A DNA stretch of 64,000 bases from Isoetes taiwanensis (lineage: Eukaryota; Streptophyta; Lycopodiopsida; Isoetales; Isoetaceae), in NCBI GenBank assembly GCA_021234155.1, contig JAJEKV010000035.1, forward strand, positions 10,168,407 through 10,232,406, given 5' to 3'. Positions within the stretch are counted from its first letter, which is position 1. The number at the start of each line of letters is the position of its first letter. Below the pieces are notes generated by a model. The model was not told the DNA's origin. It made no database searches and worked only from the letters and a program-made list of their open reading frames with translations. The position numbers and the translations under genes are program-made. Positions 1 through 64,000 of the stretch are shown in pieces.

Positions 1-1813
1 TGGAATGAGAGTGGTTGCAAAAAAAGGGCAAAGGAATGTTACTGAACACATTCCTAAAAGTAGGGAATGGATGACAGTTCTTGTATGTGTGAATGCATCA
101 GATAAGTTAACAGATTTACTTTCTCTTATTTAGGGTTTTTGGTGTAATAGTGACTAACATTCTTTGTTTGTATGCAATAGGTAACAAGATTCCTAATCTA
201 TATGTGTTTAAGGGCAAAAGAATGAGGGATATAAACCTCATTTCTGGTTGTGAACCTGGGGCTTCAATGGCTTTTCAAAAGAAAGCCTGGATTACTGATC
301 AATTGTTTGAAGCATGGCTAGATCACTTTAGGAACAATGTTCCTAGAGGGGTCAGCAAGGAAAAGCCACATCTACTCATTTGTGATGGGCGTGGCAGCCA
401 TGTGAACATGGCCACAATTATGAAAGCAAGAGAAATTGGATTGCACATTGTCCAATTACCTCCTCACACATCCCATAGGTTACAACCTTTGGATGTGTCA
501 TGCTTTCGTCCTTTTAAATTAGCATTTAGGAAACTAAGAGCTCATTTCATGCATAGTAAGTATGGAGTGGAGCCTACAAAGGAAGATCTGGCTACAATTG
601 TGTCAAATTCATTGATTCAGGCTCTTAGTTCTAGTAATATTTGTGCCGGCTTCTCAAAAACTGGCATATGGCCTTGGGAACCTTCCAGGGTTCAGCCAGA
701 ACCTTTGGCTGAAGAAATGGAAGCTGAGAGATTAGCTGCTCGTATGCCTAACTTCCTACTTGTTAAGTAATGTCTATTGAGTCATGCATTAACTTAATAT
801 TCTACTTTCCTTGCAGGTGGAACTGCTGCCACACGAGATGAAGGTAAGTTAAATTAAATTAAATCCTCAATGATTTTATTTTTGTTGCATGGATTATTTT
901 AAGTACACTTGTTGTCTTGAATTTAGGTGGTGCTGCTGCTATTAATAGACCTGCTACAGATCAAGAAAATGATGTTGCAGATGAATCATATGGAGATGAT
1001 TCACATGTTCAGGATATATTACATGAGGAGCAGGTAGCTGCAATTGATGGAGATGCAACAGAACTAGAAGCACCAAATGAATGTGCAGCTGAAGTAACTG
1101 CAGATAGTAGCTTAGTAGCATTAGCAGATGTTGCAATAGGTCTTCCTCCAAATGCACCTTCCACAAACAACAATGAATTCAGAAAACTTAAACCTAAGAG
1201 ATTAAGGTTGCCTGAGAGTTTGAAGGGAAGGCTTTTAGTAACATCTGATGAGATGGTTAGGGCAAAGTTGGAGCATCAAAGGCAATGTGAAAAAGCAGCT
1301 AGGATCAGGCATGAACAGTTGGAAGAGAAAAAAAGAGTGCAGGCTTAGAGAAAGGAGGCCAAGGAGGCTGAAAAGAAGAGAAGAGAAGAAAACAAGGGGC
1401 TAAGGGAAGAGAAAAAGGCCGCTTTAGAGAAGGAAAGAATTGAGAGACCTGAACCTTCGTCTAGACCCAAAAGAACAAGAAAGAGGACTTTGAAGATGAT
1501 TGAATATGAAGAGGACGATTCTGATGAGTGTTACCTTATTGCAGGGAATCAGGAGGCACAAGTGGAAGAGAATCCAGAAATGCAAGTTGGTGAAGGATGT
1601 GAAAGTCAAGGACTAGATCTGTTCGTGGACATTTCTCTACCTACCATCCAAGTAGATCAGATGGATGATGAGGCAGACTTGTGCAGGAAGAAAAGAAGGA
1701 TGCATTCTCCTAATGAAAGCAGTGATGAATCTGATGCACCAAAAAGAATTAAGGCATTAGATGACTTATATAGAGCAGAGGCATATGCTCATTTTCAGAG
1801 TTTAGGATTATAA
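1..1813 (+). pseudogene. Decayed pogo/Tigger-like DDE_1 transposase, 3' half
   Basis: The stretch 150-766 encodes the C-terminal part of a DDE_1 (pogo/Tigger/Jerky-type) transposase. Visible motifs are a FKGK block, CDGRGSHV (the second catalytic Asp) and LPPHTSHRLQPLD followed by a FRPFK block, all typical of the family. Codons 5-101 upstream continue the same domain up to VNAS. A phase-consistent model joins 5-101, 181-762, 817-843 and 927 onward; the exon 817-843 has a good acceptor (TTGCAG) and donor (GTAAGT). The tail (927-1813) is Glu/Lys-rich, acidic and coiled-coil-like. An in-frame TAG at 1346-1348 interrupts it: 917-1348 and 1490-1813 share one frame. The splice donors at 102 and 763 lack GT. 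The 5' end lies outside the window, and no terminal repeat was found. Confidence 0.8.
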
Positions 1814-2030
1814 ATTCAACTTGATTGTAACAATGTTTGTAATGATATGCAAGAACACCTCTATGCAGAGGTAACTTAATTTATTTGATGAGAATTGTGC
1901 TTTTCTCATGTAAAATGTCTATGAAATGTGTTCTTTCATAGTCAATAATATTCTGTTTGATCTTTAGGGCAGCAGATTTGGGATTGTTGTTAAAATTGAA
2001 GTATTTGATGATTCTGTACACTTATGTTTT
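1814..2030. other. 3' flank of the transposase relic, no gene
   Basis: AT-rich sequence following the transposase relic. It may hold the element's untranslated tail. I see no coding potential and no convincing terminal inverted repeat. Confidence 0.4.
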
Positions 2031-2058
2031 GAGGGATCCTATCCTTATAGGATCCCTC
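2031..2058. repeat. Perfect 12-bp-arm hairpin
   Basis: GAGGGATCCTAT and its exact reverse complement are separated by the four bases CCTT. It lies about 220 bases after the transposase relic and could be a subterminal hairpin of that element or a chance palindrome. Confidence 0.75.
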
Positions 2059-2221
2059 AAGCAGGTATGATCTAGTTTTCTTGAGCTTATTTAGCATTTT
2101 TCCACTCAACAGATCGATTTTTGCCGCTTTGTTTTGCAGCTAGGATATGGTAATTGGCCAATAAATTGGTCAATAAGGGGTTCAATTCCTCAAATCCTTA
2201 GTTAGTTAGTTAGCATTCGAC

Positions 2222-2440
2222 ATCACCATTGCAGGTTTGATCACATCTACTTGTTAATTGCAGGTCACCAAATAGGGATTTACTTGTCACCATTAAGGAA
2301 ACTAGTATGTCACCATTAGGGTAATTGCATATGGCCATTCTAGCGTCTACCTTCACCATTCAATGATGTTTTCCTCACCATTGAGGATCTCAGACGCACA
2401 CTAAAAGAATGCACCATTGAAGATAGACTATCACCATATG
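2222..2440 (+). repeat. Degenerate ~21-base array built on TCACCATT
   Basis: TCACCATT or close variants start at about 2222, 2240, 2265, 2287, 2310, 2331, 2353, 2375, 2411 and 2431. Most steps are 18-25 bases, and one step of 36 suggests a lost unit near 2393. The bases between cores vary, so this is an old minisatellite or a spaced motif array rather than a clean tandem repeat. One further isolated core lies at 2607-2615. Confidence 0.6.
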
Positions 2441-3430
2441 GGGGTCTGAACCCCTCTTGATTAGCTTGATAATACTTGTGTGCAGGAATACTTTCTGAAT
2501 CATTTCTTTGCAGATCTTGGTTCAGCATGTCGTAGGGCACGTCCAGGTAAAAGCAATTCATGTTTTGGCTTTAAGAGCTTGTATGTTTGGAGACTTTTTC
2601 ATTAAGTTCACCATTCATGGGGCCACCACCTTAAACAAGAAGCATCTTCCTATGTGTTGTGACGTTCCAAGAAAAGCGTGCCCTGTTGCGTGAGACTTCA
2701 AAAGGACAGGAACCTTAGAGGTGTTCCTTTTGGATTTCAACCCTAGAGCGTGCATTGGGAGGAGTGCATGATAGAATCCGGATGTTGGATCAGACCAGCC
2801 TATTCAAAAACTAGAGCAATATATGCATGGCATGCTCTATTAAATTTGAATTCGATTTTGATTCTTTAGACTCTTACAACCTGTACACGAAGAAGCAGAG
2901 CTAGGGCCTAGAAGGCCCATTTGCCCTTCAACATGTCACAAATGTCGGGTTAAGAATAAGTCGACAAAACCGAGCCCACAAATCCTCCTGGGATGACGCT
3001 TGTATTGTCTCATATTAGGATTTTGAGTCAAGGCAGTACAGTTAGCTTGATTCATTCAAGGCAGTAACAGTTGGTTTAAATCAAGCCAACTTTACTTAGT
3101 GTGGAAAAACTGAAACGCATCTGAAACTCCTTCTGAATCAAGCGAAATATAATAGGGTATCATATTGACACGAAACATATAATAGTGTATCATCTTGACA
3201 CGAAACATAACATCTCGGTCGGCAATAATGACTCCGGAGAAGAAGAATGTCTTATTAATTTAAGCGAAGACTTTGAACAGATTGTTTTTCTAGATCGATG
3301 TGGACTTGAGCAAGCAACCAATCCTCTTCATGACATTTTACAAGTATCGTCCAGCAATGACTAACTTATTTCAGTAGAAGATAAGAGAAGAACGAGCTAA
3401 GGCCTTGAACAGTTCTGCTATAAACTGAAT
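2441..3430. other. Noncoding spacer before dirigent gene 1
   Basis: I found no convincing gene here. Short open frames on either strand show no recognisable domain. From about 3200 the sequence resembles the upstream regions of the other dirigent copies (a CTTTGAACAGATTG block and AGAAGATAAGAGAAGAAC), so the last 250 bases are probably the distal promoter of the gene at 3559. Confidence 0.5.
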
Positions 3431-3468
3431 GGTGGGCCTAAACAACGCAACCAAACCCCCTATATAAA
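3431..3468 (+). promoter_or_regulatory. Core promoter of dirigent gene 1
   Basis: GGTGGGCCTAAACAACGCAA and ACCAAACCCC precede a TATA box, TATATAAA, at 3461-3468. The start codon is 91 bases after the TATA box. The same block recurs upstream of the other dirigent genes. GGGCC resembles a site II element and ACCAAAC resembles MYB-bound AC elements; both assignments are inference. Confidence 0.65.
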
Positions 3469-3558
3469 CACCACCTCGGATCACCAAAATACAAAGCAGC
3501 ACTTGCTCTTACGATCCTTCATTTGAGAGCCAGGCTAGGAATCATCAAGCACACAAAC

Positions 3559-4062
3559 ATGGCAAGCTTCAAATATGGTGTCTGTCTCGTTGCAGCACTT
3601 ATATTTGCGCTAGGATGCCAGGCAAAGTTTACAAACCTGGAGTTTTATTTTATGGGAGGAGCATCCAACACCACCAATGCAATTGTGGCAGGTCCTAACA
3701 ACAATGTCACTGTTGCACAGTTTGGCACAATTTTTGTTTATGATGATAAGATCACAGATGGCCCAAACAATGAGACTTCTACCATTTTGGGCAGAGCTCA
3801 GGGCATTGTGGTAGTCTCAGATGTTGCCACTGGCAGTGCTACCTATTACATGACTATTTTGTATGACTATGGCGGTCTCAAAGGTCAGCTCATTTTGTTG
3901 GGCAGAGATACTATTGGAACCGGTGGAGTTAGTGAACTGGCTGTTGCTGGTGGAACTGGCGATTTTCGATTTGCTTCTGGCTATGCCAATTTCACATATA
4001 CTGCATTCTTGCAGCTATCACTAACTGCTTATGTCTCTGCTACTATTTATCAACCCATGTAA
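3559..4062 (+). CDS. Dirigent family protein, copy 1
   Basis: A 167-residue intronless gene for a small secreted dirigent-type beta-barrel protein. Dirigent proteins steer the stereochemistry of phenoxy-radical coupling in lignan and lignin formation, or act as allene-oxide-cyclase-like barrels. A hydrophobic signal peptide covers residues 1-22, ending at GCQA. Family motifs follow: LEFYF (28-32), AGPNNNVTVAQFG (44-56), GRAQGI (78-83), GRDTI (115-119) and ELAVAGGTGDFRFA (126-139). Four N-glycosylation sequons are present, at Asn37, 49, 71 and 144. The ATG at 3559 is chosen because the signal peptide starts there and it aligns with the other copies; an in-frame TTG upstream at 3523 is rejected. 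Residues 66 and 74 are Thr and Ser where copies 2 and 3 have Cys. Substrate unknown. Confidence 0.92.
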   Translation: MASFKYGVCLVAALIFALGCQAKFTNLEFYFMGGASNTTNAIVAGPNNNVTVAQFGTIFVYDDKITDGPNNETSTILGRAQGIVVVSDVATGSATYYMTILYDYGGLKGQLILLGRDTIGTGGVSELAVAGGTGDFRFASGYANFTYTAFLQLSLTAYVSATIYQPM

Positions 4063-5370
4063 ATGCTTAATTTACTTGGTAGATAGTCATATGTTGATCT
4101 TAATTTGTTTGACAGGCTAAGTAAGCCTTGAATAATGCTATTTCATATAATTCATTATTGATGATACACCTACTACTTGCAATTCTATTTGTTATTATGT
4201 AACGTTGTCTTGATGTCATTTATAGATTCAAGGATGAACTTGACACATAAGATGGGTAAATCACATTGTAACTTGTATGTTTTGAGTAATTAGATGTCAT
4301 CACTTCAAATATGTAAAATAATGTCATACTTGGAACTAAGAATTGGTATCTGGCTCAATAATAATCATAGTTACATATGTTGGTCTTGTACCACATTCAC
4401 CAATTCCTGTTCGAGTCTCATTCAACTAGGCACTGGAACCAGCCGTTTGCTTTAGGGAATCTATACTTGTGGTTTTTTAATTCCAGTGATCTGTGGTTTG
4501 GAGGATGATGCCTAGGTGCCAAACTGAAAGCATATAAGAAATTGATACAGTCTAGAAAATTGCATGGCAACATACGGCAAAGACCAAGAAGGTAAATTGT
4601 TTTTGAATTTGTAACTTGTAATTAAATGACCTTGGCAAGAGCGGAGCAACTGCTTTTTGCTTTTATCGCACGCGTTTAAAAATGAAGTTGAGTTCAATGA
4701 GTCGACCTATTAATGTCGTGAATTTTTAGAACTTGGACAACAATTAGCTAGTTGTGTGGGCAAATCTAACTTTTAAATATACAAAATATTACATTTCCTT
4801 AAGATGGATGTGATGTGACCAATTGAGAATGGATAGAATTAAACAAATGTTCTTCTTAGAAGTAGAAAATAGTATCAGGAGCAAATTAAGAAGTCAGCGT
4901 ATGTCAAAACAAAAGCCCAGACTTGTCTTCTCAGAGCGAAAGTCCAAAATTGTCTTCTCAATTAATTCAAATATGGCATGAAAATTGGTATACAAAAGAT
5001 CAAACCGAGCACACAAATTCCCCAAATGTTACCTCCTTATGACAACACTTTCTGTTTGGTAGCATTCTCAGCAAAGAAATTAATGAAGAAGGAAACTGCA
5101 GGCGGACCTTACACACTAGAATCAGACCAAGTTTCAAATATCAAGTTGATACGAAACATAATATTCTAATCGGGTCGGCAACGACTATATCTCAGTAGTA
5201 GAAGATAAGAAGAACACCTTAATTAACGCAAGACTGGACTTTGAGACTTTTGTTCCAAATTGGATTATTGGACCGAGGAATGCATGGCGCTAAGGTAATG
5301 ACTATTTCAGTAGAAGACAAGAGAAGAACGAGCTAAGAAGTCTTTGATGGACAGTTTTGTTATAAACCAA
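4063..5370. other. 3' region of dirigent 1 and upstream region of dirigent 2
   Basis: No coding sequence recognised. The whole stretch has a close counterpart at 20120-21400, between the dirigent pseudogene and dirigent gene 3, so it belongs to a duplicated block. Shared landmarks include a TCAATTAATTCAAATATGGC segment and a TGGACCGAGGAATGCATGGC segment. Confidence 0.6.
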
Positions 5371-5432
5371 ATGGTGGGCCTAAACAACACAACCAAACCC
5401 CCTATATACCTCGGATCACCAAAATAACAAAG
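5371..5432 (+). promoter_or_regulatory. Extra upstream copy of the dirigent core promoter (remnant)
   Basis: ATGGTGGGCCTAAACAACAC, then ACCAAACCCC, CTATATACCTCGGATCACC and AACAAAGCAG repeat the promoter and leader found again at 5661-5730. Here the TATA block is TATATACC, lacking the AAACAACAC segment, and no coding sequence follows. It is best read as a tandem promoter/leader duplication about 290 bases upstream of the working promoter. Confidence 0.6.
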
Positions 5433-5660
5433 CAGAAATAATTGTCCCAGTAAGTTAGAAGAAGATGAGAAGAAGAATGCCTTAATTTAAGCCAAGACTT
5501 TGAACAGATTGTTTTTCTAAATCGATGTGGACTTCCGCAAGCAACAAATCCTCTTAATGACATTTTATTACAGGTGTCGCCTGGCAATGACTATTTCTAT
5601 AGAAGCTAAGAGAAGAATGGACTAAGTAAGGCTTTGAACAGTTGTGCCTTATAAACTGAT

Positions 5661-5699
5661 ATGGTGGGCCTAAACAACGCAACCAAACCCCTATATAAA
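5661..5699 (+). promoter_or_regulatory. Core promoter of dirigent gene 2
   Basis: The conserved GGTGGGCCTAAACAACGCAA and ACCAAACCCC block leads into TATATAAA at 5692-5699. The start codon is 94 bases downstream of the TATA box, nearly the same spacing as in copy 1. Confidence 0.65.
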
Positions 5700-5792
5700 C
5701 AACACCTCGGATGACCAAAATAACAAAGCAAAACCTGCTCTTAAGATTCTTGATCTGAGAGCCAAGCTAAGAGAAGAATCAAGCAAGCAAGC

Positions 5793-6296
5793 ATGGCAAG
5801 CTTCAAATATGGTATCTGTCTCGTTGCAGCGCTTATATTTGCAGTGGGATGCCAGGCAAAGTTTACAAATCTGGAGTTTTATTTTATGGGAGGAGCATCC
5901 AACACCACCAATGCAATTGTGGCAGGCCCTAACAACAATGTCACTGTTGCACAGTTTGGCACAATTTTTGTGTACGATGATAAGATCTGTGACGGCCCAA
6001 ACAACGCCACTTGTACGATTTTGGGCAGAGCGCAGGGCATTGTTGTAGTGTCAGATGTTGCCACTGGTAGTGCTACCTATTACATGACTATTTTGTATGA
6101 CTATGGTGGTCTCAAAGGTCAGTTCCTTCTGTTGGGTAGAGATACTATTGGAACTGGTGGAGTTAGTGAACTTGCTGTTGCTGGTGGAACTGGCGATTTT
6201 CGATTTGCTTCTGGCTTTGCCAATTTCACATACTCCACCTTCTTACAGCTATCTCTCACTGCTTATGTTTCTGCTACTATCTACCAGCCTATGTAA
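5793..6296 (+). CDS. Dirigent family protein, copy 2
   Basis: An intact 167-residue intronless dirigent gene, strongly similar along its whole length to the copy at 3559. The signal peptide (1-22), four sequons (Asn37, 49, 71, 144) and the barrel motifs are conserved. It differs by two cysteines, Cys66 in DKICDG and Cys74 in NATCTIL, which flank an eight-residue loop and could form a disulfide (inference). The start codon sits in AGCATGGCAAGC, matching the other copies. It has its own TATA box and a second, remnant promoter farther upstream. Expected to be secreted to the apoplast; substrate unknown. Confidence 0.93.
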   Translation: MASFKYGICLVAALIFAVGCQAKFTNLEFYFMGGASNTTNAIVAGPNNNVTVAQFGTIFVYDDKICDGPNNATCTILGRAQGIVVVSDVATGSATYYMTILYDYGGLKGQFLLLGRDTIGTGGVSELAVAGGTGDFRFASGFANFTYSTFLQLSLTAYVSATIYQPM

Positions 6297-6712
6297 AGTA
6301 TTAATTAACTAGCCCCATATTTATATTTTTTATCTTCATTTGTAAGGACTACTTAGTGTCCTTGAATTAATGGCAGAATAAGTGCAAAAGATTTCCAATC
6401 ATAATTGTCATGTAGTTTTGTTATATTCCGTATCTCTGTATCATCTTTTTCTTCTAGTCTATAGGGTCTAATTTAGGACTCGGGGTCTGAACTTTGTTGT
6501 CCTTCTGTCCTAGTTGAACTAGGTAGCCCACAATAATAATAGATAATATTGTTCTTGCATACTTTGGATTTCATGTGAATGCAAGATAGTATAATTCCAT
6601 ATTTGCAAGCATAGATAACTTATGTCTAGTGAACAATTCCATTGCAAATATATGTACAACAAAGTCATGTCAATATATCAAAGTATAATTTCTATGCTTT
6701 ACCACTATCTTT
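6297..6712. other. 3' region of dirigent 2, no gene
   Basis: Untranslated and intergenic sequence. Similarity to the 3' flank of dirigent 3 runs to about 6440 and then stops, marking the right edge of the duplicated block. Confidence 0.5.
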
Positions 6713-7297
6713 GCCATTAATATTTGTGTTCAATACTAAAGAGAAAAGACAATACCATTAGTCAATTTGCATTTGAACTCCTTGGATAACATTGTGATCT
6801 TGTTTGTAAGCCATATCTTTAAAATATAGCCAAAATTAACCAAGGAAGAACTTTTGCTTCCTGCTACTATCCACAAGAAAAAATGTGTTAGTACGAATCC
6901 TACTTAGCAGTTGTTATCCTGCCCTTGATGCTCACCGAAAAACATAGGCATCTCCAATATTAACCAAGGAAGAGCTATTGCTTCTTGCAACTATCCACAA
7001 GAAAAAAATGAGTTAGTACGACTTCCACTTATCGATTGTTATCCCGCTCCTTGATGCTTACCGAAAATGTAGACATCGCTAGAGTTATCTAGGCGAGCTC
7101 TTGCTCCCTGCCACTATCCATAAGAAAAAAAAAGCGTTAGTACGAATTCATCAGTTATTATCCTGCTTTTCGATGCTTAGAATTTTCATATGTTACTATT
7201 ATTTATGCCATTAATATTTGTGTTTAATACTATGTAAAGAGAAAATATAATAGCATTAATCAATTTGCTTTTGAACTCCTTGGATAATATTCTAATC
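6713..7297. repeat. Tandem repeat of ~120-base units between a direct repeat
   Basis: Three imperfect units start near 6842, 6963 and 7086. Each reads GAAGA or GAGC, then CTATCCACAAGAAAAAA, then GTTAGTACGA, then GATGCT. The array lies between two direct copies of a ~90-base segment (about 6713-6800 and 7203-7297), both containing GCCATTAATATTTGTGTT and TTGAACTCCTTGGATAA. No coding potential. Confidence 0.7.
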
Positions 7298-7607
7298 ATC
7301 ATGGCAACTATTTTCTTCAAGAAATGATACAACTCCTCAACCCATGCCTCGGAGGTGGAAGTGAACTTCATCTATAGTCATTTTTAAAAATAACTTGATG
7401 TGCCACAATCCTCCTTTTTATTAGTCTGTCATGCTAGAGTTCCAGTAGGTCCTAGTGTTCAACACTTGCCCCCTTGCATAGGAGACTTTATAACTAAAAC
7501 CTCCCTACAGGTAGCTTTAAGGATGGCGGGCGGAATGGCGGACGGTTCTAGCAGCTTGACCCCCTTTTGCATGGCCTTCTCTTCCTTGTTTGCATGCTAC
7601 CGTTAAT

Positions 7608-7622
7608 AGGGGTGGCCACATG
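7608..7622 (+). repeat. Left terminal inverted repeat of the PIF element (candidate)
   Basis: AGGGGTGGCCACATG, preceded by AAT. It pairs with 19007-19021 with one mismatch. Confidence 0.5.
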
Positions 7623-8373
7623 GCCACTTTTTCGCATTTTTTCAAACCCCTGCCCCCAAAATGTGGAGATCATTGGGGGTGGGGACCATCCATATAATCG
7701 GAGGCCCTTTTTCTATATTCCAATTTTGCGGAAGGAGAGGGGTAACCAGGGTTACCTGCCTTAGCTGTCACTTTGATCAGAACGACGATTCTCGACGATT
7801 CTGATCAAACATAAGAGGAGAGGACCAAACATAAGAACGACGAAATTCAATTCTCACCATCAGAGGAGAAGGAATTGAAAATTGAAAGCTCACGATTTGC
7901 TCACGATTTGCAACTTCGAATTTGCTCACGATTCCAGGTATTTTAATTTCTGGCATTCAGGAGATACTTAGGTTAATGGATTAGATAAACTTAGGCATTC
8001 CAAGATAAAGCCAAATGCTGATGCAGATTTGGAAGCCAAAGGCCAAGCTTGACATGTTAGATTTGCCACTGATTCTATGAATTCTAAATTTGCCTCCTGA
8101 TCCTAAATCCTGATTCAAAATTTGCCTCCTGATTCTATGAATACTATGCTTTTATATCTCATGTAAATAGTTATTTTAGAATTTGCATTCATCTGTACTA
8201 CATTCTTTCAAGTTCTAAAACATTGTATTTAACAAATGACATTGGATCACCGAGTTTCTAGCTTCTAACCTAGTTGTCTATGATAGCCAACAATGTTGCA
8301 GAAGACCATTGCTGTTATGATAGACAGCAATGTTATTGTCTTTTCAACATTCCTCAGATTCATCTTGGACATC

Positions 8374-11238
8374 ATGCAACCACCATTTGAGATGAGAAAC
8401 AAGATGGACGAAGAGATGGGAAGGATGCCATTTGTGTCTATCGTGCTTGCTTATCAGCAATGGAACAAATAAGGAATATCCAGGTCGAGAATTTTGGGTT
8501 TTCCCCAGGCAGTCCACGTTCAATGAAATTATTGAATGCCATTCTCGGCAATATGACTTCACTGCTTTAGATTTAAAGTGGAAAAAATATTACAAGATGG
8601 ATGTTGCTAGCTTTGAGAGATTAGTGGAGCTCCTTTCCCCTTATTTGATCATTCCTGGCCGAAAGGTAAGACCGCCATTAGACATAAGAACTGCGATCAA
8701 GATTGTCTTATATAGGTTGGTTAGCGGCATGAGCACTAGACGCATGCAGGACTTGTTCCAGGTTGGAAAATCCACCATTGAAAAATATACCAACAAGATC
8801 TGTGGGATTCTGGCTGATAGAAATAAACTTTTGAGGTTTTTTATCTAAATTCCTAGAGGTGATGATTTGATAAGAGTGATTAATAGCTTTGAAGAACTTT
8901 GTGGCCTCCCAAAGTGTTGTCGTGCAGCTGACGGATCTTATATTGTGCTCAAAGAAAAACCAGCAAAAAAATATGATACACATGCTTATCATAATAGGAA
9001 GGGCATCAGTTCCATGTTATTGCAAGGCCTATGTGATACTAACAAGATGTTCTTGGATGTATGTTGCTTGTTTCCTGGTGGTGTCCATGATGCCAGTCAA
9101 TTTGCTCATTCATCCTTGTACAGGAAGCTGAAGTATAACATTGAATGTAGTGGGCCAATACTACAATTGCAATGTGATAATTACCAACAAGAAGGAAGAA
9201 TAGAATAGAATAGAATAGTTTTTTTAACGTCCACGGAGACCAATAGGTCATGGGACCCATACAATGGGCTAGTACAATCATTACTACTAGGATTAAAAAA
9301 CCCCTGCCTCGAAAGGTTTTCAAGGGAAAAACCTTTGCAGTAATGATGATACTAGACAAGCAGAGATAATGACTACTGAGGGCTCAGTAATTGCAGGCGT
9401 TTATCTAGAACCTCAAGTATGTATAATGCCAAGTCATGCACAGATGGTGCTCTGGGAAGTTGTGGAAGCGTGGAATGGAATGCTAAGGTCAAAAAATGAT
9501 TCCGGACTATCTCAAAAGCGGGGCAACTTCGTAAGAGTATGGCTTTCATCTTCAATAACCTCAGAATCGCAACAGCACATAGCCTCGCTTCAAGGCAATT
9601 GCGGCCGCTCCCATCTACCTGTCTCAATCCGTAGCACCTGGGACCCCGTATGCGATTGATGCAATAGCTACAAGCTTGTTCCCGGACAATGAAGCAAGCA
9701 AATAAGCTTGGGGCCCCGGTGCCAAGGTGGGATTTATGTGTGCATGATAATGACCAGTTTTCACTTGGGCCAAAGTAATCAAGTCCCATATCTTTTGAGA
9801 AAAACGACCAGCGAGATATTGTTGCAAAAGCTCGAGATTGAACCGCAAGCATCGGGCAAATTTCGGTTGCACACAGCCCAATCCGGTAAACCATGTAGTG
9901 CAATGCTCTTTCCAACATCGTTTCAAACGCCGAGGAGATTCAGCCATGGCAAGTGCAAGAACAGATACCTAACATCATCCATGTGGTGCACCTTTGCGGA
10001 TATAGTGGAGATGGCGCTCATGGCGTAATGTTGAAGAGGCCAAAACCTGTCTCTTGTAAAAGAATAGCATAGGGCACCGTTGTTTTAACTCCGAGGCTGT
10101 AAGTGAGAAAGGACTTTTGCACCCGCCCCAAGCTCTCCCAAGCACTAGCACTAATGGCGTGCCCCCACATTTGAGAACCATACAAGAAAAGGCTCTACCA
10201 AAGCCCTAAAACAAGTGGGCTTTCAGAGCAAATCATGAATTTCTGCGAAAAACAATTGTTTTGCATTGCATAGAGTGCTCTCCATCCAAAGAGCCCACCC
10301 GCTTGGTAATACAATCGCTTCCCAAAGTGTGTTCTTACAGAATTCTACACCAAGATACTTGTAGCTATCTACAACTTCAACTTCAAGGCTATCATAGTGC
10401 ATAGGGGGAACATTGTGACGAAGATTGAACTACCAAAAGCTTGGTCTTTTGGAGATTAACACGCAAACCCTGTGTTCTCACAAAAACCGCGGAGCATGTA
10501 AATGTTGCCGCATACTAGCAAATATGTGCTGTATGAAATATCATCGATACATAAGTTGCCTAATGATATAGTGTGCCAAATGTGGACCTCCGCCGCCATG
10601 ATTATGAAGCCATTCTTCCAATTGATCAATGTACAAGCCAAAGAGTGTAGGAGATAAAGGGCAACCCTGACGAACTCCAATATTGCTAGTGATTTGAGTA
10701 CCTGATGCTGGAAATTTAGCAAAAACCCTTTCATAGAGCCGATAAACTGCATTTTGATTGTGGAACCCCAAGTGCCTGCAAGCGCTGCCAAAGAAGCTCG
10801 CGTGGTACTGTAAGAAGCATGCAGACAATCAATGTGCACCTATACATTCTAGTTGATACAGCCTATCCTTCTCGAGAATTCTGTATGAAGATTTTTAACA
10901 AGCCCACAAATCTCCTTATGAAGGAGTTTGATAGACACATCAAGCAAGGAAGGGTGGTGATTGAGAATATTTTTGGGATACTAAAAAGCAAGTTTTAGAT
11001 CTTAGGAAGTCTAAATTGTCACGTAGATAATGCATCAAAAATTATAGTGGCTTGTTGTGCTCTTCATAACTTTTGTAGGATGGCCACCCTTGGATTACCA
11101 TTAAATGAACCAAGGCCTGCTGAAAATGTGCCACCTTATGAGTTTGAACTCAATGCAAAGAGTCTGACAAGAAAAGGACAAGTATTGAGAAGTGCAGTCT
11201 TCCAAAATTGGTTGGCCGAGAGAGAGAATGGTATATGA
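8374..11238 (+). pseudogene. Harbinger-type DDE nuclease (transposase), broken
   Basis: A DDE_Tnp_4 transposase. The N-terminal part starts at the ATG at 8374 (MQPPFEMRNKMDEEMG), shifts frame near 8465, and continues with EYPGREFW. A helix-turn-helix-like stretch (RLVSGMSTRRMQDLF) and an in-frame TAA at 8846-8848 follow; the same frame resumes at IPRGDDL. The first catalytic Asp is in AADGSY (near 8930). The second is in ILVDTAYPS (10849-10875) and the Glu is in VVIENIFG (about 10959-10982). The gene is split between the first and second Asp by a LINE at about 9.2-10.8 kb and has a TAG at 10996-10998. It ends LAERENGI at 11238. Confidence 0.85.
9197..10830 (-). mobile_element. Truncated LINE (non-LTR retrotransposon) in the Harbinger gene
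   Basis: Minus-strand reverse transcriptase remnants are readable: the RT block GVRQGCPLSPTLFGLYIDQL (near 10.6-10.7 kb), followed by frame-shifted C-terminal sequence to about 9.4 kb. The 3' end is marked by GACGTTAAAAAAA and then a tail of (TATTC)n, seen on the + strand as AGAAT repeats at 9197-9218. It is 5'-truncated, since only the later RT motifs remain. Exact ends and target duplication are unclear to within about 20 bases. The same 3' tail type occurs at 31310-31364. Confidence 0.75.
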
Positions 11239-12156
11239 GAGAAGGAAAGGTCTGCAAGTATAGAGGCGCAGAAATATGGAAGTCGGGTCTGCTGCATATG
11301 GTAGATTCTTCATCATATTGTCTATTCTTTGGCTGTTGGTAAACAGAAACTAATGCTACTTTGGCTGTTTTATACAGTAAATTTATATCGTTCAATCACT
11401 TATGCACTTGGTAAATTTGTGTATGTTCTAACAATGGCACATTCTGTCTGTTAAACATTCTGTCTGCATGTTTTCTATTTTTCCATACTTCTGAACTTTT
11501 AGCTTGCATACACCTATTTTTCGAACTTCTGGACTTTTGATAACTTGCATTCATGCTTTAAGTGCAACCCAGAAATTTCATTTAGCAAAGAGACTTCTTT
11601 GGGTTTGCAGCTCCAAAATTCTAATAAGTACCTAATTTAGAAGATACAACCTAGGGTAATGCTGCATTGTCAATACTACACCCTTTTGTGTTTACAGCAA
11701 GTGAGAAATTTTTACAAGGCCCCTGGTAGGCTCAGTGTATGGTCATTGAGATTGTGAATTTAAGAGAAGACTTTTCTAGGACGTTTAAGACATTTTAGCT
11801 CTAAGTGCTTACGCGCTTTTCAAATTGCTTTGTACGACTTTGCACCATAATTATATGTTAATTTATGCTGAACCCTCTCAACTATGCCAGCGCACAATTA
11901 CAATGAATACTGATGCTTAACCATAGAAGCATGGCATACACAATATACTTTTTAGTAATAATCAGCGTGCCAGTATATGCAAATTCCCATGTATTGTATA
12001 AACCCATTATTTGGTATCATTAAAGCTGTGGTCTGTTGCCAGAATTTTGTCATTGCTAAAATAATATATTGTAAAAGAAGAAATCTAGCAAAAAGACATG
12101 GTAGTATTTTTGCTATTTATAGATTTCTATAGATTTATGATTCGATATGGAAGTGA
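11239..12156. other. PIF interior, no gene seen
   Basis: AT-rich sequence between the transposase and the dioxygenase relic. No coding signal recognised. Confidence 0.4.
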
Positions 12157-13022
12157 GGAAGGTTCACAATGAGAGATGCAGCATCAGAATGGGGATTTTT
12201 CATTCTGAAAAATCATGGAGTGCAAAATGACATAGTGCATAATGCAGAGAAGGAAGGAAGAAAATTGTTCGAGCTGTCATTGGAAAGAAAACAGGCAGCA
12301 GCTTGGCAGCTAGGCTTGAATATGGAATGTGGTTATTCTTGTAGTGCTCAGCTGAAGAATACAGAGAATCTAACTTGGAAAGAGACTTTTCAACTGCCAG
12401 GGAGAGATTCAAAGCTATTCAAACAGTTTATTCAGAAGCTGTGGCTGCAGGCAAATCTAAAATACTAGCATGCTACATTTTGGATGGCTTGATTATTGCT
12501 AGACTGATCTCTTATGACGGAAATTTCTATGTTGTGAATGAGAATGATATGACATGACATGACATGACATGACATGATATGGTAGTCTAGTGTGGGTTTT
12601 TTTTTAATTCTTTGATTACAATTTATATGGTTTGATTTATACAGTTGTGCTATGGATTCATTTGGATCAGCCATGAGCAAGCTATTTCATGATCTGCTGG
12701 AGCTGTTAATTCTGGCATTGGGAGTAAATCCAGGATTTTTGGGGAATCTATGCGACTGGAACAACAATACGTTTCAATTACTATCCACCATGTCCATAGC
12801 CATTTCTGACACTAGGAACAGGGCCACATTCAGATCCACCACTGTTAACACTTCTGCATCAGGATGAAGTAGGAGGCCTGCAGATCTTCAAAGACAATGA
12901 ATGGATCAGTGTGAAGCCTCAGGCAGGCACAATTTTTGTAAATGTGGGGGATGCTCTACAAGTAATAACCCATAAATTCATAACCCAGCATTGGTTTAAA
13001 ATGATTTTCAGTTTGGGTAAGT
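12157..13022 (+). pseudogene. 2-oxoglutarate/Fe(II) dioxygenase relic
   Basis: 12169-12436 encodes a DIOX_N-type segment: EWGFFILKNHGV, then ELSLERKQ, GYSCSAQ and WKETFQLPG. A frameshift follows, and the next frame reads FKAIQTVYSEAVAAGKSKI. A second exon-like part (about 12640-13010) reads FNYYPPCP, an in-frame TAG, PFLTLGTGPHSDPPLLTLL with the HxD iron ligand pair, then VGGLQIF and GTIFVNVGDALQV. The distal His and RxS motif are lost after ITHKF. The family covers gibberellin oxidases and many specialised-metabolism enzymes; the exact subfamily cannot be fixed. It lies inside the PIF element and may be a captured host fragment or a gene the element landed around. Confidence 0.8.
12550..12577 (+). 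repeat. (TGACA)n microsatellite
   Basis: Five pentamer units within what is probably an intron of the dioxygenase relic. Confidence 0.9.
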
Positions 13023-14320
13023 AAAATCAGGCTGATCTGATCTGATAAGTTTAAGCATTCATATTTATAGATTATGGACCTTCGTCACTTCCATATTGAA
13101 TTCACTTAATCTATCTACAATAGTGAAGATTGTGGTGCAGTTGCACTGTTAACTCATAAGAAGATGAAAAGATGCAAACAAGGAGTTAATAGTGCAAACA
13201 AGGAGGACAAAACTTAGGCCATTTCAGCACTGAATAAATCAAATATACGTATTTACTAACCTGTGGTGATAGCTTCAGCCCAAACATATTACAATGCTAC
13301 AGTTCATGCCCAAACTCTTACTATACTTAACTACTATTGTATCCATGGTTGTTTCCCAAGCATAATAGGATGTGATGATGGCTGGTCTAATGCAGAAGTA
13401 AATCACTCCATGTAATATCAGCTTCTACCCAATCCCCCCTCAACAATTTATATGTCACAATTATACCACTTATTCATGCCAATTAGCCTTTAACTGTTTC
13501 CCAAGCATAATATTCCTGGGTCTAAGTCATATAAGTGCATGCACAAGGACCGCACTTTTAGTAGATACAATATGCATGCTTTCAGCATAAGATTAGTGAA
13601 GGCACAGGCATGTAATTAGCAATAGAAAATACTTAAAACAACTATACTACGAGACAATGTTAGTACTGTACTTTGAGACCACTACAACAAGTACTAAGAT
13701 GTAAGAAGATGGCCACTGTAATAATATTGACAATACTATTTGCAATTATATGGGAACACCCAAGGCTGTATGTAATAGTACTCTTACATGGGCACAGTAA
13801 ATATTTGCCATCAAAATTTTCGAGTAGGCCAGTTAGCACATGATAATATTCACAGACCTTAGAATAGGGAACTCCAAGCATAATATCACGGGCATACACA
13901 ACAGCTTAAAAGAATCATGGCAATTATATTAACAATCTTATTTGCAATTATGGTTACAAAATACCCTACACTAGCAAACAACCAAGGCAACATGCTCCCC
14001 ATATAAGCTCTTCAATTGGGTTTGATAGATCATTCAGTAATACTGAATCTACATGGATACCGAAAATATTTATGTCCAAACCTTTCGTCAAATAGGATTG
14101 GGACAGGAAAGTTGTTGCCATGGTAGAGCTTGTTGATATTCACGTGTTCAACACAATGCATCAAGTCACAAATTTATCTAATGTTAGAGATGTTAAGCAA
14201 CATCACAATTGGTGACAAAACCTTCTAACTCTTCTTGATTGATGCCCATAGAGACATCAGCTTTGGATTCTGTTCCCAAATTTACTATTGTGCATTCATT
14301 TATGACGTTAAGGTAAGCAA
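13023..14320. other. PIF interior, no gene seen
   Basis: AT-rich sequence with several short repeats such as CCCAAGCATAATA. No recognisable protein on either strand. Confidence 0.4.
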
Positions 14321-14610
14321 GAATTAATGAGACAAAGTTACATCAAGGTTACATCACATCAAGGTTACAGAATTAATGAGACAAAGTTACAATTGACAAA
14401 GTTACAATTGACAAAGGTTACAGAATTAATGAGTTACAGAATTAATGAGTTACAGAATTGATAAAGTTACAATTGACAAAGGTTACAGAATTAATGAGAC
14501 AAAGTTACAGAATTAATGAGACAAAGTTCCTGTTCATTCACATCAAGGTTACAGAATTAATGAGACAAAGTTACAATTGACAAAGTTACAATTGACAAAG
14601 GTTGTAGATT
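14321..14610. repeat. Minisatellite of AATTAATGAGACAAAGTTAC-type units
   Basis: Shuffled copies of three short words alternate over about 290 bases: GTTACAATTGACAAAG, GGTTACAGAATTAATGAG and ACATCAAGG. The order is irregular, consistent with replication slippage. It lies just downstream of the Myb-like gene. Confidence 0.85.
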
Positions 14611-14785
14611 TTAATATTTGCTGCACAAAGTCACATTTGACAACCCTGTAAATTTGTAGATGTCTCAGCCAATGATGAGTCTAAAATCAATGATTTGGTA
14701 GCACCTAGCTATTTATGATTCTCTTGAACCTGTTTAGAGCAAAAGGACAAATTAAAAAGAATTATTTGCAATAATGCAAATCTAC

Positions 14786-15760
14786 CTTGATATTGCATCA
14801 AACTAGCTATTAGTTGGGCGTTGAATGCATTTTGTTGTTGAACCATTGAGGAGAACATCTGTGACATTTGTAATTGCAGCTCCATTCTTTTAAGTTACAT
14901 TGTCTCCTTGTGTACAATTTTCTGTAATGAACAAATGTGAGAAGGCAAAATCATAATTTAAGGAACTAGTTCAAAACAGGATTACCTTCTCAAATCTTGA
15001 GTTTTCAGCTTCTACCATAGATTTTATAGCTTCCACCATGTCAGCTTCAGTAGTCTTGAGCTTCCTCTTCCTTGCATTTTTCTTGCCCTTCACTCCAGCA
15101 CCTCTACATGCTTGATCTCGAGGGCTATCAGGAGACTTGGGATCTTCAGTCTCATTGAACACGCAAGGATTTCTTGCATTGGCAGCAGCAGCGGCTGCTT
15201 CATCGTCTACAACGAATGCCTTTGCTCTCCTTGAAGTAGAGGATGGGCGAGCAGGAGTAAAGATGTCAGGCTCTTCAATGTTGCCTTCATGCATATTACT
15301 GTAAGCAAAGTTGTTAGGCATAAGCTCTTCAATGTCCTCTTCATGCACATATGTGTCGTCCATGTAACAGTCATCATGCATATGTGGGCCATGCATATAG
15401 CTCTCATCGCCTGCTGCAAAACCATCGTCTTCGATATTCATTTGCATGGGACCTTGCTGATAAGGGGCCAGTTTGTTGCAGCAGATCCAGTTTTAGAGGC
15501 TTGCTCTTTCAATCGTTTGTACCTCGCCTTTAACTTCTCCATTTTAGCCCTTAATTGTTTGGTAGTTAAGTCCATGCCATATGCCTTGGCAAGATCATGA
15601 GAAACATTCGACCATTATTTGTTCGACAAATGACTCTTCTCATTAGCAAAAAAGAAATTACTGTACAACTTGATGAATGTCAACTTCTTTCCCACATTCC
15701 AATACCTTTGGCCCTTTGCTGAAGCAAACAAACCTGTAAGCTTTGATGTGAAACATGTGA
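14786..15760 (-). pseudogene. Myb/SANT-like partner protein of the PIF element
   Basis: Minus strand. The upstream part (about 15480-15680) has the end of a Myb/SANT-like (Myb_DNA-bind_3) domain: LRAKMEKLKARYKRLKEQ and TGSAATNWPL. An acidic His/Asp/Glu-rich linker and an Ala run follow (the long open part is 14971-15447), then a basic segment KGKKNARKRKLK. The donor at 14985 (AAG|GTAAT) joins FEK to an exon reading MELQLQMSQMFSSM and QQQNAFNAQLIASL, a coiled coil typical of PIF ORF1 proteins, which ends at a donor at 14785. An in-frame TAA interrupts this exon, and a TAA precedes WSNVSHDL in the Myb part. Such proteins help Harbinger nucleases reach the nucleus and bind ends (family knowledge). 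Confidence 0.75.
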
Positions 15761-16080
15761 AAGATTTATAATAGGACCTGGCAGCCTTTCTTGTAGTTTT
15801 GCAAATTGTTCCTTCAAGAAAATAAGAAATTAGTAGTTTATATATTCAATCTATTGAAATTAAACATTCTAATGATACATTAGAAGCTCAAATCCCCAAT
15901 TATCTTAGATCCAAAAAAGTGAAGAGCAGTGAAGAGCATTTCACACCTACCTCAATAATTTGGACGTCTTCCATCCCATTTTGGCCATCCAATTGTTGCA
16001 TAGAATTGAAGCTCACATATAGAAGCTTGCATCCCTGCTCAGAAACAGATCCAAATAATAAACAAATGCTTAGCATGCTT

Positions 16081-18614
16081 AGAAACATGATGCATTTTTT
16101 TTTTTTTTGAAGAACGTGTTTTACTTCATATTATACACTCAAAATATTACAAAGTACTTCCAGAAGTAAGAAATGTCCCTGAAGCATCAATCACTTTTAG
16201 ATGATCACTCCATATTGGAATTTTAATACGAGCAGGCCAATTGGAGATCTGAAAGCAATTATACAACTTCTTACGAATTTCTTGAAGCACCACCTGAGAA
16301 GAAATACGCTTATCATAAAAGACCTTTCTGCGCCTTCGCTTCCATACACTCCATATTAGCCAAGACTTTGCCATGTGAAATGCAATCCTTTTAGAAGCAG
16401 TCCACTGATTTGGATAAATACCCAAAAGAAAGGGCTGACTATCCAAAGATACTCCAAAAAGAGAATGCAGCCAGGACCTAAGACTAAGTACTCAGCTCTG
16501 CACACAAATATAAACAGTGCTCCAATGTTTCAATGCACCGCTCACACATTGGGCAAAGTGGGCTTACTCCGGGCTCAAAGCGATGAACCATCTCATTAAC
16601 TCTCAAAGAGCGATGAATCACCTGGCAAAGTAGAACATTTACCTTTGGAGGATTATATTTAGACCAAACAAGGTTCCAGATGGATTGCCATTGAGAAGGC
16701 AAAGTCTGTAAGTGCCATTTTCGAGAAGGTGATAAAGTACTTGAGGAGATAAGCAATCTGTAGCATGAACTTACTAGCTTCCTGACTTCTTTAATACCTT
16801 GAACAAAGTTCCAGCATCTCTTGTTACCCACCTTCTTAATTAGAGGAATAACACTTGCTACATAAGCCCATATACTGATATCTTTATCCAACAACCCATA
16901 TGTCTCCTGAAACCATTGCCAAGGAGCAATGTCAATACCAAAATACCACTGTTCAATAGAAATAATACCTGCTCTCTTCCACCTCGCTTGGGAATGCGCA
17001 TGCATAAATTCTACAACTGGGTGTAGTTGTCCATGAGTATACAAAGGCAACCACAGAAAAGGGGAAGATGCCTGGAGACAAGCTTCCCAATCAAATGTAA
17101 TCACCTGCTGGACTATCTTCCAGGCCCGAAGCAAGCCTTTCAGTACTGGAGAGGCATGTGAATAAGCTTTCAATGGATATAACAATGCCCAAGGGAGCTC
17201 AATTCTCACACCTCGCTTATGAAAAACCATACACTTCTTTACTGATTGTTTAAGTAACTTCATACCTGGTGATGCACAATCATCTTTCAACAAACTGAAC
17301 AAACGCTTATAGAAGCTAAGACCTTACCCTGTAAAGAAAGATCCAACATACCAAGTCCTCCTTGTTGTTTAAACAACATACATTTCTTCCACGCCACCTT
17401 CACAGTGCCTCCTTGATCGGTACACCAGACAAAATCTCTTACAATCTTTTTTATCTCTGCAAACTTAGAAGCTGGAGCCAATAGAACCAAAACCAAATAA
17501 ATATGCGTATTGTTCAATACTGACTTAGCTACTTGAATCCTACTTGCCAAGGATAACTTTGAACCTCTCCACCAAATCAGTTGCCTTTGTAAATTTAAGA
17601 TAATTTCATCATTCATGTCAATATCTAGACCAAAGGGGACTCCTAGAAGCTTTGTCTTTGCAGATGGTACAACAACCTTCCAGGCATACTCATATAAAAA
17701 ATGATGAACTGCTTCCTTCCCCATCCATAAAGCACTACACTTAGCCCAATTAAGGAGACAACCAGATGCAATTGAAAATATATCCAAAATCTTTTTGATT
17801 ATCTGCACATTATTCTCTTCACCATCCATTAGCAAGAAGGTATCGTCTGCAAACTGATTAACCAAAACCTGTTCACCTTCCATCAATAATAATCCCTTTA
17901 CCAAACCATCCTTTTCAGCCTCATGCAATAGTTGCGAAAGTTCTTCTGCCACTATAGTAAACAAAAAAGGAGCTAAAGGGCAACCTTGCCTTATTCCACG
18001 TTCAATTGGAAAAAGCACCAATGGTTCTCCATGATACAGTACTACCCCCTTAAATCAACATTTTATGCATCATAGATCGGAAACCAGACCCAAATTCCAA
18101 TTTCAAAAGCATGGCATCCAAGAAAGTCCACTTCACACTATCATAAGCTTTAGCAAAATCCAATTTTAAATATAGAAGATTTTGACCTGAACATTGGGCC
18201 CAATGAACTCCTTCATATGCTGCCACTATATTATGAAAAATTTGCCGACCTGGAAGAAAGCCTGACTGAGCCGCATCTATTCTCAATCCCAAAACTTGTT
18301 TAAGTCTTTCTGCATAGGCTTTTGCAATAATTTTATAGATAGTAGATAGAAGAGTTATTGGGCGCCAATCATGAATGCTCACAGGTTCTTTCACTTTAGG
18401 AATAAGAGAAATCAAACCCGTATTCAAAATCCTATCAAATTGATGTGAAGTACACAAATCTTTGTATGCCTCCATAATGCTTATTGACGTCCATTCCCAA
18501 TACCTTTTAAAATATTCTACAGGGATACCATCCATACCTGGACATTTATCTGAAGCCAACTCAAATGTTGCTGCTCGCAATTCAGACCTGGACAGAGAAA
18601 CAGGATGCATTTTT
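16081..18614 (-). mobile_element. 5'-truncated L1-like LINE with poly(A) tail and target duplication
   Basis: Minus strand. Reverse transcriptase reads from about 18600: DKCPGMDGIPVEYF, LISLIPKV, DWRPITLLSTIYKIIAK, QSGFLPGRQI, LKLDFAKAYDSV, GIRQGCPLAPFLF, then FADDTFLL with the catalytic FADD. Downstream come a LINE-type linker and a zf-RVT-like domain with CPMCERC, ending near 16147. A run of 14 T (16095-16108) is the poly(A) tail on the minus strand. The flanks carry AGAAACATGATGCAT (16081-16095) and AGAAACAGGATGCAT (18596-18610), a target duplication with one mismatch. Frame breaks near 17290 and 18040 show it is dead. Confidence 0.88.
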
Positions 18615-19006
18615 ATTTGCTGCCAACACAAAAATAGGTGCAAGATTGAACATTTAGCTCAAAAGCACGAATTTTTATGATAAATACCTCTTGTTCTTGG
18701 AAGTTTGACATTGTTTTATGCATCCAGCTGATCGTTAAGAAAAAATCTGCAACAAAATAGTGAATTCGAATGAAAAGATCCAAAAATCTTCAGCAATTTT
18801 GCTTTCAAGCAACCGCAATGTGTTCTGCCCTTTATTCTGATGCCTCCCCTGCAAGCTCTAGTCTCCACACATCTGGTCTGGCGAATTCCTCTGATCTGGC
18901 TGTTCTAACCGTAGTTAAACTCCACCGGAGGTAAACGGGGGTAAGAACCCCTCTAGTATAAAATCGATATACGGTAGAGGTATACGAGAGGGGTGCAACA
19001 TTGTTG
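18615..19006. other. PIF right-side interior, no gene seen
   Basis: Continuation of the PIF element beyond the LINE up to the right terminal repeat. It has a GC-rich end with ACCCCTCTAGTATA and GAGAGGGGTGC blocks. No coding signal. Confidence 0.4.
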
Positions 19007-19021
19007 CATGTGACCACCCCT
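19007..19021 (-). repeat. Right terminal inverted repeat of the PIF element (candidate)
   Basis: CATGTGACCACCCCT, followed by AAT. It pairs with 7608-7622 with one mismatch. Confidence 0.5.
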
Positions 19022-19628
19022 AATATCTCCCACTGTCTGAAGCATCGAATCTATCTATCGCCCCCTTGTAGAAGGGGGAAATTCCTCTGCTCCCTGCTCC
19101 ACTGATCGATGAATGGACAGTTGCAAAAAGAATGGACAGTTGCAAAAGGGGCATTCGTTTGTGTGTCTGACCAAGACTTCCACTTCCAATGATTGAACCT
19201 GATATGGTTGGATCTGGAGTTCTGGAGAGCCTGCTCCCTGTCAGATTTAGCAGCGGGGCTGCTTCTTAAATCTCTCTTTGCTTTGACCAGCCATATTCCT
19301 CTCTGTCGGATCCAATACTCTGCTCACATTGCATAAGCTGAGCAGCGATTCTTCTACTCCACTTGCCTCAATGCCCCGGTTCAATGGGAAAGCCACTTCC
19401 CCTCGAAATTGCATGCTCAAGTTCTTCCCTATCACATATTCCAGCCTCAAGTCACTCCTCCACTGAAGATTTACCCAAATACTTTGTGGTCTTCTACAGT
19501 ACCTCATAGACCTACTGTGGTTGGTTAGGTGGTCCCCCAGCTGATATCTAGATATTTCTTGTTGAAGAAACTGTCTTCCCTGAAATTTTCTTCATTGGGG
19601 AGCAGTCCCATCCCACTCAAGATCCATT
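19022..19628. other. Spacer between PIF element and dirigent pseudogene
   Basis: A minus-strand open frame of 86 codons (19247-19507) shows no domain I recognise. The sequence is unlike the dirigent promoters, so the pseudogene that follows has no promoter of its own. Confidence 0.4.
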
Positions 19629-20122
19629 TGCTTCAAATATGGTGCCTGTCTCGTTGCAGCGCTTATATTTGTGCTAGGATGCCAGGCAAAGTTTACAAAC
19701 CTGGAGTTTTATTTTATGGCAGAAGATCCAACACCACCAACGCAATTGTGGCAAGTCCTAACAATAATGTCACTGTTGCACAGTTTGGCACAATTTTTGT
19801 TTATGATGATAAGATCACAGATGGCCCAAACAATGAGACTTCTACCATTTTGGGCAAAGCTCAGGGCATTGTGGTAGTCTCAGATGTTGCCACTGGCAGT
19901 GCTACCTATTACATGACTATTTTGTATGACTATGGCGGTCTCAAAGGTCAGCTCATTTTGTTGGGCAGAGATACTATTGGGCCGGTGGAGTTAGTGAACT
20001 GGCATTCTTTGTGGAACTGGCGATTTTCGATTTGCTTCTGGCTATGCCAATTTCACATATACCGCATTCTTGCAGCTATCACTAACTGCTTATGTCTTGC
20101 TACTATTTATCAACCCATGTAA
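19629..20122 (+). pseudogene. Dirigent pseudogene (partner of copy 1)
   Basis: Similarity to the dirigent gene at 3559 begins abruptly at its third codon (TTCAAATATGG), so the ATG, leader and promoter are missing. The signal-peptide region and the GGASNTTN region are in different frames (frameshift near 19720). The middle, from SNTTNAIV through GRDTIG, is open, with AGPNNN changed to ASPNNN. A small deletion after GRDTIG shifts frame through the ELAVAGG block. It has Thr66 and Ser74 like copy 1, so it derives from copy 1 rather than from the Cys-bearing copies. Confidence 0.9.
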
Positions 20123-21400
20123 TTTACTTGGTAGATAGTCATATGTTGATCTTAATTTGTTTGACAGTAATAAGTAAGCCTTGAATAATGCTATTTCATA
20201 TAATTCATTATTGATAATACACCTACTACTTGCAATTCTATTTGTTATTATATAACGTTGTCTTGATGTAATATAAATTCAAGGATGAACTTGACACATA
20301 AGATGTACTTCACATTGTAACGTGTATGTTTTGAGTAATTAGACGTCATCACTTCAAATATGTAAAATCGTGTCATATATACTTGGAACTAATAATTGGT
20401 ATCTGGGTCAATAATCCTCATAGCTACATATGTTGCTCTTGTACCACATTCACCAATTCCTGTTCGAGTCTCATTCAACTAGGCACTAAAACCAGCAGTT
20501 TGCTGTAGGAATATATACTTGTGTTTTTTAAATTGCAGTGATCTGTGGTTTGGGGCATGATGCCTAGGTGCCAAACTAAAAGCATATAAGAAATTGATAG
20601 TCTAGAAAAAAGCATGGCAACATAGGGCAAAGACCAAGAAGGTAAATTGTTTTTCGATTTGTAATGACTTCTAATAAATGACCTTAGCGAGAGCAGAGCA
20701 ACTGCTTTTTTCTTTTCTCGTAATAACGTGTTAAAAAAAATGAAGTGGAGTTCAATGAATCGACCTATTAATGTCGTGAACTTGGACAACTTTGACAACA
20801 ATTAGCTGTGTGGGCAAATCTAACTTTTAAATATATATACAAATATTTAATGGATGTGACCAATTGAGAATGGATACTAAACATCAGAAGTAAAAAATTG
20901 GATCAGGAGAAAATTAAGAAGTCAGCGTAAGTCAAAACAAAAGCCCAGACTTGTCTTCTCAGAGCGAGTCCAAAATTGTCTTCTCAATTAATTCAAATAT
21001 GGCATGAAAATTGGTATACAAAAGATCAAACCGAGCCCACAAATTCCCCAAATGTTACCTCCTTTTGACAACACTTTCTGTTTGGTAGCATTCTCAGCAA
21101 AGAAATTAATGAAGAAGGAAACTGCAGGCGGAGCTTGCGCCCTAGGATCAGACCAAGTTTCAAATATCAAGTTGATACGAAACACAATAAGTATTCTAAT
21201 CGGGTCGGCAACGACTATATCTCAGTAGTAGAAGATATGAAGAACACCTTAATTAACACAAGACTTGACTTTGAGACTTTTGTTCCAAATTGGATAATTG
21301 GACCGAGGAATGCATGGCGCTAAGGTAATGACTATTTCAGTAGAAGACAAGAGAAGAACGAGCTAGAAGTCTTTGATGAACAGTTTTGTTATAAACCAAA
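20123..21400. other. Spacer within the second dirigent block
   Basis: Noncoding counterpart of 4063-5370 with scattered small indels. No gene recognised. Confidence 0.55.
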
Positions 21401-21460
21401 TGGTGGGCCTAAACAACACAACCAAACCCCCTATATACCTCGGATCACCAAAATAACAAA
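21400..21460 (+). promoter_or_regulatory. Remnant upstream promoter copy of dirigent 3
   Basis: ATGGTGGGCCTAAACAACAC, CCCCCTATATACCTCGG and the AACAAAGCAG leader are repeated without a gene, exactly as at 5371-5432. The promoter doubling therefore predates the block duplication. Confidence 0.6.
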
Positions 21461-21656
21461 GCAGAAATAATTGGCCCACAGTAGAAGAAGAATGCCTTAA
21501 TTTAAGCCAAGACTTTGAACAGATTGTATTTCTAAATCGATGTAGACTTCCGCAAGCAACCAATCCTCTTAATGACATTTTATTACAGGTGTCGCCTGGC
21601 AATGACTATTTCTATAGAAGCAAAGAGAAGAATGGACTAAGTAAGGCTTTGAACAG

Positions 21657-21696
21657 TATGGTGGGCCTAAACAACGCAACCAAACCCCTATATAAA
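21657..21696 (+). promoter_or_regulatory. Core promoter of dirigent gene 3
   Basis: GTATGGTGGGCCTAAACAAC, the ACCAAACCCC block and TATATAAA at 21689-21696. The ATG is 94 bases after the TATA box. A short upstream stretch (TTGTGCCTTATAAACTGAT in copy 2) is deleted here. Confidence 0.65.
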
Positions 21697-21789
21697 CAAC
21701 ACCTCGGATGACCAAAATAACAAAGCAAAACTTGCTCTTAAGATTCTTGATCTGAGAGCCAAGCTAGGAGAAGAATCAAGCAAGCAAGC

Positions 21790-22290
21790 ATGGCAAGCTT
21801 CAAATATGGTATCTGTATCGTTGCAGCGCTATTTGCGCTAGGATGCCAGGCAAAGTTTACAAACCTGGAGTTTTATTTTATGGGAGGAGCATCCAACACC
21901 ACCAATGCAATTGTGGCAGGCCCTAACAACAATGTCACTGTTGCACAGTTTGGCACAATTTTTGTGTACGATGATAAGATCTGTGATGGCCCAAACAACG
22001 CCACTTGTACGATTCTGGGCAGAGCACAGGGCATTGTTGTAGTGTCAGATGTTGCCACTGGTAGTGCTACCTATTACATGACTATTTTGTATGACTATGG
22101 TGGTCTCAAAGGTCAGTTCCTTCTGTTGGGCAGAGATACTATTGGAACTGGTGGAGTTAGTGAACTTGCTGTTGCTGGTGGAACTGGCGATTTTCGATTT
22201 GCTTCTGGCTTTGCTAATTTCACATACTCCACCTTCTTACAGCTATCTCTCACTGCTTATGTTTCTGCTACTATCTACCAGCCCATATAA
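21790..22290 (+). CDS. Dirigent family protein, copy 3
   Basis: An intact 166-residue intronless dirigent gene and the closest relative of copy 2, with both paired cysteines (here 65 and 73, one residue shorter). The single-residue loss lies in the signal peptide (VAALFALGCQA), which stays hydrophobic. Barrel motifs VAQFG, GRAQGI, GRDTI and ELAVAGGTGDFRFA and all four sequons are kept. It ends TIYQPI rather than QPM. It has its own TATA promoter. Expected to be secreted; substrate unknown. Confidence 0.93.
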   Translation: MASFKYGICIVAALFALGCQAKFTNLEFYFMGGASNTTNAIVAGPNNNVTVAQFGTIFVYDDKICDGPNNATCTILGRAQGIVVVSDVATGSATYYMTILYDYGGLKGQFLLLGRDTIGTGGVSELAVAGGTGDFRFASGFANFTYSTFLQLSLTAYVSATIYQPI

Positions 22291-22440
22291 ACCCACATAA
22301 AGTATTGATTAACTAGCTCCATATTTATATTTTTTATCTTCATTTGTAAGGGCTGCTTAGTGTCCTTGAATTAATGGCAGAATAAATACAAAAGATTTCC
22401 AATCTTTGTCATGTATTTTTGTTATATTTTATATTTTTGT

Positions 22441-23303
22441 ATTCAATATTTCAATTTTTAGCAGGGTTGCCTAAACCGAGCTGCCCATTTTCCTGCGATT
22501 CTAGCTATGCCACATGTCTTACCACATCAGCTGTAATCATTTTGAGCCGTCCGATTCTGTAATTTTGAATCCTACGGCTAGGGAAATTAGAAAACCCAAG
22601 TAATTGTCTGCCGGAGTTTGCCTCCTCGGAGTTTGGCGATCCTTTCTCTGCAGCTTTGCTTACCCTTCGTTTAGTAAAATTGAGGCACCCATGTCATCCA
22701 AATTTACTTGCCTTCCATGCCCATGTCAGCTATGGCGTTCTAGATCTTCTCGTGCCGGACTTCAAGTATGGTTTATTTTTCCTTCCTTCCTTTCTCCTTT
22801 TTTCTTTGTCTATTCTTCAATAAGTCGTCTCTTGTCCTTGAAACGGAGGACAAAAATTCCTTAGAATGAAACAACATACTGTTGCAAGCCACCACAATTA
22901 TGATTTGTGCTAAAATCTAGCATTTTAATGGATGGCATTTGCATCTGCTCTGTTTCAAGCATGCTCTATTCGTTTGACCCAGGGGCAATAAAGGAATTTC
23001 AACTCCTTGTTTCAAAGCTTCATATAACTTGCTTCTGGAAACGTCAAAATTGTCAATCGCATGTGCTATTTGTTGAATATGCTAAGAACGTAGCATATGT
23101 ATTATTTTCAAAATAACAGATGTTGGGAAGAGACACTGGAGTGGGCTAGAGCTGGAAAATCGTCATGGTTTAAGGGTCTTAAGCTTGTTTTTCTGCTATC
23201 TGCTCCATGGGATTATCCATTTATAACTGCCGGAGTTACCATTTCATTGCTTAGTTGAATATCCATGGAGAAGGAAACCAATACCATTTAATCTATGTTT
23301 CAG
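22441..23303. other. Noncoding spacer
   Basis: No supported gene. The frame at 22604-22864 is open but has no recognisable domain. Confidence 0.4.
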
Positions 23304-23585
23304 TTTTTTCTGGCAAGGGAGCGTGCTGCAACATCTTCAGGTTTGATTCAGCTTGATAAACATGTTGGGCTTACGCTTTTAAGTAATTTATATTTGTGTA
23401 GCGCTGATGGCATAATGTTTGGAGCTCTGAAAAATGTCCAATGTGTGGAGGTCATGCTGAATATCACAGTGGCCTACATAAATGCATGGGATCTATGCTT
23501 GAGCAAATGGTGTTACAAGTCTAAGACACGTGAAAGATCCAAGACGAAGTGGAAAATTCCAAAGACACTAAATTGGTATTTATAA
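23304..23585 (+). pseudogene. Poly(ADP-ribose) polymerase fragment (PADR1 zinc-binding region)
   Basis: After a good acceptor (TATGTTTCAG), the sequence reads SADGIMFGAL, then, with a one-base shift, CPMCGGHAEYHSGLHKCMG. Back in the first frame it reads RSKTKWKIPKTL. This order, ADG-x-FGAL then CPxC and a second Cys-containing knuckle then KWKIP, is that of the PADR1 zinc-binding domain of PARP1/PARP3-type enzymes, which respond to DNA breaks. Only this exon is recognisable, with no BRCT, WGR or catalytic domain nearby. The frameshift inside the zinc site argues for a relic. Confidence 0.65.
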
Positions 23586-26500
23586 CATTTATTGCCAGAG
23601 ACATCTATAAGAGAAAAATTGGGCATTGAAATGTTATATTAATGTCAAGTTCCATTTCTTATGCAGGAAATCTACTTGTCCTTGAGATATTATGGGTACA
23701 TGCATCAGTCTTGCTGCATATTTTTACTCAACAGCTCCTTTAGCTGAACAGAAGGATGCTTATCATATCATTCTAGTTATTGTATGTCTAATTTGTTGGA
23801 CGTGAAAGTTTGTCTAGAAGAACTTTACCAGGCTGATTAGTTTGCTTTCGAGGATTTGGTCGTCAAATATTTCCCAAAGCTAGGTGAAGGGTTTAAATTT
23901 TATACTTTATAGCCATAGCCGCAGACTCTTTTCCATACAAGAAATTTGAACCAAATTTACTGTCATGAGCCAATCATATTATTCTGATTGTCTTTAATGA
24001 ATGTACTTTGACAAAGTTTACTGCTTTTCGATTCAGATCTCAAATGAAAGAATTTATGTTACAGTTTTATGCTTTGCATTCACAACGAAGCATGTGGTTC
24101 TCCAAGGCATTGTAGATAATAGCATTTACACTTAATAAGTAAGACTATCCATACAATCAGTTTCTCATATATTCACTCATATATTCACTGATCATCTTCT
24201 CTGTTACCAATGTATCAACAAATGGACGGGAACCAATGATGAATATAACCACCAGGCTAAAGGTTTGCATTGACCTACCATCTAAATTTTGTTGTTTTGC
24301 TTGTTTGCTTTGATACTCTGTTCAGCCATGAAATAGTACCAGAATATGCATTCCCCATGGACAAAGTTTTATAATTTACTATTCCAGTCTGTCAAGTCCA
24401 TGATTGATCCTCATTCACTTTGCTAAAAGTGCATTTGCTTGGGATAGGGGTATGCAAAAATAAAACAAGTGATAGAGGCAATTAACTGCACCCATTTCTT
24501 CTGCTTATTTTTGTGAATGTAAGGAATTAAAGGTTTTTACTATCGATATTTCCAAAAGTTGCAGAAATGTATGCTCTAGAAAAGCCGTAGGCTGACCATT
24601 TAATGCGTTTCTAAATCCATGAGATGACATATATATGTGGTAGTGTAACGGAGATCTTAGGAAACAAAGAGTAACTTGGACATGATATGCATATGCTTTC
24701 TTTACATATGTATGTAGTTCATTATGATCTTTGTGTTGTTGTGGGGTTAATTGATATTGCTTTATTCTGGCCTATCTTAAAATGAGCCAAATTTTAACCC
24801 ATGAAAGCATCATCGAAACAAAAAGCCAACATTTTGACAGATGATTCTACTTGATAAACATCTTCTAGCAGTAAGCAATCTTCATTGAACATGAGATCTG
24901 ATGTAAGTCGTCAATAAATGGATATGATAAGGTCTAAGAGGTCCTAAGTTGTACTGCAGATTTAATGTATGTCAGAACTCCAGTACTTAGTTTTCTATTT
25001 AGTTTTTGTTCATAACCACCAAAATTCAATTAAAACAACAAAAGATGAGGACAATTTTGATACCATCTTTGATGTGTTCAATATGTAATGTTCATTCCCT
25101 TGTAGACATGAATCTTTTTTGAGACAGTTTAGAGAGTATATATTTTTTTAATTTCCAAGGGTGTCCAAAAAGTGCTCGCACTTTCTTTAGGATCTGTTTT
25201 GACATGAAGTTATCAGCCTTTTGGGTAATTCTCGCAGCTTTGAATATGTCAAGAGCAAGACAAAACGGTTTCAATACATAATTTTGTTCTCAGTTTTAGT
25301 CTATTAGACCTAAATGTTGCCAAAGGCCTTGTAAAATAGAATCAAATCAAATCCTTGGAGTAGAATTGAATTTAAACTTGAATATATATATTAAGTCACT
25401 CAAAGAGGAGAAATAAAGAGTACATAAACTTAGGGAAAGTTTCTGAAACAACATTGTTTTGTCCTCGAAAAGCATTATTCTGCTATTTTTAGCTGTTACT
25501 TGTGCTTATGGATATGTTTGTTTGAATATGCTTCCCTTGCAGAAAATTTTTATGCAGATAAAAAGCTTACATGTGTAATTGGATTGAGGGTAGGGGTAAA
25601 TCTGTAGTATGTGATGCTATCATAAAGGAAAATGTGGTAACCAAGGTGAAGACTTCCGTATTAACTGTTGTAGAGCTGCATGTCAAAATCTTGTTTGATC
25701 TACTATGGCTAGTGGCTTCATTGCACATGCATCCAATTTTGTATCCATTTTCATAGCAATAGGTGAAATCATGCTCAGAACATTGCGAGCTCGCGCGACA
25801 AAACTTTATGGAGGCAATAAGTAGTGGATATGACTTGCATATCTCTGTTACTATGCCACCAATCCAGGTAATAACAGGTCGCAGTCAACATAAGAACTTG
25901 TAGATTGTATGTTAATCTGTAGCAGTGGATAGTTGGAAGTTGGCATTGATGGGAGTGCACCATATTTGCGATATCATATTGTAAACCAAGTAACCTAAGT
26001 GACATATATAAGAGCATAGCTAGACGAATGTGTCAATTGTCCACGAAGCAAATAATGTGCACACAAATGTTTTATTTGTCCCCCACAACAAATATGGTTC
26101 AAGGTATGAATTGTTACTTTTAAATAGTGATACTACATAAAAATTTCTTATTTTTGAAGTGATGCTACACTAAATTTTGCATGAACACTAGTGCAATTCA
26201 GCTACTTGAGATTGAGAATTTCCAAGCAGTTTAAGTGTAATTTCCATTAGGCCTATTGAAATTTTTGGCTGTGTCTCAATTTTTTTAAGTTTTATGCTAA
26301 AAGATAGCCTAATACTAAGGATAAATATGTCTACCATGCTCTTGAAGGATGTTCTATTTATGTTTCTAGATCAATATAAAATGCTCTAAAGATCTAGTTT
26401 TGCCAGAACATTATGAATGTCCTTGGTTTAGTGCTTCCCCATAAAAATGTTTGTCCACTTTATTCCTGTAAATAATTTTGCATTTACTACTCAAACAATA

Positions 26501-27750
26501 CTAGCAAATGACCAAATTTAATTTGGGAAGATACAACTCTATATGCCGTGTTCACATTGTGGCATTAATTGGTAAGCCCTCATGCAATGCGAGGTAAGTT
26601 GTGCAAAGATTGAGAGTAATTCTATTGTAGAGTAGAGAATGGATGTTTGCCATGCAATGGAACTATATCAATGGCACTAATATTTTATCTCCAAGGTTTT
26701 GTTAATGGCCTTTTATAGTTCTTTATGCTCATGTACCTTTATTCCAAAGTTTCCTATTTTTTTTCCCTCAAGTCTGCCTTTCTGCTAGTTATTATATCAT
26801 CTTTTTCTTCTAGTTCGGGTTTCCGTAAATGGGGGAAAATAGAAAGGGTCTCCACATCTGATCAAAAATTTCTGAAGGTCTATACTCTTCTTGCACTTGC
26901 ACTCTGCCATTGGAGGATATTGGGATGGCAAATGGCAGAAGCATGCTAGGATGTTCTCTCACTCGCATTGCGACACCACAAACTTGACAGAGATGCAATG
27001 GCAAATTCTGAAGCAACGATTTCGATGGCGCGACTATAGCAAGTGCTTAACAGCAGCATCATGGTGTGCTCTATTATGTTGTACTCTATGATGTTATGTT
27101 GTACTCTATTATGTTGCATCATGACACTATGCTCAATAATGTACTGCCACTACTGGATAAGTCTCTCCGATCTATAAGTTCATAAAGGGCATGATGATTT
27201 TAAACTCCGCTTTAAATGATTCTACTGCTAGTGGATAAGTCTCACTTCTCATGAAGGGGAAGGTTAAACATTTAGGTGTTCCCTTAAATATATCAACACT
27301 TCAAATGTGACAACTTTAGCTTCAAGAACCTTATCCCTCAGACCAATGAAGAAGCATCAAGTCATGTGACTCTAGCGTGTAAATACCATTTAGGTATCCG
27401 AGCATCATTATAATAGATTAGAACAAGAGGATGACTTCAAATTTGATTTTGTGTGTTCTATTATCAACTTTGGTTCAGTCTTTCCAACCTTACAAGTATA
27501 TAGAGCTTCCATTTGTGTCATACAATGAGTACATTGTCTATACTCTTACATGACCATAGTGTAAAAACACATCTAAAACAAGTAACATCTGATTGATGTA
27601 TATAGCTTTTAGTAGTAACAATCACCCTCCCTATATTGTACATAGAGTTTCAAGTTGTAAAAATGCTGGCATGAGTTGTTTTGCCTTTGTCAAAACATGC
27701 AATTTGAGAACATGCAATCAAAACAGTAACAAAAGTAACTCCATTTGGAC
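23586..27750. other. Gene-poor AT-rich stretch
   Basis: Over 4 kb without a convincing gene. An exon-like segment at 25545-25650 follows a good acceptor (CCCTTGCAG) but matches nothing I know. Further relics of the PARP gene could hide here; I could not recognise any. A TATGTTGTACTCTAT motif is repeated near 27070-27110. Confidence 0.4.
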
Positions 27751-28044
27751 TTAAACCTTGTTTTTGCATTTTATCGAAGAGATATAAACCCCTTTATCAT
27801 CTAGATTCATTACCCATCCAGAAATAATTGCATTCCCCAAAACAACATCCCATGTAGCCATGCTCGTGAACACTTTCCATGCATCATTAATACTGTCACA
27901 TTTGCTATACATACCAACAACATTGTTAGCAATAAACAAGTTTGAAACATATCGACAATTTAAAATGCAAGCATAGATTAATTTACCTTGCTGAATTTGT
28001 GCAATTTTGGCACATGCGCTCAAGACACAGAAATCAAATTTCAT
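27751..28044 (-). pseudogene. Pentatricopeptide repeat (PPR) protein fragment
   Basis: Minus strand, 97 codons. Repeat signatures of a PLS-class PPR protein are clear: VLSACAKIAQIQQGKLIYA, NLFIANNVVGMYSKCDSIND, AWKVFTSMATWDVVLGNAII. Such proteins bind organellar RNA in plants. Only about three repeats remain, there is no start context, and it stops in a non-PPR sequence. Its first codons overlap the stop codon of the L-gulonolactone oxidase relic upstream, so the two are fused head-to-tail with no spacer. Confidence 0.75.
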
Positions 28045-29400
28045 ATGACCTTTCTGCGGACCTTTGCATTCTTGTAGAAAACTCCATCCTTACAAAGGTA
28101 ACCATCTTTAGGAGCACAATGTTCATCAGAGCTGCAGATGCAAAGCCCTTCTAATGCACAATATTCTTCTCGGTAGAAACACCTCTACCTCCTCTTTCAC
28201 TAATCCCAAGAATTGCATCAGACCACACACTAGAGAAAAGACCCTGGGGATCCATCCTCCTCTTGACTTCAAGAAACTTAGCAATGTCCCCCTACTTTGG
28301 ATCCCATATCCTCAAATGCAAAATCTCTGTTCTTCCCCCAAGGAGGAATTCCCTTATACTTCTTGAACAGCATTTGTTCTAATTCTTCAATCCCATCCTC
28401 ATCCAACATTGGGGTGTTTCTGTGGCGATTTCTGAAAAATGGCATATCAATGGCTACTGCATCCGTTGGAGTCCCAAGGTAGGCATTTGATCCTTTAACC
28501 TCCATAGAGATTTGTCCCACATTGCTTCTGTGGATTCTTGTCTCGGAGTTTCTTGATGTCACGGATTACTAGTTTGATCCTTGAACATGGGACCAAAATG
28601 GCTGCTTCAAAGTAGATCTGGCCTGGCAATTCTAAATCCAATGGATATGTTATAATGTCACATCGTGGCAAGAAGGAAATGTGGCATCCTCCTCCTGTTT
28701 GCATCAGGTGGTTGAATCCCATTACTGGGTAACCTTTAAAGATATTATTTTCACTCACTAACCCATCTCCTCCTGCTACTCGATCGGTGGCGTTGTTCAG
28801 GGATATAGCACAAATTGCTGAGGAATTCCCAGATGCCATCAATTGTTCGCCTGAAGGCCAAACACATTACTTACTTCTAATTTTTGGATGTGCTCCAGCA
28901 TAATGATGAACCATAACATTTTCCTAAGGAATGAAATGAAGTGAAGTGCGTTTTTTAAAACATCTATGACATAAAAAATGAGAAAGAAAAAAAGAAAAGC
29001 AAATCTACAACACAAAATTGTAAAAAAGCACTGATAAACTGCTTTGCTTACCTACACTTCTCCAGTATTTGACAGAAGATCCAAGTCAGAGAGTGTAATT
29101 TATATTCCTGCCATTACCAGAAGTGCTGACATGAACCTTTTTGCTGAGAGTAAGAATAAGCCTGCCTTGGCTTATATGCCAATTAATCTCACCAAACTCA
29201 TAGTTTGCCGCAATCTCAATGATATCATCTTTGAGGTGCTATCATTCTTCGCTTGCTTCACAACAGATCATTTGAACACAGGTTCTATTGCCAAGGTAAC
29301 TTGAGATATAACACCAAGAACTCCAAGTGACAATTTTGCCGCATTCAAATCCTAGTCGGAGGCAGAAAGCCTGATGAGCTTAGCATATCCTTGAGGGTGG
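28041..29400 (-). pseudogene. L-gulono-1,4-lactone oxidase-like relic (ALO domain)
   Basis: Minus strand, reading from 29400 down. Recognisable in order are DLNAAKLSLGVLGVISQVTL (end of the FAD-binding domain), YEFGEINWHISQG, STSGNG, GYPVMGFNHLMQ and IRDIKKLRDKNP. AYLGTPTDAVAID, PPWGKNRDFAF, FLEVKRRMDPQGLFSSVWSD and a Cys-rich tail ALEGLCICSSDEHC follow, ending at a TGA (28041-28043). This order matches plant GulLO/GLDH-like flavoenzymes that oxidise aldonolactones to ascorbate. Lesions include a TAG before DLNAAK, a TGA after EPVFK, a frameshift near 28500-28560, a TAG before GDIAKF and a shift before the Cys-rich tail. The N-terminal flavin-linking region is missing. Confidence 0.85.
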
Positions 29401-29742
29401 GCAAAAAAAGTGCCAGTACTTTACATTTACAAATTCAAAATGTAAGGAAATCCCTTCCCCCCCCAGAAATTATTATTCTTGGAAGGAATCATTAATAGGG
29501 GAAATAATTTTGAACTCTCCTCCCGCTCTGTTCAACCTCCCTCCCACTCGAACCTCCATAGCCGAAAGCTTGACATCCATAATCAAACCTCCATATTATA
29601 CACTATCAAAAAGTCTCGGAGAGAGCTTCCCAACGCAATAAAAATCATCTGAAACAGAGCTCTGGATCAAAAGTTATAATAAGAAATGTGTTGCCGGCGG
29701 GGAAACTGCACTACATGCGCCCTTCAAGCCCTTCATGTGCCC

Positions 29743-29859
29743 ATTATGCACCACACACACAAAAAGAGGGCTTTTGTTGTGAGCCATTGGTTGTTGACTA
29801 TTATGCACCACACGCACAAAAAAAGGGCTTTTGTTGTGAGCCATTGGTTGTTGACTATT
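29743..29859 (+). repeat. Tandem duplication, 57-base unit
   Basis: Two copies of a unit beginning ATTATGCACCACAC and ending GGTTGTTGACT, starting at 29743 and 29800. The second carries one substitution (ACACAC to ACGCAC) and a small change in the A run. Confidence 0.9.
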
Positions 29860-30289
29860 GAAAAAAAAAGGCTAAAATCAATGGCTCAGAAATGGTGCAC
29901 TCTAGATGTACGCATTAGTACATCAATTTGAATACATCACGAAATCATAGGAAAACCTTAGTGAAAAGCGTACAAAAACACAAAGAAAACCCCCTGTTAT
30001 TATGCTACATATTTAATCAACAATGAGGAAGATAATCAATATTTTTTACGTTAAACATGATAAACTCTTTGGTCCTATATGACCACTAACAGGAAGAGCT
30101 TTAAACTTTTCTTTTTAAATCATGACAAACTATTTGCTTAGGATTCCATAATAATCGGGTAGTTCTATTTTAGCCCAGGCCACCATACAAATTCTTTGTA
30201 ACAAACATGGACTTAAATGAGATCATACATTATGTGGGAGAAGACAGATTAAAGAAAGATAAAAAACTTATTTTATACAATAGAACATC
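29860..30289. other. Noncoding spacer
   Basis: AT-rich, nothing recognised. Confidence 0.4.
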
Positions 30290-31364
30290 AGGTACTCTCC
30301 ACAGTTCCCTTAGTGGCCTCAGTCCTATGGGAGCCACAGTTCCAGCAGGTACATCTTCAGTATCCTGAAGCTCGGCCACACCAGAATCCCCCTTGCTTAC
30401 AATTCACTCCAGGATGCAGTCGGTTTGGTCGGCAGTTACAGTTACCGCCAATTCCGTGCAACTCCCTATGGACAGTTGGGCGCAGATTCTAGAAATATTG
30501 GAGCTTTTGATGAAAGAATACGTATATCATACTAGCCCTCATTCGCCACCGCATTTATCCGCACACACATTACGCATCGATGCCATGGTACGTGACCGAG
30601 GCAAGAGCAGAGGTGCTTTGCCAGCTATAGCCACGCATAGGATGCGTAGATGCCGCGGTCCGACCGGTGACAAAGGTTGCAGGTACGCCATCCGGAATTC
30701 GGATGTCCAGATGCAAGATGCAGCTTAGGCACATACACAGGACCCAGCGAGAGCATCCGATAGCACACCGCTACTTGAACCTGCGCAGGACCGCTACTTG
30801 AACCTGCGTCTAGTAGGCGTCCTGGAAACAAACTCCTGCTCGGACAACGAGGCCGCTGCACAGTTTTTCAAAGATACTATGCATATCCGAAGCCCAGGAA
30901 CTTTCACATCGCGACGAGTGGATGCTAATCGGCCCGACTGACCAGGCCATATTTTGGTACGACTCTCGGCATCCCAAGATCGGTTGTATGTGCTACAGCA
31001 TGGGAGTCATCTCAGGGGCACTCCCTTTTCGGTACAAGAGGATCTTTCCCCAGTTCAATTAACTCGGGGACGGGACGAGTTATGCAAGGTTCGAGAGGCG
31101 AGGCTCCAAAGAAAATGGGCAGTCTATCGGAGATGTAGAGCACTTATTCTTGATCAGTGGCCTCTAAACCCCTGGTTGGGTTACGTATAGTCGCTTCTGC
31201 TTGGCTTCGGTCGGTTTTTGTATTGTTTTGTTTTTGTTAGGGGATTTTTTGTTTCTGTGATGGGACTTTGTCCCCCATTTTGGTTCGGGCTTATGTCCCC
31301 CTCTTTTGTATTGGGTCCCATAACCCGATGGGGTTTTCGCAGACGTTAAAATTTCTATCTTATC
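30290..31364 (+). mobile_element. Probable 3' part of a second LINE of the pentamer-tail family
   Basis: The 3' end GGGTCCCATAACCCGATGGG, then GACGTTAAAA and (TATCT)n at 31345-31364, matches the 3' end of the LINE in the Harbinger gene (GGGTCCCATGACC, GACGTTAAAAAAA, (TATTC)n). GC is higher than in the surroundings. Open frames at 30393-30728 and 30954-31190 are not recognisable as reverse transcriptase, so what the body encodes is unclear. The left boundary is approximate. Confidence 0.55.
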
Positions 31365-32241
31365 TTATCTTCAAAACAACGGGTAATTTACTACTTGCAG
31401 TTTCTTGGCATGATAGCTTCTTCTCTGAGCTGCATCATTTATCCAACAGAGCAAGACTCTTCCATGCAAAACATATATAAATCTGCAAGTTTGTTGTTTC
31501 AACTGATATGTAGCTTTACTAAACCGACCTTATATGTCTCAGTAAATATAATTTGATAAAAAAGAAAATCTTTTTACCTGCACAGAGCATTATCGAATGC
31601 CAGAGCCATGCACACCAGAAGCCCAGAGCCATGGTGTTCTTCCATTGACAGGATTCTCGCAGAAGCAAAAGCCATGCAGACACAAATTAATTTAGAGATT
31701 AATATTTGAGAATAGCTCTTAGTCTTCCGGTATTTAGGTTCATACCTTGACGTCCTTAACATATGATTGTCAGAGGTGTTTGGCCATAGCTGGGATCGAA
31801 AATGCCATAGTTGGATCTTAGAAGTTTCGAAAATGTCATTCCACTGCATAATGATACAGATGGAAAAGATTATTACCTTAGAACATTTCTAGCTTTGCCG
31901 TTGCACATCAGATGCCAGTTCTCCAAAGCTCAGAAGCACATCGATTTGTTGGGGTTTTTCTCATGCTAACAAAGGTGCAACAAATCGTGATAGGAAAAGA
32001 ACCTAGAAATAAGAATTGTAACTGAGATATGTAGCCAAATAATTTCAAAGTTCCACGCCTCATCTTTGCTTTCTATTCACCACAATGATCTAAAGGGCTT
32101 TCATAACAGTTTTGCCATCGCCAATTCTCAGCCTTAACTTGAACCTGAATATGTGAGATTAACTCAATCCTTAGCGGGATTCTTCTAGACGGCTAAACAT
32201 TCTTGTGCAGTTCACCGAATGTTATGAGCTCAGACCAACAG
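31365..32241. other. Noncoding spacer
   Basis: No gene recognised on either strand. Confidence 0.4.
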
Positions 32242-32246
32242 TCGCC

Positions 32247-33908
32247 TGTGACGTTCCAGCACAGTATACGCTCCCAGGACGTATATTGTACTGCCTCGTC
32301 ACGCGTACACGCCACCCCGACTGACGTGTACGCCAACGTGTAGCTAGGCTAGTAGCCCTAGGGGGCAACGTGCAAGGGGTGTGCATTTATTAATGTGCAC
32401 ATTAAACAATGTGCACATTCACTTAGGTGCACATTTTCCCATATGGCCACTTCATGCCAAGTGGGCCACACCCATAGGTGCAATTAATGTGCACATTTTC
32501 CAATGTACACATTAATGTGGGCACACATTTCCATGTGGGCACATTTTGCCACCTAGCCATTAAAGGCAAGTGGGCCCATTCCCAATTATCCCACATGCCT
32601 AAAGGGGATAATTGGAAACCCTAGCCAACCCCTTGTCTATTAAGGGAGGGAAACTCTAACTTGCCCAATTTTCGTTTCTAGGGTTTTAGAACTGCTTTTT
32701 GGCTGCCTCAACAAACCAAAACCGCCTCCCCGACTCTACGCCTTGAGAGATTTGCACCGCTAGTTTCCCTTGATTCGAAGAAGCCAAATAGATGGTCGAG
32801 CTCGTGTGAGGAGGAGCCACTCAAGGATCGTGTATTTTCACATTAGATAGTCTAAACCCTAATTCACCATAGAATCGGTAGGATTAGCCTATTAAATTGC
32901 CCATAGCAGCCTTCTAGATCTCTAGATACCAGCCTCTAACTAAAGAACCTAACTCTATGATGTAGATTAGATATAGTTCTTTAGTTCTTCTGTGATGTAT
33001 ATGGATGATGTATCTCTATGAACTCCTTGTATTGGGAAGGGGGGTAGAGACCTAAAGCTTGGTAGTAGATGCTCCTAGAGTAGCCTCTCTAGCACACTAT
33101 AGATTCGGCCTGTGTACAAGAACCACACCTGGTTGTGGGTGAAGGGGCCAGACTGGCTGAGAAGGAGGTTCATGTTCTGACTCTTGAACGATCCCTCTGG
33201 TGTGTAAGGCCTACCAGGGATTATTGTGACTAGGTCTAATGGCTCACCACTGAGTGCGGGTGAGGCATGGACTCGACACCCGTGAAGTGGTGTACACTTT
33301 CCAAAGGGTTCACGAATACGGGCAAAGGCCCTCTAGTCACCTTGAGTCAAAGATGTAGATCTCGAGGGAGTGATCCCTTCCCCGCCCCATCGGGCGGGAG
33401 GATGAAACCCAGGAATAGCCCTTTTGGCTATGCATCCGGCGGGCTACAGTCAGGTCCCGACACTTTTCAGCCTACTCTGCAAAGTGTGCACAGGAGGGGC
33501 GGATGGAGTGGACAACCCTATGCCATGTTCATATGCCAGCCAAATCCTTTGCCATGAATTCTGTCTGCAATGAACTCTGGAGACCCAAGCCGTCAGTCAT
33601 CCCCTTGCATCTGAGCCTTGGGTAGAGCTCCCCATATGTATTGTGCTCACCTTGTTTATGCAGATGTGATGGACCACCCTTCGAGGTGGATATGTGCTTA
33701 TGTTATATACTGACATGTATGTTTACGCTTCCGCAGCTAGGTAGACCCTGAGGGAGACGGGGTAAAATGACCCCTTCACTCTTCCCACTGGAACCCGTTA
33801 CGGTTGCAGTGTTATGTGGAGGGCCCTGTATCGGCATGGAGCTGGTATGGGGGATGAACTCCTGTTTGTATACGGCGAGTGCACCGTATACGAGTAGGGG
33901 ACGTCACA
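32247..33908. mobile_element. Solo LTR, 1662 bp, with 5-bp target duplication
   Basis: It begins TGTGACGT and ends ACGTCACA, giving the TG...CA ends and an 8-bp terminal palindrome expected of LTRs. Both flanks carry TCGCC (32242-32246 and 33909-33913), a 5-bp target duplication. There is no second copy and no gag, pol, primer-binding site or polypurine tract, so this is most simply a solo LTR left by recombination. The open frame at 33267-33557 resembles no known protein. The first 300 bases hold a cluster of TGTGCACA palindromes. Confidence 0.85.
32385..32525. repeat. Cluster of AATGTGCACATT palindromes in the LTR
   Basis: AATGTGCACATT or near copies occur at least five times in about 140 bases, one as AATGTACACATT. 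The position near the 5' end of the LTR is where U3 enhancers usually lie, so a role as factor-binding sites is plausible but inferred. Confidence 0.7.
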
Positions 33909-33913
33909 TCGCC

Positions 33914-35329
33914 CATGTTAGAGAGCTTCTCAGTTCTCTTAACGTGCGCCCTGCAGGGTTGAATATAATACTTGAGTTCACAGCAAAGCTCAAAGGAAAT
34001 CGAGAGAAAAAAGAAAATATTCATAACTATGGTCTTGCTGAAACCTGCAAGGGAAATTTGCGAAGCTCTTGAAGTGGCAGCAAATTTGTTAACCCCCTTT
34101 TTCACGGCAAGAAACCAGGGATTTTTTGGAAGAAATAACTTTCAAGCATAAAAGAAATGTTTTGTTACTCATCGGATTTCCACGGATGCCATAGCTGAAT
34201 GCTTGACACAGTTACAGGATTGCTTAATACGAACAGAACATGGATTTGTTAATAGGGATGGCTTAAGACAAATCCTTAAAAGAAAAGCCAACTTGGAGAG
34301 CTGGGATGAACCATAGATAGCTGCAATGGCGCCATTGATTTCTGCCATAGCCAGACCACCAGACCTGCCGAAACACATCGAGTTAGTATGTTATCTGGAC
34401 CGTTGAAATTCTATGCCAAAATCTGGGCCATCCGATTTAGGGCACAATGGACAACAAACACATGCTAAAACATTATAATATAGGATATAGGATATAGGAT
34501 AGGATTGAGGTTGGCTTAGCCATGTCAGCAAAATTTAGACGCAGCTGATGTAACGATTTAGCACGTTGGAGGTCCCACATGGCGCAGTACGAGTGGCCAC
34601 ATATAACCCCCTCCGTATCGTCTTCGTATACTGTGTTTATACGAAAGGTAGCTTGACAGCATCTGCTAAATTTGGAGAACAGGTGAGAGGAATTGAACGG
34701 AGCGCCAGGAAAGGATCGTCTCGGTCGGCCCAGCTGCTTTGACTGAAGAACAGGCAAATTTCTTTGAGGTTTTTGTTTTTTCTTGCCAAATTTACTTCAT
34801 TCAAATGCAAATATGAATTCAGGTATTTATGCATGCATTGGGGGCACCAGCTGGGCCAAGATTTCGGATTCACCGAGGTAAGTTTTTAGTTTTAGCCATC
34901 AGAGAAACATTTTGAAAGGGAAGAGCTTACCATTTTATTGCAACTCTTGACTGCTCTGTTTTGATTAGATTGGAACATCTGTGAACCCAGATGATGTAAC
35001 TCGAATATATGTTATTTTGCTATCCTATACTTCGCTGATTCTGCAGCATTTACAGTCTTAGATTATCCTGCTTACAGTCTTAGATTATCCTTGCGCTGAT
35101 TCTGCTTTCTGATTGGCATTTTTATTGCATGCTATGCACAGTCATATGGAAGTTGTCAATTGCAACAGTATGGTATATGGAAGTTCCAACAGGGATACAA
35201 GGTCCAACAAAAGTCCAATAAAGAAAGGTGAGTCTTAGGTGACCAAACACAAGAAGATCAGCAGAGGCTGTTTGACATTAAAACTTAAAATTAAACATTG
35301 CAGCCATAAAAGTAATGTACAACCATTTA
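33914..35329. other. Noncoding spacer with a (GGATATA)n microsatellite
   Basis: No supported gene. A short ATATAGGATATAGGATATAG run lies at about 34478-34502. Confidence 0.4.
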
Positions 35330-35690
35330 TTAATGTCTCTTCTTCAATAATACACAACAAAAATTTGATAATTTCTTAGCCTTGTCCTTGACATGGCCTG
35401 CAGTATCCAAAAGCTGGGTTTTGGCAGCGCCAACCTGGTCAGCTCCAAGGAGATGTCTGCCTTTGACATAACTGTAGATTGAAGAGAGGGCAGAAGTGAG
35501 GGCAACAAAGGCAGCCTCAGTAGATAAGAAGCCTTCATGAAAACAAAGATTACAAGGGGGACAAGCACAGGCCTCAAAAACAAGAACATGGGTGTGGCAA
35601 GGCGGAGTGTAAGTGCAGATGCTGAAAGCATTACCTCAACTATGAGAAGTATTGCTACCAGGCCTGCAGAGAAGGTGACCACTCACAAAT
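35330..35690 (-). pseudogene. Oleosin pseudogene
   Basis: Minus strand. Oleosins coat seed and spore oil bodies through a long hydrophobic hairpin. The hydrophobic arm reads SAGLVAILLIVEVMLSASAL, then TLRLATPMFLFLRPVLVP, which holds the proline-knot spacing Px5-Px3P with Arg where Ser is usual. After a short frameshift, the second arm reads GFLSTEAAFVALTSALSSIY and the amphipathic tail SYVKGRHLLGAD, VGAAKTQLLDTAGHVKD. A TAA stop is at 35330-35332. The N-terminal domain and a clear ATG are missing. A deletion in the hairpin turn together with the Ser-to-Arg change makes function unlikely. Confidence 0.8.
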
Positions 35691-37325
35691 TGTCTGAAAG
35701 TGGATGCTTATATACCATATGCATGTATGCCTTATGGAGGTTGTCAATTCCACTTCCATATATATGTCATCTGGATGATTTGAAAAGTAAATTGAACCGA
35801 GTCCTGTGCACAATAGAGACCTAGCATATATGCCATGCTGTTGGGGCATTATTTGCATTTGCTTCCCGCTCAACGTGACTAGAAAAATACATTATGCAAC
35901 AATAAAAGTAACATAGTAATTAAGTGCTTGGTTATCTGATCATCTGCTAAGTTTTCATATGCTTATAGATGATGTACTGCTGCACAATGTCTCCATCTCC
36001 CTCCATTGCATGGCTCCAACAAACCGTGTCATAAAAGGCAACTTACCGTTATCTCATCACCATAACCAAAAGCTTGCTCCTTAAAGATGTTTATATTTTT
36101 TTAGAATTTTTAAGATCATCCAAGATCAAACAGGGACACAGCAGCACATATTTTTATTGACAGTAGGGACAACAGAATGCATGGGAACTTGCAGAACAAG
36201 AAAATTGAGATGGCATTAAGTCTTAAGCACTTGAGACAAAATCAGTCGTATACTTGAGAGAGTGTGCCTTCTCTTTTTGTTGGATCTTTTGAAAGTGTCT
36301 TTCTTGATCTCCATATCCGAGCCAATGCCACGATCTTAAATTTCTCTTCCGTATCATGCTAATTTTGCCATGCTATATAGGTTCAGACCATAATCCTGCA
36401 ACAGACAAACACGCTTTATATTATGCTAAAGGAAAAGCTTACACAAAAGGAAAAACGTGACTTGTGCTAAAAGAAAAGCTTGAACATATCAATATAGTTA
36501 GAAATCATCAAATGTAGCTTTTGAAACAAGAAATAAGACATTTTTCTTTAACCTATGCAAGTCCTTACTGCAAGTTGTAAAAACGCTTGAAACTTCAAAT
36601 TTTCTTCATTCTGCAAGCTAAGCAACAATGGCAGATAATCATGGAAACTTTAAGCTTGAAACTGATTCTAGGGGCGATTCCATTCATTCTGGCAATATCC
36701 ATTCACTCAGGACCTTCATTTTTTCATTTCGCCATTCAGCTTTCATTAGTTCAGCTCGCTTTAACTGTTGGTTAACTGGATGCTAAGAAAACTGTTAAAA
36801 TAGGGGGTAACCCATGTACGCCATTTCAGAGACGCCCGGCTCGCCGGATTTTGCCGGAACCGGCATTTCTTACAGTTTCTACTTGTAAATCTCTTCTTAC
36901 TACTAGTATTATCAGTAATTGTTTTATTGAATCATTGAGTCTTTGTCCTTTTTGAATCATAATCAGTTCACTGTTCCATTTTTCAGTTCCAATCTTTTGG
37001 AGGCTGTGAAAAAGTAGAAATATTTGCAATGAATTATAACAATACTTGATGAGTTTTAGCAAAGATCAGAATAGAAATGCATGTTGAGATTGTGATTCAC
37101 CTTCGAAAGCTCCTTAAAAAGATAAGGAAGGACGAACAATGAAGAAGCAAATCGAAGAAATAAGCATAAGTAATGCAGCATAAGAACAGGCTGACATCAC
37201 CGTTTAAAAGGGCTTTATGGACTCTTAAGAAACGAAAGAAGGGCCATTGCCATGGCTGCTGTAATTCATAAACTTCAAACAATCTTAGAACATTAAGTTA
37301 CTATGTTTCGTATTTCTTCTTACTA
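35691..37325. other. Intergenic, includes the 3' flank of the armadillo gene
   Basis: No gene recognised. The last few hundred bases probably include the 3' untranslated region of the minus-strand gene ending at 37326. Confidence 0.45.
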
Positions 37326-39569
37326 TTAAGCCGCATAGTAGTGCTCTAGTCGAAAGTCTCTACTGGCCAGAGTTTCTCCACTGGCCAAAGTTTCTCGTGC
37401 AGTCTTAATGAGATCCTCCATCGTCTCATTGTATTGACTTACGCCCATAGTGCCACTAACGGAGTTGAAATTTTCTGCGTGCGACAATGATTTCGACATT
37501 GCATCCAAGTGCATTTCTATATTTTCATTGATAAATATTTTGCAGAAGGATCTACCCTGCTTCATTAGCTCAACAACAACTTCTACAGCATGGCGACGAA
37601 TTCTTGGGAGCTCGTTTTTGAAGTTCGGAAGTTTACCTAGTAAGCTGCTCACTGCTTTAGGCATATCCTCCAGTACATCATGTTCAGTTATGGACACTGC
37701 ACGGACTATTTCTTTTGCGAAACCAAGGTAAGCTTCCAGCAATTCATTTTCTTCTTGTCCATCGACTACTTGTATAGGCAGTTCATTAAGCACTTTTATC
37801 CTTTCCTTGATTCTTGCCATGACATGTCTAGCAGCCTCGCTGACTATCTTTTCCGTCTTCTCCTTGCTCAGATTTGCACAAAGACTTCGGAGAATCTTTG
37901 CAGCACGTATTGATACCCTAGCATTGCTGCCATTTTCCAACTTGTTTTTTATTTTAAAGAGGGCACTTTCATCTCTTACTATTCTCTCACAATTCTTTGG
38001 ACTATGCCATGCCAAGCTGTTAAGAACTTTTGCTGCTTCAAGAGATTCATTTTCAATGAATAAAATCATGAGAAGATGTATCACATTTCCTGTATTCCCA
38101 ATTGCATCCTTGAGGTCAGGTTCTAGAGCCAAATTCTTGAGAATGGCTAGGGCATATCCTTTGAACTTATCTATTTCACTTTTGAGAAGATCACGAAGCT
38201 TGTCTAGTGCAGACAATTGTGTGCATATCTCATTCCTGATGACCTTTGCAGATTCACCTATTGTTTCTGCAAGCAATCCAAGAATTTGCAGACTTCTGTC
38301 ACATATCATGGTGCCTGTATGGTCACTGTTTTGAATGGAATCAACATTTATGGATGACACTAGTGCTGCTATGAGCCCTCTAGTACGACCTATTTTAACA
38401 CAATGACTATGCTCCTTTGCCAGCTTTTTTAACATGTTAAGGGCTAGAAGTTTGAGCTCCTGACGATGTTTTTCATTAGCCATGCCTGTTTGATGTGACC
38501 TTTCCTTGCTTGTATTATTGATTACAACAGAAGCTATACCTTCCAGACCCCCTGGTATGGCTCCTATTCTGAAGCAAATAATCCTGTAATGGACAAGTCC
38601 ATCTAACACAATTGCTGCTCCTCTTATGATATCCTGATCCGTCCCATTTCTCCAACTCCAGGTGAGCATATCTAGAACCCGCTCAAGTATATGCGGCGTA
38701 GTTGCAAATTTTCTAGCTCGCATTTCTTTAGTAACATCAAATCTTTTTTCATTCTCATTGTTACTCTCATTCTCATTCTCATTATGCTTTACTAATGCAG
38801 CTAAAACCGTTACCCCTGCAAGTTGTTTCTCGTAACGGTTGGATTGAATTTTTTCCATGCTAAAGTCAATCAGATCCAAACCTATGCCTTCAAAACTGCT
38901 AGTCAAGGAACGAGAGTAAACGAACTCGTAAAACATGCTCACCAAGTCTTCGTCCTGAAGTTTACATTTCTGGCTGATATGCCTAAACAGTTTGCTTCCT
39001 TTAACCCACCAATAGGTTCTGAGAGCTAGAAATATCACTACCTCTAAGATAGTTAAGCCATAATAGATATACAGAGCACTATTTCGATTTGATGCGGACC
39101 TATTAAGCTTTCCAAAATTATGCTCACCAATGCGATATGCTGCCAAAGCAAGGGAAACACAGCAAAAGAGGAGTTGTAAGATGCGAAGTTGCCTTACAGT
39201 TTTTGGACGTGCTGCTGCAGCCGACCTCCTTGATCCTGCCTCAACATCGATAATTTGACATTTGCTTTTTGCAAAGCACTTAGCAAATACTCGTTGACAC
39301 TCGAATTCTCGAGTTATAACTAGTGCACGGACGCCACCAATTACAAGCAGAGCTATAATAGACCAAAAATCATTGGAGCTGATCGAGCCAACAATGAGAC
39401 CACCCAACAGCACCACAGTTGCCCACATGAATGCTAGAGCACCAGTAACACGAGATAACTTTGTGAGGACGACCACCCTGGTTGCTAAAATTATCACGTC
39501 CTCTTCAGGTTGCTCTTCATTCTCAATACCACAATATCTTTCATAGGGATGATTAGATTGCTTCAGCAT
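37326..39569 (-). CDS. Membrane-anchored armadillo-repeat-like protein (BLE2-like)
   Basis: An intact, single-exon, 747-residue gene. The N-terminal third has four predicted membrane segments at about residues 41-62, 68-86, 127-147 and 167-187, with SSNDFW after the first, a layout known from the plant BLE2-like family. A Glu/Asn-rich linker (HNENENESNNENE, about 262-274) separates this from a long alpha-helical region (about 285-730). That region has repeated Leu/Ala-rich helices such as LKLLALNMLKKLA, YALAILKNLALEP and AAKVLNSLAWHS, typical of armadillo folds. The start is the first ATG of the frame, and no better upstream ATG is in frame. Molecular function is not established for this family as far as I know. 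It is the only long intact gene in the window outside the dirigents. Confidence 0.85.
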   Translation of the reverse strand: MLKQSNHPYERYCGIENEEQPEEDVIILATRVVVLTKLSRVTGALAFMWATVVLLGGLIVGSISSNDFWSIIALLVIGGVRALVITREFECQRVFAKCFAKSKCQIIDVEAGSRRSAAAARPKTVRQLRILQLLFCCVSLALAAYRIGEHNFGKLNRSASNRNSALYIYYGLTILEVVIFLALRTYWWVKGSKLFRHISQKCKLQDEDLVSMFYEFVYSRSLTSSFEGIGLDLIDFSMEKIQSNRYEKQLAGVTVLAALVKHNENENESNNENEKRFDVTKEMRARKFATTPHILERVLDMLTWSWRNGTDQDIIRGAAIVLDGLVHYRIICFRIGAIPGGLEGIASVVINNTSKERSHQTGMANEKHRQELKLLALNMLKKLAKEHSHCVKIGRTRGLIAALVSSINVDSIQNSDHTGTMICDRSLQILGLLAETIGESAKVIRNEICTQLSALDKLRDLLKSEIDKFKGYALAILKNLALEPDLKDAIGNTGNVIHLLMILFIENESLEAAKVLNSLAWHSPKNCERIVRDESALFKIKNKLENGSNARVSIRAAKILRSLCANLSKEKTEKIVSEAARHVMARIKERIKVLNELPIQVVDGQEENELLEAYLGFAKEIVRAVSITEHDVLEDMPKAVSSLLGKLPNFKNELPRIRRHAVEVVVELMKQGRSFCKIFINENIEMHLDAMSKSLSHAENFNSVSGTMGVSQYNETMEDLIKTARETLASGETLASRDFRLEHYYAA

Positions 39570-40297
39570 TGTGATTCAAGTATTTGGTTTACAGACAGGT
39601 AGACCTTTTAAAGCAAGCTCCTAGTGATTAGTTCAAGTCAACTCATTTGTTTTGTTCAACAATGCCAGAAATGCCAGACATGACGTGACTTAGATTACAG
39701 TTTATGAGACAACAACGTCCGGACGTGACATAGATTACGATTTATCCAAGCTCTAACTTAAACATAATTTTCCAGAATAATGTTCCGTCTTTTTTCTGCT
39801 CAGGGGTGTCAAATGGCGTACAATCCTTTCGTTTAGTCGTTAGGAATTTTTAAGTTAGATTTTTCTTTTCAATCACGAACTGATTACCGAAGTACTTCAT
39901 CATTATTCTATGCTGTAAGATATGATAATCTATTTTCACATACTCTATGTAAATGTCTGGTCACTATCCATGAACCATGGCGTATATGGATGCAAATGGA
40001 AGATTCTGGTCTTCATACAAAACATGTAAAGCTAAGACTTACATAGCAACACAATTTCTTATTATGCTCCACCTACATCTTATTATGCTCCGACTACATC
40101 TAGTATAATATGGTGGACTTGTTCAACCTACATAATTGTTTACAAGAAATTTATTGCTGTGGCCTACTCCTGCAAGGCCAAACTTGCGAGTCTCCTTTGA
40201 CATGCCGCTGCGAGCATTTCCCTTTCCCAACATCCGTGCCTTTACTCACTTATATGCTAAAAATGTAATTAAACTTTGTATCAGTTTCAGAACATAC
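39570..40297. other. Upstream region of the armadillo gene
   Basis: Probable promoter and intergenic sequence. A short tandem copy of CTTATTATGCTCC.ACTACATCT lies at about 40057-40101. It ends at the left terminus of the 12.6-kb element. Confidence 0.4.
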
Positions 40298-40322
40298 AAG
40301 TCGTATTTAATTAAAGTGGGAC
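40298..40322 (+). repeat. Left 25-bp terminal inverted repeat
   Basis: Exact reverse complement of 52865-52889, preceded by ATAC. Confidence 0.8.
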
Positions 40323-40658
40323 TCATTCCATTCCCATTTTTTTTCGGAACCCTGTTAATTTACACGAAAAGAAGCACCCCGACCCGAAAACTATCCTTAA
40401 TTCGATTTTTTGTCTAGAACTCTGCATCGAAGCTTTCCTCCAGTTTTCCCTGGATAGCGAGTCGAGAACAAGAACAATGCAACTGAAACAAAGGAAATTC
40501 ATTAAAGATTGAAACCAAAGCTCTAGTTGAAAAAGAATTTTTATTAATAAATTGAATAGGTACAATGTATTTTTACATCTGGACGCAGAGACCATGGCGG
40601 TCTTCTTTGCCTGCCGCTACAGATTACATCATCTTGGTAGGTGGTCCACCTTAGGGGA

Positions 40659-41126
40659 TTAACTTAAGGCTTCTTCACGCCGACCGTAAGCCTTGGGGGC
40701 AACCTCAAGAGTGTGGAATGCCTCACGTGGAGGTGCCTCTCTCGAGCTACCGGCCGACTGTCCACCCGACTTCTCCACTCGCCTCCCCGCAGCCTTTTCA
40801 TCGAATATGCTCCTTCCCCAACCTCCGTGGATGTTATGCAATGCTTGCAAGATGCTTTGAGCTTCCTTCGGATCTGCCTCAAATTTCTTGGCGGTGTTCT
40901 TTATCCCCGGGTGTGCATGGCGCCAATTCACGAAAGCAACCTTATCCCAAAGGCCTGCAAGAGTGTAGCGTGGAGCTGATCTCGTGCCCGAATCGGTATT
41001 TCTTCCGCCTTGAAGGGGATCCGTCCCGCCTCGAGCTGCCTCTCGGATGCCTCGAGGGGGATGCTCACAGGCTTGTCTGATGCTGCGGTTCGAACCACCG
41101 GAGCAAGGAGAGTCTATGATTAACAA
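40659..41126 (-). CDS. Hypothetical protein, possibly part of the 12.6-kb element
   Basis: A 155-codon minus-strand open frame. Part of it (AGLWDKVAFVNWRHAHPGIK, FEADPKEAQSILQALHNIHG) looks protein-like, the rest is Arg/Gly-rich. Shifted frames on both strands are also open because the region is GC-richer, so it may be partly spurious. No domain recognised. Confidence 0.25.
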   Translation of the reverse strand: MLIIDSPCSGGSNRSIRQACEHPPRGIREAARGGTDPLQGGRNTDSGTRSAPRYTLAGLWDKVAFVNWRHAHPGIKNTAKKFEADPKEAQSILQALHNIHGGWGRSIFDEKAAGRRVEKSGGQSAGSSREAPPREAFHTLEVAPKAYGRREEALS

Positions 41127-41230
41127 TTACGGTGCCATTAGTCAAAACGAAGAAAAGAATGTTGAAAATCAAATTACAATGGAGAACATTCATTTCATAC
41201 AACCGCATCCAATGACGTGGGAAGTAGTGT

Positions 41231-41256
41231 CTTTCTCGACTCGCGAGTCGAGAAAG
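41231..41256. repeat. Perfect 26-bp palindrome
   Basis: CTTTCTCGACTCG is followed directly by its exact reverse complement. It is the best-preserved member of the dispersed family and could extrude as a cruciform. Confidence 0.95.
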
Positions 41257-41613
41257 TCAAAGTACAACCATTCTCATTAGAATATGGTTGCATCCAATCA
41301 CACACGGAAGCATACAAATGGTTTCGTCAATGAGACAGTAAGCATTCCTTTCTCGACTCGCGAGTGAAAGGCCCAAGAAAACCAATGTACAACCATTATC
41401 ATAATAGATTGTGGGTCGCATTCACCACACAAACAAACATACAAATGGTCTCATCATCAGATACAAGCATGCCTTTCTCGACTCGTGAGTCGAGAAAGCC
41501 AAAAAAACTCAATATACAAGTATATTCATTACAAAATGTAGTACATTTGTTCACGCTTTTGTTTACAATATTCACACAATTTGACTATCCAAAGCGTAGG
41601 TCACTCTTCTTGA

Positions 41614-44600
41614 TCACCAAAATATTTGTCGTCCATAGCTTTCATGATCGCCTTGCTCTCTGGATCGGGTTCCGCGGAGGCTCGGATAGTTCCTAATCAC
41701 ATCGGGCGACAAGAATGGCAAAAAGGGATTCCGCCAAGACAGACAAAGTCCGAAAGACAACCACCTATCCGTCTCATACTCTTCTGTGTCGATATGCCTT
41801 AGCAAGGATTGTATTTTGCGAAGTTATGATAGCACTTGTAGGCGAGTCGCTCTATGATCGGCGTGTTGTGTTTGCCATAGTCCTGAATTGCTCATAAACT
41901 CGGCCCAAATTTTTCACCATAATATGCTTCCCTTTGTGATGGCTCGGATCGAGGTCCGACACATGCTCGACCCTTTCGTTTCCCCAAACGAACTTGAACT
42001 TCAAACTGGAAGGCCGAGAACACCAAGAAAATTGACAATATTTTTCTTTGCCATACAAGACCATATGCCCACTTCGAATCCCCTGCCTGTGCACCATTCA
42101 ACAATTTCCTTTGCTCTAGGCCCGATACACGATTTTATGCTCGCTTTTTCTGATCGGATCTGCGGGTGTTAAGCTCGGGGACGCCTTTATCGTGGTATAC
42201 CGCAGCTAATACCCATTGACGCCAAATATTACAAGCTTGGTGGGACCAAATTGATCCCGCTTGAGTTTGGCTCACCATATTTCCGGTTCGTCGGGATCCA
42301 TATGCGATCATTAATTTTTCAAGAACTTTCGGGCGGTCCGCGCGTTGTTGCTCTTTATTGTCTTTGGGGTGTACAAGTGTCCTCATGACGTGAACCGCCA
42401 CTAGATATTGAAAATGATCCCGAGTCGCTATGCTCGATGTTCCCGAAATAATGAGAGATGTCGATAGTAACGAATTTTTCGACTCATGAAGTCGAGAATG
42501 GAAAGGTTTCTTGACTCACGAAGTCGAGAAACACGGACAGAGCAAAGTGAACTCACCTCAATTTCAGATTCTCAAGAATTTGTTCCGCAAAGATTCTGGT
42601 CTAAACCTCGAGATTCTCGCCTCCGTTTGTTTTCTCCCTCGCCTCGGTTTGTCTTCGCCATCATCGCCCCATCGCTTCCATTTGTCTTCCTCCCTTTGAA
42701 ATGCTCATGAAGCGCATCCGTGTATGACCAATGGTTTCAACCATGTCCTTATTACCAACCACGGATATAGGTTTCATTCCATACAAAGATAGCCCCCTCG
42801 AGAGAACAACAGCCATTCATGTACCACTCGCGATACAATTTGATCGCCTTCACCAAGCCGGTTATGAAGTACTTGATAACCCTTGGCCGGATAGGAATTC
42901 TATGTATAGGACCCTGCCGCACCATCATTGGTGACTTTGTCCATCGATGGCACATCCTCCATAACCGCCGCCGCCCTCCGTGGTTCCATCCGCTTTGAGA
43001 AATCATGAACCCGCCCGGATAATGATGTTCGCTAGACCACCACTTGTCCAGTCTACATACCGATCTTGAAACCAAAACCAAAACTATATTGGCAAAGCTT
43101 GGTGCCTTCGCAAGCCAAGTCTACACTCATGTTCAAGCTCGTATATGGAGTACAAGATCTTGTTGGTGAAGTTAATATCACCGCCCATTGGGAGACAAAG
43201 AAGTTGTCCGATTGTCCCCAAGATGCAAAACACAAGGAAACCGAAAGCATCCAGTTCGGTCATGTCCGCACACGCCTTGTACCATCGCTCTATGTCGGCT
43301 TTCTCATAAAAAAAAAGGGTGGGTTCTTCAATCATATTGATGGCAAATAGTGCCACGGGCCCAAAAGGCCTGCACCACCAAATCCCTTGTGTCCCAATGT
43401 TACCAGGAATGGGGAGCTATCATCGGCCTTAAATGGGACCACCCCGAATCCCAGCTTCCTCTTCAGAATTGCCATAGCACGTTCAGGGAAGGGAAGGGTT
43501 TTGACGTTACGCTTTAGCTTGGTGTTGATGTAGGGTTGACATAGACGGTTCAATTCCTTCATGTCTTCCTCATCAAGGGCAGCCTTTTCCTTGTAATAAT
43601 CAAAGTCATGGTATTCATTGGAAGCAACATTGCAGAACTCCGTGATGCCTTCCTCCAATGCACGCCGTCTCTTTAGGACTGTGGCATAATCCTTTGCATC
43701 CTGCATTTTTGAGCTTCTACTTTTCCTTAGCAGGATTGTTCCATCCAGGATTCTGCCCTGTAGATCAAGCGTTTCCTTGTCGGTCAGGCCCTGTATCCTT
43801 TTCATAAATTGCCTGTCGAACAACTTTGGGTCTGGCCTGCCTCTTGTCCATTGAGCCCATATCTCAGTCCATTTCTCCCCGCATCACCTCGATGCTAAGA
43901 ATGAGGTCATATTGGTCCGAGAGAGACTCCCCCCTTTTTCTTGGTGTTCTCTTCTTCTTTTCCTCTTCATCCTCCCCCTCATCATCTTCCCTCGCCTTCC
44001 AAAGAACATATCCGCAGAGTGACTCAAAGGTCTTCCACTTATCCGGGGAGCCCTGTTTCCTTTAGGACGCCGAGGACAACCCAATGCTTTCCACTTTCGA
44101 AGCGTGTATGATCCGGGTCGATATGGGTCGCATTCATAAATGTCCCAATGTTAGAGCATGAAAGTATCTACTAACATCCCAAAATAAACACTAAATAGGA
44201 GGATGGGGGGTTTCTCACTCCAGTCGAGAATGCCCCAAGGAGAGGAGAAAACATAGGAGAAAAGTCGAGGCCAGAGCAAAAGCATCACAGATTCCCAAAT
44301 CTTTGCTTTCACGCCTCTTGAACGATGCAACTTAGGATATAAACTTAGCGACATTGCCCTAAGAGGCGGGAAAGAAAAAGATTGGGAAGGCTCGAATGCA
44401 TTTGCTCTTCAACCATTAATCTCCAATGTTGTCTCTATTACATCGGGGGTTTCTCGACTCAAGCGAGTCAAGAAAGTGAGAGGAGCACAAGTAAGAAGAT
44501 TCAAGGGACTTTCGACCAAGGAAGTCGAGAATACCCTCGGAGAGGAGAGAACATAGTACGAGAGTGAAGGCCGAGAGTGAAAGCATCGCCATTCCTTGCC

Positions 44601-46200
44601 GCTTCTTGAACGATGCAACTTAGAATAGAAACTAAAAGCGATTATTGCCAAGAGGCTGGGAAGAAAGGATGGGAAGGCTCGATGCTTTCAATTAAATTGA
44701 CCATTAATCTCGAATGTTCTTTTCACTTTGGTTTCACTACTTCATGAGTCGAGAAAGTCCCTTTGAATGTTTACTTTTCTTTTTACTTCTATGGGTTTTC
44801 GACTTCGAAGTCGAAAAGCTCCGCATCCTTTGACTTCTTCAGTTTACTGCTTTCGACTCATGAGTCGAGAAAACCCTAATAAAAAACGAAAATGATAGGA
44901 TGTTAGGGCTTTCGACTCGCTGAAATGGTAGCTTCAATCGAAGAATTCTTTACCTTACGTAGCGCACTTTCGCCGCTATTGTGTTCGGGCAGCGGTGGCT
45001 AATGCTTGGCCCGGCTTCGGCGGTTGGCATCTCCGCCGCAAGAACTCGCGACTCTCGCAGCATATCTATCCTTGATCCTTTGTGGCACCTCCTTCTCTGG
45101 CTGCAATAATACTTGGCTTTTGCCCTCATCATGCTGACCGCCTACTACCCGTAACCGGATGTCTTTTCCCCTTCGTGTCTTCCTCGACTTCCAACAACAA
45201 CTCACCGCCGACTGCCGGAAGGTATGACATCCGGCAGGCATTGATCTCGGCAATGATGTCGCACCATCGTTGAAGGGGACTCCAGCATGTGTCTTGGATT
45301 GAATTCCCCGGGTTGAACAAGACGACATCTCCCGTGCACCTTCTTCAAAGGCCTCGATGTCCAAGAGCGGCTTTGTGTGCTATTCCCAACGGATAATACT
45401 TAGCCAGCCGCTCCATTTTCTGTGCCCCTCTCTGTGAAATCCTGATCTGCGCATCTGGATCCATTAATTGGGAGTCGACCATATCTTCGTCTGCTTCATC
45501 ATCTGATTCCTCCCGTGTGGTGTCATCTTCTCCATCTTTGGTCTTGTCCGGACTTTTTTCTTTATGAACCACAACTTGCTTCCCCACTGCCGAGTGTTGT
45601 AGAGTCTTGACAAAGACAAAGGAGGTGAAGCTCCCCGGTTGAACAGCTTTTTCCCCGACTCGAAATCTCCATTCCAAGCTCCCTGGATGTTAGGGTTCCG
45701 GCCTCCTTCATCCCTTCCAGATCCTTCCACCCAAGGTTCTGACAATTTAAAGGCGCCGGCCTTTTGTCGGTGCCCTTCGCCTTGCTCATTGAAGAGTGAG
45801 AATAATTTGAAACTGATAATTTTTTCGTGTGGTAGAACTTACTCTTCTGGCAGTCTTCCACATGAAATGTTAGATGCTTCGAATCTGGAGCTGAGACGCA
45901 GAGCACAACACCGACCTTCTTGTACTTTGTCTCCTGAGCTCTTCTTGTCCCTTTGGTGGAGAAAATGCATCTTTCTCCTTCCCACTTGTTGATACCTCGA
46001 CATACCACCAAGAATCACGGTGTGTCAAGAAGCTCGCTCCAGTCCCTCGATGACGAAGAACGAAGTTCGCCGCTGATCACTAGTGAGTCCGCGGTGAATG
46101 CCGCAAGACCAAAGGATGGATCAAGAAAGGTATTCCGACCAAAGAAAACCTCGAGCTCACCCGAACTACCGTTTTTTCTTCTTCTTGCCGCCGCTTAGAA
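41614..46200 (-). pseudogene. Unassigned minus-strand coding relic of the 12.6-kb element
   Basis: Several minus-strand blocks read like real protein but in shifting frames. 46200-45780 has GELEVFFGRNTFLDPSFGLA, then GINKWEGERCIFSTKGTR and KVGVVLCVSAPDSKHLTFHV. 45700-45000 has an acidic stretch, RISQRGAQKMERLAKYYPLG, then CWSPLQRWCDIIAEINACRM. 44050-43090 has FESLCGYVLWKARE, LFDRQFMKRIQGLTDKETLD, FLVTLGHKGFGGAGL and GTIGQLLCLPMGGDINFTNK. 42400-41620 has MVLYGKEKYCQFSW. Frames are often rejoined by a one-base loss in a G or T run (near 43880 and 43370). I do not recognise the protein. The palindrome-rich stretch 44150-44920 separates two coding blocks and may be an intron or spacer. Confidence 0.5.
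44796..44817. repeat. Perfect 22-bp palindrome
   Basis: TTTTCGACTTC is followed directly by GAAGTCGAAAA. Same family as 41231-41256 with a different centre. Confidence 0.95.
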
Positions 46201-47169
46201 CCAAATTACGCTCCCGCTACCGCTTTTGACGGAGTCATGTCTGTATGCCCCCGCATCTTCTTCCTGCTCGAACCCTTGTGTAAATTAAGTTTCCTCCGCT
46301 CGTTATAGGTTTTAGGACCGCATAAAAAAAGATCGGGCGTGTTCTTTAATTTGAATTTAAGGACATGCAATCATTTAAGAAAAAGCGGGCTAAAGGTACA
46401 AAGACGGGTCGGCTTTAGCCTGCCCAAATACCATTTCGAAATTGAATCACATCCAGGGACTTAGTGAGCGGAGTGTAGATTATCTTCACTGCGGCATTGG
46501 CGACTTTGAGTTGGGAGGCGAGCATCGACCGTAGTTTACTTCGAATGGCGCCGCCACGCTGTAAGCTCCTCACGCCTTTGCTCGTATTTTTTTCGACCGC
46601 CTTATTGCAAGCGCTGATTTGATCGATGAGCACCCGAGCTAAGGTAGGAAGCCGAGAGGAGCCGCCGCATTACACCTGAACTCTACATCGCCGCGCCATG
46701 GAATCCGGGGATACACGAATCGCATTGATACAAGTATTAGATGCTAATGCACTCTTGATGAGACCGACGTAAGAAGCAAAGACTCTCTGAGGTCAGCGGA
46801 TCCGTGGATACAAAGGCCCAAGGAATTACCGCGTGAAGAGGTGAGTTTCGAGATGCCCCGTGTTATTTTGCGTGTAGAACATGCCGCCCGTGTTTAAATC
46901 ATGGAACCCTCCTATAAGCTCGACGGGTTTATTGTTTCCTTGTCCAGCATTTTTCAGCTTCGAGAGATGATTTACTCTCTGGGTTGAGAGATGCTAGGCA
47001 AGGAAACAATGGATCGGGGGTGAACTTGAAAAGTTCCGTTTTAGGTGTATTTTTTCTTGGAATGTTTTCTTGGAATGTTGTATATAGATCAGGCTAGGTC
47101 TAAGGCCCAGGAGATGTGGTTCAGATGCATCCTCCTCGTGGTTAGTCGAGAGGCTCTACCCGCCTGGAA
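46201..47169. other. Element interior, possible further coding
   Basis: A minus-strand open frame at 46415-46633 (NKAVEKNTSKGVRSLQRGG, SMLASQLKVANAAVKIIY) could be an upstream part of the unassigned relic. No domain is recognised. Confidence 0.3.
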
Positions 47170-48235
47170 CCACTCCTCTTCGCAATATTCGAGGAAGATG
47201 GTTCGAAGGAGAGTGGCTCAGACAGGCTAGAGGCACTTGGGACTAAAAACAGGAGAATATATACAAAGTGCTTAGTTGCAGAGACCTGTGCTAAGACCCA
47301 AAGGCCTGCAGATAGTCAGGGCCACTTCCCTTCGCAATATTCTCGAAAGCAATATAGTTTGAAGGAGAGTGGCTCAGACTGCCCCGCAGCACCGGAGAAT
47401 GCAGGGGATCGGGTTAAGGGATTCTCGACCATGAAGTCGAGAATGCAAGCCTTGGCTTTCTCTTCATTCTCGACTGCAGTCGATATGGCCAAGGCATTCC
47501 CGATGGCACGAGTCGAGAATGCGTTGTTAAGAAGCTCGTGGTTTCCCGGGTTGGTTGTAGAGGCCTCCACCCCACCGAAGCCCCTCCCTTCGCAATATTC
47601 ACGAAGATGGTTCAAGGAGAGTGGCTCGACCGGGTCGAGGGCCATCGCGACCATTCATACACAGGAGAATTGGTCGGTAATGGGATTCTCGACTTGGCGC
47701 AGTCGAGAATGCAAGTGTTAACTTCTCGTTTACATTCCGCAGTCGCAAGTCGAAATGCCAGCCATCGGTGAACTCCGCATAGTACACATGGAGTGCCCGC
47801 CGATAAGGCATTCTCGACTTCATGGCGAGCCGAATGCACATAACAAGCTCGCGGGTTTCCCCGCGGGTTAGTAGTAGAGGCCTTCCCACCGGCCCGAGCC
47901 CATCCCCTTCGCAATATTCAATTTTAAGATGGTTCAAGGAGACTCGCTCGACTAGGTAGAGGCCATCATGACCATACACGTGTGAGAATTGGTTGTTAGC
48001 TGGTCCAGATACCAAAACCACTTCCCTAATATCCGAGCAAGATACTTTAAAGGAGAGTGGTTAAGACCGGCTCGCAGCACTGTAATGCACTAGAGCTCAT
48101 GCTTTTCACCTCACGAAGTCGAAAGTAGCCAAAGACCTCGTGGTTAAAGTCGCCGAATTTCCAACCGTTCCCTCCCTTCAATATTCGATGATGGTTCAAG
48201 GAGAGGGCTCTGACCGGTGGAGGCACCGCACCGCA
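47170..48235 (+). repeat. Degenerate tandem units with CTTCGCAATATTC motif
   Basis: A block reading CTTCGCAATATTC, then GAAGATGGTT, then CAAGGAGAGTGGCTC recurs at about 47178, 47329, 47587, 47907, 48022 (decayed) and 48175. Spacings run from about 115 to 320 bases. Units often also contain a TTCTCGAC palindrome and a CTCGTGGTTTCCC.GGTT segment. The variable unit size suggests internal deletions or inserted palindromes. Confidence 0.8.
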
Positions 48236-48834
48236 TTAAAGGGCCATTGACAGAGTAATATTCCTCGACTCACGAAGCCGAGAAGGTCAGCAAGCAGCCG
48301 AAAATAATGTGAAGGCCGCAGCAGCCGAAAAGAATGTGAAGACCTTGGGAAGTCATAGTTCGACCGCTGAATGAATTTTCACTGTACTAACAATCCGTGA
48401 GTGTACATTCCCCTCTTCTCGACTCGCGAAGTCGAAGTTCTCGACTCACGAGTCGAGAAGAAGGCTTGTACTTCCCGGATTGTTGGCAAGTCGAGGTATT
48501 CTCAACTCGCCAAATGAGAAAGCCGATCCCTTCTCGCAGATCTCTCCCGCAGTGGAGGATATGCTGTTAGAATTGCAGATTCTGTGAAGCAATTCCTATT
48601 CTTAGTTGATAGTTAGGAAAAACGATTCCTAGTTATGTTCTGTTATGAAACATTCATAGATAGTTTAGCAATTTCTTTTGTGAATCATTCCTAGTAATGT
48701 TCTGTTAATGCTCTGCAATATCTTACTTCCTAACACCGCCTCCTCGATGATTTCTATCTCTGGCTGCTTGCTACTACTCTTACCACTATTCTCACTTGTG
48801 CCTGTACAATGTATTCAATTCAACAACAACTAAG

Positions 48835-49015
48835 AAAAAGATAACAAAAAACAGAAAACAATACAGAGAGATTAATAGATAACAGATAACAGATAACAGA
48901 TAACAGAGAGAAAACAGATAACAGATAGATTAATGAGATTAATGAGAAAACAGAGAACAGTGGAGACAAATGAGATTAATGAGAAAACAGAGAACAGGAG
49001 AGACAAATGAGATTA
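48835..49015 (+). repeat. Minisatellite (GATAACA)n and GAGATTAATGAGAAAACAGA units
   Basis: Four or more AGATAACA units are followed by a ~36-base unit (GAGATTAATGAGAAAACAGA, then GAACAG, then GAGACAAAT) repeated twice. Purine-rich and noncoding. Confidence 0.85.
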
Positions 49016-49619
49016 AAAAGGGTATGATACCGGAAGATTTGGTCGGATGAGGAGGAAGCTCCCTGCTCGATTCCATGTGGCTACAAAAGTGCTCGCAGAA
49101 AAGCGTGAATAAGGATTTGTCTACCGAAATTGCATCGTGCAATAATAAGAGCCTCTAACAACGTAATATAAGTAAAATGCAAAGAAAGGACTTACGAAAA
49201 CTAAAAAGAAGCAAAGAAAAAGCCTAAAACTTACAGAGAAGAACCTCACTTTCTTCTCGTGCAAGAACACCCGCCAACACTCAATCAAGGCTAAAAAACT
49301 TCTGGCTACTGATGCGCCCCGATCCGTCCGAAAGCAAGTCGCCGGCATAAGATGACCTTGAAATGGCTCGGTTCGCCGGCCTCACCGATGGGAAAACCGG
49401 GCGCTTTAAGGAAAACAGAGAGCGCTAAGAGTGATCGAGAAAACAGGGAGGAAGAATGGTCTGGGGAGGGGAAGAGGAAGAGGGTGCGCTTATTCTCGGC
49501 CGCAACCCTCGAACCCGGATCCGCCACGCAGGGCCATGCCTCCATGACGGGGGCAAGCAGGAAGGTTTACATGGCCATCCTATCAGCCTCGAGGAGGCTT
49601 ACCGTTTACCATGACAAGA

Positions 49620-49745
49620 TATTAAAGGTTATGTTGTATGTTTATATATGTTATGTTATGTTGTATATTTAATATGGTTATATAGTTTCAATGGTTATAT
49701 ATGGTTTATATGGTCATATTTGTGGTGTTTGGGGCTATATGGTTT
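49620..49745 (+). repeat. AT/GT-rich simple sequence
   Basis: Irregular TATGTTATGTTGTAT and GGTTATATATGG repeats just before the transposase-like relic. Noncoding. Confidence 0.8.
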
Positions 49746-49769
49746 TAATGTGTGCTTTTTCATTCGTGG

Positions 49770-52640
49770 AGCATGAGATGAGTAAAATGGAGCCAAGGAA
49801 GTCCAAAGACAAAGCCATTGCCCTAGGCTCCAATGGAGGAAGATGGGTTGCTTGTTGTTGCACCCTTGCAACGAGACGGTATTTGCAAGAGGGCATAATA
49901 ACCGCAGCTTGATCCTTTTGATAGTGTGAATGATGAAAGGCCGGGAGATGATCATCTTGGAGTTGGCATTGTGAAGCTTTTATTGAAGTTGATACAATCA
50001 TGTCCCGTGGAAGCTCTAGTGATTGCATTGTGTGCTCGGGTTGCCGGAGTCCCAAAGTCGGCTTGAGATGGCCAATTAGATATATTACACACAAGAATGG
50101 TGATAGTCCTGAATCCCCTACTCAACTACATACCCCAAGACCCACTCAAGGCCATGTGGAAGATTTGGTGGTCGATGAGCATTCTTTGATCACTAGGAAG
50201 AGACGTTATGTTTTTCATAAAAGGCAACCAAGGGTGCCCAAGAGGCCTAGAAGTGACAAATATTTAGAAAGGATGGAAAGTATGGCCCCAACCAAAGAAA
50301 AACCTAGAGGCAATTAGGGGACAAGAGTGTTGCAACCTAGATTGCACAAAGGCAAAGATGCTGTGGATGACCTCGTGGCAGATAAGGTCCCAATACATTG
50401 ACAGTCAAAAAGATAGGATTAATTTCATCTACTCCTTGTGTAAGAATTCCAGCTATGATGAAAACACAGTGAAGGCTACTATATCAATTGAGGGGCATGA
50501 GGGTATGTATGAGAGCATTGAGATGGATTCTTGGGGTGAGCAAGTCTTCATTCTACGATAATCGGGAGCAAGTTAGAAAAGGGCACGCTTTGTTCCAACA
50601 TCGTAATGCACCGACTTTGAAAACCTAGAGCAAATACTCTCAAGGCCATTGCGCCTTCGAGAGCTTTGTGAGATACATGTCTCAATCTATGCCCCACAAG
50701 TCGAAGCAGTGAACGAAAGCACTGCAGCGAGTGGTGCAAAAGGGTGTTGCCACAACACTATATCCAAAAGGAGTGCCTTAAAGAGGTCAACTCCATCCTA
50801 GAAACTACCGGAGGTAGGCCTCTTTCTCAATCACATTTTAGCAAGTTATGGAGCACTCACTTCTCGTGACGTGAGTGTCCCGCAACATATGCCATTCTCA
50901 AAGTGCAACACTTGCATTCAACTCAAGGATACACTTGCATCAACTCGCAATAGAGAAAGAAAGAATGGCAATTAGGGAGCAATTTGCAGATCACCAAAGG
51001 GACCAAATATCATGTAGACAGCTTTGTATTGGCAAAGTGGAGAACATTTTCCAGATGCAAATTGGGACAAATTTTTGTGTATAATTCATGATAAGATGGA
51101 CCAACACAAGACTTTCTTGCCAAAGCTAGATCCTTTACCCAAGCGCTTGTCAAAACGCTTTTCGATGAAAGTAAGTCCGGGCGGGTGTCTTAACACATGG
51201 TCATGGAACCGAACATATGGTCATTTTGTGCTTGATCTATGGAGGGATGATCCAAACTTCCATGTGAGCTCTATTTTCAAGTGCTTGAGAACACTAGAGA
51301 AAGGATCGATAGAAGGGAGGAGGTATTCCCTTCAAAGACCCATTTTTGAGGCTTTGATGGATGATCAACCGCTTTGTTACCAAAGGCGATAAAAAGCTCA
51401 CATCCAAGGTGTCTAGTGAATCAAGGAGGACTTGGGATGATTTCCCCTTACTTGAGAAACCACCGCCCGAGGAGCTATGTGTTCAATTGGACAACCGCTG
51501 GAAAGAAAACAAGAATAGATGGATGTTTGGGGCAATGTCATACTTGACAAAGAATGGGAGTATTCAAAGTTGTGAAAGTGGGATTCATGATGGTTGGGCA
51601 TACGCATGATGATATTGATGGATTCTTTGGAACTTTCTCCACCAAGCTCAAGAGAGAAAACGGACTAGTCTCCCCCAACTAATGGATGTGTTTGAGAGCC
51701 GCATTGACCCCAACCCAATGGCTTTCTTGATGGATGAGGTTGCGTGATTGGAAATCATTTATAGAGGGATACTTGCTAGATGGTAAGGACCAGTTGGATG
51801 GACACACAAAGCCACTTCAGTTCAAGTTTTGGGTTAGGGATGGAATACCAATCATGCAATATAAGTGGAGACCAGTGACAAGTTGTGGATGCCCCAGACA
51901 AGGAATCGAAGTTGTGGCAAAGGGGTGTCACTGGTGAAGTTCTCATTCCTAAAGGGCAGCCAAAACCACTACCTCCCTTCAAGACTGTCAAAGACTCTAG
52001 CCAACTAGTGAAGGGCATCAAGGATTACATAACGCACTGGGATGATGGTCGAAATGGAAAGCACACCTCCACTCTTAAGAGAAATCAAATGGACTCCCTA
52101 ATCAAGTACTGGGAGAAAGTTGTGACATGCTTAGAAACCGAACAACCATGTGGGAGGAAGCTAAGAGACTGCTCCTGCTTGAGTCAAGATGGGAGGGTTC
52201 TCAAGGAGCAAGCACGCCTAAGAATGTTCACTTGGGTCCCAACAAGGGTTCCAAGTGGTTTGTGGGAAGTAAGGCCTCAAAGCCAAGTGGTTTGATCTTC
52301 CCGAGTGGGATCCCTTTGAGGACATCAAGGAAGGATACTTTGTGCTAGTAAGGCCTGATGATGAGGACTGTCCAATATGGTTAGGGGTGGCACTCTCCAT
52401 GTAACCACCACTATGCATGATGGAGAGGAGTTGCGCCCCGGATTCCAAATTCAATATTGGGAGCCCATTGGGAGACACAAGAAGGGCAACTTGAAGGAGC
52501 AATACACCCAATCTGGCCGGGAGAAGAAGTGGAGGGCAAATTATGCTGATCCTCAAAGGAGGGAATTGGTGGAGTGTGTGGTATGGTCATATCCGTGTTC
52601 TCACACCGCAGCGACAACACACAAGATCCCAAAAGGGAGA
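49770..52640 (+). pseudogene. Transposase-like protein relic (DUF7869-like), copy A
   Basis: Blocks in several frames follow the order of a large uncharacterised transposase-like family. A basic N-terminal region lies near 50000-50317. FSKCNTC is a CxxC knuckle near 50890, and the region near 51050-51110 reads HFPDANWDKFLCIIHDKMDQ. YGHFVLDLWRDDPNFHVSSI, CVQLDN..KENKNRWMFGAM (51478-51530) and GHTHDDIDGFFG (51597 on) follow. FKFWVRDGIPIMQYKW, then VRPDDEDCPIWLG at the C-terminus complete the order. The Asp in HDKMDQ, the Asp in QLDN and the Asp residues in GHTHDDID are candidates for an RNase H-type DDD/E triad (inference). Many frameshifts and stops show it is dead. It lies at the right end of the 12.6-kb element. 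Confidence 0.7.
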
Positions 52641-52864
52641 TGGACAAAGCCATGAGCAACCTCCATGCTATATCATTGTATGAGGGTAGATAATATTGAG
52701 AAGCTTGAAAACTTTCTCAACTAGTGGTTTGTAAAATTTATGAGGAAAACAAGTAACCCAATTCTTTGTGTGTGATCTGTAATTCTATTCAAGCAATCAA
52801 TTCAAAAAAAAATTTTATGGGGTGTGAGTCCCATTTTCAGTCCGAGTCCCAAAATTCAAGATTT

Positions 52865-52889
52865 GTCCCACTTTAATTAAATACGACTT
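52865..52889 (-). repeat. Right 25-bp terminal inverted repeat
   Basis: Exact reverse complement of 40298-40322, followed by ATAC. Confidence 0.8.
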
Positions 52890-52893
52890 ATAC

Positions 52894-53506
52894 GGGATTT
52901 GAACCCACTATATTGCCATGTGTTTCGACGACCATCCACATTGTGCATAATATAATCCATCGTTATTCTCTTTAACACTGGCTATGTATAGGAACTTTTT
53001 TATTTGTGACGACAACATGATAATAGTCTTTGGTAACTCAATGCCCATCTGAAATCAGATGATGACAACATGTAACCTTAATTGCACCTAATAACTCAAA
53101 CACAAACAATGTACGTTCATTAACTAGAATTAACAAAAGGAAAATGTCGCTTCAATAACAAACAACCCAAAATTCAACAACGTACCCATTAGAAAAATTT
53201 ATACCTTGCTTGTACGCAAGGAATGTGCTCACACCAATACCTCGATTTCTTTCAATGTGTTAAAGTGATGGAAGTGCCTTCTATTTATTTATAGTATGGG
53301 AAGACCCTTTAAACAGTTGACACATGTCATCGATCAACGGTTATTTTAATGCCACATGTTTGCATTACATTTAATGATGATGGGTGTAATCATTCAAAAT
53401 TGTTACCATAAAGGCATAGTAAATGCAATAAGGCACGTTAAAACAAAATCGATCATGATTTACACCAAAATAGCCCATGTGTCTATTCATAATTTCAAAT
53501 CCATGC
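52894..53506. other. Noncoding spacer
   Basis: AT-rich, no gene recognised. Confidence 0.4.
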
Positions 53507-53802
53507 AATCATAGCTTGTAATAAATGCTATGCAATAAATGACCTTGTACACGAAATACTCTGTTTTAAATGAGATTGTACACGTGTTATACTCAATTAA
53601 TTTGTAAGCAAGAAAATGAGTCATGCCTAACCACGCAAAAAGTATCACAATCATAGAATATATGTAACCACACAAAAAGTGTCACAATAATAGCTTGTAA
53701 TAAATGCTATGTAATAATTGACCCTGTACACGAAATGCTCTGTATTAAATGAGAATGCACACGTGTCATACTCAGCTAATTTTTATGGAAGAAAATGAGT
53801 GA
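53507..53802 (+). repeat. Direct duplication, ~118-base segments 178 bases apart
   Basis: Segments beginning ATAGCTTGTAATAAATGCTA at about 53509 and 53687 match through TGTACACGAAAT, TACACGTGT or CACACGTGT, and AAGAAAATGAGT, with scattered substitutions. Both carry CACGTG (G-box) cores. Noncoding. Confidence 0.85.
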
Positions 53803-54269
53803 GAACAAAGAATTGATATTGCTTTACATAGGAAGGATAAAACATCAAGAAGCATTGCCTAGATTTCGACCATTGCAAAAAACCTAAATCTGCATACGTG
53901 TCACGTCCTTATAATAAGTAAGGAAGAAAAACAAAAGAGAACAGAAAAGGAAACACAATTATATAAGAAGGATAAATGTTTAAATTTTATCCTCGGGGTT
54001 TGATGTGGTTATGTTCGGAAAATATAGAATTTATCACAGCCAAGATCGAAAGGTATGGTTGAAATCAATGCAGACGGTTGCTTATCCTAGAATGGTGGGG
54101 ATTCTCACAAAAAGAACCCTTTGGCTCAAGTGAATAGAATGTGTGGGTGGAATGGAATCGAGTAAATATAATTGTGGCAACAGTTTAGGATACTAATTGA
54201 TGGAGCAATTGTCATGGTCGATCAACATACTGGATGTGGAGATGCTTGTCTACAATGAAACCAGAGAAT
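53803..54269. other. Spacer before transposase copy B
   Basis: No clear coding. It may contain a degraded N-terminal part of copy B, which I could not recognise. Confidence 0.35.
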
Positions 54270-54514
54270 TTTCTATGGGTCGTTCATGACAAGATGGATT
54301 AGCAAAAAACCTGTTTGCCCCAATTTAGGGCTATACCAAAGTCTATTGCAAGGTCTTTCCCATTGCAAATATCACTAGCTGGATTCATAATTCATGGCCA
54401 GGGAGCAGTGCATCACGGTCATTTTACATTAGAATTATGGGGTGATGATCCAAACTTCCATGTTGGTAGTATTGCAAAAGCATTGTGCGATTTGGAACAT
54501 GGTTTTAATGGAGA

Positions 54515-55876
54515 CTAGTAATGGTGCCCAGCGTTGCTGGGCATAAGTTGAGAGCCTGTAAATGCTTTGGGATGCAGTGACAAAAGCCATATCCCTTTCC
54601 CTTTCCCTTTTGCTCTCCCGCATTTCATTTTTTCTTATTTTCTCTACTTTTTTTTTTTCTTTTCATTTTTTTTCTTATCTTTCTCACATGTTTCCTTGTT
54701 TTCCCATCCCTTTCCTTCCCCCTTCCCTGTTCCCGATAACCTTTTTCCCTTCCCTTTTGCTCCTTTCTCCACCTTTTCCCTCTTCTCTTTTTTCTTTGCC
54801 CTTTTCCCTTCCCTTTTGCTCCTTTTTCCACCTTTTCCCTCTTCTCTTTTTTCTTTGCCCTTTTCCCTTCCCCTTTCTCTTTTTTTATGCCTTCTCTTTT
54901 CCCCATCCTTTTTCCATGTCTTCCCTTTTTCTCAACCTTTTGCCCTTTTCCATGCCTATTTTCCCTTCTCTTTTCCTCCTTTTCCCACTCTTTTCCTCCC
55001 TTTTTTGTGTGCCCTTTTCCCTTCCATTTTTCTTTTCTCCCTCCCGTTTTCCATGCCCTTTTTACCTTCCCTTTTTCCATCTCCTCACCCTTTCCCTCTT
55101 TCCCTTTTCCATGTTCCTTTTTCTCTTCCCTTTTCCATTTTCTTCATTTCCTTTTTCCCGTGCCTCTCTCTCTTTCCCCCCTTTTCCATTCTTTTTTCTT
55201 TTCTATTTCCCTTTTCACATGCCCTTTTTCCCACCATTTTCTTCTTTCTATTTTTCCCGTGCTTCCTTTTCCTCCTTTTCCCACCCTTTCCCTCTTCCCG
55301 TGCAATTTTCCCTTCTTTCAACCCTTCCTTTTTCTTTTCTCTTTTCCTTTCCTCATGTCCTTTTTCCCTTTCCCTCCCCTCCATCACTCCCCTGCTTCCC
55401 TTTCCCTTTCTCTTTTTTCCCGTTTCCTTTTCTTGATGGATTTTTTTCTTTCCGTTTTCCTCCTTTGCTGATCCTTTTCCTGTGCACTCTTTCCCTTCCT
55501 TTCCTTTTCCTTTTCCCTTTTTCCATGACTTTTGCACATTTGTTTTATTCTCTTATTTTATATACCCATTTTCCTCTTTTCCCCACCCTTTCTCTCTTGC
55601 CCCTTTTCTTTTCCCTTTTTTCTTTTTTCCCTTTTCCTTTTACCCTTTTCCCTTTTCCCCATGCCTTTTTGCCCTTCACATTCTCTCTTTCCACTTCCCT
55701 TTTCCTTTTCCCCCTTTTCATTTACCCTTTCCCCTTAAGAGATCGAAGCATGACCAATCACAGTGTTGGTAAGTCGTGCAATAAATCTAGGCCTTCGGAT
55801 GCATCCAGATGATCTCGGCCATTCAAATTAGGGCTCGATGCACTACACACTTACGGTATAACATTATAATATAAGA
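54515..55876 (-). mobile_element. Non-autonomous Helitron, copy 1 (1362 bp)
   Basis: On the minus strand it starts TCTTATATTATAATG and ends CTAG, with an 8-bp-stem hairpin (TGCCCAGC / GCTGGGCA, 54525-54543) ten bases before the end. It sits between A and T with no target duplication. Joining the flanks (GGAGA + TATTCATTC) restores the transposase reading frame (GDIHS), which copy A supports by alignment. The interior is a long CCCTTTTCCC-type pyrimidine tract (about 54590-55730) with no Rep/helicase gene. Confidence 0.92.
54590..55735 (+). repeat. Polypyrimidine tract inside Helitron copy 1
   Basis: Over 1.1 kb of nearly pure C/T with phrases such as CCCTTTTCCCTTCC. Long frames of Phe, Ser, Pro and Leu on + and of Lys, Glu, Gly and Arg on - arise only from composition. 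Mirror-symmetric stretches could form triplex DNA. Confidence 0.95.
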
Positions 55877-57473
55877 TATTCATTCTTGTAAGACATTGCA
55901 ACATCTCTTCAAGGCATTGCATGACATTGGTCCCATGAAACTAGAGGATTTGACCATAGGAAGGATGAATGGGCCAGCACCTTACCCAATAACGGGGCGC
56001 CGACTACCCAAGAAGCTACTCTTGCAACTTGACAATTGTGCTGGCCAGAATAAAAATAGATACTTGTTTGCATACTTGTCATATCTTACATGGGTTGGAG
56101 TGTTTGAAATGGTCTATGTTCGTTACTTGATGCTTGGCCACACTCACGAAGACATTGATGCAACGTTTGAGCATTATAGGATCAAATTGCAGAAAAGTGA
56201 CGTCACCATCTATCCGAGGCTTTTGTAGCTATTTAAGCAGTGTTCTTCACTTCCTCCTATTGGTTCATTGATACAAGAAATCCCTGAGTGGAAAGAGTTC
56301 ATGGAGGGTTATGCTCGTGAAGACCTTATTGGGAATAGTGCTCCATTGCAATTTAGGTTTTGGGTGAAGAATGGAAAGCCAATAATGCAATACAAGATGA
56401 GGGCTGGAGATCCTGTGTGGAAACTGGAAGATAAGAAATATTGATTTGGAAAGAGGATGTGGCAGGTGAACCAATGGTGCCGACGGGAGAGCCTAAAGCT
56501 ATGAAACCATTAGGAGAAGTGAAGAACTTTGAACGGACTATGGAAGGGATAATGGATTATATAAAGTACTGGGAGAAATCCTTAGCAGATAAACACATAG
56601 CACTAGAGAGAAGAGCGTGCAATGAAGCACTTGTAAATTATTGGAATGAAGTTCATATACTTTTAGGGAGTTTGGACACAAGTAGTAGCGTCCTTCGAGA
56701 GGCTTGGCTACCTCAAAGTCGATGGAGGCTCAATCATGGTCAATTCCAACCTGATCAGCAGCCGATCCACTTGATGACAGAGGATTCTGAAGAGGAGATG
56801 GAAGAGGATGAAGAGCACTGTGTTGGACCGAGAAAAGAGCGTCCCAAGTATTATGGACTTGCTCCATATGATCCTAAGATGGATTTGAAGGATGGCCAAT
56901 ATTTGATCGTCAGGCCATCAGATGAAGATACTTATCCTATTTGGTTAGGGTATACCATCTCGAGTGTTTGTAGCGAAGCTAATAACCCTAATAGAAACAA
57001 GGTGTGTGTGGAGTGGTGGCGTCCATTAAGTGGAAAAGGAGTCATTACTGAAAAAGAGCGCTACAAAGATTGTTTTAATAAGCAATGGAAGTATGATGCA
57101 AGTGATCCGGCCCAATGGGTGGAAATAAAATCCGTGTTGATGTCATGAAACTCCAGAAAGGGCAAGGTGGATCCGAGAAAGGGGTGCATGAAGATTCCAA
57201 TCTCTGTGAAGGATAAAGTTCTGAAGTCACTAGAGAAGATCGCCAAACAAGCAAAATAAAGTACGAGAGTCCATGAGTATCTAACGATGTGAATCTTACT
57301 TTCATTTAATCCTACTTTCAGTGCATTTTCATTGTATTCGTGCTTTCATTGTAATCTTACTTTCATGATATGAGTATCTTACTCTACTTGAATGTGAAAT
57401 ACTGGCTTGTGATTATCTACTTGAATGTGGAATACTGGCTTGTGATAAGTGTTAACTTGTAATTTGAGACATA

Positions 57474-57744
57474 TCTTATATTATAATGTTTTAATGTAGT
57501 GTGTAGTGCATCACACCCTAATTTGGACGGCTCAGATCTTCCGAACCAAAGGCCGAGATCTTTCACCTCTAGATTTTTTTTTTTCTAGGGTTCTTTTTGT
57601 TTCCGCTGCAATTTTTTCTCTTGCTCTGTTTTCGGCTTCACCTTCTTCCGTTGCATTACATCCATCTGATCTATTACCAATTGAATCGAGATGAAGCTAA
57701 AGAAGCAAAGCGCCAACATGGAAGCTTGCAACGCTGGGCACTAT
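57474..57744 (+). mobile_element. Short degenerate Helitron, copy 3
   Basis: Plus orientation. After an A, it begins TCTTATATTATAATGTT and continues GTGTGTAGTGCATCACACCC, close to the 5' end of copies 1 and 2. It ends with GCAACGCTGGGCACTAT, matching the 3' half of their terminal hairpin, but the left hairpin arm and a clean CTRR are lost. At about 271 bp it lies just 3' of transposase copy B. Confidence 0.7.
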
Positions 57745-58339
57745 AAAGCAGGGATCTGATGCTTATAAGGCCTGGATGCTGTGGATTTATGCCTCATAGT
57801 GTTTGGCTTGGTCGATGAACCATTGCTCACAGGATTTATGCCTCACAGGGTTTGCACTAAGGTGGATTCCTTTGCTTTTTTTTATTCACATGCACAGATC
57901 TTTTGCTTTTAGATCCACCTTACAATTTGTGTGGGGTTAGAATCGAGCCGAGGCAATAAATTTAATCGGTTCGCATATATCCGTGGCATAATGCGGGATA
58001 AAATGAAAGCTATTAAGGAGGGTAAATCATTCAATGTAAATACGCTCATTACTTGAGTATGATTTTGGAGTATAGCGCACAGTCATTTTAGGGAAAGCAA
58101 GCATTTCTTTTGAAATCGAGGCGAAAAACCGAGCATTTTGGTTTACCCTCAGATCTGTAAAACCCGTAAGAACGTGAGCAGTTTTGAGGCGTAAAAACGA
58201 GAACAAAGCAGCTCGAAAAAGGAAAATTTTCTTGTGGAAAACTTTTCGCTAAACACCCATTGGTAACCATTGCCATCAATAAAACTTTTCTAAATATCTT
58301 GATGTTACTTTCTTCCTTCTAATAATTTTGATTTTGCAC
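57745..58339. other. Noncoding spacer
   Basis: No gene recognised. It may be intron or 5' flank of the G6PDH relic. Confidence 0.35.
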
Positions 58340-58910
58340 CTCAGCCCCACACGCTATCCCGGGAGAGGACATTTGAGCAGGTAGTGAAGGAGCTTAATAG
58401 TTTCATAGAAAAGAAAGTAAGCGATGGTGCGATTACGGCGGCACTAGGATTCGTGTTCCAATGTTAGCATTATTATTGTGGGTGCTTCCGGTGATCCGGC
58501 AAAGAAGAAAATATTTCCAGCGTTATTTGCCCCCAGATTATGAAGGCCATTTGTCTCGGTGTTGCATTCGGATGATAGTTAGATTAGCTGAAATAGTAAC
58601 TTCTTGCACTTCTTTTTATTGCCGACATTTTACTATCTATGGATATCGCAGCAAAAAAATGACGATGAGGAGCTAGGATCCATGATCGGTAGTACTTTGA
58701 CCCTGCAGGATTGACAAAAGGTAGCACAATTTTTTGAAACTTTTCTTCAAAATGAAGTAGTGCGTGAATTTGTATTATATGCTCAATGCATGTAGGGAGA
58801 ATTGTGGGGACAATATTGATGAGTTTTTGAAGAGATGTTTCTATCACTCTGGGCAGTATAATTCGGAGGCAAACTTCATGGATTTGGATTCAAAGTTGAA
58901 GGAACATGAG
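58340..58910 (+). pseudogene. Glucose-6-phosphate 1-dehydrogenase relic (N-terminal exons)
   Basis: Exon B (about 58468-58720) reads [20 protein letters not shown], the Rossmann NADP-binding motif GASGDLAKKK of plant G6PDH, then, after shifts, [17 protein letters not shown] and EELGSMIGSTLT. It ends at a donor after ATTGACAAAAG. Exon C (58796-58910), after the acceptor GCATGTAG, reads [30 protein letters not shown] and KLKEHE, and ends at a GTGAGA donor. The junction rebuilds the expected RIDKRENCG. A preceding open segment (58340-58460, TFEQVVKELNSFIEKKVSDG) may be a divergent N-terminus. The catalytic RIDHYLGKE region and the rest are absent. The enzyme supplies NADPH in the pentose phosphate pathway; this copy is dead. 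Confidence 0.85.
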
Positions 58911-59606
58911 GTGAGATTCAATCAATTATATGGTTGATGACCTTGCAAGTTCATGTCAATGACGTGATGGATATTTCTGTTAAGTTTTTATGGTATAGAG
59001 GGAGGGAAACCATAGCATTTGCTATCTGAGGTCTTTAAGATCAGAACACCTTCTCCGATGTAACCACTTCTATGGTCTATCAACATGGTTATCCTAAAAT
59101 TCCACGTTTGATATCTTGCAAGCCCGTGAGAGATTGTATTTTCTCCTAAGATTGAACCTAAAGCAAAACGCAATATTATAGAGTCTCGAAAATTATTTTC
59201 TCAGCAGATAGTTTATAATGGGAATAGTATGCATGAGAGTAGGCATAATGGACCTAATTACCAATTGTCCTAAATTGAACCTTAAAGAAATGCACTTTAT
59301 TCAACATTTAATTGTGTGCATTCACTCATATCCCTTCTTCTTCTTTGCGGGATATGATTAGGCCGTTAATGCTGCAATTGTTCATGCAGGGACATGTAAG
59401 GTCAGCATCACCTACAAAGATGGAGAAGTTTCTATATGAAAGTTTCAGAAAATTGTTCATGCATTCTTTTCCCCTTCGGCTATGGCAGAGGCTATGGATC
59501 TGCATGCAAGTTTTCTGGTGCTTCAGATTACGCACAAGGGGCCTCAGAAAAGAATACATACCTACAAAGGATGGAGAAAACTTTTCTTGATGGGCAACAT
59601 TACTTA
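58911..59606. other. Spacer, no recognised gene
   Basis: Expected downstream G6PDH exons were not found. Two related segments, CACCTACAAAGATGGAGAAG and TACCTACAAAGGATGGAGAA, lie about 160 bases apart, a small direct repeat. Confidence 0.4.
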
Positions 59607-60499
59607 TAGTAATGGTGCCCAGCGTTGCTGGGCATAAGTTGAGAGCCTGTAAATGCTTTGGGATGCAGTGAGAAAAGCCCTATCCCTTTCCCTTTCCTCA
59701 CCCTTTCCCTTTCCCTTTCCCTATTCCTTCCCCTTTCTCCTTTTTTATGCCTTCTCTTTTCCCCACCCTTTTTCCATGTCTTCCCTTTTTCTCAAACTTT
59801 TACTCTTTCGCCCTTTTCCATGCCTATTCTTTTCCCATGCCCTTTTTCCCACCCTTTTCTTCTTTCTATTTTTCCCGTGCTTCCTTTTCCTCCTTTTCCC
59901 ACCCTTTTCCTCTTCCCGTGCAATTTTCCCTTCTTTCAACCCTTCCTTTTTCTTTTCTCTTTTCCTTTCCTCGTGTCCTTTTTCCCTTTCCCTCCCCTCC
60001 ATCACTCCCCTGCTTCCCTTTCCCTTTCCCTTTTTTTCTGTTTCCTTTTCTTGATGGATTTTTTTCTTTCCGTTTTCCTCCTTTGCCGATCCTTTTCCTG
60101 TGCACTTTTTCCCTTCCTTTCCTTTTCCTTTTCCTTTTCCTTTTTTCCATGCCTTTTGCACATTTGTTTTATTCTCTTATTTCCTATACCCATTTTCCTC
60201 TTTTCCCCACCCTTTCTCTCTTGCCCCTTTTCTTTTCCCTTTTTTCCTTTTCCCTTTTCCTTTTACCCTTTTCCCTTTTTCCCATGCCTTTTTGCCCTTC
60301 ACATTCTCTCTTTCCACTTCCCTTCTCCTTTTCCCCCTTTTCATTTACCCTTTCCCCTTAACAGATCGAAGCATGACCAATCACAGTGTTGGTAAGTCGT
60401 GCAATAAATCTAGGCCTTCGGATGCATCCAGATGATCTCGACCATTCAAATTAGGGCTCGATGCACTATGCACTTACGGTATAACATTATAATATAAGA
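59607..60499 (-). mobile_element. Non-autonomous Helitron, copy 2 (893 bp)
   Basis: It has the same minus-strand 5' end (TCTTATATTATAATG, preceded by A) and the same terminal hairpin as copy 1. The 3' end reads CTA next to a host T, so the final G of CTAG is missing. It shares the pyrimidine interior and the flanking unique blocks but is about 470 bases shorter within the tract. Inserted between A and T with no target duplication. Confidence 0.9.
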
Positions 60500-61423
60500 T
60501 GATAAGCATGACAAGGTAATGCCCAAGCATAGTAGCTTATTTACAGCTCATGAATCATTTGCTCTAATCCTTTAGTAAATACATGTGGATGATTGCAGGT
60601 AGGCCGCATATGAAGGAAATACAAATAGATTCAGGCATGGAATTTAAGGAACAATAGGTTATATATGTGTCATCGTTGTCAGAGTACCTGATGTAAATGC
60701 GCATCAAAATGTGAGCTTTATTCTGATCATCAAGTAGAAATTCTTTCTTCTAAACAACTGTGTCTCAGAGGAGATTATTTTCTCAATAAGATAAAATTTA
60801 CGTGACTTCTTAAGGAGGACTATTGAAGGCCTGCTACAGATATCAGAAGTTGTTGGTGATTGTTCCTTGGTAAATTATTGGTATTGTTTAGAATTCCTGT
60901 CTTATACCCAGACTTGAAATGGAACTTTCGCTTTGCCGTGCAAGTGCTTAGTTCCAACTTCCCAATGCTTACAGGTTGTGAAATGCTCTCATGTAAGTCT
61001 ATATATTGCTTGTGCTGACATTATGTATGGGGCTTAAAATAGTTCTAAGTAAGACATCGACTTAGATAAACATTCAGAGCTCAATTAGATGATTTACCGC
61101 AACCCATTGCTTCAGCACGTGCATAATAAAAGCTCAGCCTGCATTTGTAGTTCTGGCTCAAATTTAATTTGTAGGTATCAATGTACCCTAGCCTTCCTTG
61201 CAGCCATGGCTTTGCTTATGCAGAATATTGGCATATTTCCACTTTGTTCGGTTAGAAAGTATCCAAGCACTACAAAGACTTAAAAGTGCGATTTTGGACT
61301 ATCGATGGGAGTTGCATGATGAGTACTAATGCAATTGGTGAAGTTAACATGGCATTTGCCATATCTGTCCAAGTTAGACATTTGATTAATACATAGAGTT
61401 TATGGAATAGTCTACTGATGCAG
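60500..61423. other. Spacer, possible lipase exon remnants
   Basis: No confident gene. A stretch near 61190-61240 (CTAGCCTTCCTTGCAGCCAT) resembles at DNA level a lipase segment of the form LAFLLADHGFDVW, but it is too decayed to call. Confidence 0.35.
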
Positions 61424-61633
61424 GGTTTTTGGGATTGGAGCTTGGATGAGCTTGCCCTATATGATTTTCCTACGATGCTGAATGTAGCTTACTCTATGTC
61501 ACGAAGTAAAATCGACTACATTGGCTACTCACATGTCTTTACAACATATACTTTTTTATATCTATAGACTATTCTGATGCTACTTCCAATGCAGAGCATT
61601 GAAACTGTATTTGCAGCTTTATCAGAACAAAAG
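61424..61633 (+). pseudogene. Acid lipase (lysosomal-lipase-like) relic
   Basis: After an acceptor (ACTGATGCAG), the sequence reads GFWDWSLDELALYDFPTMLN, then KIDYIGYSH. This matches the FWDWSWDELxxYDLPAxxxY...YxGHS region just before the nucleophile of plant triacylglycerol lipase 2-type alpha/beta hydrolases. A second exon-like piece (61595-61633) reads ETVFAALSEQK and ends at a GT donor; it aligns with the segment after GHSQG. The elbow has become GYS and lost its Gly, so it would be inactive. Only these two pieces are clear. Confidence 0.6.
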
Positions 61634-62326
61634 GTGTGATTCTGCTGATAAAGCTATCATGCTTGCGTCTGAGACTTTCAATAACATGATCCCTTTTTGC
61701 AATTATAGTTGTTCCTGCTTTCTCTTTGCTTCCTGCTTGGATCTTTAAGAAGGTGAAGTTCTTATTCTTATTTTCATGCTGGCAGATCACCATGGGGTCT
61801 GGCCTAGATGCTAACATCTGGAAAAAAAAATTGAAAAGAAGGATCGTAGTTCCTTTTGTCATTCTTGGACGATCTTAGTACTTAGTTCCTCATACTTTGT
61901 TGCTGGAAGCATAAGCAAGTTGTGTAAAAGCCCTTAGTTCAAACTACTCTTGAGATGATTTGGATCATTTTCTGCATTCTGATGCTCATCCCTATGCAAT
62001 AATATTAGACAAAGTGATAATGTCTATTTTTCACAATCTTAAAACATGTGTGCACAACAAAGAAGAAAACAATAGCAATAGACTCTGTGAGATTGTTTAG
62101 GAAAGCATAGTTCATTTAACTTTTAAACTTAAAAGTGCTGAACAACTGCCGTAAGAGCAGAAAGAGTCACAATCTAATCTAGAAAGTTACCAAATAACCT
62201 CTACAACACATGAATAGCTTCTTTCAACTTCTTCAATGCAAGGGGAAATAAGACATGTAAAAAATGCAATATGCATTCTATAGTTCTAACATACAATAAA
62301 CTTAGACATTTGAAGACATGCACATA
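61634..62326. other. Noncoding spacer
   Basis: No gene recognised. Confidence 0.4.
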
Positions 62327-62334
62327 GTCTCAAC

Positions 62335-62655
62335 CAGGGATAGGTTCTATACGTACAAAATCAAAATTCCTGACGTATAAAGTCAAAAAATACGTATTTT
62401 TTAATAAAATACGTATTTAACGTATAAAAACCTCGCGCGCAACGGAAAAAAATTTCGACGCGAAAGCTTCGTGGAAAGCGTCTGTGAAACTTTTTCGGCG
62501 TCGCCGAACCGACAAAAAAGCGTCAAAAAAAAAAATTTTTTTTTTTTTCAAGCTCAGACGTCAACGTCTGTGAGAATTAGCTGCGACGCGAAAAAAGTTC
62601 ACAGACGTCTGTTGTTTATCTGATTCAGCGTCGCCGAAATTTGAATTTCAAATTC

Positions 62656-62687
<32 letters not shown>

Positions 62688-62936
62688 CAAATTTCAGCGA
62701 CGCCGAACCCCGCAAATTTTTTTTTTTTTTTTTTTCGCGTACGCGGTTTTTACTATTTCGCGTACGCGAAAAAACTTTCGCGTACGCGAATTAGAAGGTT
62801 TCACGTACGCGAAAATCTTCCGACGCCGGAATTTTTTTTTGCCGTATTTTTTACGTTTTATACGGCAAATATGTGCCGTATCATACAATTCATACGTATT
62901 CCGTATAAAACGTACAACGTATTGAACCTATCCCTG
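62335..62936. mobile_element. hAT-type MITE, 602 bp
   Basis: Terminal inverted repeats CAGGGATAGGTTC(T/A)ATACGT lie at both ends: the left set starts at 62336, the right set ends at 62936. Flanking GTCTCAAC occurs on both sides (62327-62334 and 62937-62944), an 8-bp target duplication as made by hAT transposases. There is no transposase. The interior is built of nested inverted repeats, several CGCGTACGCG palindromes and a long poly(A) run. Open frames across it are compositional. Confidence 0.92.
62642..62830. repeat. Nested palindromes and homopolymers inside the MITE
   Basis: GAATTTCAAATTCG, a ~28-base A run and AATTCAAATTTC form an inner inverted repeat. Then GCGTACGC cores recur about every 20-25 bases near 62737, 62759, 62779 and (as CACGTACGCG) 62802. 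TACGTA and CGTATAAA words mark the outer arms. Confidence 0.85.
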
Positions 62937-62944
62937 GTCTCAAC

Positions 62945-63675
62945 AATCTAAAGTAGAATGAACACAAAATTCCAATTACAAGTTTCCAACTTTAGCCCAA
63001 TGCTTTGCTAGGCACCGTTGCTATAAGTACATAAAGACACATTGATTATGCTCTTTTTGCCTTAGCATCCATTTGGTCATATAGCAAATTTTTGAGTAAG
63101 TTTGCATGTGTGAAAAAAGACCTCATCTCAATAAAGACCACGTATTGTTGACAGGTTCCCAACGTTACATGGATCATGGCAACAAGACTAAAGCTTCCCC
63201 TTTCTTCATATGGGCCCAAGCTTCCATAATTATACGTTATAGGCTTGTTGCGCAAGAAAAACCCATTACCCATTAGGCTTTAATAGTAACTTCAAACTAC
63301 ATGTTTGAACCAGTCTTAAATCACAAAAAAAATCCACTAAGTCCAGGAAACGACATGTATTTTTTTTGTGATATGGTTTTAAAATGTTAAAGACCCGGAT
63401 ATACCCACGGGGCTCCTCAAACTACTGGTAGCACATTACTATCCCATTGTTTGTGAATGATCACAATAGGTGATCAATCAAATGTAAAGCCACCAACGGT
63501 GGGCAATTTACTAGTTAGAATTAAGGCTGATAATAAAAAGTATTTACATGCAATTCCACATTGTTGAAATTGGGGTTGTCACTATTTGTAAATTTCAAAA
63601 TGATGGAATAATTTCAAAATAATGGAATCGCAGTTTTGGTGTTCTCTAGTTCATTGAGATCAAATATGCAATCTT
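62945..63675. other. Noncoding spacer
   Basis: No gene recognised. Confidence 0.4.
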
Positions 63676-64000
63676 TAGTGTGGGGCATGGAGTTCGCCAG
63701 GGATGCCCGTTGGCGCCCTTCCTATTTACCATCGTCACTGAGGCCCTCTCGCAGTTGTTGACCTCGGCGGCGGAGGAGGGTGTTATGGAGGGGCTGAGGA
63801 TGGCAGACGGGTCGCAGCAGATTGGAAGTCAGTATGCTGATACTCTTTTCTCTTTCTACAGGCTGATGAGAGGAATCTGCTAAATGCGAAGGAGCTATTG
63901 AACACATTCTCCCTTGCCTCAGGCTGCCTCATGAATTGGACGAAGTGCTCCGCATTATGGCCGGCAACAGACCCCATGCCCGTGGTTGTGTCCCAATTTC
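63676..64000 (+). mobile_element. LINE reverse transcriptase fragment, cut by the window end
   Basis: GHGVRQGCPLAPFLFTIVTE is the RT block also seen in the LINE at 16.1-18.6 kb. Then come SQYAD, a one-base shift, and LNAKELLNTFSLASGCLMNW with TKCSALW, matching FSIASGCLLNW and KCSALWM there. The left edge is abrupt near 63676, suggesting a 5' truncation. The same L1-like family as the 16-kb copy, but a different insertion. Confidence 0.85.

Follow-up and report, generated by a model that had tools for sequence, protein, structure and literature searches.

We analysed a 64-kb stretch of DNA from Isoetes taiwanensis (the window) and conclude, from sequence comparisons, that its short palindromes are probably cis-acting binding sites of one DNA transposon family (probability about 0.6). 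That they make up a protein-binding array in some form can be held with good confidence. All of the window palindromes are hosted by a DNA transposon of 12,592 bp at 40298-52889, which was delimited by its terminal repeats and target duplication (Table 1). Its 25-bp terminal inverted repeats match each other perfectly, and the similarity to copies L004 and L006 likewise starts at position 40298. An exact 4-bp target duplication was found in 17 of the 19 elements examined, and the terminal repeat was present genome-wide in 1661 forward and 1709 reverse copies (at most two mismatches). Terminal inverted repeats and a target duplication, hallmarks of DDE cut-and-paste elements, are thus both present in the palindrome-bearing family. 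Even if they serve transposition or expression only, the palindromes mark a large family centred on a protein domain of unknown function.

Table 1. Features of the palindrome-bearing transposon in the window (positions from the first base of the window)
Feature	Position	Strand	Remarks
Target-site duplication ATAC, left	40294-40297	.
Whole DNA transposon, long form of the family	40298-52889	+	Terminal repeats, target duplication
Left 25-bp terminal inverted repeat, AAGTCGTATTTAATTAAAGTGGGAC	40298-40322	+	Inverted partner at 52865-52889
Coding block p150, no family found	40671-41063	-	tblastn from sibling copy; 9/9 long elements
Palindrome, perfect over 26 bp	41231-41256	.	Canonical 22-mer + CT/AG
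Decayed palindrome	41350-41367	.	Left arm intact, right arm shortened
Palindrome, intact arms	41475-41496	.	Centre CGTG
NIF/FCP1-type phosphatase coding block	41604-42338	-	Broken in window
Palindrome pair	42476-42530	.	42476-42498, 42508-42530
Coding block p412, no family	42635-43838	-
Palindrome cluster	44222-44871	.	44451-44474, 44509-44531, 44733-44755, 44796-44817, 44850-44871, plus half-site 44222-44230
Coding blocks p191 + p152, no family found	45077-46140	-
Palindrome cluster	47422-47709	.	47422-47443, 47467-47486, 47497-47519, 47686-47709
Palindrome cluster	48262-48459	.	48262-48284; 48438-48459 with intact arms, centre CACG
Presumed transposase gene, N-terminal part	49669-50950	+
Presumed transposase gene, DUF7869 part	51243-52034	+	Broken in window
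Right terminal inverted repeat	52865-52889	-
Target-site duplication ATAC, right	52890-52893	.

The half-site TTCTCGACT occurred 47 times in the window with at most one mismatch, against 10.5 expected from dinucleotide shuffles, and paired half-sites of the form CTCGACT(N0-12)AGTCGAG were observed four times against 0.00 expected. Allowing three mismatches over the 18 arm bases gave 15 sites in the 64 kb, all within 41233-48459, and no such palindrome in the remainder of the window. Inside the element the count was 13, 15 and 18 at thresholds of two, three and four mismatches, and the "about 20" copies of the original prediction are reached only when decayed copies are counted; weaker four-mismatch palindromes start at 47811 and 48499, and the half-site at 44222-44230 was identified as a decayed full site from the alignment of copies. 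The two copies described as perfect, over 26 bp (41231-41256) and 22 bp (44796-44817), were confirmed, as was the grouping into three clusters (41.2-42.5, 44.2-44.9 and 47.1-48.5 kb). The palindromes are indeed confined to one element, but the interval proposed for it, 40456-48526, was too small; the element is larger, and no site is present in the rightmost 4 kb, where the DUF7869 gene lies.

We found 8,233 intact sites of the form TTCTCGACT-N2-8-AGTCGAGAA in the genome, while the reversed-pattern control gave 0. The spacing was exactly 4 in 6,563 of them, the exact 22-mer was present in 3,678 copies, and half-site pairs with a spacing of 9-39 numbered only 213. Chance or base composition is excluded as the source of the palindromes by the counts in the window and in the genome. 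Across 19 elements, 141 sites were located in 151 kb and every element was site-bearing, whereas the 22 kb of flanks around these elements contained 0 sites; the shuffles for this comparison preserved base composition only. When elements were chosen from the listed terminal-repeat pairs, 15 of 15 had at least three sites, and the ten of them chosen before any palindrome listing for them was seen all had at least four. Among 50 genome sites listed, 34 lay inward of a listed exact terminal repeat and 16 had no listed terminal repeat nearby; two such loci, L003 (six sites) and L001 (two sites), were checked and both proved to be related elements. At L001 (C1), a search with 16-bp arms (at most one mismatch) gave no second terminal-repeat family with a 4-bp duplication. 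The contrast between elements and flanks, together with the 34 of 50 listed sites, shows that the motif is not equally dense across the genome, the outcome that had been named in advance as speaking against the prediction. The same data bear on whether the palindrome is a host transcription factor site that the element uses for its expression. Such a factor could be a homodimer, which a symmetric 9-4-9 site would suit, and the position of the sites around and between gene blocks would be in keeping with it. However, the empty flanks and the empty remainder of the window give no sign of host use, and the checked loci without listed repeats belong to related elements, so that we consider a host factor improbable.

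The original prediction held that symmetry rather than exact sequence had been kept. This fits the single window copy, but alignments of 33, 19 and 16 copies gave a different picture: TTCTCGACTCGCGAGTCGAGAA was exact at 18 of 21 consensus sites (6/7, 5/6 and 7/8 per alignment). On these alignments the ancestral site is one exact 22-bp palindrome of two 9-bp half-sites at a spacing of 4, constant in active lineages, and most of the varied centres look like the result of decay after insertion. Arm changes on both sides of a site were observed 90 times against 31.8 expected under independence, 57 of the 90 falling in the two central pairs. Conserved symmetry with a free sequence is rejected as the main account because of the consensus sites, but the centre does tolerate change: in short elements, a variant with the centre CACT is found repeatedly close to the right end.

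Long and short forms of the family were then compared. All 90 short-long pairs examined had their outermost sequence in common, 114-237 bp on the left and 43-105 bp on the right, and all 59 remaining matches of at least 60 bp overlapped a site; the same 22-mer, with sharp edges, thus stands in otherwise unrelated surroundings in the two forms. These sharp edges, and the excess of both-sided arm changes, are what would be expected of a tiny mobile palindrome, or of a hairpin copying itself by template switching, that spread within one element family. Against this, the 473 site-instances (33 x 7, 19 x 6 and 16 x 8) in aligned copies, which were fetched by similarity to site-bearing queries, included not one empty site, and the flanks and the rest of the window are site-free. 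Moreover, the units in short elements are tandem duplications that include the spacer (68-bp units). Families A and B have different spacer modules. A mobile palindrome, one of the options first put forward, was therefore not borne out and is highly improbable.

We also compared sites with spacers, using tests trimmed of unaligned edges. Between A and B, 17 of 111 spacer positions and 1 of 66 site positions had diverged (p 0.003). Two A duplicates differed at 29/213 spacer and 0/44 site positions (p 0.007), and among six inner N units variable columns numbered 10/46 in spacers and 0/22 in sites (p 0.02). Individual copies behaved differently: in family A, substitutions were 0.073 in sites vs 0.062 in flanks outside CpG and 0.152 vs 0.112 at CpG, with gap openings 2.0 times and insertions 2.7 times commoner in sites, while change in sites and flanks was about equal in B and lower in sites in N. 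The raised indel rate in palindromes may be an artefact of nanopore sequencing. The lack of site protection in individual copies implies that constraint is visible only at the level of the family consensus. Decay of A and B sites at the flank rate or faster would also be expected if the array had no function and were passed on neutrally from copy to copy as a satellite-like tandem repeat. We regard this as quite unlikely, since the 22-mer is common to short and long forms when their surroundings are not, since spacers diverge more than sites both between families and between tandem units (although the trimmed tests are of moderate strength), and since coding blocks are avoided.

This avoidance, which had been noted for the window, held there for all 13 sites with at most two mismatches: none had an overlap of at least 11 bp with a coding block. 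By the same measure, 0 of 89 sites fell in the coding blocks of nine long elements, which occupy 47,715 of 109,824 bp (p 9e-23); the gene blocks are instead flanked and separated by palindromes. Together with confinement to the family, this supports the binding-site array that the original prediction had offered as one option. As for the encoded proteins, the phosphatase of sibling copy C13 matched PF03031 (E 1.2e-10), and DUF7869 was matched by the window fragment (E 9.2e-7) and by C13 (E 1.7e-38). The DUF7869 protein is the presumed transposase of the family; a literature search on the name DUF7869 gave no match. Pfam searches of p150, p412, p152 and p191 returned no family, and on that basis no VANC homologue was identified among the element products. 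No recognised DNA-binding domain was seen among the element proteins, and no convincing solved relative was found in the PDB for the DUF7869 protein of L037, p412 or the phosphatase. For a 533-bp stretch of the DUF7869 gene, a crude dN/dS of 0.96 is unreliable because the 19-copy consensus has no single open frame.

We next considered to which class the family belongs. Sola and other eukaryotic DNA transposons have 4-bp target duplications and short terminal repeats, and the Isoetes family resembles them in these two features. A MULE transposase and a target duplication of about 9 bp are typical of VANDAL elements; MULE membership is excluded by the ends, by the 4-bp duplication and by the right-hand gene, for which DUF7869 was the sole Pfam family to score above the cut-off. 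CACTA membership is likewise excluded, the ends being AAGTCGTATTTAATTAAAGTGGGAC rather than CACTA and the duplication 4 bp rather than 3 bp. By analogy, the best reading is that the family would work like the VANDAL/VANC or CACTA/TNPA systems, yet is a member of neither.

CACTA elements (En/Spm, Tgmt*) have subterminal repeats to which TNPA-like proteins bind. In Tgmt*, element-specific repeated palindromic motifs form subterminal arrays and are described as cis-determinants that a non-autonomous copy has to retain (PMC2613891). The Isoetes family, too, has element-specific repeated palindromic motifs that are kept in short copies: short non-coding elements, movable only in trans, retained sites in 10/10 cases, at a distance of about 0.55-1.3 kb from their left terminus, and in 8/10 the last 1.2 kb on the right contained at least one site. 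This would be accounted for by a TNPA-like array, in which the transposase or a partner binds the sites and assembles the excision complex. In long elements, however, the sites are scattered between 0.9 and 8.2 kb, with none in the first 0.9 kb and none in the right 4 kb in 9/9 elements, whereas the subterminal arrays of Tgmt* are no farther than 159 and 732 bp from its termini (PMC2613891). The site-free right 4 kb mean that sites cannot be needed at both ends, and we consider a TNPA-like role rather unlikely.

Sequence-specific anti-silencing by transposons has been described for Arabidopsis VANDALs (PMC5735166, PMC10398659). In VANDAL21 and VANDAL6, elements with VANC anti-silencing proteins, a short motif is repeated in introns and in intergenic and terminal non-coding parts; such motifs were amplified as tandem repeats, differ between related families and are places of local CG methylation loss (PMC5735166, PMC10398659). 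The Isoetes family is similar in its non-coding motif arrays, its tandem site units and its family-specific spacer modules. It differs in its DUF7869 gene, its 4-bp duplications and its 22-bp perfect palindrome; the VANC21 motif is YAGTATTAY, and words beginning with "palindrom-" are absent from the main text of PMC5735166.

A further possible likeness to VANDAL/VANC is a weaker CpG-decay signature in the array half. The arrays had a CG-to-CHH transition odds ratio of 1.75-2.15; it was 6.0 for the family's DUF7869 gene and 6.6 for a control repeat, one control repeat family being used in the comparison. CpG observed/expected was 0.95 within 150 bp of sites vs 0.22 in the DUF7869 gene. The signature is not centred on sites: the CG/CHH transition ratio was 1.86 in site neighbourhoods, 2.39 in other non-coding parts, 2.47 in the left coding blocks and 5.92 in the DUF7869 gene, which is the region that differs. 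In absolute CG transition rates, the arrays were not significantly below the DUF7869 gene (p 0.11, 0.45 and 0.66); relative to the control repeat, the rates were lower in A (p 1.8e-5) and B (p 0.02) and not in N (p 0.83). Greater overall divergence of the left regions may dilute the CG/CHH ratio, and gene origin may underlie the CpG content. Weaker CpG decay in the half that carries the sites is consistent, as indirect evidence, with hypomethylation.

We propose that an element-encoded, dimeric, sequence-specific protein would bind each palindrome, the candidates being a minus-strand product without assigned family or the DUF7869 protein, and that tandem duplication of site-bearing units would supply more sites. 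Binding would keep the control regions of the element open, so that it can be expressed or mobilised; the most likely means would be to counteract CG methylation, in the way of VANC on VANDAL elements. Anti-silencing or transcription control as the role of the array is a serious possibility, at somewhat below even odds. More tentatively, a lycophyte superfamily with a DUF7869 transposase may have evolved anti-silencing independently, with a protein acting on CpG-rich 22-bp palindromes, the array half free of CG methylation and the transposase gene methylated. If so, this would be an independent lycophyte case in another transposon class, with an exact palindrome as target, and anti-silencing would be a recurrent arms-race strategy; the defined 22-bp site could then be used to find the binding protein. 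Each canonical site contains four CpGs, so that binding itself could be methylation-sensitive.

Fifteen palindromic sites (two 9-bp arms around a short centre, with up to three arm mismatches) were identified in the window, all within 41233-48459 and far above chance. This confirms the original prediction that the palindromes are confined to one element there, and the two copies it had described as perfect are indeed so.

Coordinates of the transposon and its two perfect palindromes in the window
Feature	Position	Length	Boundaries
Whole element	40298-52889	12,592 bp	25-bp inverted repeat, ATAC on either side
Perfect palindrome	41231-41256	26 bp	
Perfect palindrome	44796-44817	22 bp	

Searching the genome (1,658,258,908 bp, 1110 contigs) with the terminal repeat gave 1661 forward and 1709 reverse copies with at most two mismatches and 0 for the reversed control; among the 100 matches listed, all exact, many opposite pairs were separated by roughly 4 or 12 kb. 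We sampled 19 elements, namely the window's, three reached via palindrome matches (C13, C16 and C26) and 15 selected from the terminal-repeat pairs listed (5 long and 10 short), of which five (n1, n4, n6, C15 and C22b) were also among the palindromes listed and the other 10 lay beyond that listing. Among these 19 elements, an exact 4-bp target duplication was found in 17, a shifted one in C16 and none in n6. Each of the nine long elements (11.0-13.5 kb) matched all eight open-frame queries, none of which matched any of the ten short elements (3.5-5.8 kb). In 90/90 short-long pairs, the shared sequence consisted of the outer 114-237 bp on the left, 43-105 bp on the right and matches overlapping sites; each of the 59 further matches, tallied from 60 bp upwards, overlapped a site. 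Another locus carries two diverged left ends of the family facing outward, about 70-80 bp apart (L007:2957-3077), which may represent an inverted pair or two separate insertions.

With up to two arm mismatches, 141 sites were counted in 151,400 bp of element versus 0 in 22,061 bp of flank, the expectation from base-composition shuffles being 0.2. Measured from the left end, sites in long elements lie at about 0.9-1.3, 2.1-2.3, 3-4.6 and 5.9-8.2 kb, and none at this threshold lies in the right 4 kb; short elements carry them at 0.55-1.3 kb, and 8/10 have at least one in the rightmost 1.2 kb. The predicted avoidance of coding blocks also held: such blocks occupy 43% of long-element length, yet 0/89 sites there share 11 bp or more with one (p 9e-23), although small coding exons may be missing since the blocks start from open frames of at least 150 codons. 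Of 50 genome sites listed, 34 lie inward of an exact terminal repeat among those listed; eight of the other 16 were examined, and similarity places all eight (six at locus L003, two at locus L001) in related elements.

Genome-wide, the arms are intact at 8,233 sites, 6,563 of them with spacing 4, and the centre is exactly CGCG at 3,678; intact arms at spacing 9-39 numbered 213, part of them being two adjacent sites. Array alignments were built from 40 scored loci each, retaining 33 for the window-type array (A), 19 for the C134-type array (B) and 16 for the short-element array (N); the loci outside were mostly partial matches or were not retrieved. The consensus is exactly TTCTCGACTCGCGAGTCGAGAA at 6/7 (A), 5/6 (B) and 7/8 (N) sites, and the remaining three depart from it by 1-2 positions. 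The A and B consensuses differ at 17/111 spacer positions versus 1/66 site positions (p 0.003), the internal duplication of A at 29/213 versus 0/44 (p 0.007), and the six inner N units vary at 10/46 versus 0/22 columns (p 0.02). Since spacers change and sites do not, these consensus sequences indicate that the exact site was maintained in active lineages. The array of an exact 22-bp palindrome is real, element-specific and lineage-conserved.

Sites in single copies are not protected. Substitution in family A was 0.073 in sites versus 0.062 in flanks outside CpG and 0.152 versus 0.112 at CpG, with 2.0-fold gap openings and 2.7-fold insertions in sites; the excess indels may reflect hairpin instability or nanopore consensus error. 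Decay of sites and flanks was about equal in B, and was lower in sites in N. Both-sided arm changes in A numbered 90 versus 31.8 expected, 47/90 being complementary, a count that ignores relatedness and of which 57/90 sit in two central pairs, where the alignment is least certain. The centre is the most altered part of A sites, and this, with the concentration of both-sided changes in the central pairs, explains the earlier impression of varying centres; variation stands for single copies, but the consensus is the exact 22-mer at most sites. The suggestion of a tiny mobile palindrome found no support, with no cleanly empty site (at least 15/22 columns gapped) across the three alignments (473 site-instances), a sample biased because copies were retrieved by similarity to site-bearing queries.

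The plus strand on the right side of the element carries a DUF7869 gene (E 1.7e-38 in C13), whose product we infer to be the transposase; at least 150 matches were scored genome-wide, out of 9907 first-look candidates. The ends, target duplication and transposase domain rule out membership of VANDAL or CACTA. On the left, the minus strand carries p150, a NIF/FCP1-type phosphatase block (PF03031, E 1.2e-10), p412, p191 and p152; no family was found for the four p-blocks. The phosphatase block (window 41604-42338 and siblings), perhaps captured from the host, is present in 9/9 long copies. The right gene stretch 51230-51760 is 95-100% identical at all 40 scored loci, and the other loci scored for the array at 44180-45000 reach at most 85%; the two parts differ in divergence, perhaps through recombination or many source lineages.

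The CG/CHH transition odds ratio was 1.75-2.15 in arrays outside sites, 6.0 in the family's DUF7869 gene (19 copies) and 6.6 in 16 copies of an unrelated repeat (window 9500-10200), giving ratios of odds ratios of 2.8-3.8 (p 3e-3 to 4e-11) with a single control repeat family and non-independent copies. In the nine aligned long elements, CpG observed/expected and the CG/CHH transition ratio were 0.95 and 1.86 within 150 bp of sites, 0.80 and 2.39 in other non-coding sequence, 0.82 and 2.47 in left coding blocks, and 0.22 and 5.92 in the DUF7869 gene. The signature thus divides this gene from the rest of the element and does not set sites apart from the sequence around them. In absolute terms, CG transitions in arrays occurred at rates not significantly below those of the DUF7869 gene (p 0.11, 0.45 and 0.66), nor was the N array below the control repeat (p 0.83); array flanks diverge more (mean 6.7%, 2.4-12.7%), copies of the DUF7869 stretch by 1.3-4.5%. 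The ratios match the trace expected from putative CG hypomethylation of the site-bearing part, against which speak the lack of contrast at the sites, the absolute rates, the higher flank divergence, the single control family and the non-independent copies.

The palindromes are most likely protein-binding sites. A homodimeric DNA-binding protein would be suited to them, since each has two 9-bp arms, a spacing fixed at 4 and a replaceable centre; short elements have CACT-centred versions close to their right end. The closest working parallels are VANC21/VANC6, described in PMC5735166 and PMC10398659 as binding short motifs that lie in tandem repeats in non-coding parts of VANDAL elements and stripping CG methylation locally, and TNPA-like proteins, which PMC2613891 describes as acting on palindromic subterminal repeats of CACTA elements. 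The VANC-type parallel is favoured because sites span the left two thirds of the element and because of the CpG signature, while retention of sites by 10/10 short elements fits either. Anti-silencing is the leading candidate role.

Adjoining the element, an open frame of 749 aa on the minus strand (37326-39575) gave no Pfam family above cut-off and is probably a host gene. The repeat at 9301-10806 is also dispersed (its 9500-10200 part: at least 40 loci at 88-100%, 2580 first-look candidates), and the adjoining ORF 8396-8848, judged by eye, resembles part of a PIF/Harbinger-type transposase. Some 1.4 kb beyond the element's right end, a second, shorter stretch (54318-54515, including FRAIPKSIARSFPLQISLAGFIIHGQGAVHHGHFTLELWGDDPNFHVGSIAKAL) resembles the DUF7869 gene by eye, so another, broken element of the superfamily may lie there. 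A pyrimidine-rich tract occupies 54501-55750 (C+T 72-93% per 250 bp).
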